From NCBI GenBank assembly GCA_017546505.1, contig JAFYWV010000018.1, forward strand, positions 43,368 through 107,367: a stretch of 64,000 bases of DNA, read 5' to 3'. Positions within the stretch are counted from its first letter, which is position 1, and each line of letters starts with the position of its first letter. Positions 1 through 64,000 of this stretch are shown here, one piece after another. Made by a program: the position numbers and the translations under genes. Under the pieces are notes generated by a model. That model saw only the letters and a list, made by a program, of their open reading frames with translations. It did no database searches and was not told the DNA's origin. This DNA comes from Bacteroidaceae bacterium. GTDB taxonomy: Bacteria > Bacteroidota > Bacteroidia > Bacteroidales > Bacteroidaceae.

Positions 1-2
1 CA

Positions 3-188
3 ACTGAACTGCTGATAAATGAGGGTTTTGTCCGTGTTGCAGTGAAAGGAGTCAAGCGTAAGGGGCGTATCAAGTTGCACCGATGCGAGTTGGTTGATAT
101 TGAGAACGGCGATAGGAGCGTTGTCGAGGGATTGCTTGAACGGCTGGAATACGAACTTAACAAGGAACTGGAGTACGTTGCAAAATAA
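3..188 (+). CDS. Partial hypothetical protein, 3' end only
   Basis: This is the C-terminal 61 codons of a gene that begins before the window. It ends in a TAA and is rich in charged residues (about a third Lys, Arg, Glu or Asp), with a Leu/Glu-rich final helix. The reading frame is open from base 3, and both other frames on this strand stop within the first 15 bases. No family is recognised. It is the first of the small phage genes on this strand. Confidence 0.55.
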   Translation, partial: TELLINEGFVRVAVKGVKRKGRIKLHRCELVDIENGDRSVVEGLLERLEYELNKELEYVAK

Positions 189-264
189 GCATACAAAATC
201 ACCCTTATTTTTACAACGTGGTTTACCGAATTGAGTACCAAATATTTATCAGTGCATTTTAAGA

Positions 265-450
265 ATGGCGAAAGGAAAAAAGACGTTTATCAAGGAAATC
301 AAGTATTACTGCCGGGACTGTACCCATTCATACGATTACCACGAAATCGGGGCGAAAGGTGTACCGTTCCTATGCAGATGTCCGTTCTTTAGGTTCTCCA
401 AGTTTCTTGACCACGACAACTGCGAGAAGTTCAAGTTGAGAAAGAAATGA
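265..450 (+). CDS. Small Cys-rich phage protein, zinc-binding type
   Basis: This is a 61-residue basic protein with a CRDC pair at residues 16-19, a CRC pair near residues 37-39 and a final Cys inside CEKFKL. The same plan (CxDC followed by His, a central Cys, then CxKFKL at the C-terminus) recurs in the 98-residue protein at 33,885, so the two are likely paralogues. Four or five Cys plus His suggest a metal-binding knuckle. This is inferred from spacing only; no activity is known to me. Confidence 0.7.
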   Translation: MAKGKKTFIKEIKYYCRDCTHSYDYHEIGAKGVPFLCRCPFFRFSKFLDHDNCEKFKLRKK

Positions 451-492
451 GTTAAGAGCGAGTTAAGAGCGAATTAAGAGCGAATTTAAGAG
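449..492 (+). repeat. Four tandem copies of an 11-bp unit
   Basis: The unit GAGTTAAGAGC is repeated four times head to tail. The third copy has one change and the last copy is imperfect. The array starts inside the stop codon of the Cys-rich gene and ends just before a terminator hairpin. It may be a slipped-strand expansion or a binding array. Confidence 0.8.
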
Positions 493-503
493 TTATTCTA
501 AAG

Positions 504-532
504 GCGAGGGGTGTTTACCTCTCGCTTTCTTT
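504..532 (+). terminator. Rho-independent terminator
   Basis: An 8-bp GC-rich stem (GCGAGGGG with CCTCTCGC, one G-T pair) closes a 6-nt loop and is followed by TTTCTTT. It ends the transcript of the preceding genes just before the tandem promoter at 550-612. Confidence 0.85.
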
Positions 533-549
533 ATGCCCAGTGAAAAAAG

Positions 550-612
550 TTTGCACAAATGATTATTTTTCCTTATATTATTTGCGTATATGATTATATT
601 TCACTATATTTG
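550..612 (+). promoter_or_regulatory. Phage tandem promoter element, copy R1
   Basis: A canonical Bacteroidetes promoter is present: TTTG at 581-584, a 20-bp spacer, and TATATTTG at 605-612. A degenerate copy of the same unit starts 31 bp upstream (TTTG at 550-553). The spacer core TGATTAT is shared with four other promoters of this prophage (R2 to R5), which is unexpected for a plain promoter spacer. The leader carries ATGCAAATAAGATAA at 616-630. It drives the cluster starting at 661. Confidence 0.8.
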
Positions 613-660
613 TATATGCAAATAAGATAACAAACAATTAACCTTTTAACATAATCAATT

Positions 661-912
661 ATGGAAGTACGTTTTATTATGTTCCCGTTCTCTGATGACG
701 GAATGGTAGTTCAGCACGAAGTCAATGGCCGTGAGTATGAAAACATCGCAGAGCTCAATGCAGACATTGAGAAGCGAGGTCTCCACATCAAGGAGTCATA
801 CACAGCGACCGAGTATGCAACAGGTTGTAACATCGGTGCTTTTTACAGCAAGAATTGGATAGCTGCCGTAACAATCAAGAATCCTAATCACACTGTTAAC
901 ATCAAATCTTGA
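661..912 (+). CDS. Hypothetical phage protein, 83 aa
   Basis: This is the first gene after promoter R1 and is preceded by a 48-nt AT-rich leader. It is a mixed alpha/beta soluble protein with no signal peptide or membrane segment. No family is recognised. The next gene starts 4 bp after its stop, so the two are cotranscribed. Confidence 0.7.
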   Translation: MEVRFIMFPFSDDGMVVQHEVNGREYENIAELNADIEKRGLHIKESYTATEYATGCNIGAFYSKNWIAAVTIKNPNHTVNIKS

Positions 913-916
913 GACT

Positions 917-1180
917 ATGGATAAAGACAAATTGAATTGGGAAGCCCTTGCGGATGAACTCCGCGGAATGCTTGAAAACACCTGGGAGGGAGTAGCAGTA
1001 GAAATCATAGTGGGTGAAGACAAGAAAAGCGTAGAGGTCTACCCTGCAAGCCACACTGTTGGGAGCGCTTTCCACCACACAGAGGACATTGTAGACTTCT
1101 GCCGTGTGAAGCGACTGAGCAACTACGCTTCATTCTGCGAACGCTACGGTAGGACAGTATGCTATATGCGAATATTCTAA
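917..1180 (+). CDS. Hypothetical phage protein, 87 aa
   Basis: This is a soluble acidic protein with two Cys near the C-terminus (CRV and CER) and a predicted N-terminal helix. No domain is recognised. It lies between two genes of the same operon, 4 bp after the one before and 26 bp before the next start. Confidence 0.65.
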   Translation: MDKDKLNWEALADELRGMLENTWEGVAVEIIVGEDKKSVEVYPASHTVGSAFHHTEDIVDFCRVKRLSNYASFCERYGRTVCYMRIF

Positions 1181-1206
1181 CAATTAAAATGCAAATAAGA
1201 GATACT

Positions 1207-1905
1207 ATGACCACCATACGAGAATTCTATCAGGAGAAATATCCAGAGAGCGATGATTACAGGCTCATATCAAAGACAGCGACCTTTGAGAAATTGACCG
1301 ATGATGTTATCGAAGACGGCCTGTACGACTACCTTGGAACAGCAGATGAGACAATAATGACAAGAGTCTTCCAGCAACTTGCCGAGATACGCGGTGTAGA
1401 GTATGCCAAGATATACGAGAAGTATCGCAACGGCTTTCGAATGGCCAACGGAGTCAAGTACCGTATCGACTGGAATTGTGACGGCCATATCAGGATGCTT
1501 GACACCAAGACCCTTGACACCTACCACAAACTTAAGTATGACTTCAGTGCTGAAATGCACGACTGCTTCTTCGCCTTTAACAACCAGCAGTTCAAGGAAG
1601 GCATCGAAAGGTTCAATCTCCAAGACAAGAAAATATACAGTACAGGAATGGGGTTATACGGCACCAAGGAGGGTATCGATGATTTCTATGAGCAGTACAA
1701 GGAGCCTGAAAAGAAAATCAAGGAACAGTGTGACCCACAGGAAGTCTATTTCTACGAGTACAACAACCACGAGTCGATGATCAGTTGGGATGGCGACCTT
1801 GAAGCAATACGAATCATCATCAGCTACTGGGGTGTGGACGTTGCCAAGAAGATAGTTCGCCGAAGTGCCTTTAAGAGCATTGATGAAATAATCAAGGAGA
1901 AGTAG
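1207..1905 (+). CDS. Hypothetical phage protein, 232 aa
   Basis: The ATG at 1207 is chosen because the upstream extension overlaps the previous gene. An alternative in-frame ATG at 1189 lies within the sequence ATGCAAATAAGA, which also precedes other genes of this phage. The protein is soluble and rich in Tyr, Asp and Lys. No conserved domain is recognised. The stop at 1905 is 2 bp from the next start, so it belongs to the same operon. Confidence 0.7.
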   Translation: MTTIREFYQEKYPESDDYRLISKTATFEKLTDDVIEDGLYDYLGTADETIMTRVFQQLAEIRGVEYAKIYEKYRNGFRMANGVKYRIDWNCDGHIRMLDTKTLDTYHKLKYDFSAEMHDCFFAFNNQQFKEGIERFNLQDKKIYSTGMGLYGTKEGIDDFYEQYKEPEKKIKEQCDPQEVYFYEYNNHESMISWDGDLEAIRIIISYWGVDVAKKIVRRSAFKSIDEIIKEK

Positions 1906-1907
1906 TT

Positions 1908-2105
1908 ATGGCGAGAGTGAGAAAGATGTCAGTAGATGAAGGGGTAAAGGCTGGATTGTCAGCCTACCCCAACTTCCACAAGTCCGGAAACGTAGTCGGT
2001 ATGAAACGCAAATATTACGGCAGGGATGCCTTACTGGTCCGCAGTGGAGACTACATCTATAATGTGAGTGCAACACCAGAGATTTATAACCAGGCAAAAC
2101 CCTAA
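1908..2105 (+). CDS. Hypothetical basic protein, 65 aa
   Basis: This is a small basic protein (MARVRKMS start) ending in a short Tyr-rich strand region. No family is recognised. It is tightly packed between neighbours on the same strand. Confidence 0.6.
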   Translation: MARVRKMSVDEGVKAGLSAYPNFHKSGNVVGMKRKYYGRDALLVRSGDYIYNVSATPEIYNQAKP

Positions 2106-2115
2106 AGAAGAAAAT

Positions 2116-2436
2116 ATGACATTCAAGAAATTCAAGAAGATAGCAGAGGATATGGGGTGGAACGTGAGCGTGTATGAGAATGATATCACCCTGCAACAGT
2201 ACACCAGCTTTGGCCAAGACTTCTTCTTCACCATTCAAAAAGACAAGGAACTCATATCACAAGTGTATAGTTACTATGAGAGTTACGACCCGAGTGAAGA
2301 AGCATTGATATGGACCGGCAGTGATGGTCACGGTAAGAACGGTGCACCTTACGAACTGAAAGACATCATCAAGGATATGGAAGAGTGCGAACAGATGGTG
2401 AAGGAACTTTATGAGAAACTATTAGAAAAGATTTAA
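2116..2436 (+). CDS. Hypothetical phage protein, 106 aa
   Basis: The start at 2116 follows an A-rich leader typical of Bacteroidetes genes; the upstream in-frame extension overlaps the previous gene and is unlikely. The sequence suggests an N-terminal helix, a beta-rich centre and a C-terminal Glu/Lys helix. No function is recognised. Confidence 0.65.
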   Translation: MTFKKFKKIAEDMGWNVSVYENDITLQQYTSFGQDFFFTIQKDKELISQVYSYYESYDPSEEALIWTGSDGHGKNGAPYELKDIIKDMEECEQMVKELYEKLLEKI

Positions 2437-2440
2437 GGCT

Positions 2441-2635
2441 ATGACAACATACAAAGGCTACCCGATAAGAAAACGAAAGACAGGCTACAACACCTACGTT
2501 TACGATGTGATGGTCGAGGACCACGACAGATGCCCAATAACTGGCAAGGAGATAATCAAGGAGCGAGTGACTTATACCGGCAACACCCTCAACGAGTGCA
2601 AGCAGGCGATTAACGCACATTTTGGAAGACTATAA
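2441..2635 (+). CDS. Hypothetical phage protein, 64 aa
   Basis: This is a small basic, Tyr- and Thr-rich protein with one Cys-Pro pair, probably a small beta sheet followed by a helix. It lies 4 bp after the previous stop. No family is recognised. Confidence 0.6.
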   Translation: MTTYKGYPIRKRKTGYNTYVYDVMVEDHDRCPITGKEIIKERVTYTGNTLNECKQAINAHFGRL

Positions 2636-2647
2636 AACAACAGCAAT

Positions 2648-3517
2648 ATGGAATTAAGAGAATCAGTTTTGGCATTGAAAGAGCTTGCACATTCAGCAGG
2701 CAGGAACATTGTGTTTGACCCGGAGCGTTTTGGCGACAAACTGCTGGATGAACTCGAGGAGGGTTTGACCGCATTCCTTGCACAAATCCCCGAGCAGCTA
2801 CGCGAAGAATATGAGAAACGGTACATCAGCAAATATCGTGATTGGTTGTCGGCCATGAGCCGCACGTTCTCCGTAATGATTACAGGAGGTGCCAACTTCA
2901 ACAACAAGCGACACGAGAAGATGAACAACTACGAACGTTCAGCCTTGGAGCGTTTTCAGAACTGGCGAGAAGCAGTCCTGAAGCGTGTGAACCGCCAGCG
3001 CCGTCTTGTCGGTTGGGAAGAGGTGGAACGCTTGCAGAACAAACTGGAGAAACTGACAGAACGCCAAGAATTGATGAAGGCTGTAAACAAGATTGTTCGA
3101 AACAATAAGTTGAGCGAAGTGGAACAGTACGAGGAACTGGAGGCATTGGGGTTATCGCAGAAAAGCATTGCAGAAGCAATGGCGGAGCCTATGTATTCAT
3201 TCTATAGAAAAGGGTTCCAGACATTCGAGTTGAGCAATAACCTTGCTGCTATTAAAGCAACAGAAGATGCAATAAAACGTCATACAGCGATGGCAAGCCG
3301 AGAAGACAAGGAAATACCCTTCGAAGGTGGAATTGTTGAAATATGCTATTCTGAAGAGCGAGTACGCATACGTTTCAATAACATACCCGACTCGGATGAA
3401 CGAACACGCCTCAAGGCCTGTGCATTCAAATGGTCACCGAAGAACGGAGCTTGGCAACGCCAGTTAACTGACAACGCGATTAGAGCAACAAAACGTGTAC
3501 TCGGCATTGAATTCTAA
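2648..3517 (+). CDS. Conserved mobile-element protein with C-terminal LK..FKWSP..GAWQRQLT motif
   Basis: The protein has 289 residues. The long helical N-terminal and central part (about residues 1-215) is rich in Glu, Arg and Lys, with coiled-coil potential around 115-150. The C-terminal 60 residues carry the motif LKACAFKWSPKNGAWQRQLT followed by an Asn-Ala helix. I know this signature from proteins of Bacteroidetes phages and conjugative elements (some annotated DUF3560), usually of unknown or DNA-associated role. The likely setting is phage early DNA metabolism; no activity can be stated. Confidence 0.75.
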   Translation: MELRESVLALKELAHSAGRNIVFDPERFGDKLLDELEEGLTAFLAQIPEQLREEYEKRYISKYRDWLSAMSRTFSVMITGGANFNNKRHEKMNNYERSALERFQNWREAVLKRVNRQRRLVGWEEVERLQNKLEKLTERQELMKAVNKIVRNNKLSEVEQYEELEALGLSQKSIAEAMAEPMYSFYRKGFQTFELSNNLAAIKATEDAIKRHTAMASREDKEIPFEGGIVEICYSEERVRIRFNNIPDSDERTRLKACAFKWSPKNGAWQRQLTDNAIRATKRVLGIEF

Positions 3518-3521
3518 ACGT

Positions 3522-3764
3522 ATGAACCACATAGAAAAAGCAATAAGACACGTTGCCAAGAACGTGGATAAGGAGAGGGTTTCCATAGCCTGTGGCTATA
3601 TGTATCTGCACCGTTCTCCGCTACACGTTGAAGACCCCCAATTGGAAGACGACATCCACGACCTTATGGAAGAGTATGGAGAAGAACACGACCTCCCCGA
3701 AGGATGGTGGCAGAGCGAAGTCGATGAGAATGATATTGTATTACGATTGTTAAACGAAGAATAA
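3522..3764 (+). CDS. Hypothetical acidic protein, 80 aa
   Basis: The ATG at 3522 comes just after the stop of the previous gene. The C-terminal half is strongly acidic, with a run of Glu and Asp and a GWW motif. No domain is recognised. Confidence 0.6.
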   Translation: MNHIEKAIRHVAKNVDKERVSIACGYMYLHRSPLHVEDPQLEDDIHDLMEEYGEEHDLPEGWWQSEVDENDIVLRLLNEE

Positions 3765-3773
3765 ACAAGGACT

Positions 3774-4022
3774 ATGGCAAACAGAAAAGAATATGAAGTA
3801 GAAACGCAGTTGGTGTTCACCGGCAAGTTCTATATCAAGGCAGACAGCCCCGAACAGGCTGTGGAATACATAAACAAGCATTGCGGACTGGTATTGGGTG
3901 GAGACATCCACACCAGTTTGCCGGGTGAAATGGCGAACTGGGATTTTGAGGTACACGCAAACAAGAAGTGCAAAAAAGTGAAGCGAGTCGCAGACGGTAC
4001 CATAAGCAGTATGAACATCTAA
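3774..4022 (+). CDS. Hypothetical protein, possibly DpnD/PcfM-like
   Basis: The 82 residues start with a VETQLVFTGKFYIKADS strand region followed by an EQAVEYI helix. This resembles small DpnD/PcfM-type proteins, in which a beta strand leads into a modified-residue-like helix. The resemblance is weak and the function is unknown. It is in the same operon as its neighbours. Confidence 0.6.
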   Translation: MANRKEYEVETQLVFTGKFYIKADSPEQAVEYINKHCGLVLGGDIHTSLPGEMANWDFEVHANKKCKKVKRVADGTISSMNI

Positions 4023-4033
4023 AAACAAATGAT

Positions 4034-4189
4034 ATGACTACCCAAACAAAAGACAATGAAGAAATTTACACTGTGTTTGTAGGAGGCACCGAAGTAAATG
4101 ACAGTTATTTATCTCAAGAAGAGGCCAACCAACTTGCAGAAGAATACCGAGAAGACGGCTACACAGATGTTGAAATCGTTAAAGTATAA
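4034..4189 (+). CDS. Hypothetical protein, 51 aa
   Basis: The start at 4034 is chosen because an ATG at 4029 reads only two codons. The short acidic protein has a TVFVGGTEVND strand and a QEEANQLAEEY helix. It lies 5 bp before the next gene. Confidence 0.55.
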   Translation: MTTQTKDNEEIYTVFVGGTEVNDSYLSQEEANQLAEEYREDGYTDVEIVKV

Positions 4190-4194
4190 TCACT

Positions 4195-4380
4195 ATGGAG
4201 AATATTCAGACAACAGTACGGCTCTACTACAAGGGTGAGAACGCCAAGAGGGAGATTACCCATACCTGCAATCTGCCGGAGCAGGAAACACACAGCAGGT
4301 TCATAGGCAAAATTGTGAATATTGACGGTGTAGCAATGAAGTGCTGGAAGGTGGAAACCATCGACATCAAAAGGGGGTGA
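4195..4380 (+). CDS. Hypothetical protein, 61 aa
   Basis: This is the last gene of the cluster that starts at 661. It is a small basic, beta-rich protein. Its last codons form the 5' arm of a hairpin at 4370-4392. No family is recognised. Confidence 0.6.
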   Translation: MENIQTTVRLYYKGENAKREITHTCNLPEQETHSRFIGKIVNIDGVAMKCWKVETIDIKRG

Positions 4381-4392
4381 AATATCCCCTTT
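4370..4392 (+). terminator. Probable terminator hairpin
   Basis: AAAGGGG and CCCCTTT form a 7-bp stem over a 9-nt loop, overlapping the stop of the preceding gene. No long T-run follows, because the first repeat of the array begins at once, so the strength is uncertain. Confidence 0.45.
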
Positions 4393-4514
4393 ACACTACC
4401 TTTTACACTGTTTTTACACTACCTTTTACACTGATAACGCATTGTATGGCAGTAAATTACAAAGGCGATTACACTACCCTTTACACTACTTTTACACTAC
4501 CCTTTACACTACCC
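4390..4514 (+). repeat. Iteron-like array, two blocks of four TTTACACT units
   Basis: Eight copies of TTACACT(A/G) begin at about 4391, 4403, 4414, 4426, 4469, 4481, 4492 and 4504. Both blocks of four have the same 12-11-12 bp spacing, close to one helical turn, with 43 bp between blocks. No convincing gene crosses the array. Such phased repeats are typical of replication initiator or repressor arrays. The array lies between a terminator and a promoter. Confidence 0.75.
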
Positions 4515-4550
4515 CGGGTGATGAAAAAGTAACCCCAATCACGGTCTGCA

Positions 4551-4582
4551 GTTGTGTAAATGGTTACAAATTCCTACCTTTG
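4551..4582 (+). promoter_or_regulatory. Promoter upstream of structured RNA copy A
   Basis: GTTG at 4551-4554, a 20-bp spacer and TACCTTTG at 4575-4582 match the Bacteroidetes promoter pattern. Unlike R1 to R5, the spacer lacks the TGATTAT core. Transcription would start near 4590, about 20 nt before the structured RNA. Confidence 0.6.
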
Positions 4583-4610
4583 TAGCACAAGCCATTCGCG
4601 AAACGCATTG

Positions 4611-4689
4611 TAGTCGGGAAAGATGTGGGTAGCAGAAATGCCCCACTGCCGTTTATGTTTAGGAGGCAGGGTACATCTTAACCCGACTA
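4611..4689 (+). ncRNA. Unidentified structured RNA, copy A
   Basis: The outer stem is TAGTCGGG (4611-4618) with CCCGACTA (4682-4689). An unpaired A stands opposite two bases, followed by a 7-bp stem AAGATGT (4620-4626) with ACATCTT (4673-4679). A three-way core then has GGGTAGC-6 nt-GCCCCA and a second hairpin CTGCC/GGCAG followed by GGT. Copy B at 4824-4896 has the same architecture with different bases in the outer stem and inner hairpin, so both stems are supported by compensatory change. The class is not recognised. A 33-codon reading frame through it is not kept in copy B. Confidence 0.6.
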
Positions 4690-4739
4690 TATTCGTACCG
4701 AAAAAAGATGCATTTTGTTGTTAAAAAGGCTGTCTATTT

Positions 4740-4771
4740 GTTGCGTATATGATTACTTTTGAGTATCTTTG
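4740..4771 (+). promoter_or_regulatory. Phage promoter element, copy R2
   Basis: GTTG at 4740-4743, a 20-bp spacer containing GTATATGATTA, and TATCTTTG at 4764-4771. The spacer core is shared with R1, R3, R4 and R5. It has a single unit with no upstream tandem copy. Transcription would begin about 45 nt before structured RNA copy B. Confidence 0.7.
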
Positions 4772-4823
4772 TAGTACCAAAAAATCTCAAAACATATATG
4801 ACTACTTTAGATTACAAGTTTAG

Positions 4824-4896
4824 ACCGAGAAAGATGTGGGTAGCGGAGACGCCCCAGCGCCAGCGTTTTGAGTGGCGTGGTACATCTTCCCTCGGT
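4824..4896 (+). ncRNA. Unidentified structured RNA, copy B, in the leader of the 4928 gene
   Basis: The outer stem is ACCGAG (4824-4829) with CTCGGT (4891-4896). The 7-bp AAGATGT/ACATCTT stem (4831-4837 and 4882-4888) is identical to copy A, as is the GGGTAGC-6 nt-GCCCCA element. The second hairpin is CGCCA/TGGCG instead of CTGCC/GGCAG. The outer stem runs into TTTTTTATTT, so it could also act as a terminator. The repeat ACCAAAAAATCTCAAAACA flanks the element on both sides (about 4777 and 4907). It lies 31 nt before the next start codon. Confidence 0.6.
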
Positions 4897-4927
4897 TTTT
4901 TATTTAACCAAAAAATCTCAAAACACA

Positions 4928-5368
4928 ATGAAAACCTATTCCGTTACCACAGCTATCAATCTTTGCTGTGCTTACCAGTTGTCACCAGTCAAGGACGTTG
5001 AGAGTTTTGACGAGTTCATTATGGACCGCATCTGTGACACCGAGAGCGGTGAAGCCCTCTACGCAGAGGTTATCGATGAGGAGTCCGAGAAGTCTATCGG
5101 CGAGCAGGTACGTCTTTACGCCCAGTGGTGTGAGCTGGTTGCTCCCATCAGCAATGGCGGTCCTTATCCTACCATTGAGGAGTATTTCCGCGAGTTCGTT
5201 CCCATTGACTATTTCGTGAAGCACCTCCGCAAGATGATGGAGGACTACATCGGCACAGTCTTTGAGTTCACACCGAAGAACCTTACCGATGCCTTGCACC
5301 ACGCAAGTGTCCTCAACACATTCCTCCACACGCTGTCAGCGAATATCCAGAGACAGCCCCTATCCTAA
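4928..5368 (+). CDS. Hypothetical phage protein, 146 aa
   Basis: The ATG at 4928 lies after structured RNA copy B and an A-rich leader; longer frames would read through the RNA. The acidic helical protein contains FDEFIMDRI and PTIEEYFREFVPIDYF. No domain is recognised. It is a monocistronic unit between promoter R2 and the terminator at 5401-5431, possibly controlled through the structured leader. Confidence 0.7.
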   Translation: MKTYSVTTAINLCCAYQLSPVKDVESFDEFIMDRICDTESGEALYAEVIDEESEKSIGEQVRLYAQWCELVAPISNGGPYPTIEEYFREFVPIDYFVKHLRKMMEDYIGTVFEFTPKNLTDALHHASVLNTFLHTLSANIQRQPLS

Positions 5369-5400
5369 ATGCAAATAATGATTATACCAGTGATGGTATC

Positions 5401-5431
5401 GAGGGTGAGCGTAATGCTTGCCCTCTTTTTT
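5401..5431 (+). terminator. Rho-independent terminator
   Basis: A 10-bp stem (GAGGGTGAGC with GCTTGCCCTC, two G-T pairs) with loop GTAAT is followed by six T. It ends the 4928 transcript. Confidence 0.9.
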
Positions 5432-5448
5432 GTGCGTGCTGAAAATAT

Positions 5449-5512
5449 TTTGCATATATAATTATATTTCTTTGCGTTTGCTTGCGTATTTGATTATATT
5501 TGCGTATATTTG
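5449..5512 (+). promoter_or_regulatory. Phage tandem promoter element, copy R3
   Basis: CTTG at 5481-5484, a 20-bp spacer with GTATTTGATTATATTT, and TATATTTG at 5505-5512. An upstream degenerate unit starts with TTTG at 5449-5452 and carries ATAATTATATTT. It drives the 5549 cluster. Confidence 0.75.
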
Positions 5513-5548
5513 CATATAGGATTAAAAACAAACGGCAATAACAACGGT

Positions 5549-5944
5549 ATGAATAAGGAAAATTCTAAAATCACAGAGGTTTTGATTAAGGTTAATAATG
5601 ACATAGCAAAACTTCGTGAAGAAGAAACCTGTGATGGTCTCATTAAAGGCTACGTTGAATACGGCAACATCTACTCTGTAGATTACAATAACGGTGAGTT
5701 GTATGTAGAGACGGTTTCACAAGTATCATCATTTAATCATAACAAGAAAAGAGAAGTTTGTGACGTAGCAATAATGTCCGAAAAAGAATTTGTCAAGAAC
5801 ACTCCCAAGTATGTTAAAGCACACAATAGGAAAAAGGACATATATATGCCTGATGAGTGGGCGGCGAACAAAGTATGCCGTTTGTTTTTATCAGAGGGGA
5901 TAGAAGTCAAGCGAATTATTTTAATCAAGACATATATATTATGA
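5549..5944 (+). CDS. Hypothetical phage protein, 131 aa
   Basis: This is the first gene after promoter R3, with the start at 5549. It is a basic protein whose central segment is beta-rich (GNIYSVDYNNGELYVETV) and whose C-terminal EGIEVKRIILIK resembles a strand. Its stop overlaps the next start by 4 bp (ATGA). No family is recognised. Confidence 0.65.
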   Translation: MNKENSKITEVLIKVNNDIAKLREEETCDGLIKGYVEYGNIYSVDYNNGELYVETVSQVSSFNHNKKREVCDVAIMSEKEFVKNTPKYVKAHNRKKDIYMPDEWAANKVCRLFLSEGIEVKRIILIKTYIL

Positions 5945-6243
5945 AAGAAGCATTGAAAATGGTTGATGAAATGGTCAACAGCATCAAGGTATCAGAGTTG
6001 AATTTACTCAAGGCGAGAATGGCCAAGCACGGAGTGTTCCGTTTTCAGGATGGTAGTGAGCCTGTTGTCCCGGTAAAACTGCGATATGGCAAAGACGCAG
6101 GTATCGCAGAGTACAAGATTAGAGGAGTATATATGAGCGAGGGGGAAGTAAAGTTCCTCGGCGTGAACACAGTGTTAGAAATAAAGCCCAGCGACATCTT
6201 TGCTGGTTACCTTTCCAAGATAACAGCATTGATTTATGAATGA
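5941..6243 (+). CDS. Hypothetical phage protein, 100 aa
   Basis: The start overlaps the preceding stop (ATGA), which indicates translational coupling. It has an N-terminal helix followed by a beta-rich part. No domain is recognised. It overlaps the following gene by 8 bp. Confidence 0.65.
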   Translation: MKEALKMVDEMVNSIKVSELNLLKARMAKHGVFRFQDGSEPVVPVKLRYGKDAGIAEYKIRGVYMSEGEVKFLGVNTVLEIKPSDIFAGYLSKITALIYE

Positions 6244-6514
6244 CGAAAGCGAGGCATATCATTTGGCCGATATAGAAGAATGCCGCGGCAATTCCTATCG
6301 TGAGCCGTACACATACAAGGGCGAGCGTTACAGGGTAAGATCGCTGAACAATAGCATTGAGGCACCGAAGCGTCGCAATGCAAAGGCAAAGGTTGGCGAG
6401 AAATGCCATTGCCCGATATGTGGCAAGCAATTCACGAAAAAGTCCTACCAGCAGAAGTTCTGTTCCATAAGGTGCAAGAACAAGTATCATAACAAACGAC
6501 AGGTATATTATTGA
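6236..6514 (+). CDS. Small zinc-finger protein
   Basis: The 92-residue protein has a C-terminal CPIC...CSIRC cluster (CxxC, 17 residues, CxxxC) followed by a basic NKYHNKR helix. This is a treble-clef or MYM-like zinc ribbon plan common in small phage proteins and nucleases, and suggests nucleic-acid binding. No HNH catalytic motif is visible. Confidence 0.7.
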   Translation: MNDESEAYHLADIEECRGNSYREPYTYKGERYRVRSLNNSIEAPKRRNAKAKVGEKCHCPICGKQFTKKSYQQKFCSIRCKNKYHNKRQVYY

Positions 6515-6521
6515 AATCACA

Positions 6522-6893
6522 ATGAAAGAACTAACAAAAAAGGTTGAGGCATTACGCCAAGAGATTATAGGTGCAATAAGAAACAAATTACACTCATACG
6601 GCTTAAATGAAATTCGTTTTAATGAAGAGGAAGACCCTGTATGGATTGTTTGGTTTAGTGATTTGGGTGACCCATACGAATGTATGGTTACCGGTTTGAG
6701 AGTTACAGACAGTAGTTTTTCAGTGTTCGCCAAAGAAAAATCAAGTGGTGATGAGGTTGTTTGTCACTCACCGTTAGACCTCGGAGCCCGAAACATTGAT
6801 TGGCTTCTTGAAATGTATGAAGCAATCCAGCGTGAACTGCAAGCAGCAAAGTCCCAGTCCACAACGGAAACAAGTGGCCGAGTCGAATGGTAG
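6522..6893 (+). CDS. Hypothetical phage protein, 123 aa
   Basis: An N-terminal Lys/Glu helix (about 1-25), a beta-rich centre (WIVWFSDLGDPYECMVTGLRV) and a C-terminal helix are visible. No family is recognised. It is the last gene of the R3 unit; a strong terminator follows 37 bp downstream. Confidence 0.65.
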   Translation: MKELTKKVEALRQEIIGAIRNKLHSYGLNEIRFNEEEDPVWIVWFSDLGDPYECMVTGLRVTDSSFSVFAKEKSSGDEVVCHSPLDLGARNIDWLLEMYEAIQRELQAAKSQSTTETSGRVEW

Positions 6894-6930
6894 TGACTGG
6901 GAGTGTCAATCCAAACCAAATGTATAAATT

Positions 6931-6963
6931 AAAGGAGTGTTAGCAATAGCACTCCTTTTTTAT
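6931..6963 (+). terminator. Rho-independent terminator
   Basis: A 12-bp stem (AAAGGAGTGTTA with TAGCACTCCTTT, one G-T pair) over a GCAA tetraloop is followed by T residues. It separates the small-gene region from the head genes. Confidence 0.9.
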
Positions 6964-7095
6964 TATCTAATTTTCAACACCTTACGCCAAAAACAGGCTG
7001 CGTTTGCTGAACGTTTATCTTCACTGCTTTTTCACACATACACATCTTAAAATAAAGCCTTTCCGAATACCTTTGGTCTACAAATTTTAGAAGGT

Positions 7096-8388
7096 ATGGC
7101 TATATTAAAAATCTACAACGACATTGTTGATGAGACCGAGCGCCTTTTTCTTCGTGATATAGGCGCTGATGGTGTTTGCTACAAGAGCATCACCGAGTTC
7201 CTGGAGTCCATTGATGAGAACGACAGCGAGATTGACCTACGCATTCACTGCAAGGGCGGTTCCGTTGTTGAAGGTTGGGCAATCTACGATGCCTTGCGTG
7301 ATTCCGGCAAGACCATCAAGGCCACAATCGAGGGCGAGTGTTCATCAATGGCCACAATCATTTTACTTGCAGCCCCCAAGGAGCGACGTTTTGCGTATGC
7401 CAATGCGACATTGTGCATTCACAACCCTGCATTGTGCTATCTGGAGAGCGACTACTACACACGACTGACAGCCGACAAACTTGATACTTTGGCAGAGGAT
7501 ATCAAGAAGCAGGCCGATATGTTGCGTGAGGAGCAGACCAAGATGGTGGACCTGTATGTGGAGAGGACAGGTGCTGACCGTGCAGAGCTTGAGAGCCTGA
7601 TGAGCAAGGACATATTCATCAATATGGCTCGCGCCAAGGAGTTGGGCTTCATTTCAGAGACCGTAGTACCAATAACGGCATTTAATAAACCAAAATTCAA
7701 ATCATCAAAACAAATGGCACAGAAAGAATCAAAAGTTCAGGTGAAGCAGGGTCTATTGGACCGTTTGCTTTCAATGGCCGGTTTTTCAAGACTGGAGGAT
7801 GTCAGAATGGTAGACCAGGTTATCACAGCAGCTGATGGCTCTGAGTTCACAGTTGAGCGTGAGGATGGCGATCCAAAGGTTGGCGACAAGGCCTACCCCA
7901 ACGGCACCTATGTTCTTGAAGACGGCACGACAATCGTCATCGAGGGTGAGGTTATCACCGACATCATCGAGCCCGGAGCGGAAGAGGAAGAGCAGGAGAA
8001 AAACGAGAACGAGGGCGACGAGCCCACAGTTGAGGAACTTCAGAAAGAGGTTGAGGAACTGAAAGAGAAAGTCGCGGAAGACGAGCAGCAGAAAGAGGAG
8101 TTGAAGAAAGAGGTCGAGGAGTTGAAGGAGACCGTGGCTGAGCAGGCAAAGGCCTTGAAGGGTACAGTTGCAGTATCTTCAGACGAGAAGAAGATTATCG
8201 ACAAGGTAAACGGAGCAGGCGGTCTTGCTTGGCTCAACAAAATCCTGTCAATGAAATCTACCTACACTGCAAGCAACCGCAAGTTCGTTGACCACACAGA
8301 CGGTAACCGTTCGGAGGAATCACCTACCCAGAAAGCCTTGCGTGAGGCAAGAGAAAAGGCTGAAGCCAAGAGAAAGGCAAAGGCATAA
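7096..8388 (+). CDS. ClpP-like prohead protease fused to scaffold-like region
   Basis: The 430-residue protein has an N-terminal S14 ClpP-type serine protease (about 1-200). The likely triad is Ser84 in ECSSMA, His109 in CIHNPA and Asp172 in SKDIFI, in the order and spacing of ClpP. Phage proteases of this type cleave scaffold and capsid protein inside the prohead. Residues about 207-430 are unlike ClpP: a beta-rich stretch, a very acidic segment (265-300), a Glu/Lys coiled coil (about 305-355) and a basic Lys/Arg/Ala tail. This matches a scaffold that binds the capsid shell. It sits directly before the major capsid gene. A weak -7 box (TACCTTTG, 7068-7075) lies upstream. Confidence 0.85.
   Translation: MAILKIYNDIVDETERLFLRDIGADGVCYKSITEFLESIDENDSEIDLRIHCKGGSVVEGWAIYDALRDSGKTIKATIEGECSSMATIILLAAPKERRFAYANATLCIHNPALCYLESDYYTRLTADKLDTLAEDIKKQADMLREEQTKMVDLYVERTGADRAELESLMSKDIFINMARAKELGFISETVVPITAFNKPKFKSSKQMAQKESKVQVKQGLLDRLLSMAGFSRLEDVRMVDQVITAADGSEFTVEREDGDPKVGDKAYPNGTYVLEDGTTIVIEGEVITDIIEPGAEEEEQEKNENEGDEPTVEELQKEVEELKEKVAEDEQQKEELKKEVEELKETVAEQAKALKGTVAVSSDEKKIIDKVNGAGGLAWLNKILSMKSTYTASNRKFVDHTDGNRSEESPTQKALREAREKAEAKRKAKA
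7714..8388 (+). CDS. Possible nested scaffold protein, in-frame internal start
   Basis: An in-frame ATG (Met207 of the fusion) follows a 30-nt AT-rich stretch that looks like a Bacteroidetes translation leader. It lies exactly at the border between protease and scaffold-like parts. Translation from it would give a 224-residue free scaffold, as in lambda C/Nu3. This is inferred from layout only. Confidence 0.4.
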   Translation: MAQKESKVQVKQGLLDRLLSMAGFSRLEDVRMVDQVITAADGSEFTVEREDGDPKVGDKAYPNGTYVLEDGTTIVIEGEVITDIIEPGAEEEEQEKNENEGDEPTVEELQKEVEELKEKVAEDEQQKEELKKEVEELKETVAEQAKALKGTVAVSSDEKKIIDKVNGAGGLAWLNKILSMKSTYTASNRKFVDHTDGNRSEESPTQKALREAREKAEAKRKAKA

Positions 8389-8433
8389 GAGAGAGAGTAA
8401 CAAACCTATTTATCAAATCAAAAAAGAAGTAAA

Positions 8434-9495
8434 ATGGACTTTAAAAATTTTACAGTTGACAATGGCGCAATCAGAGACTTGCGCGAACTTATGTTCATGA
8501 CTGCTTTTGCCGATCCTGATTTGGAGGCAATCCTTACCACGAAGACTGGCGTCTACAACGGTAAGAAACTTGGCTTCATCAACGACCTCGGTGACGTCGG
8601 TCTTGACAGAAACGGTTGTAACCCTGAATACTCAAACATCAATATCACAGGTGCTGAGAAGGAGTGGGATTTGGGTACTTGGGAGATTGCCAAGCACATC
8701 TGTTACACTGAACTGGAGAACACCATCGCCGAGCACTGCCTCAATGGTGGCACAGAGATCGATGACCTCGGTCCTACAGTGTATATGAATGAAATCCTCA
8801 TTCCTCTCTTGCAGAAGGCAATGAAGGAAATGTTCTGGCGTATCGCTTGGTTCGGTGACAAGTCAGCGAAGAACATCGCAGACTCTGGTATCCTTACCGC
8901 AGGTGTTAACCCCAAGTTGTTCACAATGTGTGACGGTTTGTGGAAGCGTTTGCAGGCTATCATCGCGGCAAACCCCAACCAGCATACTGTTATCGAGGCT
9001 AACTCGGCATCAACCTATGCGGCACAGAAGAACGGTATCAGAACATCCGGCACAGCTATCAAGCTCGTGGATGATATGTTGTCTGATGCTGACTCACGCA
9101 TCTTTGACGACCCCAACGCGGCAATCTTTATGACCAGTTCACTCTTCAAGGCGTTGCGTAACGATCTTGTAGACAAGTACGGCAAGTACACAATGCCTGT
9201 TGAGCAGCTTGCTGCAGGTATCAACCTTGCACAGTACGACGGCCACAAGATTATCGCTCTCGACATCTGGGACCGTATGATCAAGAAGTATGAGGACACA
9301 GGTACCAAACTCAACTGTCCTCACCGTGCTGTAATCACCACACCGTCTAACTTGTTTGTCGGTACAAACGACAGCAAGTTGGTGAGCACATTGCGTGTGA
9401 ACTTCAACGAGGAGACAGAGTACAACAACATTCTTGCGAAGTCAAAGATCGGTACCTTGATTGGTGAGGATGCACTTGTGCAGGTAGCAATCTAA
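8434..9495 (+). CDS. Major capsid protein
   Basis: The 353-residue protein is placed between the protease-scaffold gene and the portal region, where the major head protein is expected. Its length and mixed alpha/beta composition fit an HK97-fold capsid. The N-terminal helix (IRDLRELMFMTAF), central KEMFWRIAWFGD and C-terminal SNLFVGTNDSKLVSTLRVNFN strands are typical of Bacteroidetes phage capsid proteins as I know them. Codon use is strongly biased, as expected of a highly expressed gene. Confidence 0.8.
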   Translation: MDFKNFTVDNGAIRDLRELMFMTAFADPDLEAILTTKTGVYNGKKLGFINDLGDVGLDRNGCNPEYSNINITGAEKEWDLGTWEIAKHICYTELENTIAEHCLNGGTEIDDLGPTVYMNEILIPLLQKAMKEMFWRIAWFGDKSAKNIADSGILTAGVNPKLFTMCDGLWKRLQAIIAANPNQHTVIEANSASTYAAQKNGIRTSGTAIKLVDDMLSDADSRIFDDPNAAIFMTSSLFKALRNDLVDKYGKYTMPVEQLAAGINLAQYDGHKIIALDIWDRMIKKYEDTGTKLNCPHRAVITTPSNLFVGTNDSKLVSTLRVNFNEETEYNNILAKSKIGTLIGEDALVQVAI

Positions 9496-9503
9496 AAAAA
9501 GAG

Positions 9504-9509
9504 AGGAGG
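9504..9509 (+). promoter_or_regulatory. Strong Shine-Dalgarno site
   Basis: A full AGGAGG lies 5 nt before the ATG at 9515. Most genes in this window have A-rich leaders without a recognisable Shine-Dalgarno, as is usual in Bacteroidetes, so this site is exceptional and supports high expression of the following virion gene. Confidence 0.7.
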
Positions 9510-9514
9510 ATAAT

Positions 9515-10108
9515 ATGCCAGATGTATGTGATTTCAGATTAGCATCAAATATGGTGGCTAATTGTGAGAAGCCTTCAATCGCTGGTCTTAGGAACAATGG
9601 TTACATCATCAATTTCGATGACATCGACTTTGAAAATTCGGTGCGTGACTCGAGCAATCCTAATATTATCACTTCTCTCGTCCTGTTATCTGGTAAGAGA
9701 GCTTACAATGTGTATGTACCGGGCAAGACTCCGTTCTCTGGAACGAAAAAGAGCCTTGTCACTGGTACCTACAGGAATAAGTTCTCGAAAGATGTATCCA
9801 TTGTCATTCTTGACAACGGACCGGACGTAGCAAAGAACGTGATTGACCAGTTGGCAAACGGAACGTTCGTGGTTGTTTTGGAAAACAAGTTTGCAGGTGC
9901 AGACGGTAAGAACACCTTTGAGATTTACGGCTTTGAGGCTGGTTTGACAGCAACAGCCCTTGACGATGACAAGTATTCAGAAGAGAGTGACGGCGGTTGG
10001 GCTTGCACATTGCAGGAGACAGGTGCTCCAAGCTCGGGCTTGTACTTGTATAACACATCGATAACAGCTACTCGCCAGTCATTGGCATCATTGGTGGCTG
10101 GTTCTTAA
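9515..10108 (+). CDS. Virion structural protein, possibly tail-tube-like
   Basis: The 197-residue, beta-rich, Ser/Thr/Gly-rich protein lies just after the major capsid gene and has an unusually strong ribosome site. The segments FVVVLENKFAGADGKNTFEIYGFEAGL and the C-terminal Ala/Ser tail recall tail-tube or decoration proteins. Sequence alone does not decide between these. Confidence 0.6.
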   Translation: MPDVCDFRLASNMVANCEKPSIAGLRNNGYIINFDDIDFENSVRDSSNPNIITSLVLLSGKRAYNVYVPGKTPFSGTKKSLVTGTYRNKFSKDVSIVILDNGPDVAKNVIDQLANGTFVVVLENKFAGADGKNTFEIYGFEAGLTATALDDDKYSEESDGGWACTLQETGAPSSGLYLYNTSITATRQSLASLVAGS

Positions 10109-10120
10109 ACAATCTGAAAG

Positions 10121-10873
10121 ATGAGTGAATACCAAGACACGATGAACAGACTTGAGGAAATGAGAAGCCGTTATGATGACGGTTTCTCATCTTCCGATAG
10201 ACAGTTCCTGGATAGGTTGTACTATTCGCTGTTCGTAAAGGCGATAACAAATACAGGATGCAGCGACTGTTACCGTGACGCTTACATCCTATGTGTAAAC
10301 AAACTCAAACGATTAAAGAGTATGCCTAAAAAACCTAATTATATTTTGAAAGCAGGGGCGATGATTCACCCTGTTGGAACATCCAAATTCTACACCAACC
10401 CTATCACAGATGAGGTTGCTGAAGACTGGTTGAGCAAATATCCCGGTCAGATAGGAATGTTCGCGGAATACCCAGAAGATTGGGAAGAGAGAGTTGCGAA
10501 GTATGCTGAGGCACAGAAAGCAGAGCGTTGTGCTGAAGGTGAGGTAAGCGGAGTCGAAGATACTACTTCAGCGGAGTTGGAAACTGTAAAGACAGAGCTT
10601 CAGGCTGAAAAGGAGGAGAATGCCACCTTGAGAGCCGAGCTTGAGGCAACCAAAGCGTTGCTTGCAGAAGCAGAGGCCAAGATTGCAGAGAAATCCGATG
10701 ATAACGCTGTAGTCGCAAACGAGGAACTTGAGAAAGCCAAAGCGGAGATTGCAGAGTTGAAGGAGGAGAACGCAAAGTTGAAGACCGACAACCGAGCACT
10801 CAAAGCGGCCAACACTCGCCTCAAGAAAGGCGATGACGCAGAGGAAGCGAAAGAAGATGCCGAAAAGGCTTAA
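10121..10873 (+). CDS. Virion-region protein with long C-terminal coiled coil
   Basis: Residues 1-125 form a compact domain with Cys residues (CSDCYRDAYILC) and a GMFAEYPEDW motif. Residues about 150-240 are a continuous Ala/Glu/Lys coiled coil. It lies between the tail-tube-like protein and the portal. It could be a second scaffold or a head-completion factor. The function is not recognised. Confidence 0.6.
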   Translation: MSEYQDTMNRLEEMRSRYDDGFSSSDRQFLDRLYYSLFVKAITNTGCSDCYRDAYILCVNKLKRLKSMPKKPNYILKAGAMIHPVGTSKFYTNPITDEVAEDWLSKYPGQIGMFAEYPEDWEERVAKYAEAQKAERCAEGEVSGVEDTTSAELETVKTELQAEKEENATLRAELEATKALLAEAEAKIAEKSDDNAVVANEELEKAKAEIAELKEENAKLKTDNRALKAANTRLKKGDDAEEAKEDAEKA

Positions 10874-10906
10874 TAAAAACGAATAATCACCTTAACCCAT
10901 TACCTT

Positions 10907-12097
10907 ATGAATGCAAACACCGTCAAGCGTCCCCCACGTAGATTTGATGTAAGTTATCTCGGTACACTGAACATACAGTCTTATGGACGTGACAACTTGT
11001 ACCCCCAGCGTATGTATGATTTGATTCAGAACAGCCCGACTGGAGGAACTTGTTGTGACCGCTACCAGACATTTATCGAAGGTAATGGGTTAAACGACTT
11101 GGAGTTCTCGGAGTATGTATGTAACCGTGCAGGAGAAACTGTTGATGACATTTACCGTCTCATCGCCCAAGATATGGCCTTGTATCACGGTTTTGCCTTG
11201 CATATAAACTACAATATGGCTTGCAAGATTGTAGAGTTGCAGCATATTCCATTTCAGGATTGCCGATTGGAAGAGGAGACCGAAGACGGTCAGGTAATAC
11301 ATATCAAGGTCCACCCCGACTGGAGTGGTTGCAAGACACGAAAAGGAAAGAAGATAGCCGTTGATAAGCTGAACGTGAAAGAGTTCTTCGTATTCAATCC
11401 GATTCCCGAAGTAGTGCTCTCGCAGATTGACGCGGCCGGTGGCATTGAGAGTTATACAGGACAGATTCTTTGGTTCTCTTTCGATGGCAAGTACAAGTAC
11501 CCGAAACCCATTTATGACAAAGTCGTAACCAATCTCTCCACGGATGAGGGACTTGACAATGTGAAATACCGCAATACCCGAAATAATTTCCTAATGGCTG
11601 GTATGTTGGTCCACAAGAAAGGGCAGAACATCAGCATCGATGAAGATGGCCAGACCATTAGCGGCAACGATACTGCTGATGAAGATTTCGCAAAGAGCCT
11701 TGATGTATTCCAAGGCGATATGAACAGTTGTGCCATTATGGATGTGACGGTCAACCAAGGTGAGGATGAGCCAAGATTCGTACCTGTCGAGGGAACAAAC
11801 TTTGACTCGAAATTCACTTGTACTGAAAAGAGTACAACCGAACGCATCTATTCGGCATTCGGTCAGGAGCCTTGGTATTGTATCCGTATTGGAAGCCTCG
11901 GCTTCAGCGGAACTGTGCTGAGCGAAGCGTATGAATACTACAATTCCTATGTAAGCAAGGAACGCAGGGCAATTTCAAGAGCTTTAAAAAAGATATTTGC
12001 GGTATGGCACGAGAATGCCAATCGTACAGGTGATTTCGAAGTTCAACCAATGGTTTATGTAAACAACAAGGACAATGGAATTACTAATAACACCTGA
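10907..12097 (+). CDS. Portal protein
   Basis: The 396-residue protein starts with a YGRDNLYPQRMYDLIQNSP region and a CCDRYQTFIEGNG helix, the usual N-terminus of Bacteroidetes phage portals. A wing-like beta part and a C-terminal stem region (SEAYEYYNSYVSKERRAISRALKKIF) follow. The portal forms the dodecameric DNA channel at the capsid vertex. Its size and position next to the connector gene support the call. It overlaps the following gene by 23 bp. Confidence 0.75.
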   Translation: MNANTVKRPPRRFDVSYLGTLNIQSYGRDNLYPQRMYDLIQNSPTGGTCCDRYQTFIEGNGLNDLEFSEYVCNRAGETVDDIYRLIAQDMALYHGFALHINYNMACKIVELQHIPFQDCRLEEETEDGQVIHIKVHPDWSGCKTRKGKKIAVDKLNVKEFFVFNPIPEVVLSQIDAAGGIESYTGQILWFSFDGKYKYPKPIYDKVVTNLSTDEGLDNVKYRNTRNNFLMAGMLVHKKGQNISIDEDGQTISGNDTADEDFAKSLDVFQGDMNSCAIMDVTVNQGEDEPRFVPVEGTNFDSKFTCTEKSTTERIYSAFGQEPWYCIRIGSLGFSGTVLSEAYEYYNSYVSKERRAISRALKKIFAVWHENANRTGDFEVQPMVYVNNKDNGITNNT

Positions 12098-12584
12098 TGA
12101 AGTCAAGAGGTTAGGTAGGCCGATAGGGAACGTTGATGAAAGCAAGATAGTAGCCTTTATAAAAGAGGCAGAGCATTTGAGCGTAAAGCCTGTTATTGGC
12201 AATGAACTTTACCTGAAGTTGCTTGAGAAAGGGGACATTGAAGAAGATTATAAAACATTACTAAACGGCGGTTCGTATACAGACTCCAGTGGTAATGTTT
12301 TTTCTTTTATGGGTCTACGTGTTGCGATTTCGTACTACGTCTATGCCCAGAACGTAATGTCCGGGGACTTTGAAAGCACACGTTACGGTATGGTCTTCAA
12401 AGACAGTGACTATTCTACAAGAATTTCCTCTAAGGAACGCTCCGATTGCTACAACAACGCACTTGAGGTGGCCAACACCTATCTGAAAGACTGCTTGCAG
12501 TTCTGCAGGGAGAAGGGACTCGTAAAACGAGCCTCTTTGAAAAACGCAAAGACCGGAAGCATAATCATCAGAAAAATCGGATAA
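12075..12584 (+). CDS. Head-tail connector-like protein
   Basis: The 169-residue mostly helical protein starts with LLITPDEVKRLGRPIGNVDE and contains GLRVAISYYVYAQNVMSGDFESTRYGMVFKDSDYS. I associate this pattern with the DUF6712 family of Bacteroidetes phages, thought to be a gp6-like adaptor. The start overlaps the portal gene, as expected for stoichiometric partners. Confidence 0.65.
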   Translation: MELLITPDEVKRLGRPIGNVDESKIVAFIKEAEHLSVKPVIGNELYLKLLEKGDIEEDYKTLLNGGSYTDSSGNVFSFMGLRVAISYYVYAQNVMSGDFESTRYGMVFKDSDYSTRISSKERSDCYNNALEVANTYLKDCLQFCREKGLVKRASLKNAKTGSIIIRKIG

Positions 12585-12618
12585 ACGAATGAAAAGTGAA
12601 ACGTAAAATAGAAGAATT

Positions 12619-15600
12619 ATGTCATTAACAAATAAATCAACTTTGATAAATGATGCCCAGCTTATCCGCTATGCCGAACAGGAGGGTTTCAATACGGCAG
12701 AAAGAGTTGGTAAACTGTTCGTCGATTTCATCAACAATGCTGATGCGGCGTTGGCACAAGAGGTTGCGAACAGACAAAGTGCTGACAATGTTCTCCAGCA
12801 GCAGCTGACCACAACAACGAGTGTGGCCAATAGTGCACAGAGTACAGCGACCAACGCCAACACTAAGGCGACCAACGCTTTCAACCTCATCACTCTGCTT
12901 GAGCAATCAATCGGAGCGGCTGGCGGTATTGTTCCTCTTGACAACCTTTGCAAGATACCGTCGGCCTATCTGCCGTCATTTATGGATGACGTATTGGAAT
13001 TCTTCAATATAGGAAGTTCCAATATGGTTGTTAATTTTGGAACAACACTCCAAAAAAAGTCCACCGACGAGGATTGTAGAGTCCTTTACAAAGAAGACAC
13101 CAACGTCTTTGTATTTCACGACACAGAAGAAGGAATATATTATTCTGACTGTCTTGATGGAGATACATGGGGTGTTGACAATGGCAACGGACGTGTGCCT
13201 CACTCTGGCAAAGTGTATTTGTGTATCGCCAGCAATAAGTCTTACCGTTGGAGTGGTACACAACTTACCGTTATCGGTAATGACCTTGCTTTGGGCGAAA
13301 CATCTTCAACAGCCTTTCCTGGTAGCAGAGGAGTGACTTTGGAGAGATATGTTGATAATCTTTTAAAGTATGCAGCGGAGCACAACAGAACCTTTGTGAA
13401 CATCAACAGATGGAAAGAAACGGCAGATGCAATAACATTGGACGAAGCGATAGACCACCTTGTAAACGGAGCACGTATAGAGTATGGTATTATCATTACA
13501 TACTTTACAGTTGATGGCTGGGTGACAAAACAGTATGTAGGAGCAAGTTCCATCAGTGAGTTTTACAAGCATAGCAACTGGAAAGACTATGGCAACGGTG
13601 GCGGTTCATCAACTGGAAACATTGTCAATGTAAACGAGATTGCCCCTCTCACAGAAGGATATTATTCTCGTGCAAAGGCAGCACTTGCCGTTCCTGAAGA
13701 ACTGCGTACATCCGGCCGTAAGATGACCTTTATGAGTGCATCTAACGAATGGCAGACGTGGCAGTTTGTAGGTACCATCATTGATGACTGGGTAGATGAG
13801 AACTACTGGAAGCCAGAAATAAAGGGTGTGTCTTTCAATGGAGCAGAACCTGTATCACCCAATGCCAACGGCATTATCGAGTTGCAGTATGAGGTAACGG
13901 TGGACCAGGAAGCAAATGCCGAAAGTACGAACCCAATTTCGAATGCCCACGTTACACAACGCTTCACAGAACTGCAAGACTCTTTGGCCGCAGGACTTGA
14001 TGTCGATCCTGTAACGCGAGTTCTCACATTGAAAGATGCCAAAGGAGAGGCAATGTCATCAGTTACTCTACCTGAAGGTGGAGGTGGTGGCAACACCAAT
14101 CCGACTGCGATTGAGCTTATCATCAACAGCGACCTGTCGGCAACAATCAAAGAGGGTGATGAGTGGAATCTCGAATTCACTTGGCGACACTACAGTCTCA
14201 AGGATAATGTCGATACACAATACAGCGGCCGTGCAGAATTGATTGTAAACGGTTCAAGCGTTGCAAGTAAGGATGTCGTACAAGGTATCCAATCGTTCGA
14301 TGTCAGCAAGTGGCTAAACGTCGGTATGAACAGTGTGCGTGTGAAAATCACAGCCGATGACGGCATTATCGCACAGTCTGCCTACCTGAAACTGTCGGTA
14401 GTAACATTGAATATCTCTTCAAGTTATTCTTTGGCCACTATCACAGAGAAAGGCACAGCGATACCGTTCCGTTATGTCGTGACCGGTAGTGGTACCAAGG
14501 TCGTAAACTTTGTGCTTGACGGCAATCCGCTCCCGACCGAAACGATTACTGCTTCTGGAGCAACCAACGTCAAGAGCATTGCTACATCTGGTTTGTCACA
14601 CGGAGCCCATAGCCTTGTAGTCTATGCGGAGCGTGAAATATCGGCAGGCACTATGCTTGAATCAAACCACCTGTATTTCGACCTGATGATTACAGAGAGT
14701 GGTACACAGACAACCATTATCGCGACAGAGTTCAACACGCCCGAGGTAGAACAGTACAAGACCATTGTAATACCTTTTGCAGTGTATGACCCATCTGCAG
14801 TAACATCCAATGTGGATATTCTCATTAACGGAGTGTTGAGCACGGCAATGGAAGTGGACCGTAGCCGACAGACTTGGAGTTATCGTGCGAAAAATGCCGG
14901 TGACTACACATTCACAATCCGTGCCAACGGAATTGAGCGTAATATCGCAGTAAAGGTGACTGAAGCCAGCACACAAATTTCTGCCGAGACCGATGCTCTT
15001 GCCCTCTATCTGTCTTCATCTGGCCGAAGCAATTCTGCCACAAACAAGGCAGACTGGAGTTTTACGGCTGAGAATGGCAGTACTGTACAGGCTCAATTCT
15101 CAAACTGTGAGTTCGATGAGCAGAGCGGTTGGAAAGCTGATGCGAATGGCCTTGTATCACTTCACCTTGCGAAAGGAGCCCAGTGCTACATTCCATATTA
15201 TCCTTTTGCGTTCGACGGCAAGACCACAGGAAAAACCATTGAGATAGAGTTCAGTAGTAGCAACTGCTATGATGCAGATGCTGTCCTTATCAGTTGCTTG
15301 CATGGAGTGGTAGGCTTTGAGATAAATGCTCAAGAGTGCTATTTCCAGTCAGCATTGAAGAAGAAGATCAGTACGAAGTTCAAGCAGAACGAGCGTATTC
15401 GTGTTGGTTTCGTAGTGCAAAGCGTTGCAGAGAGTCGTTTCATTTTCCTCTTCTTGAACGGTAAAATGAGTAACGTGATACAATACGATACAAGCGACTA
15501 TTTCGTGCAGACAGTACCTGTGGGTATCACATTGGGTAACGCAAGCTGCGAACTTGATATATACAACATTCGTGTGTATGACAATGCCTTGTCGTTCCGT

Positions 15601-18600
15601 CAGATGATAGACAACTACATTGCCGATATGGATGACACCGAAGTGATGTTTGCTAAGTTGGCAGAGAACGACATTCTCAATGCCGACAGTGCAGAGCCAG
15701 AGGTGGAGTATGACAAGGTTGTGGATAAAATCCCTTGTATGACCCTCATCGGTGCAATGCCTAAATATAAGGGCGACAAGAAGAAGGACACCAAGATTGT
15801 TTATGAGGACAGATTGCACCCTGAATTCTCATTTACTTGCGATAAATGTCAAAACGACGTGCAAGGAACATCATCACAATATTATCCACGCAAGAACTGG
15901 AAGTTCAAGTTCCTTACTGACATTATCTACACCAAGTCTGGAGCCATAGCAAGTAAGTATGCTCTCCGTGGTGTTGATGGTAACGGTAATCTTGTACCGC
16001 AGAAAGCCGTCAAGACATTCTGCTTGAAGGCTGACTTTGCCGAGAGTTCTGGTACACACAATACAGGTGCTGCGAACTTCATTAACGAGGTTCTTGTGAA
16101 AGCCGGCATTCTCACACCACCCCAGCAGGTCGATTCAACAGTGCGTACCACTATCTACGGTTTCCCGATCCTCCTGTTCCATCAAGAGACAGAGAGCAGT
16201 CCGCGTGTATTTATCGGTAAGTACAACTTTAACAACGACAAGAGCACGCAGGATACATTCGGCTTTGAGAAGATTGCTGGTTACAACAAGGGAATGATTA
16301 ACCGCGATGACTATCTGTTGTACCCGGGTACTCTCGCACAGTTACAGAAAGATGTAGATGCTTTGTCTGAAGCAGAGGATGATGGTGAATACTTAATGTA
16401 CCTCATCGACGACGAGAGTGACGGAGTCTATTACAATCACCTTGTAGAGTATGATGCCGCAAACGGGGCTTGGGTAGATAAGGGAGAGTTATGGATGTGG
16501 GATGCCTACAACAAGAACTGGTGTAGCCGTGCTGGTTTATCCTTTACAGATGGCCTGAACAAAGTGAAAGATGGTTACCTTGTAGAGAACAACTGCGAAT
16601 GTTGGGAGTTTACAAACAACGGTAACGCAATGTGTCTTTTCCACGCCAGCGACTTCGAGACAAAGGTGTATGGCGATGACATTCCTGACTGGTTTGATAA
16701 TGACTGGTTGCCGACCGACAGTGAGGGTAAGAAGTACGCACCATATTGGGCAACAGCCTTTGAGCCTCGCTACCCAGACAATGACAATATGTTTATGCAC
16801 TATGCAAAGGGCCGTGTTCCTAAGCAGTTGAAACGCATTTGTGATTGGTTGTATTCGCTCGATGTGACTCGCGCCAACCTCACTGAAGCAGAGAGACAGG
16901 CAATGGATGCTCGTTTCCGTGCGGAATATACCCAGTATTTCCACAAAGACTCGATGTTGAGCTACGACTTGATACGTGAGGGTATTCTTGCAGCCGACCA
17001 AGGTGCAAAAAATATGATGTGGGTATTCTTCGACGGCTTGTGCTATCTCATTTTCTATGACAACGACACTATCTGGGGCTTGAACAACGAGGGTCGTAAC
17101 CAGTTCGGTCCTTATGTTGAGCCTCACGATAAGGACTCGCTTGGTAAATTCGTGTTCAATGGTGAGAGCAGTGTTATTTGGAACCTGATAGAGCGTAACC
17201 TTGAGGCGGAAAAGAACGTCATCTATGAGCGTTTGGTTTCACAGGGCGACTTCACCTATGAGCGAGCTTTGTACTGGTTCAATACACGCCAGAGTGATAT
17301 GTGGTGCGAAACCATCTACAACGAGGACGGTAAATACAAGTATATAGACAGTTTCGGTGCAGCGTCAGAAGAAGACGGAAGTGCTCAAGACTATCTTGAG
17401 ATAGCCCAAGGATCGCGTGAGGAACACAGAAAGTGGATGATGTATGAGCGTTTTGCTTACCTCAATGCAAAGCGTTGTACTGGTACATATCGCGAAAGTA
17501 GTGTATATCTCCGTGCGAACACGAATGGTGCAAGTACAGTGCCTTACAATGTGGCCGTAAACCTTACCGCGGCACAGGACTGGTATTTCGGTTTCCGTTT
17601 CTCTGGTAACGCAGGTTACAGCAGTCGTTTGTTGAAAGCGAATGAAACATACACATTCACCGCACCAGCAGGCAGTGTTCCTAATGATACAGAGACCTAC
17701 ATTTATCAGGCAGACCGAATAAAGAAACTTGGTGATCTGTCAGTCCTTTATCCGACAACGTTGGTTGTTGGAGCCTGCAAACTGCTTGAAGAGCTGATTG
17801 TGGGCAACGATACACCCGGATATGTCGGCAAGTTGGCAACGCTCACACTTGGCACACACCCTCTCCTGAAGAAGATAAACATTGTGAACTGCCCCACCTT
17901 GCAAAGTTCATTGGGAGTCACAGGTTGCTCAGCTTTGGAGACCATATATGCTCAAGGCAGTAAGATAACAGCAGTCAATCTGCCAGTTGCTTCTGTGGTA
18001 CGTTATATGCACCTCCCCGAAACGCTGGTTCAGTTACTGTTTGACCGTTTGCCGTACCTCACATACGACAACTTGGTCATTGACGGATATTCAGGAATCC
18101 AGACCGTAAACATCGTTAGTTGTCCGCGACTTGATGCGATGCGTATTCTTGAGGATATTATGAAAACTCCAAACAACTCGTTGCAGTATGTCCGCGTAAC
18201 CGACATTGACTTGGAGGGTGACGGACAGGTATTGCTTGATATGATGCATCTGAAGGGTGCAGAAAACAAGAACGGCGCTCCCGAGTTGTTCGGAAAGTAC
18301 ACCTTGACACGCTATATGCCAGAAGAGGACTACAACCGTATCGTTGAGTGCTATCCATACCTGAACATCATCAATCAGGAGTTCACATTGATATGCTTTG
18401 ATGACACTGTAGAGGATGAGGAAAACATCAGCAATATGGATAACAAGACAGGTTATCTATTCTCTGATGACAACCACACCGTTCCATTTGAACCAAGTGG
18501 TCACGTTTTGAACATCCTCAACCAACGCCACGCAGTTTTGGGCAAATATCAAGGTGTAGTGAACGGCAGAGGTAAAATGATAGTGTGTCAGCTCGATGAC

Positions 18601-20034
18601 AACAATCGTGCGAAATACTATGACGGTACAGTTGCCAATCTGCAAGGTGACCGCAACGACTCAATGTCTGATGAAGGTGATGCATTCATCTTTGAGCCAC
18701 ATTATTGGTATAAAGGTGTTAATGACTACATCAACAACCGCAAGTACCACGCATACAGTTCAAGCAGGACTGTACCACAGGATGTAGGCCAGTTATCTGA
18801 AAAGGTAAGACTCAGTGAACTTGAGGTATTCGCAGGATATGGTTTGAGTTCTGGAGGTATGGAAGAGGGTGTCTTGGTTGAGGATATGCTCAAAGTGTAC
18901 GACAGCTACAATGTCTACCGTCTTCCTATCGGGGGTTACAAGATGGTACGTTGGCCAGGCATTGCGTCAGGCTCATATTGTGCCGCTTTTGCTGATGCTG
19001 ACGGTTTGTTCATTAGTCTCGTTAAGATGACCAGCAACAGTGGTTACATAAACGGAGATTATCTGTTTGCTGAAGTGCCGGAGAATGCTGTCACATTCTA
19101 CTTTACTGCACCAAAGGAATTCGACACCAACTGTTTCCCTGACATCTGCGTAAAATGCCGCAGTACGAATGTTGTTGCTGTTGAGCCCGACTGGGTAGAA
19201 CACGAAGAGTGTCTTTGCGGTATCTACGAGGCGAACTATGAGAACGATTTAATGCGTTCAATCAGTAATGCCAAAGCGACAAACAACCTCACTGCAGGCT
19301 CATACATCCAATTTGCAAAGGATCGTGGTACTGGTTTCCAAACAGTGGATTACGAAATGAGCAAGGATGTAGCCAACCTATTTATGGCGAAGTATGGTCG
19401 CCGAGATAGCCAGAAGCAATGCGGTTACGGTAGCAATACGACAGCAAGTGTAGCGGGTAAGACAGACTTCCTTGGTATGAGAGACACTATCAATCCAAAT
19501 AATGCAACTGCTAATGGTTTCTATTACAAAGATACAGTCTTGACATCAATAGCTGCCGTGAATGTGATGGGCTATGAGAACTGGCAAGGTGACAGCGGAG
19601 AGTGGATGAGTAATGTCGGTATCGGCAACGGTGCTTATGTTACAGATAGCCTCGGAGCAGGAAGACAGACCAAGACTGCCGTATGGCAAATACTTATGCC
19701 TAATGGTGAAACACGCGAGGTACAAGGTATAACAGCCTCTGATAAGTACATTATCAAGGTACGCAATGGTAGATTTATGGATGTTATTGCCTCACACGCT
19801 GGCGGTACTTCTTCTACATACTATTGCGACTACCAGTGGTTCTCAACTTCTCAAAATCGTGTGGTGCTTCGGTCGTACTTCTATGCGCATGCGAGTGGCG
19901 GTATCGTCTGTGCGGGTGCGCGTAGCGATTCGTCGGTTGCGTATACGAGCTACGGTTCTCGGCTTGCCTTCAGAGGCATAATTGAGTGGGCCACCAGTGT
20001 CGAAGAGTACAAACGTGCTGTGATGAGGGCTTAA
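12619..20034 (+). CDS. Giant tail / receptor-binding protein, DGR target 1
   Basis: The 2,471-residue protein has in order: an N-terminal tail-attachment region with a Gln/Ala/Thr coiled coil (about 40-95) and a PSAYLPSFMDDV motif (about 113-124); Ig-like beta domains (about 495-780); a lectin or LamG-like beta domain (about 790-1000); a CotH-kinase-like region (GTSSQYYPRKNWKFKF near 1082, FYDNDTIWG near 1478); Leu-rich repeats (about 1700-1860); and a C-terminal C-type-lectin-like module ending in the DGR variable segment VR1 (about 2413-2450). It is followed at once by the TR and the reverse transcriptase. The inferred role is host recognition at the virion tip, diversified at its C-terminus. 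No separate tape-measure gene is seen in the window, so podovirus-like morphology is possible. Confidence 0.85.
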   Translation: MSLTNKSTLINDAQLIRYAEQEGFNTAERVGKLFVDFINNADAALAQEVANRQSADNVLQQQLTTTTSVANSAQSTATNANTKATNAFNLITLLEQSIGAAGGIVPLDNLCKIPSAYLPSFMDDVLEFFNIGSSNMVVNFGTTLQKKSTDEDCRVLYKEDTNVFVFHDTEEGIYYSDCLDGDTWGVDNGNGRVPHSGKVYLCIASNKSYRWSGTQLTVIGNDLALGETSSTAFPGSRGVTLERYVDNLLKYAAEHNRTFVNINRWKETADAITLDEAIDHLVNGARIEYGIIITYFTVDGWVTKQYVGASSISEFYKHSNWKDYGNGGGSSTGNIVNVNEIAPLTEGYYSRAKAALAVPEELRTSGRKMTFMSASNEWQTWQFVGTIIDDWVDENYWKPEIKGVSFNGAEPVSPNANGIIELQYEVTVDQEANAESTNPISNAHVTQRFTELQDSLAAGLDVDPVTRVLTLKDAKGEAMSSVTLPEGGGGGNTNPTAIELIINSDLSATIKEGDEWNLEFTWRHYSLKDNVDTQYSGRAELIVNGSSVASKDVVQGIQSFDVSKWLNVGMNSVRVKITADDGIIAQSAYLKLSVVTLNISSSYSLATITEKGTAIPFRYVVTGSGTKVVNFVLDGNPLPTETITASGATNVKSIATSGLSHGAHSLVVYAEREISAGTMLESNHLYFDLMITESGTQTTIIATEFNTPEVEQYKTIVIPFAVYDPSAVTSNVDILINGVLSTAMEVDRSRQTWSYRAKNAGDYTFTIRANGIERNIAVKVTEASTQISAETDALALYLSSSGRSNSATNKADWSFTAENGSTVQAQFSNCEFDEQSGWKADANGLVSLHLAKGAQCYIPYYPFAFDGKTTGKTIEIEFSSSNCYDADAVLISCLHGVVGFEINAQECYFQSALKKKISTKFKQNERIRVGFVVQSVAESRFIFLFLNGKMSNVIQYDTSDYFVQTVPVGITLGNASCELDIYNIRVYDNALSFRQMIDNYIADMDDTEVMFAKLAENDILNADSAEPEVEYDKVVDKIPCMTLIGAMPKYKGDKKKDTKIVYEDRLHPEFSFTCDKCQNDVQGTSSQYYPRKNWKFKFLTDIIYTKSGAIASKYALRGVDGNGNLVPQKAVKTFCLKADFAESSGTHNTGAANFINEVLVKAGILTPPQQVDSTVRTTIYGFPILLFHQETESSPRVFIGKYNFNNDKSTQDTFGFEKIAGYNKGMINRDDYLLYPGTLAQLQKDVDALSEAEDDGEYLMYLIDDESDGVYYNHLVEYDAANGAWVDKGELWMWDAYNKNWCSRAGLSFTDGLNKVKDGYLVENNCECWEFTNNGNAMCLFHASDFETKVYGDDIPDWFDNDWLPTDSEGKKYAPYWATAFEPRYPDNDNMFMHYAKGRVPKQLKRICDWLYSLDVTRANLTEAERQAMDARFRAEYTQYFHKDSMLSYDLIREGILAADQGAKNMMWVFFDGLCYLIFYDNDTIWGLNNEGRNQFGPYVEPHDKDSLGKFVFNGESSVIWNLIERNLEAEKNVIYERLVSQGDFTYERALYWFNTRQSDMWCETIYNEDGKYKYIDSFGAASEEDGSAQDYLEIAQGSREEHRKWMMYERFAYLNAKRCTGTYRESSVYLRANTNGASTVPYNVAVNLTAAQDWYFGFRFSGNAGYSSRLLKANETYTFTAPAGSVPNDTETYIYQADRIKKLGDLSVLYPTTLVVGACKLLEELIVGNDTPGYVGKLATLTLGTHPLLKKINIVNCPTLQSSLGVTGCSALETIYAQGSKITAVNLPVASVVRYMHLPETLVQLLFDRLPYLTYDNLVIDGYSGIQTVNIVSCPRLDAMRILEDIMKTPNNSLQYVRVTDIDLEGDGQVLLDMMHLKGAENKNGAPELFGKYTLTRYMPEEDYNRIVECYPYLNIINQEFTLICFDDTVEDEENISNMDNKTGYLFSDDNHTVPFEPSGHVLNILNQRHAVLGKYQGVVNGRGKMIVCQLDDNNRAKYYDGTVANLQGDRNDSMSDEGDAFIFEPHYWYKGVNDYINNRKYHAYSSSRTVPQDVGQLSEKVRLSELEVFAGYGLSSGGMEEGVLVEDMLKVYDSYNVYRLPIGGYKMVRWPGIASGSYCAAFADADGLFISLVKMTSNSGYINGDYLFAEVPENAVTFYFTAPKEFDTNCFPDICVKCRSTNVVAVEPDWVEHEECLCGIYEANYENDLMRSISNAKATNNLTAGSYIQFAKDRGTGFQTVDYEMSKDVANLFMAKYGRRDSQKQCGYGSNTTASVAGKTDFLGMRDTINPNNATANGFYYKDTVLTSIAAVNVMGYENWQGDSGEWMSNVGIGNGAYVTDSLGAGRQTKTAVWQILMPNGETREVQGITASDKYIIKVRNGRFMDVIASHAGGTSSTYYCDYQWFSTSQNRVVLRSYFYAHASGGIVCAGARSDSSVAYTSYGSRLAFRGIIEWATSVEEYKRAVMRA
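19857..19967 (+). repeat. DGR variable repeat VR1
   Basis: This 111-bp segment in the 3' end of the giant tail gene aligns to the TR at 20,145-20,255 without gaps. All 17 differences are at positions where the TR has A (to T, G or C); none is at a TR G, C or T. They alter 13 codons, 12 of them AAY in the template. The 3' ends share an invariant GGTTCTCGGCTTGC, the expected initiation site of mutagenic homing. Confidence 0.97.
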
Positions 20035-20491
20035 TGCCAGAGGCAGAGCGAAAAAATGCGGAAGCGGTGCGCGGTGCGTGAGATCTGTCAAACGCACCCC
20101 ACCCCTTTCAAAAAACAAAAATATGGCGGATTTTCCCAAGGCACTCGTGTGGTGCTTCGGTCGAACAACAATGCGAATGCGAATGGCGGTATCGTCTATG
20201 CGAATGCGAATAACGATTCGTCGAATGCGAATACGAACAACGGTTCTCGGCTTGCAAACATTATAAATGGAAAGAAAAACGGTTAACGCTTTCAGTAGAT
20301 ACCCAGTGTGTCTGCTTTGAAATATTTGCCTACTACAACGAGGATGTATCCTCAAGGTAGCGCAAAGGGAAATGAGCCACAGCAACAGCAATAACAATTG
20401 GAAAGCTGAAAAATAAACCTTGGAGTAGAGTTTGGTAGGGACAGCAGTGTCAGCCGAAGAAGTCGGGCTCCAAAAAAATGAAGGCGTAAAA
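20035..20491 (+). ncRNA. DGR template RNA region, VR1 to reverse transcriptase
   Basis: These 457 bp between the target stop and the RT start contain the TR and no convincing gene. A possible GGTGCG/CGCACC hairpin lies before the TR (about 20,071-20,097). After the TR, about 235 nt include small hairpins such as GACA/TGTC just before the RT. In known DGRs the RNA flanking the TR guides the RT complex. No open frame for an Avd accessory protein is present here. Confidence 0.7.
20145..20255 (+). repeat. DGR template repeat TR
   Basis: This is the 111-bp donor sequence for VR1 and VR2. It holds twelve AAY codons in the frame used by the targets, the classical DGR design: adenine randomisation of AAY can give 15 amino acids and no stop codon. 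Identity with both VRs begins at TCGTGTGG and ends at CTTGC. It lies 178 bp past the end of VR1 and 237 bp before the RT start. Confidence 0.97.
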
Positions 20492-21925
20492 ATGAGACGA
20501 ATAGGAAAAACATCAAATCTAATCGAGCAGATTATAGATGAGCACAATCTTGATGAGTCCATCGATGCGGTAATTCACGGCAGACGTCGTAAGAAATCGC
20601 GTTCTGGACGGCGAATCCTCTTCAACAGGGATAAAGTGAAAAGCAGATTAGCAAAGGCTATCAGCGAAGGCACTTTTCACCTGACAGGCTATTATGAGCG
20701 AGAGGTTACAGACGGTCCTAAAAACCGCATAGTGCAGAGTGTCAATCTTTATGAGCGTATAGGTTGCCACGCCATTATGAACGTGGTTGAAAAATATGTC
20801 TACGGAAGGTATATCCGCACTACCGGTGCAAGTATCAAGCGTCGCGGAATGCACGACCTGATGAACTACATCCGGAACGACATCAAAATGTACGGTGATG
20901 AAATGAAGTATTTCTATAAGTCAGATATTCGGAAATTCTATGAAAGCATAGACCAGGATGTAATGATGACAGCCTTGCGTAAATTGTTCAAGGACCGCAT
21001 CCTGCTAACAATTCTTGAACGGTTTGTACGAATGATGCCCAAGGGGTTGAGCATAGGTTTGAGAAGTTCACAAGGCTTTGGCAATATGCTGCTGTCAATA
21101 TACCTTGACCATATCATAAAGGACAAACACGCAGTCAAGCACTACTACCGCTATTGCGATGACAAGGATGTGCATCATAGCAGTAAAAGAGAGTGTTGGA
21201 AGACACGAGATAAAATCCACGAAGCGGTAAACCGAATAGGTATGGATATAAAGCCCAACGAGCGTGTCGCACCAATCACGGAAGGACTGGACTTTCTCGG
21301 CTATGTTATGTACCCCACTCATACGCGATTGAGAAAACGCAACAAGCAGAAGGCTGCACGTAAGTTGCATAAGGTACAGAGCAAGAAACGGAGGGTGGAA
21401 CTTATAGCATCGCTGTATGGTCAATGCAAACACGCAGATTGTAAAAATTTATTCAAGAAACTAACAGGAATGAGTATGGAAGAGTACAAGCGTTTGAAAG
21501 ACTTTGGAATCAAGCCACAGTATGATGACGGCAAAAAGCGATTCAATTGTGAAGAGATTAACATTTCCGAACTTGAGGGCGAGGAATATGTGATAGAAGA
21601 TTTTGAGAGCGGTGTCATAACAAAACCGTTGCGTAAGGACTACGACAGCAAGGTAGAGGAAGCAAAGAGGATAATGGAGGAATATCAGCAAAAGAATATT
21701 CCGTTGCCGAAAGGTTTCATCGCACCTGACCAGATACCGCTCCCAGTAGGAAAGTATTTGGTACACATAAAGTACAAGAATGGCAAGACTGCAAAATTCT
21801 TTACTGGCGACAAAGAGAACTGGTCAATCCTTGAGCAGATGCGTAAGCAGGAGTTGTTGGGCCAATGTCTTTGTAGTGTGGAGAAAAGAAAGTGTAAGGG
21901 TTTCTGCCGCTGGGTGATTTGCTGA
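20492..21925 (+). CDS. DGR reverse transcriptase with C-terminal extension
   Basis: The start at 20,492 is chosen because the upstream extension lies in template RNA sequence and an ATG at 20,478 stops after three codons. The 477-residue enzyme has RT motifs SDIRKFYESID (palm Asp), the DGR-specific IGLRSSQ and the catalytic YCDD (in YYRYCDDKD), then a basic thumb region with FLGYVM. It copies the TR RNA with errors at A for transfer into the VRs. The last roughly 150 residues form an extra region (GKYLVHIKYKNGKTAKFFTGD near the end, five Cys in the final 30) beyond the usual core. I do not recognise this extension. No avd gene is adjacent. Confidence 0.95.
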   Translation: MRRIGKTSNLIEQIIDEHNLDESIDAVIHGRRRKKSRSGRRILFNRDKVKSRLAKAISEGTFHLTGYYEREVTDGPKNRIVQSVNLYERIGCHAIMNVVEKYVYGRYIRTTGASIKRRGMHDLMNYIRNDIKMYGDEMKYFYKSDIRKFYESIDQDVMMTALRKLFKDRILLTILERFVRMMPKGLSIGLRSSQGFGNMLLSIYLDHIIKDKHAVKHYYRYCDDKDVHHSSKRECWKTRDKIHEAVNRIGMDIKPNERVAPITEGLDFLGYVMYPTHTRLRKRNKQKAARKLHKVQSKKRRVELIASLYGQCKHADCKNLFKKLTGMSMEEYKRLKDFGIKPQYDDGKKRFNCEEINISELEGEEYVIEDFESGVITKPLRKDYDSKVEEAKRIMEEYQQKNIPLPKGFIAPDQIPLPVGKYLVHIKYKNGKTAKFFTGDKENWSILEQMRKQELLGQCLCSVEKRKCKGFCRWVIC

Positions 21926-21956
21926 AGCACAATGTCTAACCGTAATAAATGAAAAA

Positions 21957-22574
21957 ATGAAAAGAGATAAAGATTTTATAGTTCTACTTGACCCCGGCCA
22001 CGGTGAAAACACACCCGGGAAGAGAAGTCCAGACGGAAAATTCCGTGAGTATCTGTTTGCGAGAGAGGTCGCACAGGAAATAGAGCGTGAGCTTCGCAAG
22101 AGTGGTTACAAATGCGAACGCATTATAAAGTGCGCGATGGATGTATCACTTGCAGAAAGGGCAAAAATCGTGAATGAATACTGCAAGGAATATGGCACAA
22201 ATAACGTGATACTAATCTCCATTCACGTGAATGCCGCCGGCAATGGTGAGCAATGGATGAACGCACGAGGATTTGAGATTTACACCAGTCCAGGCAAGAC
22301 AAAGTCGGATGTTCTTGCAGAGTGCATCTTTGAAGCGGCCAAGGCGCTGTTGCCAGATATGAATATGCGTGCAGACCTCAGCGATGAAGACCACGACAAG
22401 GAGGCACGTTTCGCAATGCTGACACAGACTAAATGCGTGGCGGTACTTTCAGAGAATCTATTTCAGGACAATCGAGAGGATGTGGCTTTCCTCTGTTCAT
22501 TGGAGGGAAAAAAGAAAATTGTTGAACTCCACTTGCAGGGAATACTTAACTATATCAATAAAATCAAAAAGTAA
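21957..22574 (+). CDS. N-acetylmuramoyl-L-alanine amidase, probable endolysin
   Basis: This 205-residue Amidase_3 enzyme cuts the bond between MurNAc and the L-Ala of the peptide stem. Zinc ligands are His15 (LLDPGHG), Glu31 and His90 (SIHVNA), with catalytic Glu166 (LSENLF). It has no signal peptide and no cell-wall-binding domain, so it would need a holin or similar for access. It lies after the tail and DGR module, in the usual lysis position. Confidence 0.9.
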   Translation: MKRDKDFIVLLDPGHGENTPGKRSPDGKFREYLFAREVAQEIERELRKSGYKCERIIKCAMDVSLAERAKIVNEYCKEYGTNNVILISIHVNAAGNGEQWMNARGFEIYTSPGKTKSDVLAECIFEAAKALLPDMNMRADLSDEDHDKEARFAMLTQTKCVAVLSENLFQDNREDVAFLCSLEGKKKIVELHLQGILNYINKIKK

Positions 22575-22579
22575 GACGT

Positions 22580-23071
22580 ATGGATAACAGAATCGGTGGT
22601 TACATTGACACTCTCATAAGCTGTGTCAATGTCAGGAAAAAGAAGTATGCCATTTATTGGGATAAGCAGGAGGATAAAGAGTCGGAGGGTAACTTTACCT
22701 TTATGCAACACGTGTTTGACCACAAGCCCACATTGGAGGAAATCAAGAGTGTTATAATCAGTTGGTATAACGCTAAAATCGATAACGAAATCCTTACTGG
22801 TTTCGTGTGGAAAGGAATGTCCGTGTGGCTCTCAACTGAAAACCAGTTCAATTACAAGGTTGCCTTTGATGCGGCAATAATGAGTAATGGTGCTACGCTT
22901 CCTGTGAAATTCAAGTTCGGCAATGACGAGGAGCCCATCTATTACCAGTTCAGCACGATAGATGAATTGCAGGACTTCTATTTCAAGGCCATTGCCTATG
23001 TGCAGTCGGTGTTAGAAAGCGGTTGGAGAGAAAAGGACTCAATAAACTGGAGCGAGTATGTCATTGATTAG
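22580..23071 (+). CDS. DUF4376-like phage protein
   Basis: The 163-residue protein has a C-terminal half with the pattern ILTGFVWKGMSVWLSTENQFNYK, ATLPVKFKFG and DELQDFYFKAIAYVQSVLESGW. I know this pattern from DUF4376-type proteins located next to phage tail genes, where it also occurs at the end of fibre-assembly proteins. The role is unproven. It overlaps the next gene by 14 bp. Confidence 0.65.
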   Translation: MDNRIGGYIDTLISCVNVRKKKYAIYWDKQEDKESEGNFTFMQHVFDHKPTLEEIKSVIISWYNAKIDNEILTGFVWKGMSVWLSTENQFNYKVAFDAAIMSNGATLPVKFKFGNDEEPIYYQFSTIDELQDFYFKAIAYVQSVLESGWREKDSINWSEYVID

Positions 23072-23546
23072 CCAGCTTTGTATGGTGGGTGCTTCGTGTA
23101 TGGCACTCACCATATATTTGTTAATTTATCTGTTGAAATACGGAGTTCCAGAGTCCGTGAGTGCCACATACTACTCAGAATTACCCAAATGGGCATTTTC
23201 TACGACTCTCGCAGTTGCAGGAGGTTTTCTGTTGATTCCTTGGATAGAAATTTCCGAAAAAACGGAATTCTGTGCGTTCATTGCGACTGTTTCCGTGTTT
23301 TTTGTCGCATCCAGCCCGACATTCAAGGAAAAATTTGTCGGGAAGGTGCATTATGGGTCTGCAATAACTCTTTTTATCACATCAGTGGTCTGGCTACTGG
23401 CAAACGACGGTTTTTGGGCTTTTCTGCTCGCTTCTCTTGTGCCAGCTATCTTATATCGCACGAAATGGCTGTTTTGGGTAGAAATAGGGCTTTTTATTTC
23501 GATATATTCAACTTTGATAGCATTTCTATTGGCAATTCCCCGATAA
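23058..23546 (+). CDS. Phage membrane protein, about six membrane segments
   Basis: The 162-residue hydrophobic protein has probable membrane helices near 5-27, 45-63, 68-86, 98-115, 118-134 and 138-160. It lies between the endolysin region and promoter R4. Multi-spanning proteins at this place are often holin or superinfection-exclusion proteins; there is no diagnostic motif. It is the last gene of the late unit. Confidence 0.65.
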   Translation: MSLISQLCMVGASCMALTIYLLIYLLKYGVPESVSATYYSELPKWAFSTTLAVAGGFLLIPWIEISEKTEFCAFIATVSVFFVASSPTFKEKFVGKVHYGSAITLFITSVVWLLANDGFWAFLLASLVPAILYRTKWLFWVEIGLFISIYSTLIAFLLAIPR

Positions 23547-23558
23547 TTGAAAATTATT

Positions 23559-23622
23559 TTTGCATATTTGATTATATTTCTTTATGTTTTCTTGTGTATA
23601 TGATTATTTTTGCTTATATTTG
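23559..23622 (+). promoter_or_regulatory. Phage tandem promoter element, copy R4
   Basis: CTTG at 23,591-23,594, a 20-bp spacer with GTATATGATTAT, and TATATTTG at 23,615-23,622. An upstream unit begins with TTTG at 23,559-23,562 and carries TGATTATATTT. The leader contains ATGCAAATAAGATAA (23,626-23,640) and ATCATTTAACCAGTA, both shared with R5. Confidence 0.8.
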
Positions 23623-23669
23623 TATATGCAAATAAGATAAATATAATCATTTAACCAGTACATAACGAT

Positions 23670-24128
23670 ATGAAACGATTTTCAAGAAAACAAATTTCGG
23701 AGATTCTCAACAACAGCAATGCATTTGATGAGCTGAGTCAGGAACTTTTAATTGGTGCCAAGGAAAGCAACCTTGTTGTGTTGTTCGGTCGCGAAGAGGA
23801 CGGCAAAATGATATTTGTCACACGCGGTGCAATCAACAGCGAGCACAGGGTTGATATGGAAGACATCTTCTCTCTAATCCAGAAAGGCGAGAAGTGGACT
23901 GACATCTTCAACGATGATGTAGAGCGAGTTGCTGAAGAAACTATGTTTGCGAACACAGGTTGGGTCTACGAAAACAAGATGTTCTTCGTGTATAACTACC
24001 ATTGTGTAGACCCTACTCCTTGGGTTATCCACACAGATTTCAGGGCAAGCGGTTTTGAAACCATCAAAGATGGTAAGACTTACTGCAAGGGACTTGTGAT
24101 TGACCTCGATGATTACGAATGCAAATAA
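23670..24128 (+). CDS. Hypothetical phage protein, 152 aa
   Basis: This is the first gene after promoter R4. It is a soluble alpha/beta protein with a Phe/Asp-rich centre and a CKGLVIDLDDYECK end. No family is recognised. It starts the unit that contains the second DGR target. Confidence 0.65.
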   Translation: MKRFSRKQISEILNNSNAFDELSQELLIGAKESNLVVLFGREEDGKMIFVTRGAINSEHRVDMEDIFSLIQKGEKWTDIFNDDVERVAEETMFANTGWVYENKMFFVYNYHCVDPTPWVIHTDFRASGFETIKDGKTYCKGLVIDLDDYECK

Positions 24129-24141
24129 GAACATATTGACT

Positions 24142-24543
24142 ATGAACGACAAAGAAAAGGTTATGAATTCCGATGCAAATAAAGCGCTGGAAGGGGCCAT
24201 AAAAATCCTCGCACCAGATTTCAGTAAAATGTGTGCGAACGTAATGAATGGCGAAAGGATTGACAAAGGATGCAGCTTTGAATTTTCCCAAGAGAAAATC
24301 GAGGAAGAAATCAGGAAAAGGTCTGTAACAGCCGAGGAGCGTGAGAAGCATATCATCGGGAAGTTGCTGGAGTCGCTGACAGAGAAAGAGTGGAAAAGCG
24401 AAATTGGCTGCAAACTCAGTGTACTTATAGAAGACCTGATTGGCATCCGCAGTTTGATAAACTGCAAGAAAGAGTTTGGCATTAGCCTGACCGACAACGA
24501 GATTATGTACTTGGTAAACGTAATGAACGCAAGGGAGGAATAA
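24142..24543 (+). CDS. Hypothetical helical protein, 133 aa
   Basis: The ATG at 24,142 lies 23 nt after another ATGCAAATAAGA leader motif. The mostly helical, Glu/Lys-rich protein was considered as an Avd candidate because of helicity and size. It is acidic, lies 2 kb beyond the RT, and lacks any similarity I can recognise. The function is unknown. Confidence 0.65.
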   Translation: MNDKEKVMNSDANKALEGAIKILAPDFSKMCANVMNGERIDKGCSFEFSQEKIEEEIRKRSVTAEEREKHIIGKLLESLTEKEWKSEIGCKLSVLIEDLIGIRSLINCKKEFGISLTDNEIMYLVNVMNAREE

Positions 24544-24545
24544 TT

Positions 24546-24776
24546 ATGAAAAACTGGGAAGAGAAAATTTCTAAGGCATACGATAAGATGGGAGAATGCC
24601 TGGGTGTGGGTATTTGTGTATGCGGAGTGTTGATGTTCGGAGGTCACATCTACAGAATGATAGCAGAATGCGACTTCACATTCAAGCAGTTCATTTACCT
24701 GTGTGCCTTTTTTGTGATAGCATTCCTTGCATACATTCTGATGAAAGGGTTGAAGAAATATGGTAAAGAAAACTAA
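24546..24776 (+). CDS. Small two-helix membrane protein, holin candidate
   Basis: The 76-residue protein has two likely membrane segments (about 19-37 and 47-68) separated by a short acidic loop, with charged ends. This is the topology of class II holins. It lies 2 bp after the previous gene. The call is by topology only. Confidence 0.5.
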   Translation: MKNWEEKISKAYDKMGECLGVGICVCGVLMFGGHIYRMIAECDFTFKQFIYLCAFFVIAFLAYILMKGLKKYGKEN

Positions 24777-24852
24777 AGCACAGGGTACATCATCTTGCAA
24801 AAATCCCCAATGGCCACGCTGGAGGGGCAGAGAAAGGCTCTATCGCGTTTGA
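24760..24852 (+). CDS. Possible 30-codon basic minigene
   Basis: An ATG frame overlaps the end of the small membrane gene by 17 bp and encodes a very basic peptide (10 Lys/Arg in 30) rich in Trp and Pro. It lies in the otherwise geneless stretch before DGR target 2. It may be chance. Confidence 0.3.
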   Translation: MVKKTKAQGTSSCKNPQWPRWRGRERLYRV

Positions 24853-24856
24853 GCTA

Positions 24857-24919
24857 ATGACAGTTTATTGCGATTCAGAAAAAGTTTATAAAGAATATCC
24901 AAAATATAAAGAGTATTAA
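24857..24919 (+). CDS. Possible 20-codon minigene
   Basis: A short ATG frame rich in Tyr and Lys (MTVYCDSEKVYKEY) starts 5 bp after the previous minigene and ends 17 bp before DGR target 2. Translation is possible but unproven; it may be a leader peptide. Confidence 0.25.
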   Translation: MTVYCDSEKVYKEYPKYKEY

Positions 24920-24936
24920 TTTCTAATCAAATAGTT

Positions 24937-25539
24937 ATGAGTAACAAAAAAATTGAAATTGAAGTAAAGGACCTGAAGGGTCTTTACGACATCCTTACCA
25001 ACTACCCTCAAATATCAAAGGAGCAGGTGGAGTGTGAAATGAAAAAGGTCTTCGGTGAAGATGTGTTCAAGCCGGCCGATATCCGTGACCGCATCAAAAC
25101 ATTTCACGATGCTTACTGTGCGCTCGGTAATGACCACCCATTTGTGGTGTCGTACGAAAAGTATGTCAATGCGGCCAGTGGTGAAGAGGCTGACGTTATA
25201 GCGTTCCTCCAGCTCCGCATTATTGCGGCCGCTCTCAACGAGGGCTGGAAGCCCAAGTTCACAACTGACGAATGGCGTTACTACCCCTATTTCTATCTTG
25301 TAACAAATGATGAAATAGAAAAGATGGATGAAGATGAACGTTCTCGTGTGGTGCTTCGGTCGAGCCACGATGCGAATGCGTTTGGCGGTATCGTCTATGC
25401 GAGTGCGGTTTACGATTCGTCGTATGCGTATACGAGCCACGGTTCTCGGCTTGCCTTCAAAAACCGTGACCTTGCAATTTACGCCGGTCAGCAGTTCATT
25501 GACATTTATGCAAACTTTTGTTTCCCGACTCAAGAGTAA
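24937..25539 (+). CDS. Small DGR variable protein, target 2
   Basis: The 200-residue protein has an N-terminal domain (1-65, KDLKGLYDILTNYP and an FHDAYCALGNDHPFV helix) and a second helical part (FLQLRIIAAALNEGWKP). The C-terminal YPYFYLVTNDEIEKMDEDE leads into the variable segment (about 136-173) and ends in LAIYAGQQFIDIYANF. I recall related small variable proteins in other Bacteroidetes phages. It has no signal peptide or fibre-like sequence and lies among non-structural genes, so its ligand is unknown. VR2 shares all non-adenine bases with the TR, so this gene is served in trans by the RT 3 kb upstream. Confidence 0.9.
   Translation: MSNKKIEIEVKDLKGLYDILTNYPQISKEQVECEMKKVFGEDVFKPADIRDRIKTFHDAYCALGNDHPFVVSYEKYVNAASGEEADVIAFLQLRIIAAALNEGWKPKFTTDEWRYYPYFYLVTNDEIEKMDEDERSRVVLRSSHDANAFGGIVYASAVYDSSYAYTSHGSRLAFKNRDLAIYAGQQFIDIYANFCFPTQE
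25344..25454 (+). repeat. DGR variable repeat VR2
   Basis: This 111-bp segment of the 24,937 gene aligns to the TR without gaps. All 13 differences lie at TR adenines and change 11 codons, all of them AAY in the template. One AAY codon is unchanged. The homing end GGTTCTCGGCTTGC is identical to TR and VR1, and VR2 shares a further CTTCA with VR1 that is absent from the TR. Confidence 0.97.
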
Positions 25540-25544
25540 AAACG

Positions 25545-25958
25545 ATGAATAGGTTTATCAAATACCGTAGAACAGCAGAAGAATTCCTTTCGCCCAAGAA
25601 ATGGTACCAAGTATTCATTTCAAGGGCGAAAGCCCAGCGTATTCTTGAGATAGCGGAAACTGAATGGGAAAAGAGAACGATGGAAACGAATAAAGAAAAT
25701 AAAGTGAAACTGGAATTGCTTGGCCGGGCTTGCGTGGCAGAGAAGAATGAGCAGATGGAAAAACTCAGGCTTGACACTGAAATTTACCAGAAGAGACTCT
25801 ATGAAGCCGCACGTCTTGCATTTTGTTCGTGGAAGTGCCCGTACCTCTACAAGCGTTGCTTCAAACACGGATGCGCCCGTAGGGATGAATACCTCAAGAG
25901 ACTAACAGAAGAGTTTAACAAATATCAAAACCCAACAATCTATGGAGAAGAAAAATGA
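25545..25958 (+). CDS. Hypothetical basic protein, 137 aa
   Basis: The start at 25,545 is 5 bp after the stop of DGR target 2. It is a very basic helical protein with a Cys-rich centre (CSWKCPYLYKRCFKHGC) that could bind metal. It overlaps the next gene by 17 bp. No family is recognised. Confidence 0.65.
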   Translation: MNRFIKYRRTAEEFLSPKKWYQVFISRAKAQRILEIAETEWEKRTMETNKENKVKLELLGRACVAEKNEQMEKLRLDTEIYQKRLYEAARLAFCSWKCPYLYKRCFKHGCARRDEYLKRLTEEFNKYQNPTIYGEEK

Positions 25959-26433
25959 TTTATTACCTGTTGTCAGTTCAATCCCAGTGCTGACAAAAAG
26001 TGGCCAACAAGATTTGTGTGAGAAAATCTTGCAGCAGGTAGAAAATGGCGAGATTAACCCACTGTATGCAGCTGCTGTCTTGAAAGGAATGATCGAGAGT
26101 TTGACAAATGCCTTGAAGGACTCAAGGATGTTTGACGGAGTGCAGAAAGAGAGTGAGAAGTTCGGCAAGGAAAAAATTATTTGCCAAGGTGCAACATTCC
26201 AGATTTGTGAAACAGGAGTCAAATATGACTTTGATGCCTGCGGTGACCCAATCTACAACGAGTTGGCAAAGCAGAAAGCAGAATTGGATGAAAAACTCAA
26301 GGAACGTACTGCTTTCCTGAAGACCATCAAACAGTCTATGACCGTTGTAGATGACAACACCGGCGAGGTTGCTTCAATATACGCTCCTATCAAGTCATCA
26401 ACAACAAGTTTCAAAATAACATTTGCGAAGTAA
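25942..26433 (+). CDS. Conserved phage protein, 163 aa
   Basis: The N-terminal region QDLCEKILQQVENGEINPLYAAAVLKGMIE is a helical pattern I associate with conserved proteins of Bacteroidetes phages without known role. The C-terminal half has a Lys/Glu helix and a beta tail (VASIYAPIKSSTTSFKITF). It is in the same operon as its neighbours. Confidence 0.65.
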   Translation: MEKKNDLLPVVSSIPVLTKSGQQDLCEKILQQVENGEINPLYAAAVLKGMIESLTNALKDSRMFDGVQKESEKFGKEKIICQGATFQICETGVKYDFDACGDPIYNELAKQKAELDEKLKERTAFLKTIKQSMTVVDDNTGEVASIYAPIKSSTTSFKITFAK

Positions 26434-26436
26434 GGT

Positions 26437-26871
26437 ATGGCCGAGAAAGAGAAAACAAACTTGGATACTCTTTTTGAAGAGTTCTATGCAGAGATTGGCA
26501 AGCTCGCAGAGGGCAAGGAGAACGTGGCCATAGTTATTTCAAAATTTGAGGATGGACACATTCTTGGTGGCTTGAAAGGTAGAGCCGACATTATCAGTAA
26601 GTTGATATGGCAGTTGCTATTCCAAAAGCAAGAGATATTTGAGAGTTTTATGAGCATCTGTGCTAATGAGGACATAGTCGAGAACTTTGTATCATCCATT
26701 ATTATGGAGAATCCCAACTTGCTACAAAAGATTCTTACGAGACTTTCCGGTGGAAATATGATTGCGGTACCTATAAACGCTGACAGCAAGAAAGTCAGCG
26801 AAATGGTAGAGCAACAAATTGAAAAGTTGAAAATGGAACACAAGTATGGAAAACAGGTTGGAGAAGCATAG
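26437..26871 (+). CDS. Hypothetical phage protein, 144 aa
   Basis: The helical acidic protein resembles a small regulatory or chaperone-like bundle but matches no family I recognise. It starts 3 bp after the previous stop and overlaps dut by 26 bp. Confidence 0.6.
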   Translation: MAEKEKTNLDTLFEEFYAEIGKLAEGKENVAIVISKFEDGHILGGLKGRADIISKLIWQLLFQKQEIFESFMSICANEDIVENFVSSIIMENPNLLQKILTRLSGGNMIAVPINADSKKVSEMVEQQIEKLKMEHKYGKQVGEA

Positions 26872-27382
26872 TAACCTCTTTATTGAGATAATGCCCAAGG
26901 GGGATTTTGTTGCACCTCGCATCGCAAAACCGGGCAGCATCGGTTACGACTTGGTTGTTCCAGAGGACTTCATTGTACCTGCACGCTCACGAGTGTGCAT
27001 CCCGATGAACTTTGCTATCAATTTACCAGTAGGCCTTGAAGCGAAGATTGAGGCAAGGAGTGGTTTTTCGCTGAAAGGGATTGAGGGTGTAGGCAAGAAA
27101 CTTATTTGGAAGCGACTCTTCGGGATATTACCATATCCAACAGTAGAGTTCTGCCATCAAAGATTTGATGCCGATGTTCTCCCCGGGAAAATAGATCCGT
27201 TCTACACCGACGCTATCGGTGTCATCATCAAGAACTATGGGGGCAAGTTCATTATTTCCAAAGGTACGCGTATTGCCCAGATGACTTTCTACAGCGTTGT
27301 GTCGCCCGAGTTTATGCAGGTCAATTCATTTGATGTGCAGAGCCGTGGAGGTGGTTTCGGAAGTTCAGGTATTAAAATTTAG
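26846..27382 (+). CDS. dut: dUTP diphosphatase
   Basis: This 178-residue trimeric dUTPase hydrolyses dUTP to dUMP and keeps uracil out of phage DNA. The five family motifs are present: PGSIGYDL, EARSGFSLKG, GKIDPFYTDAIGVIIKNYG (with the usual Asp and Tyr), GTRIAQM and the Gly-rich SRGGGFGSSG arm. An insertion between motifs 2 and 3 (about 80-115) makes it longer than the minimal bacterial enzyme. Confidence 0.93.
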   Translation: MENRLEKHSNLFIEIMPKGDFVAPRIAKPGSIGYDLVVPEDFIVPARSRVCIPMNFAINLPVGLEAKIEARSGFSLKGIEGVGKKLIWKRLFGILPYPTVEFCHQRFDADVLPGKIDPFYTDAIGVIIKNYGGKFIISKGTRIAQMTFYSVVSPEFMQVNSFDVQSRGGGFGSSGIKI

Positions 27383-27392
27383 ATTGAAGCGT

Positions 27393-27911
27393 ATGAAAAT
27401 AATTGTGGCTACTGATGAAGAATACAATTTGGTGAGGAAATATCTACCAGAGTTTGATGTACTGCAGACAGGTGTTGGGGCATCAAATGTAATAAATAAA
27501 TGCTGTGATTTGTCATCCAAGGTTGATGTTATAAATATTGGCTTTTGTGGGAGCAACAACCTGAAGATAGGTAGTGTTGTCACTGTCAGCAAGACATATA
27601 GGCTATTGACGAGCAACATTGCCTTTAAGGACTACCGAAATGGCTATGTGCTTTCGGATACAGGTTATCCTTGCTACACAAGCAATGAGTTCGTGACAAA
27701 GACAGACATAAAAGAAGATTGTGTCTTCGATATGGAACTAAACTATCTCGCCGCATTCAATTTCAACTTGCTTGGTGCAGTGAAGATTGTTAGCGACAAT
27801 TTGAGTGTATGGGAGTATGAACAGTCCGTCGATATTGATGACAAGTGCATCTGGGATGAAGTCAAAAGACAACTATATCAAATCATAGGTACCAAGGTAG
27901 GCATAATTTAA
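27393..27911 (+). CDS. Nucleoside phosphorylase / MTA-SAH nucleosidase-like protein
   Basis: The 172-residue protein matches the purine nucleoside phosphorylase fold: TGVGASNV near the N-terminus, VINIGFCGSNNLKIGSVV in the centre, FDMEL (the substrate-binding Glu) and KIVSDN (the catalytic Asp). It is shorter than typical 5'-methylthioadenosine/SAH nucleosidases (about 230). In that family the products are adenine and a ribose derivative from MTA, SAH or 5'-deoxyadenosine. Two other SAM-linked genes are nearby (28,651 and 31,388). Substrate is not decided by sequence. Confidence 0.75.
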   Translation: MKIIVATDEEYNLVRKYLPEFDVLQTGVGASNVINKCCDLSSKVDVINIGFCGSNNLKIGSVVTVSKTYRLLTSNIAFKDYRNGYVLSDTGYPCYTSNEFVTKTDIKEDCVFDMELNYLAAFNFNLLGAVKIVSDNLSVWEYEQSVDIDDKCIWDEVKRQLYQIIGTKVGII

Positions 27912-27916
27912 CTTGA

Positions 27917-27966
27917 AAGTGGAGCCATACTGATTCATTGCGTTCAGTTACTTGGTTCCACTTTTT
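27917..27966 (+). terminator. Rho-independent terminator
   Basis: An 11-bp stem (AAGTGGAGCCA with TGGTTCCACTT, one G-T pair) over a 25-nt loop is followed by T residues. It ends the unit that started at R4. Confidence 0.8.
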
Positions 27967-28025
27967 ATGTTTTGGCTACAGCGAATGGCTAACTTTGAGA
28001 TATAAACAGAGTTAAGGCCGGACTA

Positions 28026-28640
28026 ATGGATTTGATAGTAGATATTTCAGCAATAATATTGGCGATAGGTGGAATAATCTCCACCATTTGTGCTTTTTTC
28101 CAGTACTCAAAAAACAAAATGACTGATTTGAAGATTGAGCAACTGAAGAAAGAGGCAAATGACAAGAAAAAACGTAGAGCAGACAATTCTGCTATTGTTC
28201 ACGGTGAGCTTTGGGAAACACTACACGAATTGCAGGCAGACAGGGTGTATATAGTCCAGCCACATCCGTTAGGTAATGAAAGTATGATTTCAGTATACTA
28301 TGAGAGCAAGCGAAAAGGTATCGAGGCTATGAAGCCACGTCTACAACACATCAAGATGAGCGATTTCGCCGTCTTCTGCCGCGAGCTCTCCAAAAACCTG
28401 TTTATGTATATCACAGACATCGACAAGCAGATAGAGGATAGATATGCAAAGTCAATTTTCTCCGCTTGCGGTACATCGGCCGTCATCGTGAAACGTCTAT
28501 CCGACAACAACCACGATTGGGTTGGCAGCATTTTCGTTGAATACACAAACGACATAATGGTGGATGAAGCCAGTGCAAGAAACATCTTACACGAAACAGC
28601 AATGAGCATCCAGTACATTCTGCCGGAATTTATAGATTAA
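28026..28640 (+). CDS. Membrane-anchored phage protein with GAF-like domain
   Basis: An N-terminal membrane segment (about 4-26) is followed by a basic helix ([18 protein letters not shown]) and a soluble domain beginning [35 protein letters not shown]. That domain looks like the start of a GAF-type sensor fold. I have seen this pattern in Bacteroidetes phages without an assigned role. It may sense a small ligand at the inner membrane. Confidence 0.6.
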
Positions 28641-28650
28641 CAAAATAAAA

Positions 28651-29901
28651 ATGAAGAAAGGTTATTTATTCACATCGGAGTCAGTGTCTGAAGGACACCC
28701 CGACAAAGTAGCGGACCAGATTTCGGACGCTATTGTAGATGCCTATTTGGCACAGGACAAAACATCAAAGGTTGCTTGTGAGACACTTGTTACCACTGGT
28801 CAGGTAGTTATTGCAGGCGAGGTGCGGTCACAGGGTGTAATCGACGTACAGAAGGTTGTACGCGGTGTCATCAAGCGTATCGGTTACAATGATGCCGCAT
28901 ACAAGTTTGAAGCAGAGAGTTGTGGAGTGCTTTCAGCATTACACGAGCAGAGTGCAGACATACATCGTGGTGTAGAACGAGCAGAACCAATGGAACAGGG
29001 AGCTGGAGACCAGGGTATGATGTTCGGTTATGCCACAAACGAAAGTGACAGCTATATGCCCCTCTCTTTGGATTTAGCACACCGCATATTACTGGTGCTT
29101 GCTGAAATCCGTCGTGAAGGCAAAGAAATGAAATACCTACGCCCAGATGCAAAGAGTCAAGTTACCATTGAGTACAACGAGGACAACAAGCCTGTTCGCA
29201 TTGACACCATCGTCGTGTCTACCCAGCACGATGAGTTTGCTTCTGATAAAACAATGCAGGAGGTCATCAAGTATGATGTCATAAATATTCTTATGCCGAG
29301 GGTTATTGCCGGCATTGAGAACGATAAAGTCTTGGCACTTTTCAACGATGAGATCAAATACCACGTAAACCCAACTGGAAAATTCGTTATAGGTGGTCCT
29401 CACGGTGATACTGGTCTTACCGGCAGAAAGATTATTGTCGATACCTACGGAGGCAAGGGTGCACATGGTGGCGGTGCTTTCAGCGGTAAAGACCCCAGCA
29501 AGGTAGACCGTAGTGCAGCGTATGCCGCACGTTACATTGCAAAGAACCTTGTGGCCGCAGGGGTAGCCGATGAGGTACTTATACAGGTCAGCTATGCCAT
29601 AGGTGTAGCAAAGCCCATAAACATCTATGTCAATACAAACGGAACAGCAAAAGCAAACCTCAGCGACAGTGAGATTGCAGAAAAGGTTGCCGAACTGTTT
29701 GACCTACGCCCGAAGGCAATCGAGGAGAGTCTGAAATTACGTAACCCTATCTACGAGGAAACTGCATCTTATGGTCACTTTGGTCGTGAACCGCAGGTAG
29801 CCAAGAAAGAACTTTCTGATGGCACTACAGTCGATGTAGAACTGTTCACTTGGGAGAAAATTGACAAGGTAGAGGAAATCAAAACAAAGTTCAATCTGTA
29901 A
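28651..29901 (+). CDS. metK: S-adenosylmethionine synthetase
   Basis: The 416-residue MetK makes SAM from methionine and ATP. Key motifs are intact: [13 protein letters not shown] at the N-terminus, [24 protein letters not shown] and [19 protein letters not shown]. Length and motifs indicate an active tetrameric enzyme. It lies among phage genes, 10 bp after the membrane protein and 3 bp before the spanin-like gene, so it is phage cargo and not the housekeeping copy. Confidence 0.95.
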
Positions 29902-29904
29902 GCT

Positions 29905-30390
29905 ATGAGACTCTTTGCAATCATCTTTTGCTTGTTGCTTATATCTTGTGGCACCACAAAGAAAAATGCCACCGAGACAACGGTTGCGACCATCACAACG
30001 GTTACCACGACCGAGGTAAGTGAGGAAAAGCACGAAGCCAGCACTGAGGTAACTGATGAATACGAAGTCGTAACAGAAACAACCGTAACAACCAAATTCG
30101 ACACTAACAAAGTGGATAGCAATGGTGCTCCAGTCATTGAATCAAGAGTCGAGAAGACGGTGCAGAAGTCGCGTGGTAGTAATAACACCAAGCAAACGAA
30201 CACAACAAATAATATCTCTGCCACCAAAGAAGAGAATGTGAATGAAAACACCAACACGGAAAATGTAGTCCACGAAGAAAAAGAGGAGAGCAAGCAAATG
30301 AAGTATGCAGCAGAGCTCTTCTTTGGAATCGCATTCCTGGTGTTGGCAATCCTTGCTTTTTGGGTATTCACGAAATACCGACGGCGTTAG
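29905..30390 (+). CDS. Probable unimolecular spanin
   Basis: The 161-residue protein has an N-terminal lipoprotein signal (hydrophobic stretch ending LISC, Cys15 lipidated). Its periplasmic part is Thr/Glu/Asn-rich and low complexity, and one C-terminal membrane helix (about 133-156) ends in KYRRR. An outer-membrane lipid anchor plus an inner-membrane helix in one chain is the plan of u-spanins such as T1 gp11, which fuse the two membranes at lysis. The call is by topology. Confidence 0.7.
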   Translation: MRLFAIIFCLLLISCGTTKKNATETTVATITTVTTTEVSEEKHEASTEVTDEYEVVTETTVTTKFDTNKVDSNGAPVIESRVEKTVQKSRGSNNTKQTNTTNNISATKEENVNENTNTENVVHEEKEESKQMKYAAELFFGIAFLVLAILAFWVFTKYRRR

Positions 30391-30428
30391 CCGTGAACTA
30401 CAGATATATAGTATATCTTCTTTGGTTT

Positions 30429-30458
30429 ATCCCCTCGCATTTGCGTGGGGATTTTTTA
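30429..30458 (+). terminator. Rho-independent terminator
   Basis: ATCCCC-T-CGCA pairs with TGCG-T-GGGGAT over a 2-nt loop and is followed by TTTTTT. It ends the metK-spanin transcript just before promoter R5. Confidence 0.85.
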
Positions 30459-30520
30459 TTGCACAAATGATTATTTTTTCTTATATTATTTGTGTATATG
30501 ATTATATTTCACTATATTTG
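30459..30520 (+). promoter_or_regulatory. Phage tandem promoter element, copy R5
   Basis: TTTG at 30,489-30,492, a 20-bp spacer with GTATATGATTATATTT, and TATATTTG at 30,513-30,520. An upstream unit with CACAAATGATTATTTTT is nearly identical to that of R1. The leader holds ATGCAAATAAGATGA (30,524-30,538) and ATCATTTAACCAGTA as in R4. It drives the right-arm operon. Confidence 0.8.
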
Positions 30521-30560
30521 TATATGCAAATAAGATGATAATCATTTAACCAGTAAGACA

Positions 30561-30878
30561 ATGACACTTGAAAAATTCAAAAAACTACAATTAGCACATA
30601 GGAAGCGTGTATTGATAAATACAGCCCTTGTAAACGCTCACTGCGGGCTCAATCATTTCATTCGTGAAATCGTAACGAAGCACATCAGCAAAGTCGTTAC
30701 CGAGTTAAACTACGAACACTATATGGGTATGGCACAAAATAGGCCGTTGGAATTCATTGATATGTGTTGTGGTGCTGTTTGGAACGAACTCAAAGGCGGG
30801 TGCTACTGCGGTTACAGCATTGGGTGGCATTGGGATAACAGATACAAAATTAACCCTCATTCTAATTACAATGGATAA
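30561..30878 (+). CDS. Hypothetical phage protein, 105 aa
   Basis: This is the first gene after promoter R5. It is a helical basic protein with several Cys and His in the second half (MCCGAVWNELKGGCYCGYSIGWHW) that might bind metal. It overlaps the next gene by 8 bp. No family is recognised. Confidence 0.6.
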   Translation: MTLEKFKKLQLAHRKRVLINTALVNAHCGLNHFIREIVTKHISKVVTELNYEHYMGMAQNRPLEFIDMCCGAVWNELKGGCYCGYSIGWHWDNRYKINPHSNYNG

Positions 30879-31200
30879 AAAGATTTTGGAATACATAGGT
30901 GTCCTGAAGCAGGTCACATTCTATATGCATAATATGTTTGATATTGCCGAGTGTGCCCACCTTGTGGCAAAGTACAACATTGAGTGCGACTTCTCCCATA
31001 TCTACAACAAATGGTTGGATAGTTATAATGCGCTATATTTCTTATCCAACACTCCAGAAATGTGGGAGCCCTGCGTTGCAAGGGCAATCGAGGCTTACGA
31101 TACAGCTGGCAATCGTTTGATGAGCGGTATGCCATATAGTATAGAACAGAAAAGGAATTGGGAACTAATATTCAGAAAATACTGTGGATTATCCTATTAA
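30871..31200 (+). CDS. Hypothetical phage protein, 109 aa
   Basis: The start at 30,871 is chosen over a longer frame because that frame lies inside the previous gene. The protein is helical and rich in aromatic residues. No domain is recognised. Confidence 0.6.
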   Translation: MDKKILEYIGVLKQVTFYMHNMFDIAECAHLVAKYNIECDFSHIYNKWLDSYNALYFLSNTPEMWEPCVARAIEAYDTAGNRLMSGMPYSIEQKRNWELIFRKYCGLSY

Positions 31201-31375
31201 AATTACTGACCTGACAGGCGGAAGGCGCCCGGATATTGAAAGTCAGTTCATATTGATTGCAATAGACAGTGAGGCAAGGCGTCATTATTTCAATGGTCAA
31301 ACAAGGACCGAGTGCAAGAATAAAATGAAGTTGGCCAACCTGCAGCCGACCGAGTTAATCTGGGAAATTCAATAA
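31184..31375 (+). CDS. Hypothetical protein, 63 aa, GTG start
   Basis: The frame begins with GTG overlapping the end of the previous gene by 17 bp; no ATG is available near the N-terminus. It is a small alpha/beta protein ending in LQPTELIWEIQ. It lies 12 bp before the radical SAM gene. Confidence 0.5.
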   Translation: MDYPIKITDLTGGRRPDIESQFILIAIDSEARRHYFNGQTRTECKNKMKLANLQPTELIWEIQ

Positions 31376-31387
31376 CAGATTTTGGCA

Positions 31388-32200
31388 ATGAAGAATAAAA
31401 AGAAATTATTTGACGGCAAGGCTATCTACAACCCAAAGGGGAAAGCCAGAGAATATAGCAAATGGGCTTGCAATTTCCATACAGGCTGTTCCAACAACTG
31501 TGAATACTGCTATTGTAAAAAGGGGTTCCTTGGTAGAACGTGGGATATTCAACCGCGATTGAAAAAGTGCTTCGTGGATGAGCTGGATGCATTCAATATT
31601 TTCAAGAAGGAACTGCAAACAAACATAAGCGAACTTCGGAAAGACGGACTGTTCTTTACATTTACAAGCGACCCGTTGTTGCCGGCCACAAAGGAATTTA
31701 TATGGGACTGCGTATGTGAGGCGGTACGAAATGAAATCCCGGTCCAGCTCCTGACAAAACGTGCCGATTTCATAGACTCCACAATAAAGGAGTTTCAGAA
31801 TAAAGAAATGGTTGCTTTTGGATTTACACTGACTGGATATGATGAACTTGAGCCCGGTGCCAGCAGTAATGCAGACCGCATCAAAGCGATGGAGGCATTA
31901 AAAAGGCTCGGGTATAGAACTTTTGCAAGCATTGAGCCAATTATCAACCCCGAGGCAAGTATGGCTGTTATAAATGCTTGCTGTAATTTCTGCGACCTTT
32001 TCAAAGTAGGAGTATTGTCAGGCAAGAAAGAATATGACAAAAACGCCATTTTATTTATGCTGGAACAATTAAATGGACTGGCAAAACAAGGGGTTCGTTT
32101 TTATCTGAAGGATAGCTTTGTACAGTACATAAACCTTGATAGAGCTTCACTTGAAGCTGGATTTGTAACAGCAGACTTTAATATAAATAACATCAAATAA
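31388..32200 (+). CDS. Radical SAM protein, phage Gp37/Gp68 and SplB-like group
   Basis: The 270-residue protein has the 4Fe-4S motif CSNNCEYC (Cys34, Cys38, Cys41). It lies at the start of a barrel with FTFTSDPLLPATKEF and FGFTLTGYDELEPGASSNADRI, followed by ASIEPIINPEAS. This is the pattern of the phage Gp37/Gp68 radical SAM proteins related to spore photoproduct lyase. The reaction is unknown; family members cleave SAM to 5'-deoxyadenosyl radical. The ATG at 31,388 is chosen over a TTG two codons upstream. Confidence 0.85.
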   Translation: MKNKKKLFDGKAIYNPKGKAREYSKWACNFHTGCSNNCEYCYCKKGFLGRTWDIQPRLKKCFVDELDAFNIFKKELQTNISELRKDGLFFTFTSDPLLPATKEFIWDCVCEAVRNEIPVQLLTKRADFIDSTIKEFQNKEMVAFGFTLTGYDELEPGASSNADRIKAMEALKRLGYRTFASIEPIINPEASMAVINACCNFCDLFKVGVLSGKKEYDKNAILFMLEQLNGLAKQGVRFYLKDSFVQYINLDRASLEAGFVTADFNINNIK

Positions 32201-32206
32201 TATACT

Positions 32207-32476
32207 ATGGCAAAGATTGTAGAAAACAAAAAGGGATTTATGGTTATCGAGTGCACGGCCGTTGAGACAATGAAGTTTGGAGGTATCGGTATATGCGATT
32301 ATTGCAACGAAGCCGATACTACCGGTTATTACATTGCGGTTTTGAACTGCTGGTATTGTCGCAAATGCTACACCGAGTGGATGGAGAGAGCGATATTTTA
32401 TGAGGAGGATGCTCCTTTTGAAAAGAGAAACTTCGAGTATTACAAAGAACTTTTAGGACTCAAGGATAATGAATAA
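32207..32476 (+). CDS. Small zinc-ribbon protein
   Basis: The 89-residue protein has CDYC at about 30-33 and CWYCRKCY at about 49-55. That is two CxxC knuckles 15 residues apart, and it is followed by an acidic helix. A structural zinc site is likely. The function is unknown. It overlaps the next gene by 8 bp. Confidence 0.65.
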   Translation: MAKIVENKKGFMVIECTAVETMKFGGIGICDYCNEADTTGYYIAVLNCWYCRKCYTEWMERAIFYEEDAPFEKRNFEYYKELLGLKDNE

Positions 32477-32747
32477 GAAAGAACTGATTGAACGTATCGA
32501 CAACCTGAACGCCCAAATCAAAGAGGCAAAGCGGAAGTATATAGAAGAACACGCCCCTTTCAAGGTCGGCGACGTTATTGAGTTAAACGATATGCAAGGC
32601 ATTATCGAGGGTATCACTCTTAACGTCTGCTGTGAATTTGAAGGGGATTGGCGTAAATTCAAGAAAGACGGCACAATGTTCACTAACTCTAATCACCTCT
32701 ACTGGTACCAGTTAGCCAAAGCAAAAAAGGTTTCTCAGCTATCATAA
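32469..32747 (+). CDS. Hypothetical phage protein, 92 aa
   Basis: An N-terminal coiled-coil helix (about 1-28) is followed by a small beta barrel-like part beginning FKVGDVIELNDMQGIIEGI, reminiscent of SH3-like or YopX-type barrels. No firm family. Confidence 0.6.
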   Translation: MNKKELIERIDNLNAQIKEAKRKYIEEHAPFKVGDVIELNDMQGIIEGITLNVCCEFEGDWRKFKKDGTMFTNSNHLYWYQLAKAKKVSQLS

Positions 32748-32758
32748 CATTTTGCACT

Positions 32759-32935
32759 ATGAGTAATTGTTTCAGACACGCAGAGGAAGTCCTTGATGGA
32801 CTTGATGAAGAACGTAACAAGCAATGGGAGCATATCCTGAATAGCAATCAGCGAAAACTTATCGAGATAAAATATATGTCAGAAGAGGAGACAATGGCAT
32901 ATCTAATTTCAACAAGAACAAAATGCGAACAATAA
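32759..32935 (+). CDS. Hypothetical small helical protein, 58 aa
   Basis: An ATG frame fills the gap between the 32,469 and 32,923 genes and overlaps the latter by 13 bp, which fits the packed layout. The product is acidic and helical with two Cys, one near each end. No family is recognised. Confidence 0.6.
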   Translation: MSNCFRHAEEVLDGLDEERNKQWEHILNSNQRKLIEIKYMSEEETMAYLISTRTKCEQ

Positions 32936-33504
32936 AATTCAGAGGGAAAGACTTTGCCGGACTGTGGCACACCGGTGACTTAATTCACAATGACGACGAC
33001 CTACTCATCAGAGTTGGTTGTGCAAGTGTATTCATTCATAACGAAACTGCTGGCCAGTTCACTGGTCTATACGACAAGAACGATAACGAGATATATGAGG
33101 GTGACATCATCTGCTCAAGCCAAAGCATACTGCACGAAGTAGTTTACATTGAGAAAGAAGCAAAGTTCGCAGCAAGAATAATAGGTGTGTCATATCCTGA
33201 TTACTGCTCAATCAACCAAGACTGGATAGATAAGTATGATAAAGAAATAGTTGGCAACAAGTGGGACAATCCTATGTTCTTAAATGATAAAACAAAGAGA
33301 TATGAAATATACACTGACAGCGAATCGCAAGTAAGGTTCCCACAAGATAGACAAAGATTTTATAACACTATCGATAAAGCCCACAGTGTCGCTAGCGATT
33401 TCGTTCATCACTACGATGGGAAGCCGTATAGAGTTGTATTGCACGTTGAGGACCTTTATTTGGAAGAAACAGTAGAGACTGTGGAGAATATTATTAAGTC
33501 GTAA
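32923..33504 (+). CDS. YopX family phage protein
   Basis: The 193-residue protein has the YopX hallmarks: an N-terminal IKFRGKD, W..GDLI, then ETAGQFTGLYDKNDNEIYEGDII. The C-terminal 100 residues are beyond the usual core and unassigned. YopX proteins are widespread in phages of low-GC bacteria and Bacteroidetes; their role is unknown. Confidence 0.8.
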   Translation: MRTIKFRGKDFAGLWHTGDLIHNDDDLLIRVGCASVFIHNETAGQFTGLYDKNDNEIYEGDIICSSQSILHEVVYIEKEAKFAARIIGVSYPDYCSINQDWIDKYDKEIVGNKWDNPMFLNDKTKRYEIYTDSESQVRFPQDRQRFYNTIDKAHSVASDFVHHYDGKPYRVVLHVEDLYLEETVETVENIIKS

Positions 33505-33510
33505 TAACCT

Positions 33511-33888
33511 ATGAATATGAAATTTAACAGCCAAGTTTGTACTTCTGTTGAGGAGTCTAAGAAGCTGCTTGCATTGGGAATAAAACCTGAAACAGCAGAT
33601 ATGGTTCATATTAAAGAACTTGCCTACGATGAAGAAAACCATTGCACATACGATGCCGACACATACTTCATACGACCAATAGATTATCTTGAGGGAGAAA
33701 AACATCGTTCTCATATCCCAGCGTGGTCATTACATAGGTTGATGAAATTGTACTCAACAACAGTGATGGAAGGAGATGTTACTGTACTACCATATAACGA
33801 TACTTATGATTCTATTATAGAAAGTATAGAATGGGCGATAAACAACCGTTATTTCAACAAAGAATACTTGAAAGGAGGTAAGAAATGA
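33511..33888 (+). CDS. Conserved phage protein with IPAWSLHRL motif
   Basis: The 125-residue protein begins NSQVCTSVEESKKLLALGIKPETADM and contains HIPAWSLHRLMKL. Both are patterns I know from conserved small proteins of Bacteroidetes phages with no assigned function. The stop overlaps the next start by 4 bp. Confidence 0.65.
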   Translation: MNMKFNSQVCTSVEESKKLLALGIKPETADMVHIKELAYDEENHCTYDADTYFIRPIDYLEGEKHRSHIPAWSLHRLMKLYSTTVMEGDVTVLPYNDTYDSIIESIEWAINNRYFNKEYLKGGKK

Positions 33889-34181
33889 ACAGTGAACTCT
33901 CTGAAGGCATATATGTTATCCCAGACCAATTAAGGGGTGTTGTTTATGGCAACGAGATTCACATTTTTCCTCGAAAAGCACTCAACGAATATCGCTGTAA
34001 AGACTGCGTACATAGAGAAGAAGGATATGCCACAATAAACGCATATCGCAAGTCTTGGATATGCAAACAACGCCCAAAAGAAATACTCAATCCAATGTTC
34101 AGTAATCAGATTATATTCTATGCAGCACCGTATTATGGAAAGCCTTGTGGAAAGTTCAAATTGAAAGGAGGTGAGAAATGA
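33885..34181 (+). CDS. Small Cys-rich phage protein, paralogue of the 265 gene
   Basis: The 98-residue protein has CKDCVH, a central WICKQ and a C-terminal CGKFKL, matching the plan of the 61-residue protein at 265-450 but with a longer middle. A metal site is likely. The start overlaps the previous stop (ATGA). Confidence 0.65.
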   Translation: MNSELSEGIYVIPDQLRGVVYGNEIHIFPRKALNEYRCKDCVHREEGYATINAYRKSWICKQRPKEILNPMFSNQIIFYAAPYYGKPCGKFKLKGGEK

Positions 34182-34366
34182 AATATTTATTATATCCTTT
34201 TTTTATGTTGTTATATATGCTTATTACATTGTTTCTATCATTAGCATATTTCTTTATGGTATTCATAGACACATTGAGCGAAGCGCACAAATCAACATTG
34301 TCAGCGTGCGAAGACATAAGGGGCTATTGTAAAATGATAAAATTATGGATAACAGGAAAGAATTAA
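34178..34366 (+). CDS. Small membrane protein, 62 aa
   Basis: One long N-terminal hydrophobic segment (about 4-33, rich in Leu and Phe) is followed by a short polar tail with two Cys. It starts within the previous stop (ATGA). The function is unknown. Confidence 0.55.
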   Translation: MKYLLYPFFMLLYMLITLFLSLAYFFMVFIDTLSEAHKSTLSACEDIRGYCKMIKLWITGKN

Positions 34367-34590
34367 CCTGGATAAAGATTGTCCGTGACAAAGATGGTGT
34401 AGTATCAGGGGAGAGTATAAACAAAATTTTCGAGAGCTTACCAGTTGTTATTGCTGAGCATTTTAGTAACGCAGATGTGCAACTGTACGAAACTCTAACA
34501 GAAATAGATTTGCAAGACAAGATGGGTGAAATTACAAATAGCAAGCGTTACACGCACTTTTTACCTATCCCTAAAGTACCAGAGGAATGA
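34345..34590 (+). CDS. Hypothetical phage protein, 81 aa
   Basis: The soluble protein contains ITNSKRYTHFLPIPKVPEE at the C-terminus, an ending I know from small phage proteins with DUF551-like tails (THFLPIP). It overlaps the gene before by 22 bp and the gene after by 4 bp. Confidence 0.6.
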   Translation: MDNRKELTWIKIVRDKDGVVSGESINKIFESLPVVIAEHFSNADVQLYETLTEIDLQDKMGEITNSKRYTHFLPIPKVPEE

Positions 34591-34829
34591 CACATAAAAT
34601 AATAAACAAATTGTCAAAGCGTGCCGCATTAAACTTCATTGTTATTATTGTGGTTGTCGCCTTTACTTTGCTCTGTCATTATTTGACTTACCGCAGAGCT
34701 TACATTCAAGGCTATAAACAAGCCATAGAAGACGAAGTTGAATACTTAAAATCGCAAACAGAATTAACCCGAAGTGATATAAAACTGATTGAGCGAGCAT
34801 TAACTATATTAGAGAATGTGGAAAAATGA
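34587..34829 (+). CDS. Small membrane protein with C-terminal helix
   Basis: One membrane segment (about 14-36) is followed by a long charged helix (about 40-80). The start lies in the previous stop. An inner-membrane protein with a cytoplasmic or periplasmic coiled coil is inferred; the role is unknown. Confidence 0.55.
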   Translation: MTHKIINKLSKRAALNFIVIIVVVAFTLLCHYLTYRRAYIQGYKQAIEDEVEYLKSQTELTRSDIKLIERALTILENVEK

Positions 34830-35050
34830 GCGAACAACTTTATAAATGGTATCCAATCAATGATAATGGTGAGTATTGGTTAGATTCTGATATTGGGAAT
34901 GGCACAAGCGATATCAGAACTATTGTTGCAAATGACAACCATCTTTTTCTTTACCACGATTGTCCTTTTGGTTGGGGAACAATGGCTAAAATGGGAGGTT
35001 GGAAATATATGAGAATTAGAATTGATAGTAAAAGTAAAACAGTAGAATAA
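34826..35050 (+). CDS. Hypothetical phage protein, 74 aa
   Basis: The Trp- and Tyr-rich beta protein (GEYWLDSDIGNG, GWGTMAKMGGWKYMRIRI) overlaps both neighbours (4 bp and 1 bp). No family is recognised. Confidence 0.55.
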   Translation: MSEQLYKWYPINDNGEYWLDSDIGNGTSDIRTIVANDNHLFLYHDCPFGWGTMAKMGGWKYMRIRIDSKSKTVE

Positions 35051-35469
35051 TGAAACCAACAGAATTGAGAATAGGCAACATAATTGGTGTAACGCACGAA
35101 GAATGGGGCGATATGCCGGCTGTTGTAACAAGCATAAATGAGCAAGGAGATTTGTGTTTGCGTTGTTTAGGCGAAATTTACACAAACGAAGAATACGAGT
35201 GCACATTAAGTGAAGTTTATCCTATTCCCATTAGGGAAGGGTTATTGTTAAAATCCGGGTTTCAGAAATGCGTACATACATCAAACAGATATGACCTTTA
35301 TAAAGATGGATTTCTGATAACATTATTTACCTGCACTAAAGGTGAAACTTGGCTTTTATCAATAAAATCATTTCCATCAAGTTTTGAGTTTCACGGTGCG
35401 AAGTATATTAACGATTTGCAAAACACTTTTCACTTAATAGCCAACAAAGAACTACAAATAATTCTATGA
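35050..35469 (+). CDS. LRIGN-family phage protein, member 1
   Basis: The 139-residue protein starts with TELRIGNIIGV, has PIPIREGLLLKSGF in the middle and INDLQNTFHLIANKEL at the end. The same order of motifs is found in the second half of the 36,604 protein and in the 38,245 protein. The family is common in Bacteroidetes phages and unassigned. It is translationally coupled to both neighbours. Confidence 0.7.
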   Translation: MKPTELRIGNIIGVTHEEWGDMPAVVTSINEQGDLCLRCLGEIYTNEEYECTLSEVYPIPIREGLLLKSGFQKCVHTSNRYDLYKDGFLITLFTCTKGETWLLSIKSFPSSFEFHGAKYINDLQNTFHLIANKELQIIL

Positions 35470-35966
35470 GCAAAACAGATTCATTGCATTATGAATTATG
35501 CTGTCTTGGTGCAAAATATCTGAAGTCAAGAAAAAATGCCGAGCCGTGGGAACTACCAAACAAATATATTGCAGTAGAACTTGTGACATTGACAGCAGAG
35601 AATCCAGACATTTGGGCCACGAATGGTTATCATACAACGCTGGTTGAGGTAAAAACAAGCCATTCAGATTTTCTTGCAGACCAAAAGAAATGGGTTAGGA
35701 GTTACGCCGCAGAACAGGCAGACAAATGTTTGGGTAATTTCAGGTATTACCTATGTCCTGAAGGAGTAATATCCGTGGATGAAATCCCTGAGAATTGGGG
35801 CTTGCTTATTTATAATGGCAAGAAGATCGTGAAAGTAAAAAACGCGAAATACACCAAATCCTCCACCGATGCCGAACTATTGGTGCTGACCAGTATAATG
35901 CGTCGGTGTGGAATCAAGGAGCAAATATTCAATTTTAGGCAGAATGACAAAAGAAGAATTCCTTAA
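35466..35966 (+). CDS. PD-(D/E)XK nuclease-like protein
   Basis: The 166-residue protein has a nuclease-type core: VELVT, then PDIWATNG (Asp48) and LVEVKTS (Glu61-x-Lys63), followed by SDFLADQKKW and GNFRYYLCPEG. This is the D...ExK order of the restriction-endonuclease fold. The family is frequent in phages. The substrate is not known. Confidence 0.7.
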   Translation: MSKTDSLHYELCCLGAKYLKSRKNAEPWELPNKYIAVELVTLTAENPDIWATNGYHTTLVEVKTSHSDFLADQKKWVRSYAAEQADKCLGNFRYYLCPEGVISVDEIPENWGLLIYNGKKIVKVKNAKYTKSSTDAELLVLTSIMRRCGIKEQIFNFRQNDKRRIP

Positions 35967-36159
35967 TGAAATAGAACAGGTTATACAAAGCCGACCTGAA
36001 TGGAGCCGCAGAGGACAGGCTGTTTTCAATCATATAGATCAGAAATACGGAGTAGCAAGAATAGCACAATTCAGCCACGGAAAGGATTGTTATTATGAAG
36101 ACAAATACATCAAAGACTTCGTTGAATGTTGCTGGCAACTATTAAATGAGAACAAATAG
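35944..36159 (+). CDS. Hypothetical phage protein, 71 aa
   Basis: The start at 35,944 overlaps the nuclease-like gene by 23 bp. It is a small helical protein (SRPEWSRRGQAVFNHIDQKYGVAR). This pattern occurs in small phage proteins near nuclease-like genes. The function is unknown. Confidence 0.6.
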   Translation: MTKEEFLNEIEQVIQSRPEWSRRGQAVFNHIDQKYGVARIAQFSHGKDCYYEDKYIKDFVECCWQLLNENK

Positions 36160-36161
36160 TT

Positions 36162-36404
36162 ATGGAAGTTACAGATATACTTAACCACAAAAAATTCCAA
36201 GAGAAACTCGACGAGTTGATTGAGGAATATTTCAATAAAAAGTTAAAGCGTGAATACGAGGAATTTCGTGATTGGCATTGGCTTGAGTGGCAAAACAGAA
36301 TATGTATTGTATATGGTTACTGGAATCACTTTGACTGGAGTGTTGATGAGTACCATATAAGTGTAGAAGATTTAGTAGAATTTAGCAAGGAGAAATTTTT
36401 ATGA
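36162..36404 (+). CDS. Hypothetical phage protein, 80 aa
   Basis: The helical protein has unusually many Trp and Tyr (five Trp in 80). It ends with a 4-bp overlap to the next gene. No family is recognised. Confidence 0.55.
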   Translation: MEVTDILNHKKFQEKLDELIEEYFNKKLKREYEEFRDWHWLEWQNRICIVYGYWNHFDWSVDEYHISVEDLVEFSKEKFL

Positions 36405-36607
36405 GATTAAAGATTATCGTAGTAAGTTTCCACGTCTTCAGACCTGATACTCAAGAATTATTGAAGGACGGAGAAATAGATATTAACATAGTGCCAGTAG
36501 CAGGCGATGTTCTTCATATAGATGGCAAGAGATACAAAGTGTTACAGAGGGATTTTGTTAGTTGGTCGCCCCAAAGTGTGAAGTTATTTGTAAAAGAGAT
36601 ACTATGA
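36401..36607 (+). CDS. Hypothetical phage protein, 68 aa
   Basis: The beta-rich protein contains VPVAGDVLHIDGKRYKVLQRDF, a small-barrel pattern seen in many short phage proteins. It has 4-bp overlaps on both sides. The function is unknown. Confidence 0.55.
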   Translation: MRLKIIVVSFHVFRPDTQELLKDGEIDINIVPVAGDVLHIDGKRYKVLQRDFVSWSPQSVKLFVKEIL

Positions 36608-37281
36608 CAAGCATTATCAAGTGGAAAACAGGAGTTCCGCCGGAGCGTGGTAGTTACCTTGTAACTTTTCGCTACATCTATGATGAAAGCATTTTCAATG
36701 CGAAAGCAACATTATCACATTATGCAACAGGTATTGGACGCACATATTGGGATGGAGAACAATGGAGTAATTATGATTGTGGAAGTGATGAGTGCAAGGT
36801 CATTGCTTGGTGCAAAATAAAAGACATAATACCATTCGCTGAACATTCAAAACAAACAGCAAGACAAGATATGAACTTCCTGGATTTAAGAATTGGCAAC
36901 CTTGTAAGTTATGAGGACCAGAATTTCATTATATCAAGCATCACTCCTCCGTACGTGGAATTGATGGGCACAAATAATGATAGATTGTTTCTTACAGACA
37001 TTGACAGTGAGAGGCTCAAGCCTATACGCATTTCGGAGGTAATACTTACTAAAGCAGGCTTCAGCAAGAACTTATACTTTTACAAAAGGATTGATGAGCA
37101 TACTTTTCTTGAATTCTATATGCACGAATGGAGATTCCGCAGATATTGGCAAGGGGTAGATGAATACAACAATCACGCGAAAGTTAGAGAAATCACTTTC
37201 CAATGTCAGTGCCATTATGTTCACGAACTCCAGAACGCATACTATCTAAGTACCAACAAAGAATTGTCAATTAACTTATAA
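36604..37281 (+). CDS. Two-domain fusion: DUF551-like plus LRIGN family, member 2
   Basis: The start at 36,604 overlaps the previous stop. Residues about 1-80 resemble DUF551 (WKTGVPPERGSYLVTF, VIAWCKIKDIIPF). From Met90 the LRIGN-family pattern starts (FLDLRIGNLV, PIRISEVILTKAGF, HELQNAYYL). The second part alone has the length of the 35,050 protein, so two neighbouring genes seem to have fused. An internal start at 36,871 could still make the second domain alone. Confidence 0.7.
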   Translation: MTSIIKWKTGVPPERGSYLVTFRYIYDESIFNAKATLSHYATGIGRTYWDGEQWSNYDCGSDECKVIAWCKIKDIIPFAEHSKQTARQDMNFLDLRIGNLVSYEDQNFIISSITPPYVELMGTNNDRLFLTDIDSERLKPIRISEVILTKAGFSKNLYFYKRIDEHTFLEFYMHEWRFRRYWQGVDEYNNHAKVREITFQCQCHYVHELQNAYYLSTNKELSINL

Positions 37282-37291
37282 ATGAATTAAT

Positions 37292-37639
37292 ATGCTGAAT
37301 GCAATTATTATTGAAGAGAGTTACTGGGCTAACTCTCACCTCTCCATTGTACGCCATACTGGGCACGTGCGAGTAGGTAAGCACATCTGGACTGTGGTAA
37401 ACAAAGATGGAATAACTGTATTTGAATTGAGCGATCCAAGGAGTAAGCATTATGTAGGTGACAGTGCAACTAAGGTGATAGAGCCGGGAGAGCCTGTCGA
37501 TTTGGTGCGAAATGATTGGTTACACGTTTATAGAGCATTGGGGCGCGAGAAAACTATTGAGATTGTTAAACAAGGTATATCATTAGATGATGCCGAGAAA
37601 CTTATAAAGAAAAATGGGAACAAAAAAACTACTGTTTAG
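37292..37639 (+). CDS. Conserved phage protein, 115 aa
   Basis: The protein begins MLNAIIIEESYWANSHLSI and contains VNKDGITVFELSD, PGEPVDLVRNDWLHVYRALGR and an EKLIK end. I associate this pattern with small Bacteroidetes phage proteins of unknown role. It overlaps the next gene by 26 bp. Confidence 0.6.
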   Translation: MLNAIIIEESYWANSHLSIVRHTGHVRVGKHIWTVVNKDGITVFELSDPRSKHYVGDSATKVIEPGEPVDLVRNDWLHVYRALGREKTIEIVKQGISLDDAEKLIKKNGNKKTTV

Positions 37640-37841
37640 TGCTCTTATGATGGCCGCGATGATGGGAGTTGATGAACGGGCCTATATAAGAAGAAGGACT
37701 GTTTCGACTCCACGTCAAATTACCCCGACAAAACTACCGCATCGAGAGTTACGCATCTTTATTATAAAAGGTGTTGAGATTGAAGCATATTCCAAGAAGG
37801 ATGCTATAAAGAGGTACAACCACAAAAATAAAAGGCAATGA
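37614..37841 (+). CDS. Hypothetical basic protein, 75 aa
   Basis: The very basic protein has a short N-terminal hydrophobic stretch (LLFSALMMAAMMG) and a C-terminal IKGVEIEAYSKKDAIKRYNHK. It could be membrane-associated or nucleic-acid-binding. The 4-bp overlap with the next gene indicates coupling. Confidence 0.55.
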   Translation: MGTKKLLFSALMMAAMMGVDERAYIRRRTVSTPRQITPTKLPHRELRIFIIKGVEIEAYSKKDAIKRYNHKNKRQ

Positions 37842-38248
37842 AACAGTTTTTGGAACTGCAACAAATGAAAATGTTGCATAAGTATATCGGGAAAGACATT
37901 CTGAAGCGAGGTAGTTTGTATTGTCCGTATGATGATACAATGGTACCTATTCTCAACGATGGTAGTGTTGAGAAAATTAAAAAAAGGGACAGCGGTGTTA
38001 TGTTTAGCATTGTACCGCAATCTGAGTTTGCAAGTAAGGTGGATTTGCATAGGTTACGCTATTCGATGACAGATGTTCTCAGCCTGTTACCAGAAGGCTT
38101 AAATATCTATGTAAAGCACAAGGCGTTGAATGAAAGAGAATCTGATTTGTACGAAGTGTCTTACTGTGGTTTCACCTGTCTCAGCATTGAGCTGATTGAT
38201 GCTTTGTATAACCTATTTATATTATTGAAGCAAAAAGACGTGCTATGA
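37838..38248 (+). CDS. Hypothetical phage protein, 136 aa
   Basis: The alpha/beta protein has SLYCPYDDTMVPILN near the N-terminus and a hydrophobic helix at the C-terminus. It has 4-bp overlaps on both sides. No family is recognised. Confidence 0.6.
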   Translation: MKQFLELQQMKMLHKYIGKDILKRGSLYCPYDDTMVPILNDGSVEKIKKRDSGVMFSIVPQSEFASKVDLHRLRYSMTDVLSLLPEGLNIYVKHKALNERESDLYEVSYCGFTCLSIELIDALYNLFILLKQKDVL

Positions 38249-38724
38249 AAGCTAAGGATTTAATGATTGGTGATTACATTCTTGTCAATGGTGTGCCAAG
38301 AAAGGTGTGTTTAATCTATGCTGACGGAGTTAAGATAGCGTACAAAGTTCCGAATATTAAAGGTCCATTATACGCAAGACTCAACGAATGCGAACCGATA
38401 AGAGTTGATGATGCACTGCTTAAACGGCTGGGAGTCTTCAAAAAAAGGGGCTACAAGCATCTTGAACCAAACAAAGACTATAGGATGGCCATCGAAGAAT
38501 ATGGAAATGGCCAAAAGATGTTGCATTTCGAATTTGGTGGCTCATACTGCTGTTTGAGAAACTTCGAATATTTGCACCAGCTTCAGAACATAATGAAGAT
38601 GTTTGGGCTTGGATGGGAATTTTTCATACTGGATGAGCCAGACTATGAGCCGGCCAAAGTAAGTGGAGCGGAGTTTGACGGTTTACTTGCCTTTATTGGA
38701 AAGGCTGATGACTTTAAGCGGTAA
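38245..38724 (+). CDS. LRIGN-family phage protein, member 3
   Basis: The 159-residue protein keeps the family order in diverged form: KDLMIGDYILVNG, then EPIRVDDALLKRLGV, then EYLHQLQNIMKMFG. It has a C-terminal extension of about 30 residues. It is the last gene of the right arm; its stop faces the integrase stop 1 bp away. Confidence 0.65.
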   Translation: MKAKDLMIGDYILVNGVPRKVCLIYADGVKIAYKVPNIKGPLYARLNECEPIRVDDALLKRLGVFKKRGYKHLEPNKDYRMAIEEYGNGQKMLHFEFGGSYCCLRNFEYLHQLQNIMKMFGLGWEFFILDEPDYEPAKVSGAEFDGLLAFIGKADDFKR

Positions 38725-38725
38725 A

Positions 38726-39943
38726 TCACATTGACTCCAGCAATTCATCTATGCTTTTGTCACTGGCAAGAGCATCAAAAACAGTTCGTATAGCAGAGTC
38801 GGCCATCTTGCGATTGACGTGGATATAAAACGAGAGTGCTCTCTTGGGGTTGCTGATTGCATCCCCAAGGCAGTATTCTATCACAGAGTCTTTCACCATT
38901 AGCTCATTCGCGATCTGCGCGAAAGACTTTCTTGCCGAGTAAAATATCAATCGCTTGTCAAATTGCAACATCTTGCTAAGTTTATAAAGGTGGTCATCCG
39001 TTGTGTGTTGGATAGACTTCTTTGTTACTCGGCCGTGTATTTGCAGATGCCCATCAGGAGTAATGTACTTGTCAATGATCGCTCTTGCTTCAGGCTGAAT
39101 TGTGAATTCTGTAAAGTCATTCGGCCTACGACGGCTTTTTGTCTTTAAGCGAATAAACTTCACATAGTCCTTATTTAAGTTCTGAACGAGTATGTCGCCA
39201 AGATTCATACCACAAAGGTAGAAACTCAGCATAAAAATGTCACGAGCTGCTGCAGCCCATTTATCCTCGATTTCCAAGTCGCGAATTTCTCTTATTTGCT
39301 CAATCGAGAGGGAAACGTCGCGGACAACAGACATTGGCTCCTTATAGTCATAGAACGGCGGCAACTGATAGCGAGCGTAGCCGTGGTTTTGGGCAAAGTA
39401 TACAATGTTGCGAAGATTGCCCATTCTCATATTTATGGTTGTGTCGGAATAACCTTTCTTGTTTTTGAGGTAATCGTGGAAATCATATATTTTGTTTGAG
39501 TCAAGCATCGAGAGAATGAAATCCGCACCGGCGAAGTCGATGAAGCACTGGACTCCACTTCTATATAGGCGGAGTGTGTCTTCTGCAACACGCCTTGACT
39601 TTAATGATAGCCATTCATTGGCGATATCGCCAAAAGACCTGATGTGTCCTTTCTCAAGTTTGTGCTTTATGACATCGACAAGCTGGGAGCAAGTGTAGTA
39701 TTCCATATCTTCCAGTTCATCACATATCAAATATATCCTGTTCATAAAATTGCGTAACTGCAAGTTTATGTATGAAGCGTTATCAAGACCGACTACATTT
39801 CCGTTCTTGAGGTTCTTGGTGGATGGTACCACGAAACGAGTAGGGAAATATCGGGTTTGCGAATTGTGGGAGATTGCAATTCGCAGTTTGTGTTTGCCAT
39901 CGGCCAGCACCTTTGCTTCTAAAATTACGACTCGAAGATTCAT
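38726..39943 (-). CDS. Tyrosine recombinase (phage integrase)
   Basis: The 405-residue protein has an arm-binding N-terminus (about 1-90), a SAM-like core-binding domain (about 100-190) and a catalytic domain (about 210-395). In the catalytic domain Arg338 (FYSARKSF) and the nucleophile Tyr373 (SFYIHV) are visible. The usual first Arg is replaced (CGMNLGD, Asn247), as happens in some Bacteroidetes integrases such as IntDOT, and the LGH histidine is Asp361. It is the only phage gene on this strand and lies at the prophage-host border. Confidence 0.9.
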   Translation of the reverse strand: MNLRVVILEAKVLADGKHKLRIAISHNSQTRYFPTRFVVPSTKNLKNGNVVGLDNASYINLQLRNFMNRIYLICDELEDMEYYTCSQLVDVIKHKLEKGHIRSFGDIANEWLSLKSRRVAEDTLRLYRSGVQCFIDFAGADFILSMLDSNKIYDFHDYLKNKKGYSDTTINMRMGNLRNIVYFAQNHGYARYQLPPFYDYKEPMSVVRDVSLSIEQIREIRDLEIEDKWAAAARDIFMLSFYLCGMNLGDILVQNLNKDYVKFIRLKTKSRRRPNDFTEFTIQPEARAIIDKYITPDGHLQIHGRVTKKSIQHTTDDHLYKLSKMLQFDKRLIFYSARKSFAQIANELMVKDSVIEYCLGDAISNPKRALSFYIHVNRKMADSAIRTVFDALASDKSIDELLESM

Positions 39944-40111
39944 ATTTTTCAGGACAATAAAACGGTTCGGATTTCTTGGTAGGCGAAATATTCCGACAAT
40001 AATTTCGACAACGAAACCACCCCTACTTTTAGAGGTGGTTTCTGCCGTAATGTTACATATAACAATGGTTTATGTTGATAGTCATAAAGTTTAGCATCGT
40101 ACTTGTATGGT
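39944..40111. other. Prophage right end, probable attR region
   Basis: The sequence changes from phage to host within this interval. It holds a near-direct repeat, ATTCCGACAA (39,990-39,999) and ATTTCGACAA (40,002-40,011), 12 bp apart, which could be integrase sites. An 8-bp hairpin AAACCACC (40,014-40,021) with GGTGGTTT (40,034-40,041) could terminate groL transcription. The att core cannot be fixed without the left end. The extent is inferred. Confidence 0.5.
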
Positions 40112-41776
<1,665 letters not shown>

Positions 41777-41782
41777 CTATTT

Positions 41783-42055
41783 TTATCCCAAAATCGCAAG
41801 CACGTCGCTTTGGCGCATAATGAGATACTTCTCACCCTCAAACTCAACCTCTGTACCGGCATACTTGCCATAAAGGACCTGGTCGCCAACTGCGATTACC
41901 ATATCCTCGTCCTTTGTACCGTTACCCACGGCAACAACCTTGCCCTGAAGGGGTTTCTCCTTAGCTGTATCGGGGATTATAATACCGCCGATTGTCTTCT
42001 CTTCTGCAGGCTGAGGCAAGATGAGCACTCGGTCTGCCAATGGTTTGATGTTCAT
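41783..42055 (-). CDS. groS: Co-chaperonin GroES
   Basis: The 90-residue lid protein of GroEL begins [14 protein letters not shown] and has the mobile loop region [16 protein letters not shown]. It is the first gene of the groS-groL operon. Confidence 0.97.
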
Positions 42056-42143
42056 AATTCTATTGTTTTTTTATTGTTTTAAATTTATCGGGACTGCCCC
42101 AAACTGAAAACGGAAAACGGCAAGCTGAAAGGTTTAACGTCTC

Positions 42144-42173
42144 CAAATATAATATAACCAAAAGCGTGCCAAA
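42144..42173 (-). promoter_or_regulatory. groS-groL promoter
   Basis: On the minus strand, TTTG (42,173-42,170), an 18-bp spacer and TATATTTG (42,151-42,144) match the Bacteroidetes promoter. No CIRCE inverted repeat was found between it and groS. Confidence 0.6.
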
Positions 42174-42216
42174 ATGTTCGCGGCGCAAAATCTGTGACAA
42201 ATTGGCAGACGCAGTG

Positions 42217-43170
42217 TCAGGCATTCATCACAAGCCAGGTGGTGTATGCCACATACCCTGCAACAAGCAAAGCACCCTCGAAACGAGTGATAACAGCCTT
42301 GCCGCCAAAGCGCGCAACAATATATATGAGCAACGACGATGCCAAGAGCACATAATAGTCGACAAAACTGAAACCGTCGAGTGATATTGGGGTGATGGTT
42401 GCGCTAACACCAAGAATAAAGAATATATTCAAGATGTTACTGCCAAGCACATTACCTAATGCAATGCCCACATTACCCTTGCGTGCAGCACTGACCGACA
42501 CCGCAAGCTCCGGCAACGAACTGCCGGCCGAGACAATGGTTATACCGATTACCGCCTCGGAAAGACCAAGCACACGCGCAATCTCTGTAGCGCCATCCAC
42601 AAAGACATTTCCACCGAAGATGAGTGCGGCAAGTCCTGCCACAATAAGCAACACAACCTTCCACACCGGCAATTTCTCGCCGGCCTCATCTTCACCTCCA
42701 TCGTTTGTTATTGAGAATGTGTAGCGCACAAAGACAGCCAAGAAACAAAGCAGCAACAAACCGCCGTAGCGTGTTATCATCTCACCCGGCGCACCGCCTA
42801 CGAGCATACTGCCCGACACGAGAATGAGCGCTATCGACGCCAAAAGATTGAAAGGTATCTCGCGTGTGAGCATCTTGGCATTGAACCTGATTGGGCACAA
42901 GAGAGCTGCAACACCAAGAATGAGCATACCATTGAAGATGTTACTGCCTATGATATTACCCAATGCCAAACCGGGGCTACCTTTCAAGGCCGAGCCTGTA
43001 CTGATAACCAACTCGGGCAACGATGTGCCGATGGCAACGATTGTCAAACCAATGAGCAGTTCGCTCATATTAAAACGACGTGCTAAAGCAGATGCACCAC
43101 GAGTGAGCCAGTCGGCCCCTAAAATGACAAGCACAATGCCGGCCACAAAACTCAATATCGACAAAATCAT
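42217..43170 (-). CDS. Na+/Ca2+ exchanger family inner-membrane antiporter
   Basis: The 317-residue CaCA-family protein has about ten membrane segments and two inverted alpha-repeats: GTSLPELVIST...LGNIIGSNIFN and GSSLPELAVSV...LGNVLGSNILN. These carry the ion-binding Glu and Asn residues. It is similar in plan to YrbG. The start at 43,170 is preferred because the upstream 18 residues are not hydrophobic and no leader precedes them. Confidence 0.93.
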   Translation of the reverse strand: MILSILSFVAGIVLVILGADWLTRGASALARRFNMSELLIGLTIVAIGTSLPELVISTGSALKGSPGLALGNIIGSNIFNGMLILGVAALLCPIRFNAKMLTREIPFNLLASIALILVSGSMLVGGAPGEMITRYGGLLLLCFLAVFVRYTFSITNDGGEDEAGEKLPVWKVVLLIVAGLAALIFGGNVFVDGATEIARVLGLSEAVIGITIVSAGSSLPELAVSVSAARKGNVGIALGNVLGSNILNIFFILGVSATITPISLDGFSFVDYYVLLASSLLIYIVARFGGKAVITRFEGALLVAGYVAYTTWLVMNA

Positions 43171-43295
43171 ATTGTTCCCATATTTTAATTGTTGCGCGAA
43201 GATAGTAAAAAAGGATAGCCTCAAAAAACAATGACAAATGTTTTTTAAGCAAAACGCTGCCCGTTGTCAAAAAAAAGCATTACCTTCGCGCCAGA

Positions 43296-43410
43296 TTTCA
43301 ATTACGGGGTGCCTAAAGAGGTTGAGACTAAAACAACTTCTAGAACAGAGGCTGAGATCATACCCAAGAACCTGATCCGGATAATGCCGGCGTAGGAAGA
43401 GGAACTGAAA
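43296..43410 (+). ncRNA. TPP riboswitch (THI element)
   Basis: The conserved core is present in order: ACGGGGTGCC, GGCTGAGATCATACCC, GAACCTGATCCGGATAATGCCGGCGTAGGAA. P1 can form between TTTCA (43,296-43,300) and TGAAA (43,406-43,410). It senses thiamine pyrophosphate and should turn down the thiamine uptake operon. The 165-nt stretch after it contains complementary segments (AACTGAAA and TTTCAGTT) that may be the expression platform. A -7 box TACCTTCG lies at 43,281-43,288. Confidence 0.95.
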
Positions 43411-43574
43411 AGTGAAAGCTGAAAACGAGTGAGCGCTACAAGCCTAACAAAGAACCTTTCACATTTAACCTTTCACATTTCAGTTTAAGGAAAAATCCCC
43501 ATTTTCCGTTTAACCACGGAGCTTGGCGGGTTTTATTTTTTTGCCTCCACGCTCCAAAAAAAATTGAAATTGCA

Positions 43575-45806
43575 ATGAAAAAAAGGACATTGCGTTGCTG
43601 CCTTGCGATGGCAGCACTACCCTCTTTGCTACAAGCACAAGAGGCAGTGAGTGATAGCCTGCACACCAGTTTGCAGGAAGTGGAGATAACCGCAACACGC
43701 GCGACAGAGCTGACACCGGTGGCACACACCAACATTGGCAAGGAGCAGTTGCAGAAGATGAACACGGGAGTCGACTTTCCCTATCTTGTGGCAACGACAC
43801 CAAGCGTGGTGACAACAAGCGACGCCGGGGCGGGAGTGGGATACACCAGCCTTCGCATACGTGGCACGGACGGCACACGCATCAACGTTACCACAAACGG
43901 CATTCCTGTGAATGATGCCGAGAGCCACAACGTATTCTGGGTGAATATGCCCGACATCGCCTCATCGGTAAAAGACATCCAGATACAGCGCGGAGCCGGA
44001 ACATCCACCAATGGTGCAGGCTCTTTTGGAGCAAGCATAAACCTGAAAACCGACAAATTCAATACCCGACCATACGCAAGCCTCGGCGCTTCATACGGCT
44101 CATTCAACACCCACAAGGCAACCATCAGTGCCGGCACAGGCATAATGCGTGACCATTGGGCTGTGGACCTACGCCTTTCAAAAATAGGCAGCGACGGTTA
44201 CATTGAGCGTGCATCCACAAAACTGCATTCATTCTACCTGCAGGGGGCATACTACGGCAACAGCACAAGCATACGCCTGATTGCCTTCGGCGGCAAGGAG
44301 CAGACATACCACGCTTGGAACTATGCAACCAAAGAGGAGATGGAGCTGTATGGCCGCCGATACAACAGTTGCGGATATATGTTCACCGACGACAACGGCA
44401 TAGCCCACTACTACGACGGACAGACCGACAACTACACACAAACGAACACACAACTGCTCATTGACCACAGCTTCACAGACAACCTGGACCTGAACATCGG
44501 CCTGCACTACACCAAGGGCGACGGATACTACCAGGAGTACAAAAGCAACCGCAAGTTAAAGGAGTATTCCCTACAGCCGTTCTTTGTAGACGGTGAAGAG
44601 ATTAAAAAGAGCGACCTTGTGCGCAAAAAAGCTATGGACAACCATTTTGGCGGTGCGGTCTTTGCCTTGACATACAAAAACGACAAAGTGACAGCCGTTG
44701 CCGGCGGTGGAGCAAACCGTTACTATGGCGACCATTTTGGGCACGTGCTTTGGGTGAAGAATTATACAGGCGAGCTACGGCCCGACCACGAATATTACAG
44801 CAACAACGGCACAAAGGACGATGCAAACATCTACCTGAAGGCTGAATATCGCCCCATTGAGTGCCTGAACATATATGCCGACGCTCAGTACCGCCACATA
44901 GCCTACCGCATTGACGGCAACAACGACAAGTGGAACGATGCCACCGACAGCCACCAACAACTTGCAATAGATGAGAAGTTCAACTTCTTCAACCCCAAAG
45001 CCGGAGTTGCTTGGCAAATAAACAGCGGCAACAGGCTCTTTGCATCGGTGGGCGTGGCGCACAAAGAGCCCACACGCAACAACTACACCGACGGCAAACT
45101 GCACGAAAGCCCCACCGCCGAGCGCCTGATAGACTACGAACTGGGCTACAACTTCAGCAGCAAGTTGTTCACAGCCGGAGCAAACATCTATTTTATGGAT
45201 TACAAGGACCAGCTGGTGCTCACAGGCGAACTTAACGAGATTGGCGAGCCGCTTGCCGCCAATATCCCAAGCAGCTACCGTGCGGGCATTGAATTGACAG
45301 CGGCACTAAAGTTGCCTTGCGGCTTTGCGTGGAGCGCAAACGCCACATTCAGCCACAACAGGATTAAGGACTTCACAGAGGTGCTTTACGACGATGACAC
45401 CTACGAGAAGTGGGAGATACGCCACAACGACACTCCGATTGCATTCTCGCCTGCCGTTGTTGCAAACAACACCTTCTCATACGAATGGCGTGGCATTGAG
45501 GCGGCACTGCAATCACAGTATGTGAGCAAGCAGTATATGAGCAACTACGGAATTGAAGAGCACGTGCTCGATGCATATTTTGTAACAAACCTGCGCCTTG
45601 CCTATTCATTCAAGTTGAAAGGTGTAAAAAACATCACAGTTGGAGCTACCATTTATAATATATTCAACGAGGAGTATGAGAACAACGGCTATGCCGGCAG
45701 CGGATACTACACCGATGGCGATGGCAACCGCCACCGATACAACTACGCGGGATATGCCGCCCAAGCAGGTATAAATGCTATTGGAAGTATTAATATAGAA
45801 CTTTAA
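43575..45806 (+). CDS. TonB-dependent receptor, probable thiamine transporter
   Basis: The 743-residue outer-membrane protein has a signal peptide (about 1-22), a TonB-box-like region (LQEVEITATRA), a plug domain (about 45-155 with LRIRGTDGTRINVTTNGIPVND) and a 22-strand barrel. It follows the TPP riboswitch and precedes a PnuT-like transporter and a thiamine pyrophosphokinase, so it should import thiamine. Substrate is inferred from this context. Confidence 0.9.
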   Translation: MKKRTLRCCLAMAALPSLLQAQEAVSDSLHTSLQEVEITATRATELTPVAHTNIGKEQLQKMNTGVDFPYLVATTPSVVTTSDAGAGVGYTSLRIRGTDGTRINVTTNGIPVNDAESHNVFWVNMPDIASSVKDIQIQRGAGTSTNGAGSFGASINLKTDKFNTRPYASLGASYGSFNTHKATISAGTGIMRDHWAVDLRLSKIGSDGYIERASTKLHSFYLQGAYYGNSTSIRLIAFGGKEQTYHAWNYATKEEMELYGRRYNSCGYMFTDDNGIAHYYDGQTDNYTQTNTQLLIDHSFTDNLDLNIGLHYTKGDGYYQEYKSNRKLKEYSLQPFFVDGEEIKKSDLVRKKAMDNHFGGAVFALTYKNDKVTAVAGGGANRYYGDHFGHVLWVKNYTGELRPDHEYYSNNGTKDDANIYLKAEYRPIECLNIYADAQYRHIAYRIDGNNDKWNDATDSHQQLAIDEKFNFFNPKAGVAWQINSGNRLFASVGVAHKEPTRNNYTDGKLHESPTAERLIDYELGYNFSSKLFTAGANIYFMDYKDQLVLTGELNEIGEPLAANIPSSYRAGIELTAALKLPCGFAWSANATFSHNRIKDFTEVLYDDDTYEKWEIRHNDTPIAFSPAVVANNTFSYEWRGIEAALQSQYVSKQYMSNYGIEEHVLDAYFVTNLRLAYSFKLKGVKNITVGATIYNIFNEEYENNGYAGSGYYTDGDGNRHRYNYAGYAAQAGINAIGSINIEL

Positions 45807-45865
45807 ACAAGCTGTCTCCACATTTCACATTTAACCTTTCAGATTTCACCCTTCACCTTTATTAT

Positions 45866-46450
45866 ATGGATCAACTACTTGAGATTTTAGGAGTAATAAC
45901 AGGAGTCATCTACTTGTGGTTAGAATATAAGGCAAGCATATACCTGTGGATTGCAGGAATAATAATGCCGGCTATATACCTGTTTGTCTATTACAACACC
46001 GGACTATATGCCGACTTTGGAATAAACATCTACTACCTTGCAATTGCCCTCTATGGATGGATTGCGTGGAGAACCGGCTTCACCATCTTCGGGCACAAAG
46101 AGCCAAAGAAGGAACTGCGCATAAGCCACACCCCACGCACTGCTTGGACAAAAGCTGTTGTGGCATTTGTTGCCGCGTTGTTGCTCATAGCATACGTTCT
46201 TACGAACCACACCGACAGCACTGTTCCCTGGAGCGACTCATTCACCACGGCGCTGAGCATTGTGGGAATGTGGATGCTTGCACGCAAATACATAGAACAG
46301 TGGTTTGTCTGGTGCATTGTAGACATTGCGTGCAGCGCACTGTATATATACAAAGGGTTATATTTCACAGCTGTGCTCTATGCAGTTTATGCAATTATAG
46401 CTATCTTTGGATACTTCAAATGGAAAAAATTGATGCAGAATGAAGGATAA
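45866..46450 (+). CDS. pnuT: PnuT-like thiamine transporter (PnuC family)
   Basis: The 194-residue inner-membrane protein has about seven helices and typical PnuC-family Trp-rich motifs (LYGWIAWR and QWFVWCIVDI). PnuC homologues under TPP riboswitches transport thiamine by facilitated diffusion, with trapping by the kinase. Here the next gene is that kinase, overlapping by 11 bp. Confidence 0.88.
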   Translation: MDQLLEILGVITGVIYLWLEYKASIYLWIAGIIMPAIYLFVYYNTGLYADFGINIYYLAIALYGWIAWRTGFTIFGHKEPKKELRISHTPRTAWTKAVVAFVAALLLIAYVLTNHTDSTVPWSDSFTTALSIVGMWMLARKYIEQWFVWCIVDIACSALYIYKGLYFTAVLYAVYAIIAIFGYFKWKKLMQNEG

Positions 46451-47057
46451 TGTCTTTGATGCGGTAGTTGTTGCCGGTGGTGAATACCCCACCGCTGCAC
46501 AGCCTTTGGCTGTATTACAGAATGCGCCATTAGTCGTTTGTTGCGACGGTGCTGCCGACCGCCACATTGCCACCGGACGAACACCCGATGCCATTGTGGG
46601 CGACGGCGACTCAATAAGCGCCGAGAACCGAGAAAAATATGCCCATCTGCTACACATAGTGCCCGAGCAGGAGAGTAACGACCAGACAAAGGCCGTGCGT
46701 TATCTGATGGAGAGAGGCAAGCACCGCATTGCCATTGTGGGTGCAACGGGCAGGCGAGAGGACCACACCATAGGCAACATAAGCCTGCTTATAGAGTATG
46801 CCCGCGCGGGATGCGACGTCTGTTCTTTTACCGACCACGGTGTGTTCATCCCTTGTAACGGCACAAGCACGCACAAATGCCGCAAGGGGCAGCAAGTGTC
46901 AATATTCAGCATAACAGCCAAGGATTTGAGCGCCGAAGGACTGCTTTACCCCATATACGACTTCAACAACTGGTGGCAGGGAACACTCAACGAGTGCACC
47001 GGCGACGAGTTTACCATAAACGCCCAAGGGGAATATCTGCTATTCATCAACTATTGA
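46440..47057 (+). CDS. thiN: Thiamine pyrophosphokinase
   Basis: The 205-residue enzyme transfers pyrophosphate from ATP to thiamine, giving TPP. The N-terminal catalytic domain has VCCDGAA, VGDGDSI, SNDQTKA and GATGRREDHTIGN; the C-terminal thiamine-binding domain is beta-rich. It completes the salvage route from outer membrane to cofactor and closes the loop with the riboswitch. Confidence 0.93.
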   Translation: MKDNVFDAVVVAGGEYPTAAQPLAVLQNAPLVVCCDGAADRHIATGRTPDAIVGDGDSISAENREKYAHLLHIVPEQESNDQTKAVRYLMERGKHRIAIVGATGRREDHTIGNISLLIEYARAGCDVCSFTDHGVFIPCNGTSTHKCRKGQQVSIFSITAKDLSAEGLLYPIYDFNNWWQGTLNECTGDEFTINAQGEYLLFINY

Positions 47058-47080
47058 TCATCAAAGACACCAAGGACACA

Positions 47081-47127
47081 TTAAAACGAATGACATTCCG
47101 TTCAAAGCGGAATGTCATTCGTTTTAA
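47081..47127. terminator. Bidirectional terminator between convergent genes
   Basis: A perfect 20-bp stem over a 7-nt loop begins TTAAAACGAATGAC and ends in its complement with TTTTAA. It serves the thiamine operon from the left and the GH123-GH33 gene from the right. Confidence 0.9.
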
Positions 47128-47146
47128 TCAAATCAGCATTTGCTGT

Positions 47147-50100
47147 TTACTTAATCATCACCTTCTTTCCATTGACAATGTAAATGCCTTTAGTGGGAAC
47201 GGCAATTCTTCGTCCTGTCAAATCATAAATGGCTTCAACATTTCCCATTTCACCTTTCACCCCGTCAATGCCTGTTTCAATATCAACAGTATCTATGCGG
47301 AAGAGATTGCTAAAATTGTTTGTATAACCCTCAGAGGAAGAATATGCATCAAAAACTCCGGATGCCATAACAATCAATGAGCCATCTGAGCCGTTTGCTC
47401 TCTTGCTCACAAGGTAGTACCTATCGGCAATAGATGCCTGATTTATACTCCAATCGCAATATGTTGCATTATAGGTTGCCAATGTACCGCTGTTGTTGTT
47501 ATAGCCGTAGTTGCCACCGGCACGCCAAATCATATATAGCTGTGCCTTCTCATTAAAAAAACTATACTTGCCGCTTGCCTCCTTCTTGCAAAGAAACAGC
47601 GCAGCCGCACCAACCTCGCCGGCTGAAGAGGTGGTTACATCAAGAACATTGCTGTCATTGATATACAGCACACGCTCAGCACCGGACTGCTGCACGTTGG
47701 TAAAGGTGAGATGCTTTCCATCCCACTTGTCGGCAGGAACATCAGCGGCCAATATTGAGTAGATATTGTCTATCTCGGCAGTAGTAGGCTCTTCACTCAT
47801 TGCATCAAGAGCATCGGCAACCTCGGCCTTTACATTATCCGAAGCCTCGGCTGAAACAGCAGTAAAATAGTCCCTCAGGAAAGCGCGGCGATTGACATCG
47901 CGTTTCACGCTATAAGCACCGTTTGTGATGTATTCAAGTTCGTATGCAACATAAATATTGTCGAAACCGTCAAAATTATGCTGTCCTTCACCATTGGGGA
48001 AGCTTGTTGAAACAGGATTGTCGCGGCGACCAAAACCGGTAAGGGTCTCCTCGTAGATGAAACCGATGCGGTCATCGGCCTGCAGGTCCATTGAGCTGTA
48101 TGCCGATGATGTGTTGCTCACCTGAAAGAAGCCGTTCCAATCACCGGCAAAGTTTGCAACGCTATTGAGGTCTGTGACATCGGTGAGTTCCTTGTAGAAG
48201 ATACCTACATTCGTGCGGCCACCACCTGTAGGGAGTGACTGCAGTGCAAGGTACATCTCCTTTCCGTCGCTGTTGCGCTGTACGGGAACAACAAGAATCT
48301 CGCCGTTGGTCGAGTTACCACCGGGGGTGAGACCCGAGCCTTCGAATGTGCTCTTTACCGATGTACTCCACTCTCCTGTTCCCTCGAGGGTGTTACTATA
48401 AGTATAAATATTATAGATGCGACCACCACCGACACGGCTCGAGAGGATTACGCGACCGTCGGGCATCTCCTCACACTTTGGTTCATCACCACCGGGGGCA
48501 GGGAGAGCCTCGGCGCCACCAAGAGCGTGCCAGGTCTTTCCAAAGTCATCGGAATATATTACACGGTTACCGTTTGGACGTGCACACATTGCAGCATAGA
48601 GACGGTAATATCTGTCTTTCTTCACGATGCGGCTCTGGAAAATTTTACCACCACCCACGAATGCCGACTGTACGACGTTGCCGGCATCAAAAAGGCTGTA
48701 TATATCTTCGGTAACGTTGATTGGCTCTTCCCAAGTCTCACCGTTGTCCTTACTCAATATTGTGGCAATCATATTTGGGTTCTGACGTGTGGTATTGCCA
48801 TTGGCATACACGGTACAGCCGGCAACGGCAATGATAAGCACCTCGTCGCTTGTGCGGTCGGCCACAATGGCAGGGTCGCCGAAAGCTGTGTCAAAGTAGT
48901 TCACGGTTGCCGATGTGCGGCCTGTACCCACAGCAACATCAATCATATTGCTCCAGGTTGCACCGTGGTCGTCACTTGTGCGACAAACGACGTCTACCTG
49001 TCCGTAACCGGGGTCGGTACCGCAGACAAGACGTGCCGCAGCCGTTATCAAACGGCCGTTGCTTGCAGTTGTGATACCGGGGATGCGGTATGGAGGAATA
49101 ACGCCGTCGCCCTTGCTGGTATTGTACAAATCCTGCTTAACCGGAGTTGCAAGAGTTTGTATGTTTGTCACCTTGATGGTGTTTCCTTCGACATTCACGT
49201 CGGCACGCTTCAACACATTGCCAATAATGCTTACCGACAAATCGGATGCATCAATTGCCGATGCTGTGATAAAGAAACCACCGTTGAAAGCATATCCGCC
49301 ATCGTATGTGACATAAACATCGGCATTGCCTTCGACAACTACATCATACACACTTTTTCCTTCCATATCAACAGGCTCCAGACGCCACTGGTTATCGGCC
49401 TTGTCCGCACCGCCTGCCAACCAGGTTGTGAGGCAAGGAATACCATTCACCTTATAGCCCGATGTTGTATTTGAACAGTTGAGGGCCTCGGTGAAGTAAT
49501 AGTAATGATAACCGTTTGCATCAAACGAACTGCCTACTGTAAGTTCTGTATATGAACCAAGGATTGAAGCACCGTTTGCGCCGCCGGCAACAATGGGGTT
49601 ACCATCGCCGTTCTTTATATCGAATTTGCCGTTTCTCTTGGGAGTCAAAAGCCACATACCGTTGTTGGTGTTGACCTTTGTATCGGACTGCATAGTAATT
49701 TTCAAGCTGTTGCCGTTCAAAGTGGCATCGTTATACAGATGCTCGTAGCGTGCAACCTCCCTGCTCACAAGGTGGTAATATCCACTTGGTACATTCTCGG
49801 CATCAGGGATTTCTACCTCGAGACCGTTAAGGAAGTTCTCAAGGTCGTTAACAATGGCAGCACACTCTGTGCCTGCATTAGAACCGTTGAAGCGGTCAAG
49901 CAATGTCTGCAGGTCGGCAAGTTTATTCTCGTCATTCTTGTACTCCTCGCGCAGAATCTGAATTTTCTCATACTGATGGATACCCTCAATCAAACGCTCA
50001 AAGCGTACGCTTGAACGGTTACCGGGATAGTAGCAGTAGGTATCGCCCGAGCCGAACTTGCGGAAACGGCTGTCGGTGAGCGGATGCTCGTCCCAGTTAC

Positions 50101-52141
50101 ACCAAGCCCAGTGCAGATAGCCGTCGAGGTTCATCTTTGCCGCATAGATTGGCAGATAGGCAGCCTCGGCAGGGAGTGAGTTTGTATAGATGTTGGGCTC
50201 GCTGTTAGCACAACTGGTGTAGAATGTGGTAACACGGTTCTTCGACTTGCGGTCGGCAAGCTGTGCCGCCGTAAAATAATGCTCCTGACCAAGCTGCACA
50301 CACTTGTCGTGCAGAATATCACAGAGCGAACCGTGATAGTTGCCGGCAAGAGCCATCTTGAAACCAAGTGCATTGGCAATCTCATAAGCCTTTAGCATTG
50401 CAGCCTCGCCGCGTTCATCGACAGCTATGACAGTTTTCTCGAACCAGCCCTTCTGTTGCAAGTGTGCCTTGAATGCAGTGAGAAAGTTTGTCCACAATTC
50501 ACGGTATTCTGTTGAAGAATATGTTGTCGAAAGTGTCTTATAACTATTTGAAGCCTCATCGAAATAACGGAAGCTCATATCCCAGGGCAACATACTGAAA
50601 CAGTTAATCTGCTTGTTGATACCATACTCGGCACACAGTTCTACATACCTGTCGAACACAGTATAGTCATATTCCCAAGTACCATTGCTCTTTTTGGTTG
50701 TCTGCACCATCGGGTCAAAGAGGTCGTGTGTCTGCTCGCCCCAAGGCTCATAGAAGAGAATCGCACTGACAACGCGCTGGCCTGCACGGCCAAGTGCCTG
50801 CAGATAGGGACGCAGAGCCTCGTAGTGCTCCTCGCTCCAACGCTCAACGCCATAATAGCGGCTGATAGCGTATGGTTGCTGCCAAAAATCGAGATGGAAT
50901 TTCTGCTCGGCAACCGTAGGCAACGAACGAGTATTCACGTTGACTGTAAGAGCAAGGCTCTTCAACACATTACCGTCGGCATCGACCACCTCGAGAGCAG
51001 TTGTATATTCACCGGCCTCAATATCGCGCGGTACCTCAACAGTACACCACACCGGGCGTGTCTCCATTGCAGGGACAGCGTGTGGTTTATCCTGGTCAAT
51101 TACATCGGCAACAAGCCACTGCGGAAGTGTCATCGGGTGGTTACCGCAAGATACATAGTCATCGGTAATCACATAGTTAACAAAGCGTGCATCACCGCCG
51201 TTTATGCCTGTTTTTGTGCCGTTCCTATGCCATTCTGTCATACGCACCGAAAGCATCCCCTGGTCGCTCTTGCTATAGAGAACAGCTTGGATGTTTGCAC
51301 GTTCACCCTTCCAAGCATAGATGGTTGCTTCGTTCTTTTGAGCAACCTGAGGAACATCGTGCAGTTTGTAGTGAACGTCGCGCGATGCCCAAGTAGCATT
51401 CAATCCATCAGGCAAGGCATTCCAAGCAGCCTCATTAGGTGTGGTACCCACGCGAGGCTCGGCATAATCATTGATGGGATAGGTATTCAGTTCATCCTCG
51501 GATGCAATACCTGATATTTTGAGTGTGACATCGATTATAGCGCCACCATCACTGATGAAATTGGCGTATGAGCCTGTGGGGTCTATGCTGTTCCACTGGA
51601 TTGCATAACGCATACGATAGGTAGAACCGGCCTCAAGCCCCTCGGGAACACGGAATGAACCGGGAGCAAGGACATCGCCGCCGGGCTGGTAGAGACCGGC
51701 ACTGTTCCATCCGCTGTCGCCATTGCCGTTATGGCTATAAAGCGACCAGCACATTAATTCATTGCCTTCGCCTTTTATGTAAGGGCCTTCACCGGTCACA
51801 TTCACATCAAACTGTTTGTTATTGTTCCAATCGACAAATACATAGCCGTGCATCCAAGCACCATTGATGGTAATCAGCGGAGTGATTGTCTCGCCGCTTT
51901 TCACTTCAAAGACAGTCGAAGTCTTGTCGAAATATGCTGCACAACGGGGTGCGGTTGCAATATTGTCGAGGACCTGCTGGTCACCGCGCACATTTGCAAC
52001 ACCAACAGCTTTGGGGTAATGTGTTGAGTGGGTTACTTTCACATCGGCACCGTGCTTCACATAATAGTCGCTCTGAGCAGTAGCGCCTAGGCTGATGAAC
52101 ATTGCCGACAAAGCCGAAAGAAGAATTGATTTAAGTTTCAT
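47147..52141 (-). CDS. Secreted bifunctional glycosidase: GH123-type plus GH33 sialidase
   Basis: The 1,664-residue protein has a signal peptide (1-23, start at 52,141) and a GEVED-like domain (about 75-200, VFVDWNNNKQFD). A GH123/DUF4091 region (about 260-770) follows, with FHLDFWQQPYAISRYYGV and the Asp-Glu pair in IAVDERGE. Next come a ricin-like beta region (about 785-900) and a GH33 sialidase (about 1050-1420) with YRIPGI and Asp-boxes SDDHGATW, SKDNGETW and SDDFGKTW. Another lectin-like region precedes a C-terminal YDLTGRRIAVPTKGIYI motif, the type IX surface-sorting pattern. Together these would remove sialic acid and terminal GalNAc from mucin or glycolipid glycans. Confidence 0.88.
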   Translation of the reverse strand: MKLKSILLSALSAMFISLGATAQSDYYVKHGADVKVTHSTHYPKAVGVANVRGDQQVLDNIATAPRCAAYFDKTSTVFEVKSGETITPLITINGAWMHGYVFVDWNNNKQFDVNVTGEGPYIKGEGNELMCWSLYSHNGNGDSGWNSAGLYQPGGDVLAPGSFRVPEGLEAGSTYRMRYAIQWNSIDPTGSYANFISDGGAIIDVTLKISGIASEDELNTYPINDYAEPRVGTTPNEAAWNALPDGLNATWASRDVHYKLHDVPQVAQKNEATIYAWKGERANIQAVLYSKSDQGMLSVRMTEWHRNGTKTGINGGDARFVNYVITDDYVSCGNHPMTLPQWLVADVIDQDKPHAVPAMETRPVWCTVEVPRDIEAGEYTTALEVVDADGNVLKSLALTVNVNTRSLPTVAEQKFHLDFWQQPYAISRYYGVERWSEEHYEALRPYLQALGRAGQRVVSAILFYEPWGEQTHDLFDPMVQTTKKSNGTWEYDYTVFDRYVELCAEYGINKQINCFSMLPWDMSFRYFDEASNSYKTLSTTYSSTEYRELWTNFLTAFKAHLQQKGWFEKTVIAVDERGEAAMLKAYEIANALGFKMALAGNYHGSLCDILHDKCVQLGQEHYFTAAQLADRKSKNRVTTFYTSCANSEPNIYTNSLPAEAAYLPIYAAKMNLDGYLHWAWCNWDEHPLTDSRFRKFGSGDTYCYYPGNRSSVRFERLIEGIHQYEKIQILREEYKNDENKLADLQTLLDRFNGSNAGTECAAIVNDLENFLNGLEVEIPDAENVPSGYYHLVSREVARYEHLYNDATLNGNSLKITMQSDTKVNTNNGMWLLTPKRNGKFDIKNGDGNPIVAGGANGASILGSYTELTVGSSFDANGYHYYYFTEALNCSNTTSGYKVNGIPCLTTWLAGGADKADNQWRLEPVDMEGKSVYDVVVEGNADVYVTYDGGYAFNGGFFITASAIDASDLSVSIIGNVLKRADVNVEGNTIKVTNIQTLATPVKQDLYNTSKGDGVIPPYRIPGITTASNGRLITAAARLVCGTDPGYGQVDVVCRTSDDHGATWSNMIDVAVGTGRTSATVNYFDTAFGDPAIVADRTSDEVLIIAVAGCTVYANGNTTRQNPNMIATILSKDNGETWEEPINVTEDIYSLFDAGNVVQSAFVGGGKIFQSRIVKKDRYYRLYAAMCARPNGNRVIYSDDFGKTWHALGGAEALPAPGGDEPKCEEMPDGRVILSSRVGGGRIYNIYTYSNTLEGTGEWSTSVKSTFEGSGLTPGGNSTNGEILVVPVQRNSDGKEMYLALQSLPTGGGRTNVGIFYKELTDVTDLNSVANFAGDWNGFFQVSNTSSAYSSMDLQADDRIGFIYEETLTGFGRRDNPVSTSFPNGEGQHNFDGFDNIYVAYELEYITNGAYSVKRDVNRRAFLRDYFTAVSAEASDNVKAEVADALDAMSEEPTTAEIDNIYSILAADVPADKWDGKHLTFTNVQQSGAERVLYINDSNVLDVTTSSAGEVGAAALFLCKKEASGKYSFFNEKAQLYMIWRAGGNYGYNNNSGTLATYNATYCDWSINQASIADRYYLVSKRANGSDGSLIVMASGVFDAYSSSEGYTNNFSNLFRIDTVDIETGIDGVKGEMGNVEAIYDLTGRRIAVPTKGIYIVNGKKVMIK

Positions 52142-52402
52142 AAATTTATATTTAATATTGTTTTTCAAACACTGACACATACAAATGTTATGCAAATTAA
52201 TAAAAAAAAACGACAAGAAACAACTAAAACAGCATCTTTCCATCGTGCCGGAACACAAAAAGACAACAAATTGATAACCAACAATATGCAATCAACTTAT
52301 ATTTGTTTTTCATAAATAACAGAAGAGAGGCTTGATTTTATATCGTCGGGGCATATAATTTTAGGAGAAAGCGCATTTGTGTTAAAAATTGTCAACAGAA
52401 TA
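52142..52402. other. Divergent intergenic region
   Basis: This AT-rich stretch lies between two divergent genes. No gene of useful length was found. A clear promoter is seen only on the + strand side (next entry). No minus-strand -7 box with correct spacing was found for the glycosidase gene. Confidence 0.5.
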
Positions 52403-52435
52403 TTTGTTTACGTTATAATTATTTACATACATTTG
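52403..52435 (+). promoter_or_regulatory. Promoter of the fimbrillin-SusD gene
   Basis: TTTG (52,403-52,406), a 21-bp spacer and TACATTTG (52,428-52,435) are a good Bacteroidetes promoter. The leader to the ATG at 52,560 is about 115 nt. Confidence 0.7.
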
Positions 52436-52559
52436 CTAAAAGAATTGATTACCAGAATAAATGACGTAGGCGTATTGGTTCTGAATGACACCAATCATCT
52501 CCACGTTTACACAATAAAAAACTTACTGTTGGGGATGCAGTAACAAAAAAACATTTACT

Positions 52560-54812
52560 ATGAAACGATTACTTTTATCTTTACCGTTGCTTGCACTGCT
52601 TTTTACAACATCGTGCAACGACGACATCTTCAACCAGCAACCCGAAGAGAGTGGTCAAGTGATTTTCAATGCAAAGATACAGAACACCACACGGGCAACA
52701 GATGTACAATTTGAGACAAATGACGAAATCAGTATTTTTGCATCACAGGTGGGTGGTGACACCATCGGAACTTATGCATACAATTTCAGGTACAAATTCG
52801 ATGGCAGTTTCTTCAGATCGGATTACATACTAACCTATCCCGAGTCGGGCAATGATTTGCAGTTCTATGCAATCTATCCCTACGGTGAATACAGCGTTCC
52901 ATATTTCACTCACACAGTCAACAGCGACCAGAGAAACCACGCAGACTATACAGCCAGCGACCTGATGACAGCCTCGGCCGTAGGAAACAGAAACGAAATA
53001 GTTGATTTGACATTCACTCACAGAATGTCAAAGATTGTCATCAACATCTCTTCCGGGAATATGCCGGCCGGCGAACAGATGCTCACCTTTAAAAACATAA
53101 AGCAAACTGCAAGTGTCAACCTGAACGCCAACACATATTATGCCAACGACAATACCGTAGGTGATGTAATAGCAGCACCAAACGGCACCAACAGTTTCAA
53201 GGCACTCTTTCCCCCACAAACAGTCACTGGAGACAGTGTGATTGCAGTAATATCCATTGGAGGAGAAGAGTTCAGATGGATTGCAGAAAGTGATATGAGA
53301 TTCCACTCAGGCATTGAGTACGTTTATAACCTTGACATTGACGAGGAGAACAACATTGCCTTCGTCACCCAGATTAATCCCTGGGAAGAGCCAAAGACCA
53401 TATTTGCAGACGTTGCAGGCTACGTGGAAAATATGAGACAGGTACTCTACAATGGCAATGGCTATATGACCAACCACGACGACTTTGGCATTCCTGCTCT
53501 AAAGTTGACAACCGACTTTTGGTGCGAAGACATCGCTTATCCCAACGACAATAGCTGGTTCTTATACGACTACCATTTGGATTTCCGTATGGGCAACTAT
53601 CGCCGCACCAATTCAACCTGGAACCAGCTGTACCACATCATTGACTATGCCAATGAAATCATACGCGTCATAACCACAAACGATTACAACAAGGACGAGA
53701 ACTACACCGAGGAGAATGCCAACAGATACTTGAGCGAGGCTTATGCTCTTCGTGCATACGCATACTTTAACCTCGTAAATTTGTGGCAACATCCATACAG
53801 AAAAAATCCCGAAGCGCCAGGTGTGCCTGTCAGGACTGAAAGCGAGAACCTCCAACACAGAGTCCCTGTCAAAGATATTTACAGTTTGATTATCAGCGAC
53901 CTTGACAAGGCATACAAGAACTTGGAAGGCCTGGGTTATAGCAATGCAGGCAAGGCCGGTATCAGTGAATATTCGGTAGCAGCAATATATGCAAACGTAC
54001 TTATGTTCACCGGAGATTATGAAAATGCAGCAAAATATGCCGAGGCTGCCATTGCCGGTGGCAACCTCAACAATGAGGCCGATATGCTCAGCGGTTTCAA
54101 CTCACTTGGTATGCCCGAGGTTATCTGGGGCTACGATGTGACAAGCGACAATACGACATACTATGCATCGTTCTTCTCACACGTAGACGCATATATGAGC
54201 GGTTATGGTGGTGCTGTTGGTTACCGCAAGCTGATAGCATCGGACCTATACAACAAGATTGCCGAGAACGATGTTCGTAAGGGATGGTTCGGTTATAACG
54301 AAAACTACAACCTACTTCAAAACGATTTCTCAAGCGAGCAGAGCCTGGGCTTTGACAAATATATACCGAACAAGTTCCGCGATATTTATTTGACCTCGAA
54401 TGGAAATGCCGGCGAATATACAAGTGATATTATATACACCCGTATTGCAGAGATGTATTTTGTTGCTGCCGAAGCCTATTACCTTGCCGGCAACGAACAT
54501 AAGGCAAAGGAGATGCTGAATGCAATTATGGTTACACGTGTTCCTGATTACAGCTGCACAATGACAGGTGAGCAGTTCTACAACGAGATTTGCATCCAGA
54601 AGCGTATTGAGATGTGGATGGAAGGTTGCCGTCTGTTCGACGCCAAGCGTCGTGGAGAGACCATCAACCGAGAGGTCAGCGAGAACCACTCAACAACAGC
54701 ACTTGATGACTACGGAACAAGGCAGTACAAGGCTGATGTGGATTACCGTATGCGTTTCCACTTCCCTGAAAAGGTGCTTGAGAACAACCCGGACATCACA
54801 GACAACGAATAA
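52560..54812 (+). CDS. Fimbrillin-like / SusD-like fusion lipoprotein
   Basis: The 750-residue lipoprotein has a signal peptide ending TTSC (Cys19). Residues about 30-265 form a fimbrillin-like domain (VIFNAKI, TRATDVQFETNDEISIFA, HRMSKIVINI, FPPQ, YVYNLDID). From about residue 290 a RagB/SusD-type helical domain follows, with YHIIDYANEIIRVI, AEAYALRAYAYFNLVNLW, RTESENLQHRVPVKDIYSLIISDLDKA and RIAEMYFVAAEAYYLAG. SusD proteins bind glycans over a SusC pore, but no susC is next to it. The neighbouring gene at 54,954 shares the fimbrillin-like half. Confidence 0.85.
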   Translation: MKRLLLSLPLLALLFTTSCNDDIFNQQPEESGQVIFNAKIQNTTRATDVQFETNDEISIFASQVGGDTIGTYAYNFRYKFDGSFFRSDYILTYPESGNDLQFYAIYPYGEYSVPYFTHTVNSDQRNHADYTASDLMTASAVGNRNEIVDLTFTHRMSKIVINISSGNMPAGEQMLTFKNIKQTASVNLNANTYYANDNTVGDVIAAPNGTNSFKALFPPQTVTGDSVIAVISIGGEEFRWIAESDMRFHSGIEYVYNLDIDEENNIAFVTQINPWEEPKTIFADVAGYVENMRQVLYNGNGYMTNHDDFGIPALKLTTDFWCEDIAYPNDNSWFLYDYHLDFRMGNYRRTNSTWNQLYHIIDYANEIIRVITTNDYNKDENYTEENANRYLSEAYALRAYAYFNLVNLWQHPYRKNPEAPGVPVRTESENLQHRVPVKDIYSLIISDLDKAYKNLEGLGYSNAGKAGISEYSVAAIYANVLMFTGDYENAAKYAEAAIAGGNLNNEADMLSGFNSLGMPEVIWGYDVTSDNTTYYASFFSHVDAYMSGYGGAVGYRKLIASDLYNKIAENDVRKGWFGYNENYNLLQNDFSSEQSLGFDKYIPNKFRDIYLTSNGNAGEYTSDIIYTRIAEMYFVAAEAYYLAGNEHKAKEMLNAIMVTRVPDYSCTMTGEQFYNEICIQKRIEMWMEGCRLFDAKRRGETINREVSENHSTTALDDYGTRQYKADVDYRMRFHFPEKVLENNPDITDNE

Positions 54813-54853
54813 CAGCCGACTTGCCACCTGTTTGGCAAAAGATGCAATTCATT

Positions 54854-54893
54854 TTTTCATCTACAGGGTGCATATGTCCCCTGTAGATGAAAA
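54854..54893. terminator. Inverted repeat between two fimbrillin-domain genes
   Basis: A perfect 15-bp palindrome (arms TTTTCATCTACAGGG and its complement) over a 10-nt spacer. No T-run follows on either strand, so it may be an attenuator or an mRNA-stabilising hairpin more than a full terminator. Confidence 0.6.
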
Positions 54894-54953
54894 TACATAT
54901 AATTTATTTACATTCTCCACAGCGTATTCCATAGGCTGTTCAGACATATTACT

Positions 54954-56258
54954 ATGAAAAAGAGAGTTTTACCATTCTTACTACTTGCCTTGTTTTCAGC
55001 AATATCGTGTAACAATGAACACGATATTCCGAACACAGAGAACTGCAACAGCGTGAGATTCAATGCGAAAGTAGGAAAATCCACGCGAGCAACAGACATT
55101 CAATTCGAGACAGGTGACGAGATAAGCATTTATGCATCATATACCGATTCAGAAGAAGTTGGTACATACGCACAGAATGTAAGATACCGGTTTGAGGACA
55201 ATATCTTCATTACAAACGACAATTTGAGCTACCCAAAATCGGGCGACGACCTTCAATTCAATGCTGTATACCCTTACAGAGAATATATAGTGCCTGAATT
55301 CCAATTTGCAGTAAAGAAAGACCAACGCACACACAGCGGCTACACAGAGAGCGACCTTATGACAGCGTCGGCCATTGGCAACAAGAACGGAACCGTTGAT
55401 TTGACATTCAGCCACAGACTTTCAAAAGTAGTCATCAATATCTTTTCCGATAATATGCCGGCCGGTGAACAAGAACTTACGGTCAAAGATGTGAGATATA
55501 TTGCAGATGTCAATTTACTCAACAACACTTGCTATGCCGACAACGACAGTCTATGCAATATCATTGCATCTTCAAACGGCACCAACAGTTTCAAGGTTCT
55601 TCTACCTCCACAAGCAATCTCCCAAGACACTGTCTTTGCAGAGATACGCATTGGTGACAAGGTGTATGAATGGACTGCAGACAAAAACGTCACACTCAAT
55701 CCGGGTGTCGAATATACATACAACATCAACATTGACGAAGCAAACCTGTTGTCTGAGTGGATACCGATTGGCAAAGCCATCTATACCGAAGATTTAGTGA
55801 CAACATTCTTTGATGTAGAAAACGTCACATACGAGGTTGAGGCAGAGCAGTCCACAAAAAACCCTTACATAATACGTATCATAGACCCGTATGGCGCAGC
55901 ATACCCTCATAACCAAGATGGCGATTATGACACAACGACAAAACACTATATGGTTTTCAATTGCGAGGACCCCGAGGGTATCTACATTGAAGATTTCCAC
56001 TATTCGGGGATGAACTGGGGATATGGAGAATTCATTATGGGAAGTCTGGCGTACTACTATATGGCAAACAACAGCGCTACATTTGAAGAGATAAAAGCAA
56101 GCGGATATTGCGGAACACTGGACGAAAATCTATGCATTACATTCCCTGCAAAATCATTAATTATAAGTATGACAGAATACAATGAGGGCGGTTTCTATCA
56201 TTCCAACATAAATGCAGCCTTCAGACTCGACTTGAGCACAACAACGCTTGCTGAATGA
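54954..56258 (+). CDS. Fimbrillin-domain lipoprotein
   Basis: The 434-residue lipoprotein signal ends AISC (Cys19). Its N-terminal half is clearly homologous to that of the preceding gene: RATDIQFETGDEISIYA, DLMTASAIGNKNGTVDLTF, NMPAGEQELT and NGTNSF in the same order. The C-terminal half (about 270-434) is a different beta domain (PYIIRIIDPYGAAYP, NCEDPEGIYIEDF). The pair looks like a duplicated surface-anchor domain carrying different partner domains. The function of the second domain is not recognised. Confidence 0.8.
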   Translation: MKKRVLPFLLLALFSAISCNNEHDIPNTENCNSVRFNAKVGKSTRATDIQFETGDEISIYASYTDSEEVGTYAQNVRYRFEDNIFITNDNLSYPKSGDDLQFNAVYPYREYIVPEFQFAVKKDQRTHSGYTESDLMTASAIGNKNGTVDLTFSHRLSKVVINIFSDNMPAGEQELTVKDVRYIADVNLLNNTCYADNDSLCNIIASSNGTNSFKVLLPPQAISQDTVFAEIRIGDKVYEWTADKNVTLNPGVEYTYNINIDEANLLSEWIPIGKAIYTEDLVTTFFDVENVTYEVEAEQSTKNPYIIRIIDPYGAAYPHNQDGDYDTTTKHYMVFNCEDPEGIYIEDFHYSGMNWGYGEFIMGSLAYYYMANNSATFEEIKASGYCGTLDENLCITFPAKSLIISMTEYNEGGFYHSNINAAFRLDLSTTTLAE

Positions 56259-56265
56259 CAAATAT

Positions 56266-56310
56266 AAAGAACCGTCTCTTGCCTTTACAAGGCCGGAGAC
56301 AGTTCTTTAT
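56266..56310. terminator. Bidirectional terminator between convergent genes
   Basis: A three-part stem (AAAGAAC/GTTCTTT, GTCTC/GAGAC, GCCTT/AAGGC) with small internal loops. It overlaps the stop codon of the pseudouridine synthase gene on the other strand. Confidence 0.85.
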
Positions 56311-57947
56311 TCAAATGAGGGTTCTGAAGTCAGCTCTACACGCTCACCACTAACCGGATGAACAAAACTCAATGACGAAGCGTGCAGCATAAGCCTCTCA
56401 GCGGCTGTGCCATAGAGAGTATCGCCCACTATGGGGCAATCGAGCCCGGCCTTGTGTGCTGCGTGCACACGCAACTGATGGGTGCGCCCTGTCACCGGTT
56501 CAAAGCATACAACAGCGCAGCGACGTCCATCACGCTCAACCGTGTCAACGACGTTATAACGTGTAACTGCAGGCTTGCCGGCAACATAATCGACCTTTTG
56601 CCGCGGACGGTTCTCGTAATCGGCGGCGAGCGGAAGTTCTATGACACCATCACTTTTTTCAGGCACTCCGTCAAGCACCGCCATATAACGTTTATCTATC
56701 TCACGCGCAGCAAACCTGCGTTGCAGCTCCTTGTACACTCCAATTGACTTTGCCGCCACCAGAAGCCCCGATGTTGCCATATCAAGACGATGCACCACAT
56801 AGAGTTCGTTGCTGTGCAGATACTCGTCGCGCAACCACTGCTGAACCGATGTTCCGCCCACTATTCCGGGCACAGAGAGCACCCCGGCGGGCTTATCGAC
56901 CACTATAATATACTCATCTTCGTATATTATGCCGGGATTGCTTATATCACCTCCTTTCTCGAGTGCATTCTCCTCAACATCCAACCCCCGGAGCATAAAG
57001 CCGAGTATGGGCTCACACTTGCTCTTGCAGGCGCCATAGAAACAGCCGTCGCGGCGCACCTCGCCCTGAGGTGATGCACCGAACCAAAACTCGGCCACAG
57101 CAAGTGGCTTCAACGAGTGCGAATATGCATATTGCAACAATTTGGGTGCTGCGCACTCCCCTGCTCCACCCGGCGGAATAATGCCGGAGTGCTCGGCAAA
57201 TATATCAAGCAGACTCTTTTCGACACCACCGCCATTAAGTACCTTGAATTGCTTGAACAGCCAACGTTGCAAGGCTGCAGAACGGCGCTTGCGCTCATCT
57301 TTCATTGCTGCAATTGACGCTTTCAAAGGAGCTGCGACACTCTCGCACTCGGCAATCTTCTGTTGCCACCTTGCTGTCACGCGTTTGAGTTCGGCCTTCA
57401 GGAACTGGCTCTCGCGCACAAAAGCAGCCTCTTCTGCGGCCGACAGCATTGCTGTTGCACGCGCGGCATCGCGTTGCCGTTTGCGACAGCGCATATCCTC
57501 ACGCATTGCAGAGATATCCTTTTCCATAGCACTCCTCAAAGCACCCACAGCAGCAATGGCATCGCTATACTCCCGGCTGCACTCAAAATCCTTGATTTTC
57601 CTGTTCAAGGCCGAGATTTCGGCCTCTTCTTGTTTGAAGTACCCGTTTGGCGACTGCAAATCGAACACAGGCGGAACGAAGCCCGGGATATTATTGCTGC
57701 CGGCAAGAAGCCCCGAAAAGGCAGCAAGATAGCCAATAGAGCCATTAACGTCACGGACAACAAGAACACCGAACATTTTGCCCCGTGCCGCATCGGCGGC
57801 AACAGCACTGTCACGCGACAACATAGCACGTACCTCTTCGGCTGCCATCACGCACAACGGGTGGGGCGAATAGTAAAAAGGGTTGTTGAAGCGCTGTGGC
57901 ACTTCAACAACCGATATATCTGATTTGAAACGGTGGAGCAATGTCAT
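56307..57947 (-). CDS. RluA-family pseudouridine synthase with long N-terminal extension
   Basis: The ATG at 57,947 overlaps the stop of the GH110 gene by one base (TGATG). The 546-residue protein has a C-terminal synthase domain (about 330-546) with IIVVDKPAGVLSVPG, the catalytic HRLDMATSGLL and TGRTHQLRVHAAH. The N-terminal 320 residues hold a coiled coil (about 105-225) and a Cys-containing part (FYGACKSKCEPI). The enzyme class isomerises uridines in rRNA or tRNA. The RNA target is unknown. Confidence 0.85.
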   Translation of the reverse strand: MTLLHRFKSDISVVEVPQRFNNPFYYSPHPLCVMAAEEVRAMLSRDSAVAADAARGKMFGVLVVRDVNGSIGYLAAFSGLLAGSNNIPGFVPPVFDLQSPNGYFKQEEAEISALNRKIKDFECSREYSDAIAAVGALRSAMEKDISAMREDMRCRKRQRDAARATAMLSAAEEAAFVRESQFLKAELKRVTARWQQKIAECESVAAPLKASIAAMKDERKRRSAALQRWLFKQFKVLNGGGVEKSLLDIFAEHSGIIPPGGAGECAAPKLLQYAYSHSLKPLAVAEFWFGASPQGEVRRDGCFYGACKSKCEPILGFMLRGLDVEENALEKGGDISNPGIIYEDEYIIVVDKPAGVLSVPGIVGGTSVQQWLRDEYLHSNELYVVHRLDMATSGLLVAAKSIGVYKELQRRFAAREIDKRYMAVLDGVPEKSDGVIELPLAADYENRPRQKVDYVAGKPAVTRYNVVDTVERDGRRCAVVCFEPVTGRTHQLRVHAAHKAGLDCPIVGDTLYGTAAERLMLHASSLSFVHPVSGERVELTSEPSFE

Positions 57948-59782
57948 CAATAACGGTACATTACATCCTTCTGTTCATCAAAGCCATTGCAGAACTCATT
58001 GTTCTCAATGGTTACATTTGTAACCTTATCGAACAAGAAACGGTATCTGTTCCAATGGAAAGGAGCAAAGTCGTTGTTCTGCACCACCTTGTTGCCACGG
58101 AACACCAAGCCATCGAGCGACTTTGCATAAACGATTGGCGCATCGAAAGTCTCGAAGATATTGTTCTCAATCACGACACCCTTGCCGTTGCCACCGTGGA
58201 AATACTTGGTCTGCGAAGCGAGGTCGGGAATTTCGGGATAGATTGAGATTATGCCGTTTGTGAACTGGAACATACTTGTGAGGGCATTGATGAAACGGTT
58301 GTTGCGGATTACGACGTCGCGGCAAGCGCCGGTCTCGAACCAACCGTTGCAATCACCGCAAAGCAAGATTGCAGTACCCGAAGTATGGTCGAATGTGTTG
58401 TTTTCGACAAGTGTCTTCTTTGGAGTGCTGAACAGAGCGCCACGGGCGCGGTTATTGCGGATTGTATTGCCGGCAAAATAGACCTCGGGAGTCCACTCAA
58501 GGTTCTCTATGCCATATTTACCGTTGGCAATATCGGCCGGCAGCGGTTTCTCGAACTTTATCTTGAACTCCTTGCAACCTGCAAGCTGTTCCTTGTCAAA
58601 TGGTGCAATCTCTACAACACGGTTGCCCTCGGTAATCTCCATAATATCGGAGCGCACGAACTGCACGCTGTCGCCGGCACCACCCCAATAGAAGCCATAG
58701 GCCTGACCGTGCATATAACGGCCAACCAAAGTATTGTCATCAATGCGCTCGACAACACGCAGATAGGTGCCGTGAACATTGATGGCATCGTCCATCATAC
58801 CCTCATAAAAGCCATTCACTGAGGTTATCTTTCCCTTGCAGCCCGAGAAGTGCGTGGCATCGGCCTGTGTGGTAAAATAGCGTTCGTTGTCGCGCAATGA
58901 CACGCGGAAACCGTCGAGTGTGATATTCTCGCTCATCTGCGCAAGCAAGCCCATACCTTCGGCGTAAAATACCCTTGAATTCAACAGGCTTGTATTCTTG
59001 CACTCAGTAACAAAAATGCCTGGTGTGGGACGGGCATACGAGCGCATTGCAATGACACTGCCTGGAACAAGGCGTGCATCGTTCCAGGGCGCACGGACGA
59101 CATAGGGTTCAACCTCCTCGACACCCGATGTTCCGACACCGATGTCGCTTGTGGTGTATATGATGTGCTTTGTATCACCTTCAAAAGCAATACCCCAACC
59201 GGGAACGAACTCCCAATTGCTGCCATAAACGACAAGGCGTCCATTGTCTACACGGTAATTCACGTATGGCGCAATGCGGTATGTTATATAGCCGCCGGCA
59301 TTCTCAAGCACCTCGACCTGAGTAATCTGCGGCACACGGGTGTCGACTGCTATTCCTTTCAGCGTACAATTTTCGCACTCGACCATAGCAACCGGCAACA
59401 TACGGCCATTCATCATCAAATTGGCATATTCGCTGCCGGTATGTGTCGGAAGGTTCTCCAGTGTGAAATTTTTCATTCCCTCAAGAGCCACCGCCACACG
59501 TTTGGGATTATCCTGGTCGTGGTTCGACACGTAATATTCGCGCACAAGTGCGCTGTCGGGATAGAAATCGTATTCACCGCTGTCAATCAACAGCCGGGCA
59601 GGAATTTCGCCTTTGCACTCGGCCTTGATGGTTTCAAAAGCCAAAGCGAATTCCTGTGTCATATCCTCACCTGTACCGGGAACGATACCGAAATCAGAAC
59701 CATAATAGCATTTTGTACCGTTTCCACAAGAAAACAATGTAAACATCAATGCTACACCAAATAAGATGCGTGCTTTTTTCAT
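57947..59782 (-). CDS. GH110 exo-alpha-galactosidase lipoprotein
   Basis: The 611-residue protein starts at 59,782 with a lipoprotein signal (MFTLFSC). The body is a right-handed beta helix with many Asn-rich turns. Motifs such as GIVPGTGEDMTQEF, YYVSNHDQDNPKR and HFSGCKGKITSVNG are those of the GH110 enzymes of Bacteroides, which cut terminal alpha-1,3-linked galactose, including blood group B. Anchoring on the outer membrane or periplasmic face is expected. It is cotranscribed with the pseudouridine synthase. Confidence 0.85.
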   Translation of the reverse strand: MKKARILFGVALMFTLFSCGNGTKCYYGSDFGIVPGTGEDMTQEFALAFETIKAECKGEIPARLLIDSGEYDFYPDSALVREYYVSNHDQDNPKRVAVALEGMKNFTLENLPTHTGSEYANLMMNGRMLPVAMVECENCTLKGIAVDTRVPQITQVEVLENAGGYITYRIAPYVNYRVDNGRLVVYGSNWEFVPGWGIAFEGDTKHIIYTTSDIGVGTSGVEEVEPYVVRAPWNDARLVPGSVIAMRSYARPTPGIFVTECKNTSLLNSRVFYAEGMGLLAQMSENITLDGFRVSLRDNERYFTTQADATHFSGCKGKITSVNGFYEGMMDDAINVHGTYLRVVERIDDNTLVGRYMHGQAYGFYWGGAGDSVQFVRSDIMEITEGNRVVEIAPFDKEQLAGCKEFKIKFEKPLPADIANGKYGIENLEWTPEVYFAGNTIRNNRARGALFSTPKKTLVENNTFDHTSGTAILLCGDCNGWFETGACRDVVIRNNRFINALTSMFQFTNGIISIYPEIPDLASQTKYFHGGNGKGVVIENNIFETFDAPIVYAKSLDGLVFRGNKVVQNNDFAPFHWNRYRFLFDKVTNVTIENNEFCNGFDEQKDVMYRY

Positions 59783-59874
59783 AATCCAAAACATTTTCTG
59801 CGAAGATAGGACATTTTAACCTATTTTTGGCAGATTTTTAAAAAAAACTGACAAACCATGCAGTCGCTTTTGAT

Positions 59875-59890
59875 TTGGCACACTTTTTGC
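59875..59890 (+). promoter_or_regulatory. Candidate sigma-54 promoter upstream of secA
   Basis: TTGGCACACTTTTTGC matches the -24/-12 consensus (TTGGCACG-N4-TTGC) with one difference and exact spacing between GG and GC. An 11-bp inverted repeat (AGAGAATAAAT and ATTTATTCTCT, 59,892-59,926) follows. A separate -7 box TATCTTTG lies at 59,957-59,964 without a clear -33 box. Confidence 0.45.
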
Positions 59891-60022
59891 GAGAGAATAA
59901 ATGAAGTTTGTCAAATTTATTCTCTTACAGATACCGACACTTTGGCAAATTATCATTATCTTTGCAATTAATAGCGCATAACACACTTGCGCCGAACCAA
60001 AAGAATAAAAAAACAACAATAT

Positions 60023-63000
60023 ATGGGTTTTAACGAATTTATAAGTAAAATTTTCGGCAACAAGGCTAGCCGCGATATGAAGGAAATTCAGCCTTGGGTA
60101 GAAAAGGTAAAAGCCGCATATCCGGCAATTTCGGCTTTGAGTAACGACGAATTACGTGCTGCATCGGCAGCACTCAAGGCCAAGATACAGAGTTCTGTAA
60201 CTGAAGAACGTGCCAAGATTGACGCACTGAAGGCAAGCATTGAGAACACCGAGCTTGAAAAGCGCGAAACAATATTCGCACAGATTGATAAACTGGAGAA
60301 AGAGGTGCTTGAGAAATTGGACAAGGCACTTGACGCGGCATTGCCCGAGGCTTTTGCTATCGTCAAGGACAGTGCACGCCGTTTTACAGAGCAGAATGAC
60401 GTTGTTGTAACAGCCAATGACTTTGACCGCGAACTTGCATCAAAGTTCGACTTTGTGACTATTGAGGACGACAAGGCCATATACCACAACCACTGGCAGG
60501 CCGGCGGCAACGACACTGTATGGAATATGATACACTATGACGTGCAGCTGTTCGGTGGCGTTGTATTGCACAAAGGAAAGATTGCCGAGATGGCGACCGG
60601 TGAGGGTAAGACACTTGTTGCGACGCTCCCGGTATTCTTGAACGCCCTCACAGGCAACGGTGTGCACGTGGTCACAGTGAACGACTACCTTGCAAAACGT
60701 GACTCGGAGTGGATGGGGCCTCTTTATATGTTCCACGGCTTGAGCGTCGACTGCATTGACAAGCATCGCCCGAATTCAGACGAGCGCCGCAGGGCATATA
60801 TGGCCGATATCACATTCGGAACAAACAACGAATTCGGTTTCGACTACCTGCGCGACAATATGGCAACACAGCCAAGCGACCTTGTACAGCGTATGCACAA
60901 CTACGCCATTGTCGACGAGGTCGACTCGGTGCTCATTGACGACGCACGTACACCACTTATCATCTCGGGTCCCGTACCACGCAGCACCGACCAGATGTTC
61001 GAGGAGTACCGCCCATTGGTGGAGCGCCTTGTCGAGGCTCAGAAAAAACTTGCTACACAGTTGCTTGCCGAGGCAAGAACAAAGATATACTCGGACAACA
61101 AGGAAGAGGTTAACGAGGGTTATCTCTCACTGTTCCGCAGCCACAAGGCACTGCCCAAGAACAAAGCACTCATAAAGTTGCTTAGCGAACCGGGCGTGAA
61201 GACAGGAATGCTCAAGACCGAGGAGATTTATCTGGAGCAGAACAACAAGCGTATGCCCGAGGCTATCGAGCCATTGTACTTTGTAATCGACGAGAAACAT
61301 AACAGCGCCGACCTCACGGACAAGGGTATCGAGCTTATCACAGGAAACCTCACAGACCAGAACTTCTTCGTTCTGCCCGACATTGCGTCGGAACTTTCTC
61401 TGCTTGAGAATGACGAAACACTCACAAGCGAGGAGAAGATTGCAAAGAAGGAGGAGATGCTCACCAACTACTCAATCAAGTCGGAGCGCATCCACACCAT
61501 AAACCAGCTGCTAAAGGCATACACAATGTTCGACCGCGACGTTGAATACGTTGTGTCAGAGGACGGACAGGTGAAGATTGTCGACGAACAGACAGGACGT
61601 ATTATGGAGGGTCGCCGCTACTCGGACGGATTGCACCAGGCCATTGAGGCGAAAGAGCGCGTGAAGGTTGAGGCTGCCACACAGACATTTGCAACCATCA
61701 CTTTGCAGAACTACTTCCGTATGTACCACAAGCTGTCGGGTATGACAGGTACTGCCGAAACGGAGGCAGGCGAATTTTGGGATATCTACAAGCTCGACGT
61801 GGTGGTTATTCCAACAAACCGCCCCATCGCGCGCAAGGATATGAACGACCGCATATACAAGACCAAACGCGAGAAATACAACGCCGTCATAGAGGAGATT
61901 GACGCGCTTGTCAAGGCAGGACGTCCTGTGCTTGTGGGTACAACATCGGTCGAGATTTCAGAGTTGCTCAGCCGTCTGCTCACAATACGCAAGATACCAC
62001 ACAACGTGCTTAATGCCAAACTGCACCAGAAGGAGGCCGACATCGTTGCAAAAGCCGGTTTCTCGGGCACTGTAACAATTGCCACCAATATGGCCGGTCG
62101 TGGTACCGACATCAAGTTGAGTAAAGAGGTGCGTGACGCCGGCGGTCTTGCAATCATCGGTACGGAGCGCCACGAGTCACGCCGTGTCGACCGCCAGTTG
62201 CGTGGTCGTGCCGGACGTCAGGGCGACCCGGGTTCTTCGGTATTCTTCGTATCACTCGAGGATAACCTTATGCGTCTGTTTGGCTCGGAGCGTATCTCAA
62301 AGACACTTGACCGACTGGGCTTCAAAGACGGCGAGATGATTGAACACTCAATGATTTCAAAATCAATCGAGCGCGCACAGAAGAAGGTGGAGGAGAACAA
62401 CTTCGGTATCCGCAAGCGCCTGCTTGAATATGACGACGTAATGAACAAGCAGCGTAACGTGGTGTACACCAAACGTCGCCACGCACTCATCGGAGAGCGC
62501 ATCGGTATGGACATTGTGAATATGCTATGGGACCGTTGTTGCAACATTGCCGAGAAGTACACCTTTGAGGATGCCAAGATGGAAACACTGCGACAGTTCT
62601 CGATAGAGCTGCCAATTGCAGAAGAGGCAAAATTTGACAAGATGGAGCCGGAGCAGAAGGCTGAGGCTATATTTGAGGTCGCAATGGCTACATTCAAACA
62701 ACGCACCGAGCGTATGGCAGAGATTGCATTGCCATTCATAAACTTCGTATATAAGGAGCACCCCGAGATGCACGACAAGAATATATACGTTCCTGTAACC
62801 GATGGGCGTCACATCTACCAGATACCTGTAAATGTGAAGGCTGCATACGAGTCACAGGGCAAGGAGGTTATCAAGTGTTTTGAAAAGGCAATACTGCTAC
62901 ACACCATAGACAACGCCTGGAAAGAGAACTTGCGCGACCTTGACGAATTGAAGCACTCTGTACAGAACGCCAGCTATGAGCAGAAAGACCCGTTGTTGAT

Positions 63001-63337
63001 ATTCAAACTGGAGTCGGTGACACTGTTCGACAATATGGTGGGCAAAATAAATGACCAGACAGCCGCCATACTTATGCGCGGACAGATTCCGGTACAGGAG
63101 AAAGAGCAGACAAGAGTAAATGTCGCTCCCGACCCAAGCCGCAACAAGCCACAGCAGAAGTATAACGAGTCGAAAGTAGACCTTAACGACCCCAACCAGC
63201 AGGCAGCCGCACAGCACGACACACGAGAAAATGCAAAACGCGAGCCACTGCGTGTAGAAAAGACTGTCGGCCGCAACGACCCTTGCCCTTGCGGAAGCGG
63301 CAAGAAGTTCAAAAACTGCCACGGCAAGAATATTTAA
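60023..63337 (+). CDS. secA: Preprotein translocase ATPase SecA
   Basis: The 1,104-residue motor drives preproteins through SecYEG. Walker A is [15 protein letters not shown], the DEVD box is in [21 protein letters not shown], and NMAGRGTDI and [13 protein letters not shown] form motifs V and VI. The C-terminal zinc tail is [13 protein letters not shown]. Large insertions, usual in Bacteroidetes SecA, explain the length. The start at 60,023 is chosen over an upstream TTG frame. Confidence 0.97.
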
Positions 63338-63358
63338 AAAGCATAAAGCACAAGAATT

Positions 63359-63793
63359 ATGTCATTAAGCAGAGAAACACAAGAGATGCTGCAGAAAGCC
63401 ATCACCAAGATGGCAAGCAAGTACATTTCTGCAGAAGAGAGCAATGTTACCGATTTTCACCTCAAGGTAAACGGAGAGAATGGCGAACTCACCATCTTTG
63501 ACGATGACGACACCTCGCTCGCGCGCGTACATATTAAAGAATGGGAGGGCGAGCACAACGAGACCGTATACGAAAAAGAGCTCCAGAGCCTGCTGGCAAA
63601 GATGCACCAACAAGGAGCATTCGACAGCCTGAACATTGTGAAACCCTACTCTTTTGTACTCACCGACGAGGACAACCAGTCAATTGTAGACCTGCTTATC
63701 ATTGACGACGATACACTCATACTCAGCGCCGACCTGCTCGAAGGCTTCGACGAAGAGATGAATGCTTTCCTAAAAAAATTATTAGAGGAATAA
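63359..63793 (+). CDS. Conserved hypothetical protein, 144 aa
   Basis: The soluble acidic protein has an N-terminal helix (SRETQEMLQKAITKMA), a beta-rich middle and the acidic stretch LLIIDDDTLILSADLLEGFDEEM. It lies 21 bp after secA on the same strand. Its last six codons and stop are part of the 111-bp tandem repeat that follows. I do not recognise a function. Confidence 0.75.
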   Translation: MSLSRETQEMLQKAITKMASKYISAEESNVTDFHLKVNGENGELTIFDDDDTSLARVHIKEWEGEHNETVYEKELQSLLAKMHQQGAFDSLNIVKPYSFVLTDEDNQSIVDLLIIDDDTLILSADLLEGFDEEMNAFLKKLLEE

Positions 63794-63992
63794 TTTTTTC
63801 AAGGAAAGTATCGACAAACCGAGCAGCAAAAGGTCGCACGGATACGTGCGGGCTGCGACAAGCGAGGTTTGTCAATGCAAAACAAAAAATTATTAGAGGA
63901 ATAATTTTTTCAAGGAAAGTATCGACAAACCGAGCAGCAAAAGGTCGCACGGATACGTGCGGGCTGCGACAAGCGAGGTTTGTCAATGCAAA
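63773..63992 (+). repeat. 111-bp tandem repeat with nested palindromes
   Basis: Two nearly identical 111-bp copies lie head to tail, and a third may begin at the window end. Each contains the end of the preceding reading frame (KKLLEE and stop), a T-rich stretch, and nested stems GACAAACC/GGTTTGTC, GCAGC/GCTGC and CGCACG/CGTGCG. The inner hairpin has a GATA loop. It looks like a repetitive extragenic palindrome that was duplicated together with the gene end. Confidence 0.9.
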
Positions 63993-64000
63993 ACAAAAAA

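Follow-up and report, generated by a model that had tools for sequence, protein, structure and literature searches.

A one-template prophage DGR with two predicted targets, the second in family phrog_11581

Can a single template serve two separate genes of one prophage, and what kind of protein would the second gene encode? The question is raised by a window of 64,000 nucleotides, the whole stretch of DNA analysed here, from a Bacteroidaceae bacterium, in which an earlier note had described a prophage DGR with two targets. In the explanation that we propose, an adenine-error-prone reverse transcriptase (RT) would copy one template (TR) into the adjoining tail-type gene and into a small gene 5 kb downstream. 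Taken jointly, a one-template prophage DGR with two predicted targets, an IMH-type boundary, and tail-type and non-virion roles is in our opinion a highly probable account of this locus.

The prophage setting itself is well marked. At the right end an integrase gene (38726..39943, minus strand; phrog_1, E 4.8e-13) adjoins groL, while a fabG-like gene lies outside the left end. A 16-bp att-like repeat is present at both ends, with the right copy at the 3' end of groL (40113..40128) and the other outside the window (C1 3865-3880), which agrees with the prophage reading of the note.

One template, two variable repeats and a reverse transcriptase

VR1 (19857..19967), TR (20145..20255) and VR2 (25344..25454), all on the plus strand, are 111 bp each and align without gaps; VR1 ends about 180 bp before TR, and VR2 starts 5.1 kb after it. 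Against TR, VR1 has 17 substitutions (8 A>G, 7 A>T and 2 A>C) and VR2 has 13 (6 A>T, 5 A>G and 2 A>C), every one of them at a TR adenine (17/17 and 13/13). Adenines account for 28 of the 111 TR bases, and the probability of such an all-on-A pattern by chance is 4.7e-13 for VR1 and 1.2e-9 for VR2. The coordinates, the alignment and the adenine-only differences given in the earlier note were thus all reproduced. Its count of twelve AAY template codons in the VR frame was also right but left out four further codons containing A (ATC, TAT, GAT and ACG), and its description of the targets as unlinked is loose for two genes inside the same prophage.

VR1 lies near the 3' end of a plus-strand ORF (12619..20034) encoding a 2471-aa tail-type protein (phrog_14959, E 0; phrog_5302 'tail protein', 8e-20), in which it covers residues from about 2414. 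VR2 lies near the 3' end of a second plus-strand ORF (24937..25539) encoding a 200-aa protein, from residue 137 onwards. Among 25 homologs of the VR1 protein, AAY codons show 8.3 different residues on average versus 1.4 at A-free VR codons; for the VR2 protein the values, from 38 close homologs, are 9.4 and 1.2. For both targets this evidence of hypervariation comes from homologous proteins, as distinct from reads of one population. The distinct adenine-only patterns, together with hypervariation of homologs at TR-adenine codons in both proteins, uphold the assignment of both genes to one template. Because copies of the template altered only at A sit near both gene ends, the RT likely diversifies both genes, and we infer that such copying takes place in this strain. 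Variation of the tail-type target would alter host recognition, a role that we consider likely.

The RT gene (20492..21925, plus strand; phrog_1423, E 1.2e-77) is an open frame that carries the motifs IGLRSSQ and YCDD, both conserved in the RTs of relatives; motifs of the IG..TSQ and YMDD type mark DGR RTs. The ATG at 20492, read off the ORF, is the start given before, and our RT analyses began one codon upstream, at 20489. The closest solved relative is 8ub7 (molecule name 'Reverse transcriptase'), at E 9.5e-25 versus E 2.1e-6 for group II intron enzymes, and in this alignment IGLRSSQ falls on IG..TSQ and YCDD on YMDD. We take 8ub7 to be the BPP-1 DGR enzyme. Downstream of the RT gene lies an amidase-type endolysin gene (21957..22574, plus strand; Pfam PF01520, phrog_435).

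A search of the bacterium's own genome with Pfam PF05635 only returned no Avd-like gene, the one match being under the cut-off and on another contig. This would fit a relic that diversified both genes in the past and is now inactive in this strain, and Avd is said to be absent from many DGRs. Such a relic is improbable in view of the open frames of the RT and both targets, the presence of TR, and the many variants of both VRs among relatives. Moreover, P0001, the nearest homolog of the VR2 protein at 95% identity, differs from it within the VR and nowhere else.

Recurrence in phages and the 3' boundary of the repeats

Single-sequence scans of genome contigs and viral contigs with the second target gave no relatives, and a search with a 24-row alignment (A1) gave 78 loci in genome contigs and 80 in viral contigs. 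The RT search took in 50 of the 80 viral loci, with an RT match in 26 and none in 24, records which may be fragments. In 25 of the 26 IMG/VR records bearing both the phrog_11581 family and a related RT, the small gene carries the template signature; it lies 10-53 kb away, on either strand, and is opposite in strand to TR in 6 of the 25. The sole RT-bearing viral record with no TR match (L055/L207) has its RT match at the contig end. Since some of the 25 records are closely related (for example L046/L060, L041/L049 and L059/L066), they are not 25 independent cases. Pooled mismatches fall on a TR adenine in 337 of 362 instances for the small gene (25 viral records) and in 369 of 387 for VR1 (24 records), fractions that are partly conditioned because TR candidates were required to have at least 55% of their mismatches at A. 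In BT-TP2, all 10 VR mismatches are at TR adenines.

Genomes gave a weaker rate. An RT match turned up in 34 of the 42 searched, and loci were obtained for 30, with one RT locus compared per genome; TR was found in 17 of these 30, including L142, which is the same prophage as the viral record L098. The 13 with no TR at the compared locus (L115, L118, L122, L128, L129, L135, L148, L151, L152, L153, L155, L158 and L163) are no evidence of absence, because genomes hold several RTs. We had also considered gut loci with no TR in a 10-kb flank as non-DGR homologs, and comparison of the DNA flanking the RT overturned this for the RT-bearing records.

Both VRs end in an identical 14-base A-free tract (19954..19967 in VR1 and 25441..25454 in VR2, plus strand). 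Past this common tract the sequence continues as CTTC in VR1 (19968-19971) and VR2 (25455-25458), and as AAAC in TR. The base that follows the tract is shared by VR1 and VR2, but not by TR, in 23 of 25 phages. The VR boundary, A-free tract plus CTTC, is IMH-like and probably serves as the homing mark (IMH); it would set the direction of transfer from TR to VR, and transfer directed in this way would work at any distance and on either strand. Folding of the sequence 3' of VR1, of VR2 and of TR gave a different hairpin each time, and we therefore claim no hairpin common to the three.

The CTTC continuation common to both VRs and missing from TR could also mean that VR2 acquired its variation from VR1 through ordinary repeat recombination, with no writing from TR. 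Further signs point the same way: VR1 and VR2 agree at adenines outside AAY codons more often than expected (33 versus 17.5), and somewhat more often at second AAY positions (36 versus 28.4), they are co-mutated slightly above expectation (223 versus 193), and in L162, which starts right at an end of a 3.9-kb contig and is possibly misassembled, a VR2-type front is joined to a VR1-type end. At first AAY positions, however, they agree about as often as chance predicts (46 versus 47.2). Each VR also has a set of mismatches with TR that is its own and confined to adenines, and in many cases the two are separated by over 10 kb or lie on different strands. We regard recombination as a very improbable source of VR2 variation, and copying of TR into both genes as the better reading.

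The second target and its possible role

The 200-aa protein belongs to family phrog_11581 (E 3.7e-56), and membership of this family and a TR-matched VR occur together in the same phage. It has no Pfam match at E 0.1 and no NCBIfam match at E 0.01, and no obvious signal peptide was visible by eye. The AF2 model has a helical framework with pLDDT below 50 over residues 139-168, the variable loop; pLDDT was 68 from 24 sequences and 78.8 from 120, with the VR still of low confidence. Neither Foldseek nor VIA-align found a clear PDB relative, which does not imply a new fold, and a profile search of PDB sequences returned a single weak match (E 0.059). In BFVD, 4 of the 20 matches listed reach E 0.001 or better, all of them uncharacterised phage proteins.

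In the window, the gene is located outside the structural gene run. Its two immediate neighbours have no informative match, and the early-gene reading thus rests on relatives, in which the small gene's named neighbours, among those listed (the best 25 of 45 and the best 25 of 71 PHROG families, many neighbours having no named function), mostly serve replication, recombination or methylation or encode hydrolases. We consider it likely, by this gene context, that the second target is an early non-virion binding protein. It would be active in the infected or lysogenic cell, perhaps serving host-phage conflict.

Alternatively, both targets may be virion receptor-binding proteins, the 200-aa protein being a second lectin-like adhesin or a decoration protein, so that the DGR varies attachment only. 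Phage DGR targets described so far are mainly attachment proteins in the cited parts of PMC10743442 and PMC8144416, the authors of the Quimbyvirus study named its second target a C-type lectin (PMC8008677), which fits an adhesin equally, and TR-coded sequence is common to the two variable loops. The position outside the structural run, the named neighbours in relatives, the opposite strand in some records, and the helical framework with its low-confidence loop and no clear PDB match all speak against a virion adhesin, which we hold to be possible and rather doubtful. For the early non-virion binding protein, a wider reading can be offered more tentatively still than its role in this prophage, with a likelihood somewhat below an even balance: gut Bacteroidota phages may have a standing two-arm DGR, in which one template serves a tail tip and an early intracellular family of non-virion binding proteins. 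If so, a single reverse transcriptase would drive the evolution of both attachment and in-cell conflict.

In other Bacteroidota phages the small family directly adjoins the DGR cassette, often as tandem pairs. The neighbour tally for these tandem loci used 122 of 127 listed proteins, the five inside the DGR itself being omitted.

Relation to known phage DGRs

Phage DGRs with two targets and a distal second VR are already known from Quimbyvirus, the Bacuni phages and four induced gut prophage species; what is new here is the protein family, phrog_11581, assigned to the second target. Separate descriptions of a second distal VR are thereby gathered into one recognisable family, open to searching, expression and testing. 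If the family acts inside the cell, phage DGRs would vary more than attachment to the host, and experiments could then ask directly what the protein binds. Because the RT-centred survey of Roux et al. would by its own statement miss remote targets (PMC8144416), present counts of the second arm are probably too low.

In Quimbyvirus, a Bacteroides prophage, the DGR has one target near tail genes and one distal, the latter called likely non-structural, with genes for methyltransferase and tRNA ligase next to it (Benler et al. 2021, PMC8008677). As described there, its RT is broken up into three frames and the second target is encoded on the other strand, whereas here the RT occupies one frame and the second target lies on the same strand, 5 kb off. 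LoVEphage (MW660583) carries a relative of the second target, QVQ57199.1, a member of the phrog_11581 family labelled 'hypothetical protein' in the deposited record, whose VR has 19/19 mismatches at TR adenines and whose region holds methyltransferases and RtcB. As here, its tail collar gene and RT are on one strand, but the gene for QVQ57199.1, its second target, runs in the opposite direction about 16 kb from TR. The cited passages of the LoVEphage paper (PMC8525569) mention the RT and no second target.

The four induced gut prophage species have a distal second VR, in a family that the cited part of PMC12629997 does not name, while here it is phrog_11581. The Bacuni phages of Bacteroides uniformis share with this prophage one TR and two VRs, in an adjacent and a distant target, but both of their targets are described as DUF1566 / fimbrial-tip-like (PMC8143477), whereas Pfam gives no match for the small family here. 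The nd4 and nd12 DGRs (tentaclins) likewise have two functionally different targets per phage DGR; their first target is 569-579 aa with N-terminal C-lec and Ig domains (PMC10743442), in contrast to our second target of 200 aa with no Pfam match. In the Hankyphage p00 DGR, as here, a large tail-type protein carries the VR at its C-end, with one VR described in the cited text (PMC6199706) and two in our prophage. The RT regions of Hankyphage p00 and of this prophage are related at the DNA level.

One template and two variable repeats

The template repeat (TR, 20145-20255) of the prophage DGR and its two variable repeats (VR1, 19857-19967; VR2, 25344-25454) lie where the earlier note had placed them; the three copies are each 111 bp long and align without gaps, and the RT gene (20492-21925, forward strand) starts as proposed, in agreement with the open reading frame read in the window. 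Every mismatch falls, as had been claimed, on a template adenine (17/17 in VR1, 13/13 in VR2), which would occur by chance with probabilities of 4.7e-13 and 1.2e-9, given a TR with 28 A per 111 bases. The count of twelve AAY codons holds, but the resulting figure of 15^12 protein variants covers only part of the reachable variation, because in the VR frame the TR contains four more codons with an A.

Natural homologs bear out the claim that both genes are DGR targets. For the small 200-aa protein carrying VR2 (closest 38 among the best 120 of 3132 homologs), AAY codons show a mean of 9.4 distinct residues, with 4.8 at other A-containing codons, 1.2 at A-free VR codons and 1.5 outside the VR. 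For the 2471-aa tail-type protein carrying VR1 (closest 25 among the best 120 of 1541), the means are 8.3 at AAY codons, 3.2 at other A-containing codons and 1.4 at A-free codons; among its last 320 residues, those lying beyond the VR average 2.9. At the sequence level, the DGR signature is thus present in two gene families as variants among natural homologs.

In the window, the tract common to the three repeats ends GGTTCTCGGCTTGC and is followed by CTTC in both VRs and AAAC in the TR. The first base beyond the tract is identical in VR1 and VR2 and different in the TR in 23/25 phages (the window and 24 records), loci L090 and L098 being the exceptions. This pattern is compatible with a candidate IMH mark common to both targets, a function that we infer from sequence. 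Where both VRs had changed, they carried the same base at 46 first AAY positions, in line with chance (47.2 expected), at 36 second AAY positions, a modest excess (28.4 expected) and, in clear excess, at 33 other adenines (17.5 expected). The excess agreement could arise from selection, hot spots or occasional exchange.

Pairing of the small gene family with DGRs

Phage DGRs in which a second, distal VR lies in a likely non-structural gene are already described in PMC8008677 and PMC12629997, and phage DGRs with two targets more broadly in PMC8143477 and PMC10743442; PMC6642488 reports that multi-VR DGRs mostly hit several genes (235/271). The architecture seen in the window is therefore known, and what is added here is its generalisation at the family level. 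In the open-licence PMC literature, we found no paper that names the phrog_11581 family as the second target common to these phages.

When viral contigs were searched with a 24-row alignment built from the small family, 387 stretches were confirmed and 80 of them kept; in genomes, 92 were confirmed and 78 loci kept. A related RT was present in 26 of the 50 viral records searched (out of the 80), and comparison of the small gene with RT-flanking DNA of the same record revealed a TR in 25/26; VR1 adjoined the RT in 24 of these 25, which include near relatives of one another. Pooled mismatches fall on TR adenines, a quarter of the TR, in 337/362 cases for VR2 and 369/387 for VR1, fractions that are partly selected for, since a repeat was accepted as a TR candidate only with 55% or more of its mismatches at A. 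VR2 and TR are separated by 9.9 to 53 kb on contigs whose ends are arbitrary, and lie on opposite strands in 6/25 records. In genomes, with one RT locus compared in each, a TR was seen for 17/30 and not for 13/30. Judged from these sequences, the pairing is conserved, and the small family is a recurrent DGR target.

Named phages show the same pattern. The LoVEphage record (MW660583) encodes a family member, QVQ57199.1, annotated 'hypothetical protein, No HHsearch hits', with 19/19 mismatches at TR adenines; in BT-TP2 (PQ571279) the gene spans both ends of the linear record and 10/10 mismatches are at TR adenines. In other Bacteroidota (loci L166-L192), an A-biased partner repeat lies near small genes, often tandem copies, in 20/27 loci, 17 of these 20 having a related RT in the same locus. 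Some of the 122 proteins around 17/27 of these loci match phage families, among which are Mu-type transposition proteins (7 matches) and a family of neck proteins (4 matches).

Several unusual arrangements were also observed. In Flavobacteria, Chitinophagaceae and further Bacteroidota, short VR genes of the small family stand as tandem pairs directly 5' of TR and RT (for example L174, 9914-10784, and L191, 9917-10754). One gene (L162, 2-385), just before TR and RT, joins a VR2-type front to a VR1-type end, and its sequence would fit a gene fusion as well as an assembly error across the repeat. One viral contig (L071) carries two small-family copies (5329-5967 and 9099-9650) whose ends are 93% identical over 357 bp. 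In G319 (L057), G371 (L140) and G392 (L164), the RT match is split over two or three adjacent reading frames, like that described for Quimbyvirus.

Nature of the second target

The small protein matches phrog_11581, a family with no assigned function; at the thresholds applied, neither Pfam nor NCBIfam contains a model that matches it. AlphaFold2 with 120 sequences predicts a confident helical framework, in which stretch 139-168, most of the VR, has no resolved model; structural comparison of this model with the PDB gave no clear relative. In PMC8008677, Benler et al. term the second target of Quimbyvirus a C-type lectin.

Across loci, matches of the immediate neighbours include, upstream (n=71), metal-dependent hydrolase (18) and DnaC-like loader (3), and downstream (n=64), DnaD-like loaders (12), a replication-initiation family (7), DNA methyltransferases (3) and RecE-like nuclease (3), among 25 listed families of 45 upstream and 25 of 71 downstream, which overlap. 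No head or tail protein is named among the families listed, and for many members no function is named. Of the two genes that flank the small gene in the window, the upstream one has weak matches only and the downstream one matches neither Pfam nor NCBIfam; the fourth gene downstream is a dUTPase. The small family is likely early and non-virion.

Prophage setting

The genome around the window (contig C1, 43368-107367) comprises 130 contigs. The prophage genes run from head protease, portal, tail-type protein with VR1, TR, RT and endolysin to a block holding the small gene, dUTPase and metK, followed by the integrase. A 16-bp repeat at the groL 3' end (window 40113-40128) has a second copy at C1 3865-3880, so the prophage is likely about 80 kb; a fabG-like gene lies immediately beyond its left end. 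It is apparently inserted at the groL 3' end, the last groL codons being retained via the repeat. An ORF at 27390-27911, without a Pfam match, resembles an MTA/SAH nucleosidase by eye, and the prophage-encoded metK (28651-29901) is a full-length S-adenosylmethionine synthetase gene (NCBIfam, 523 bits).
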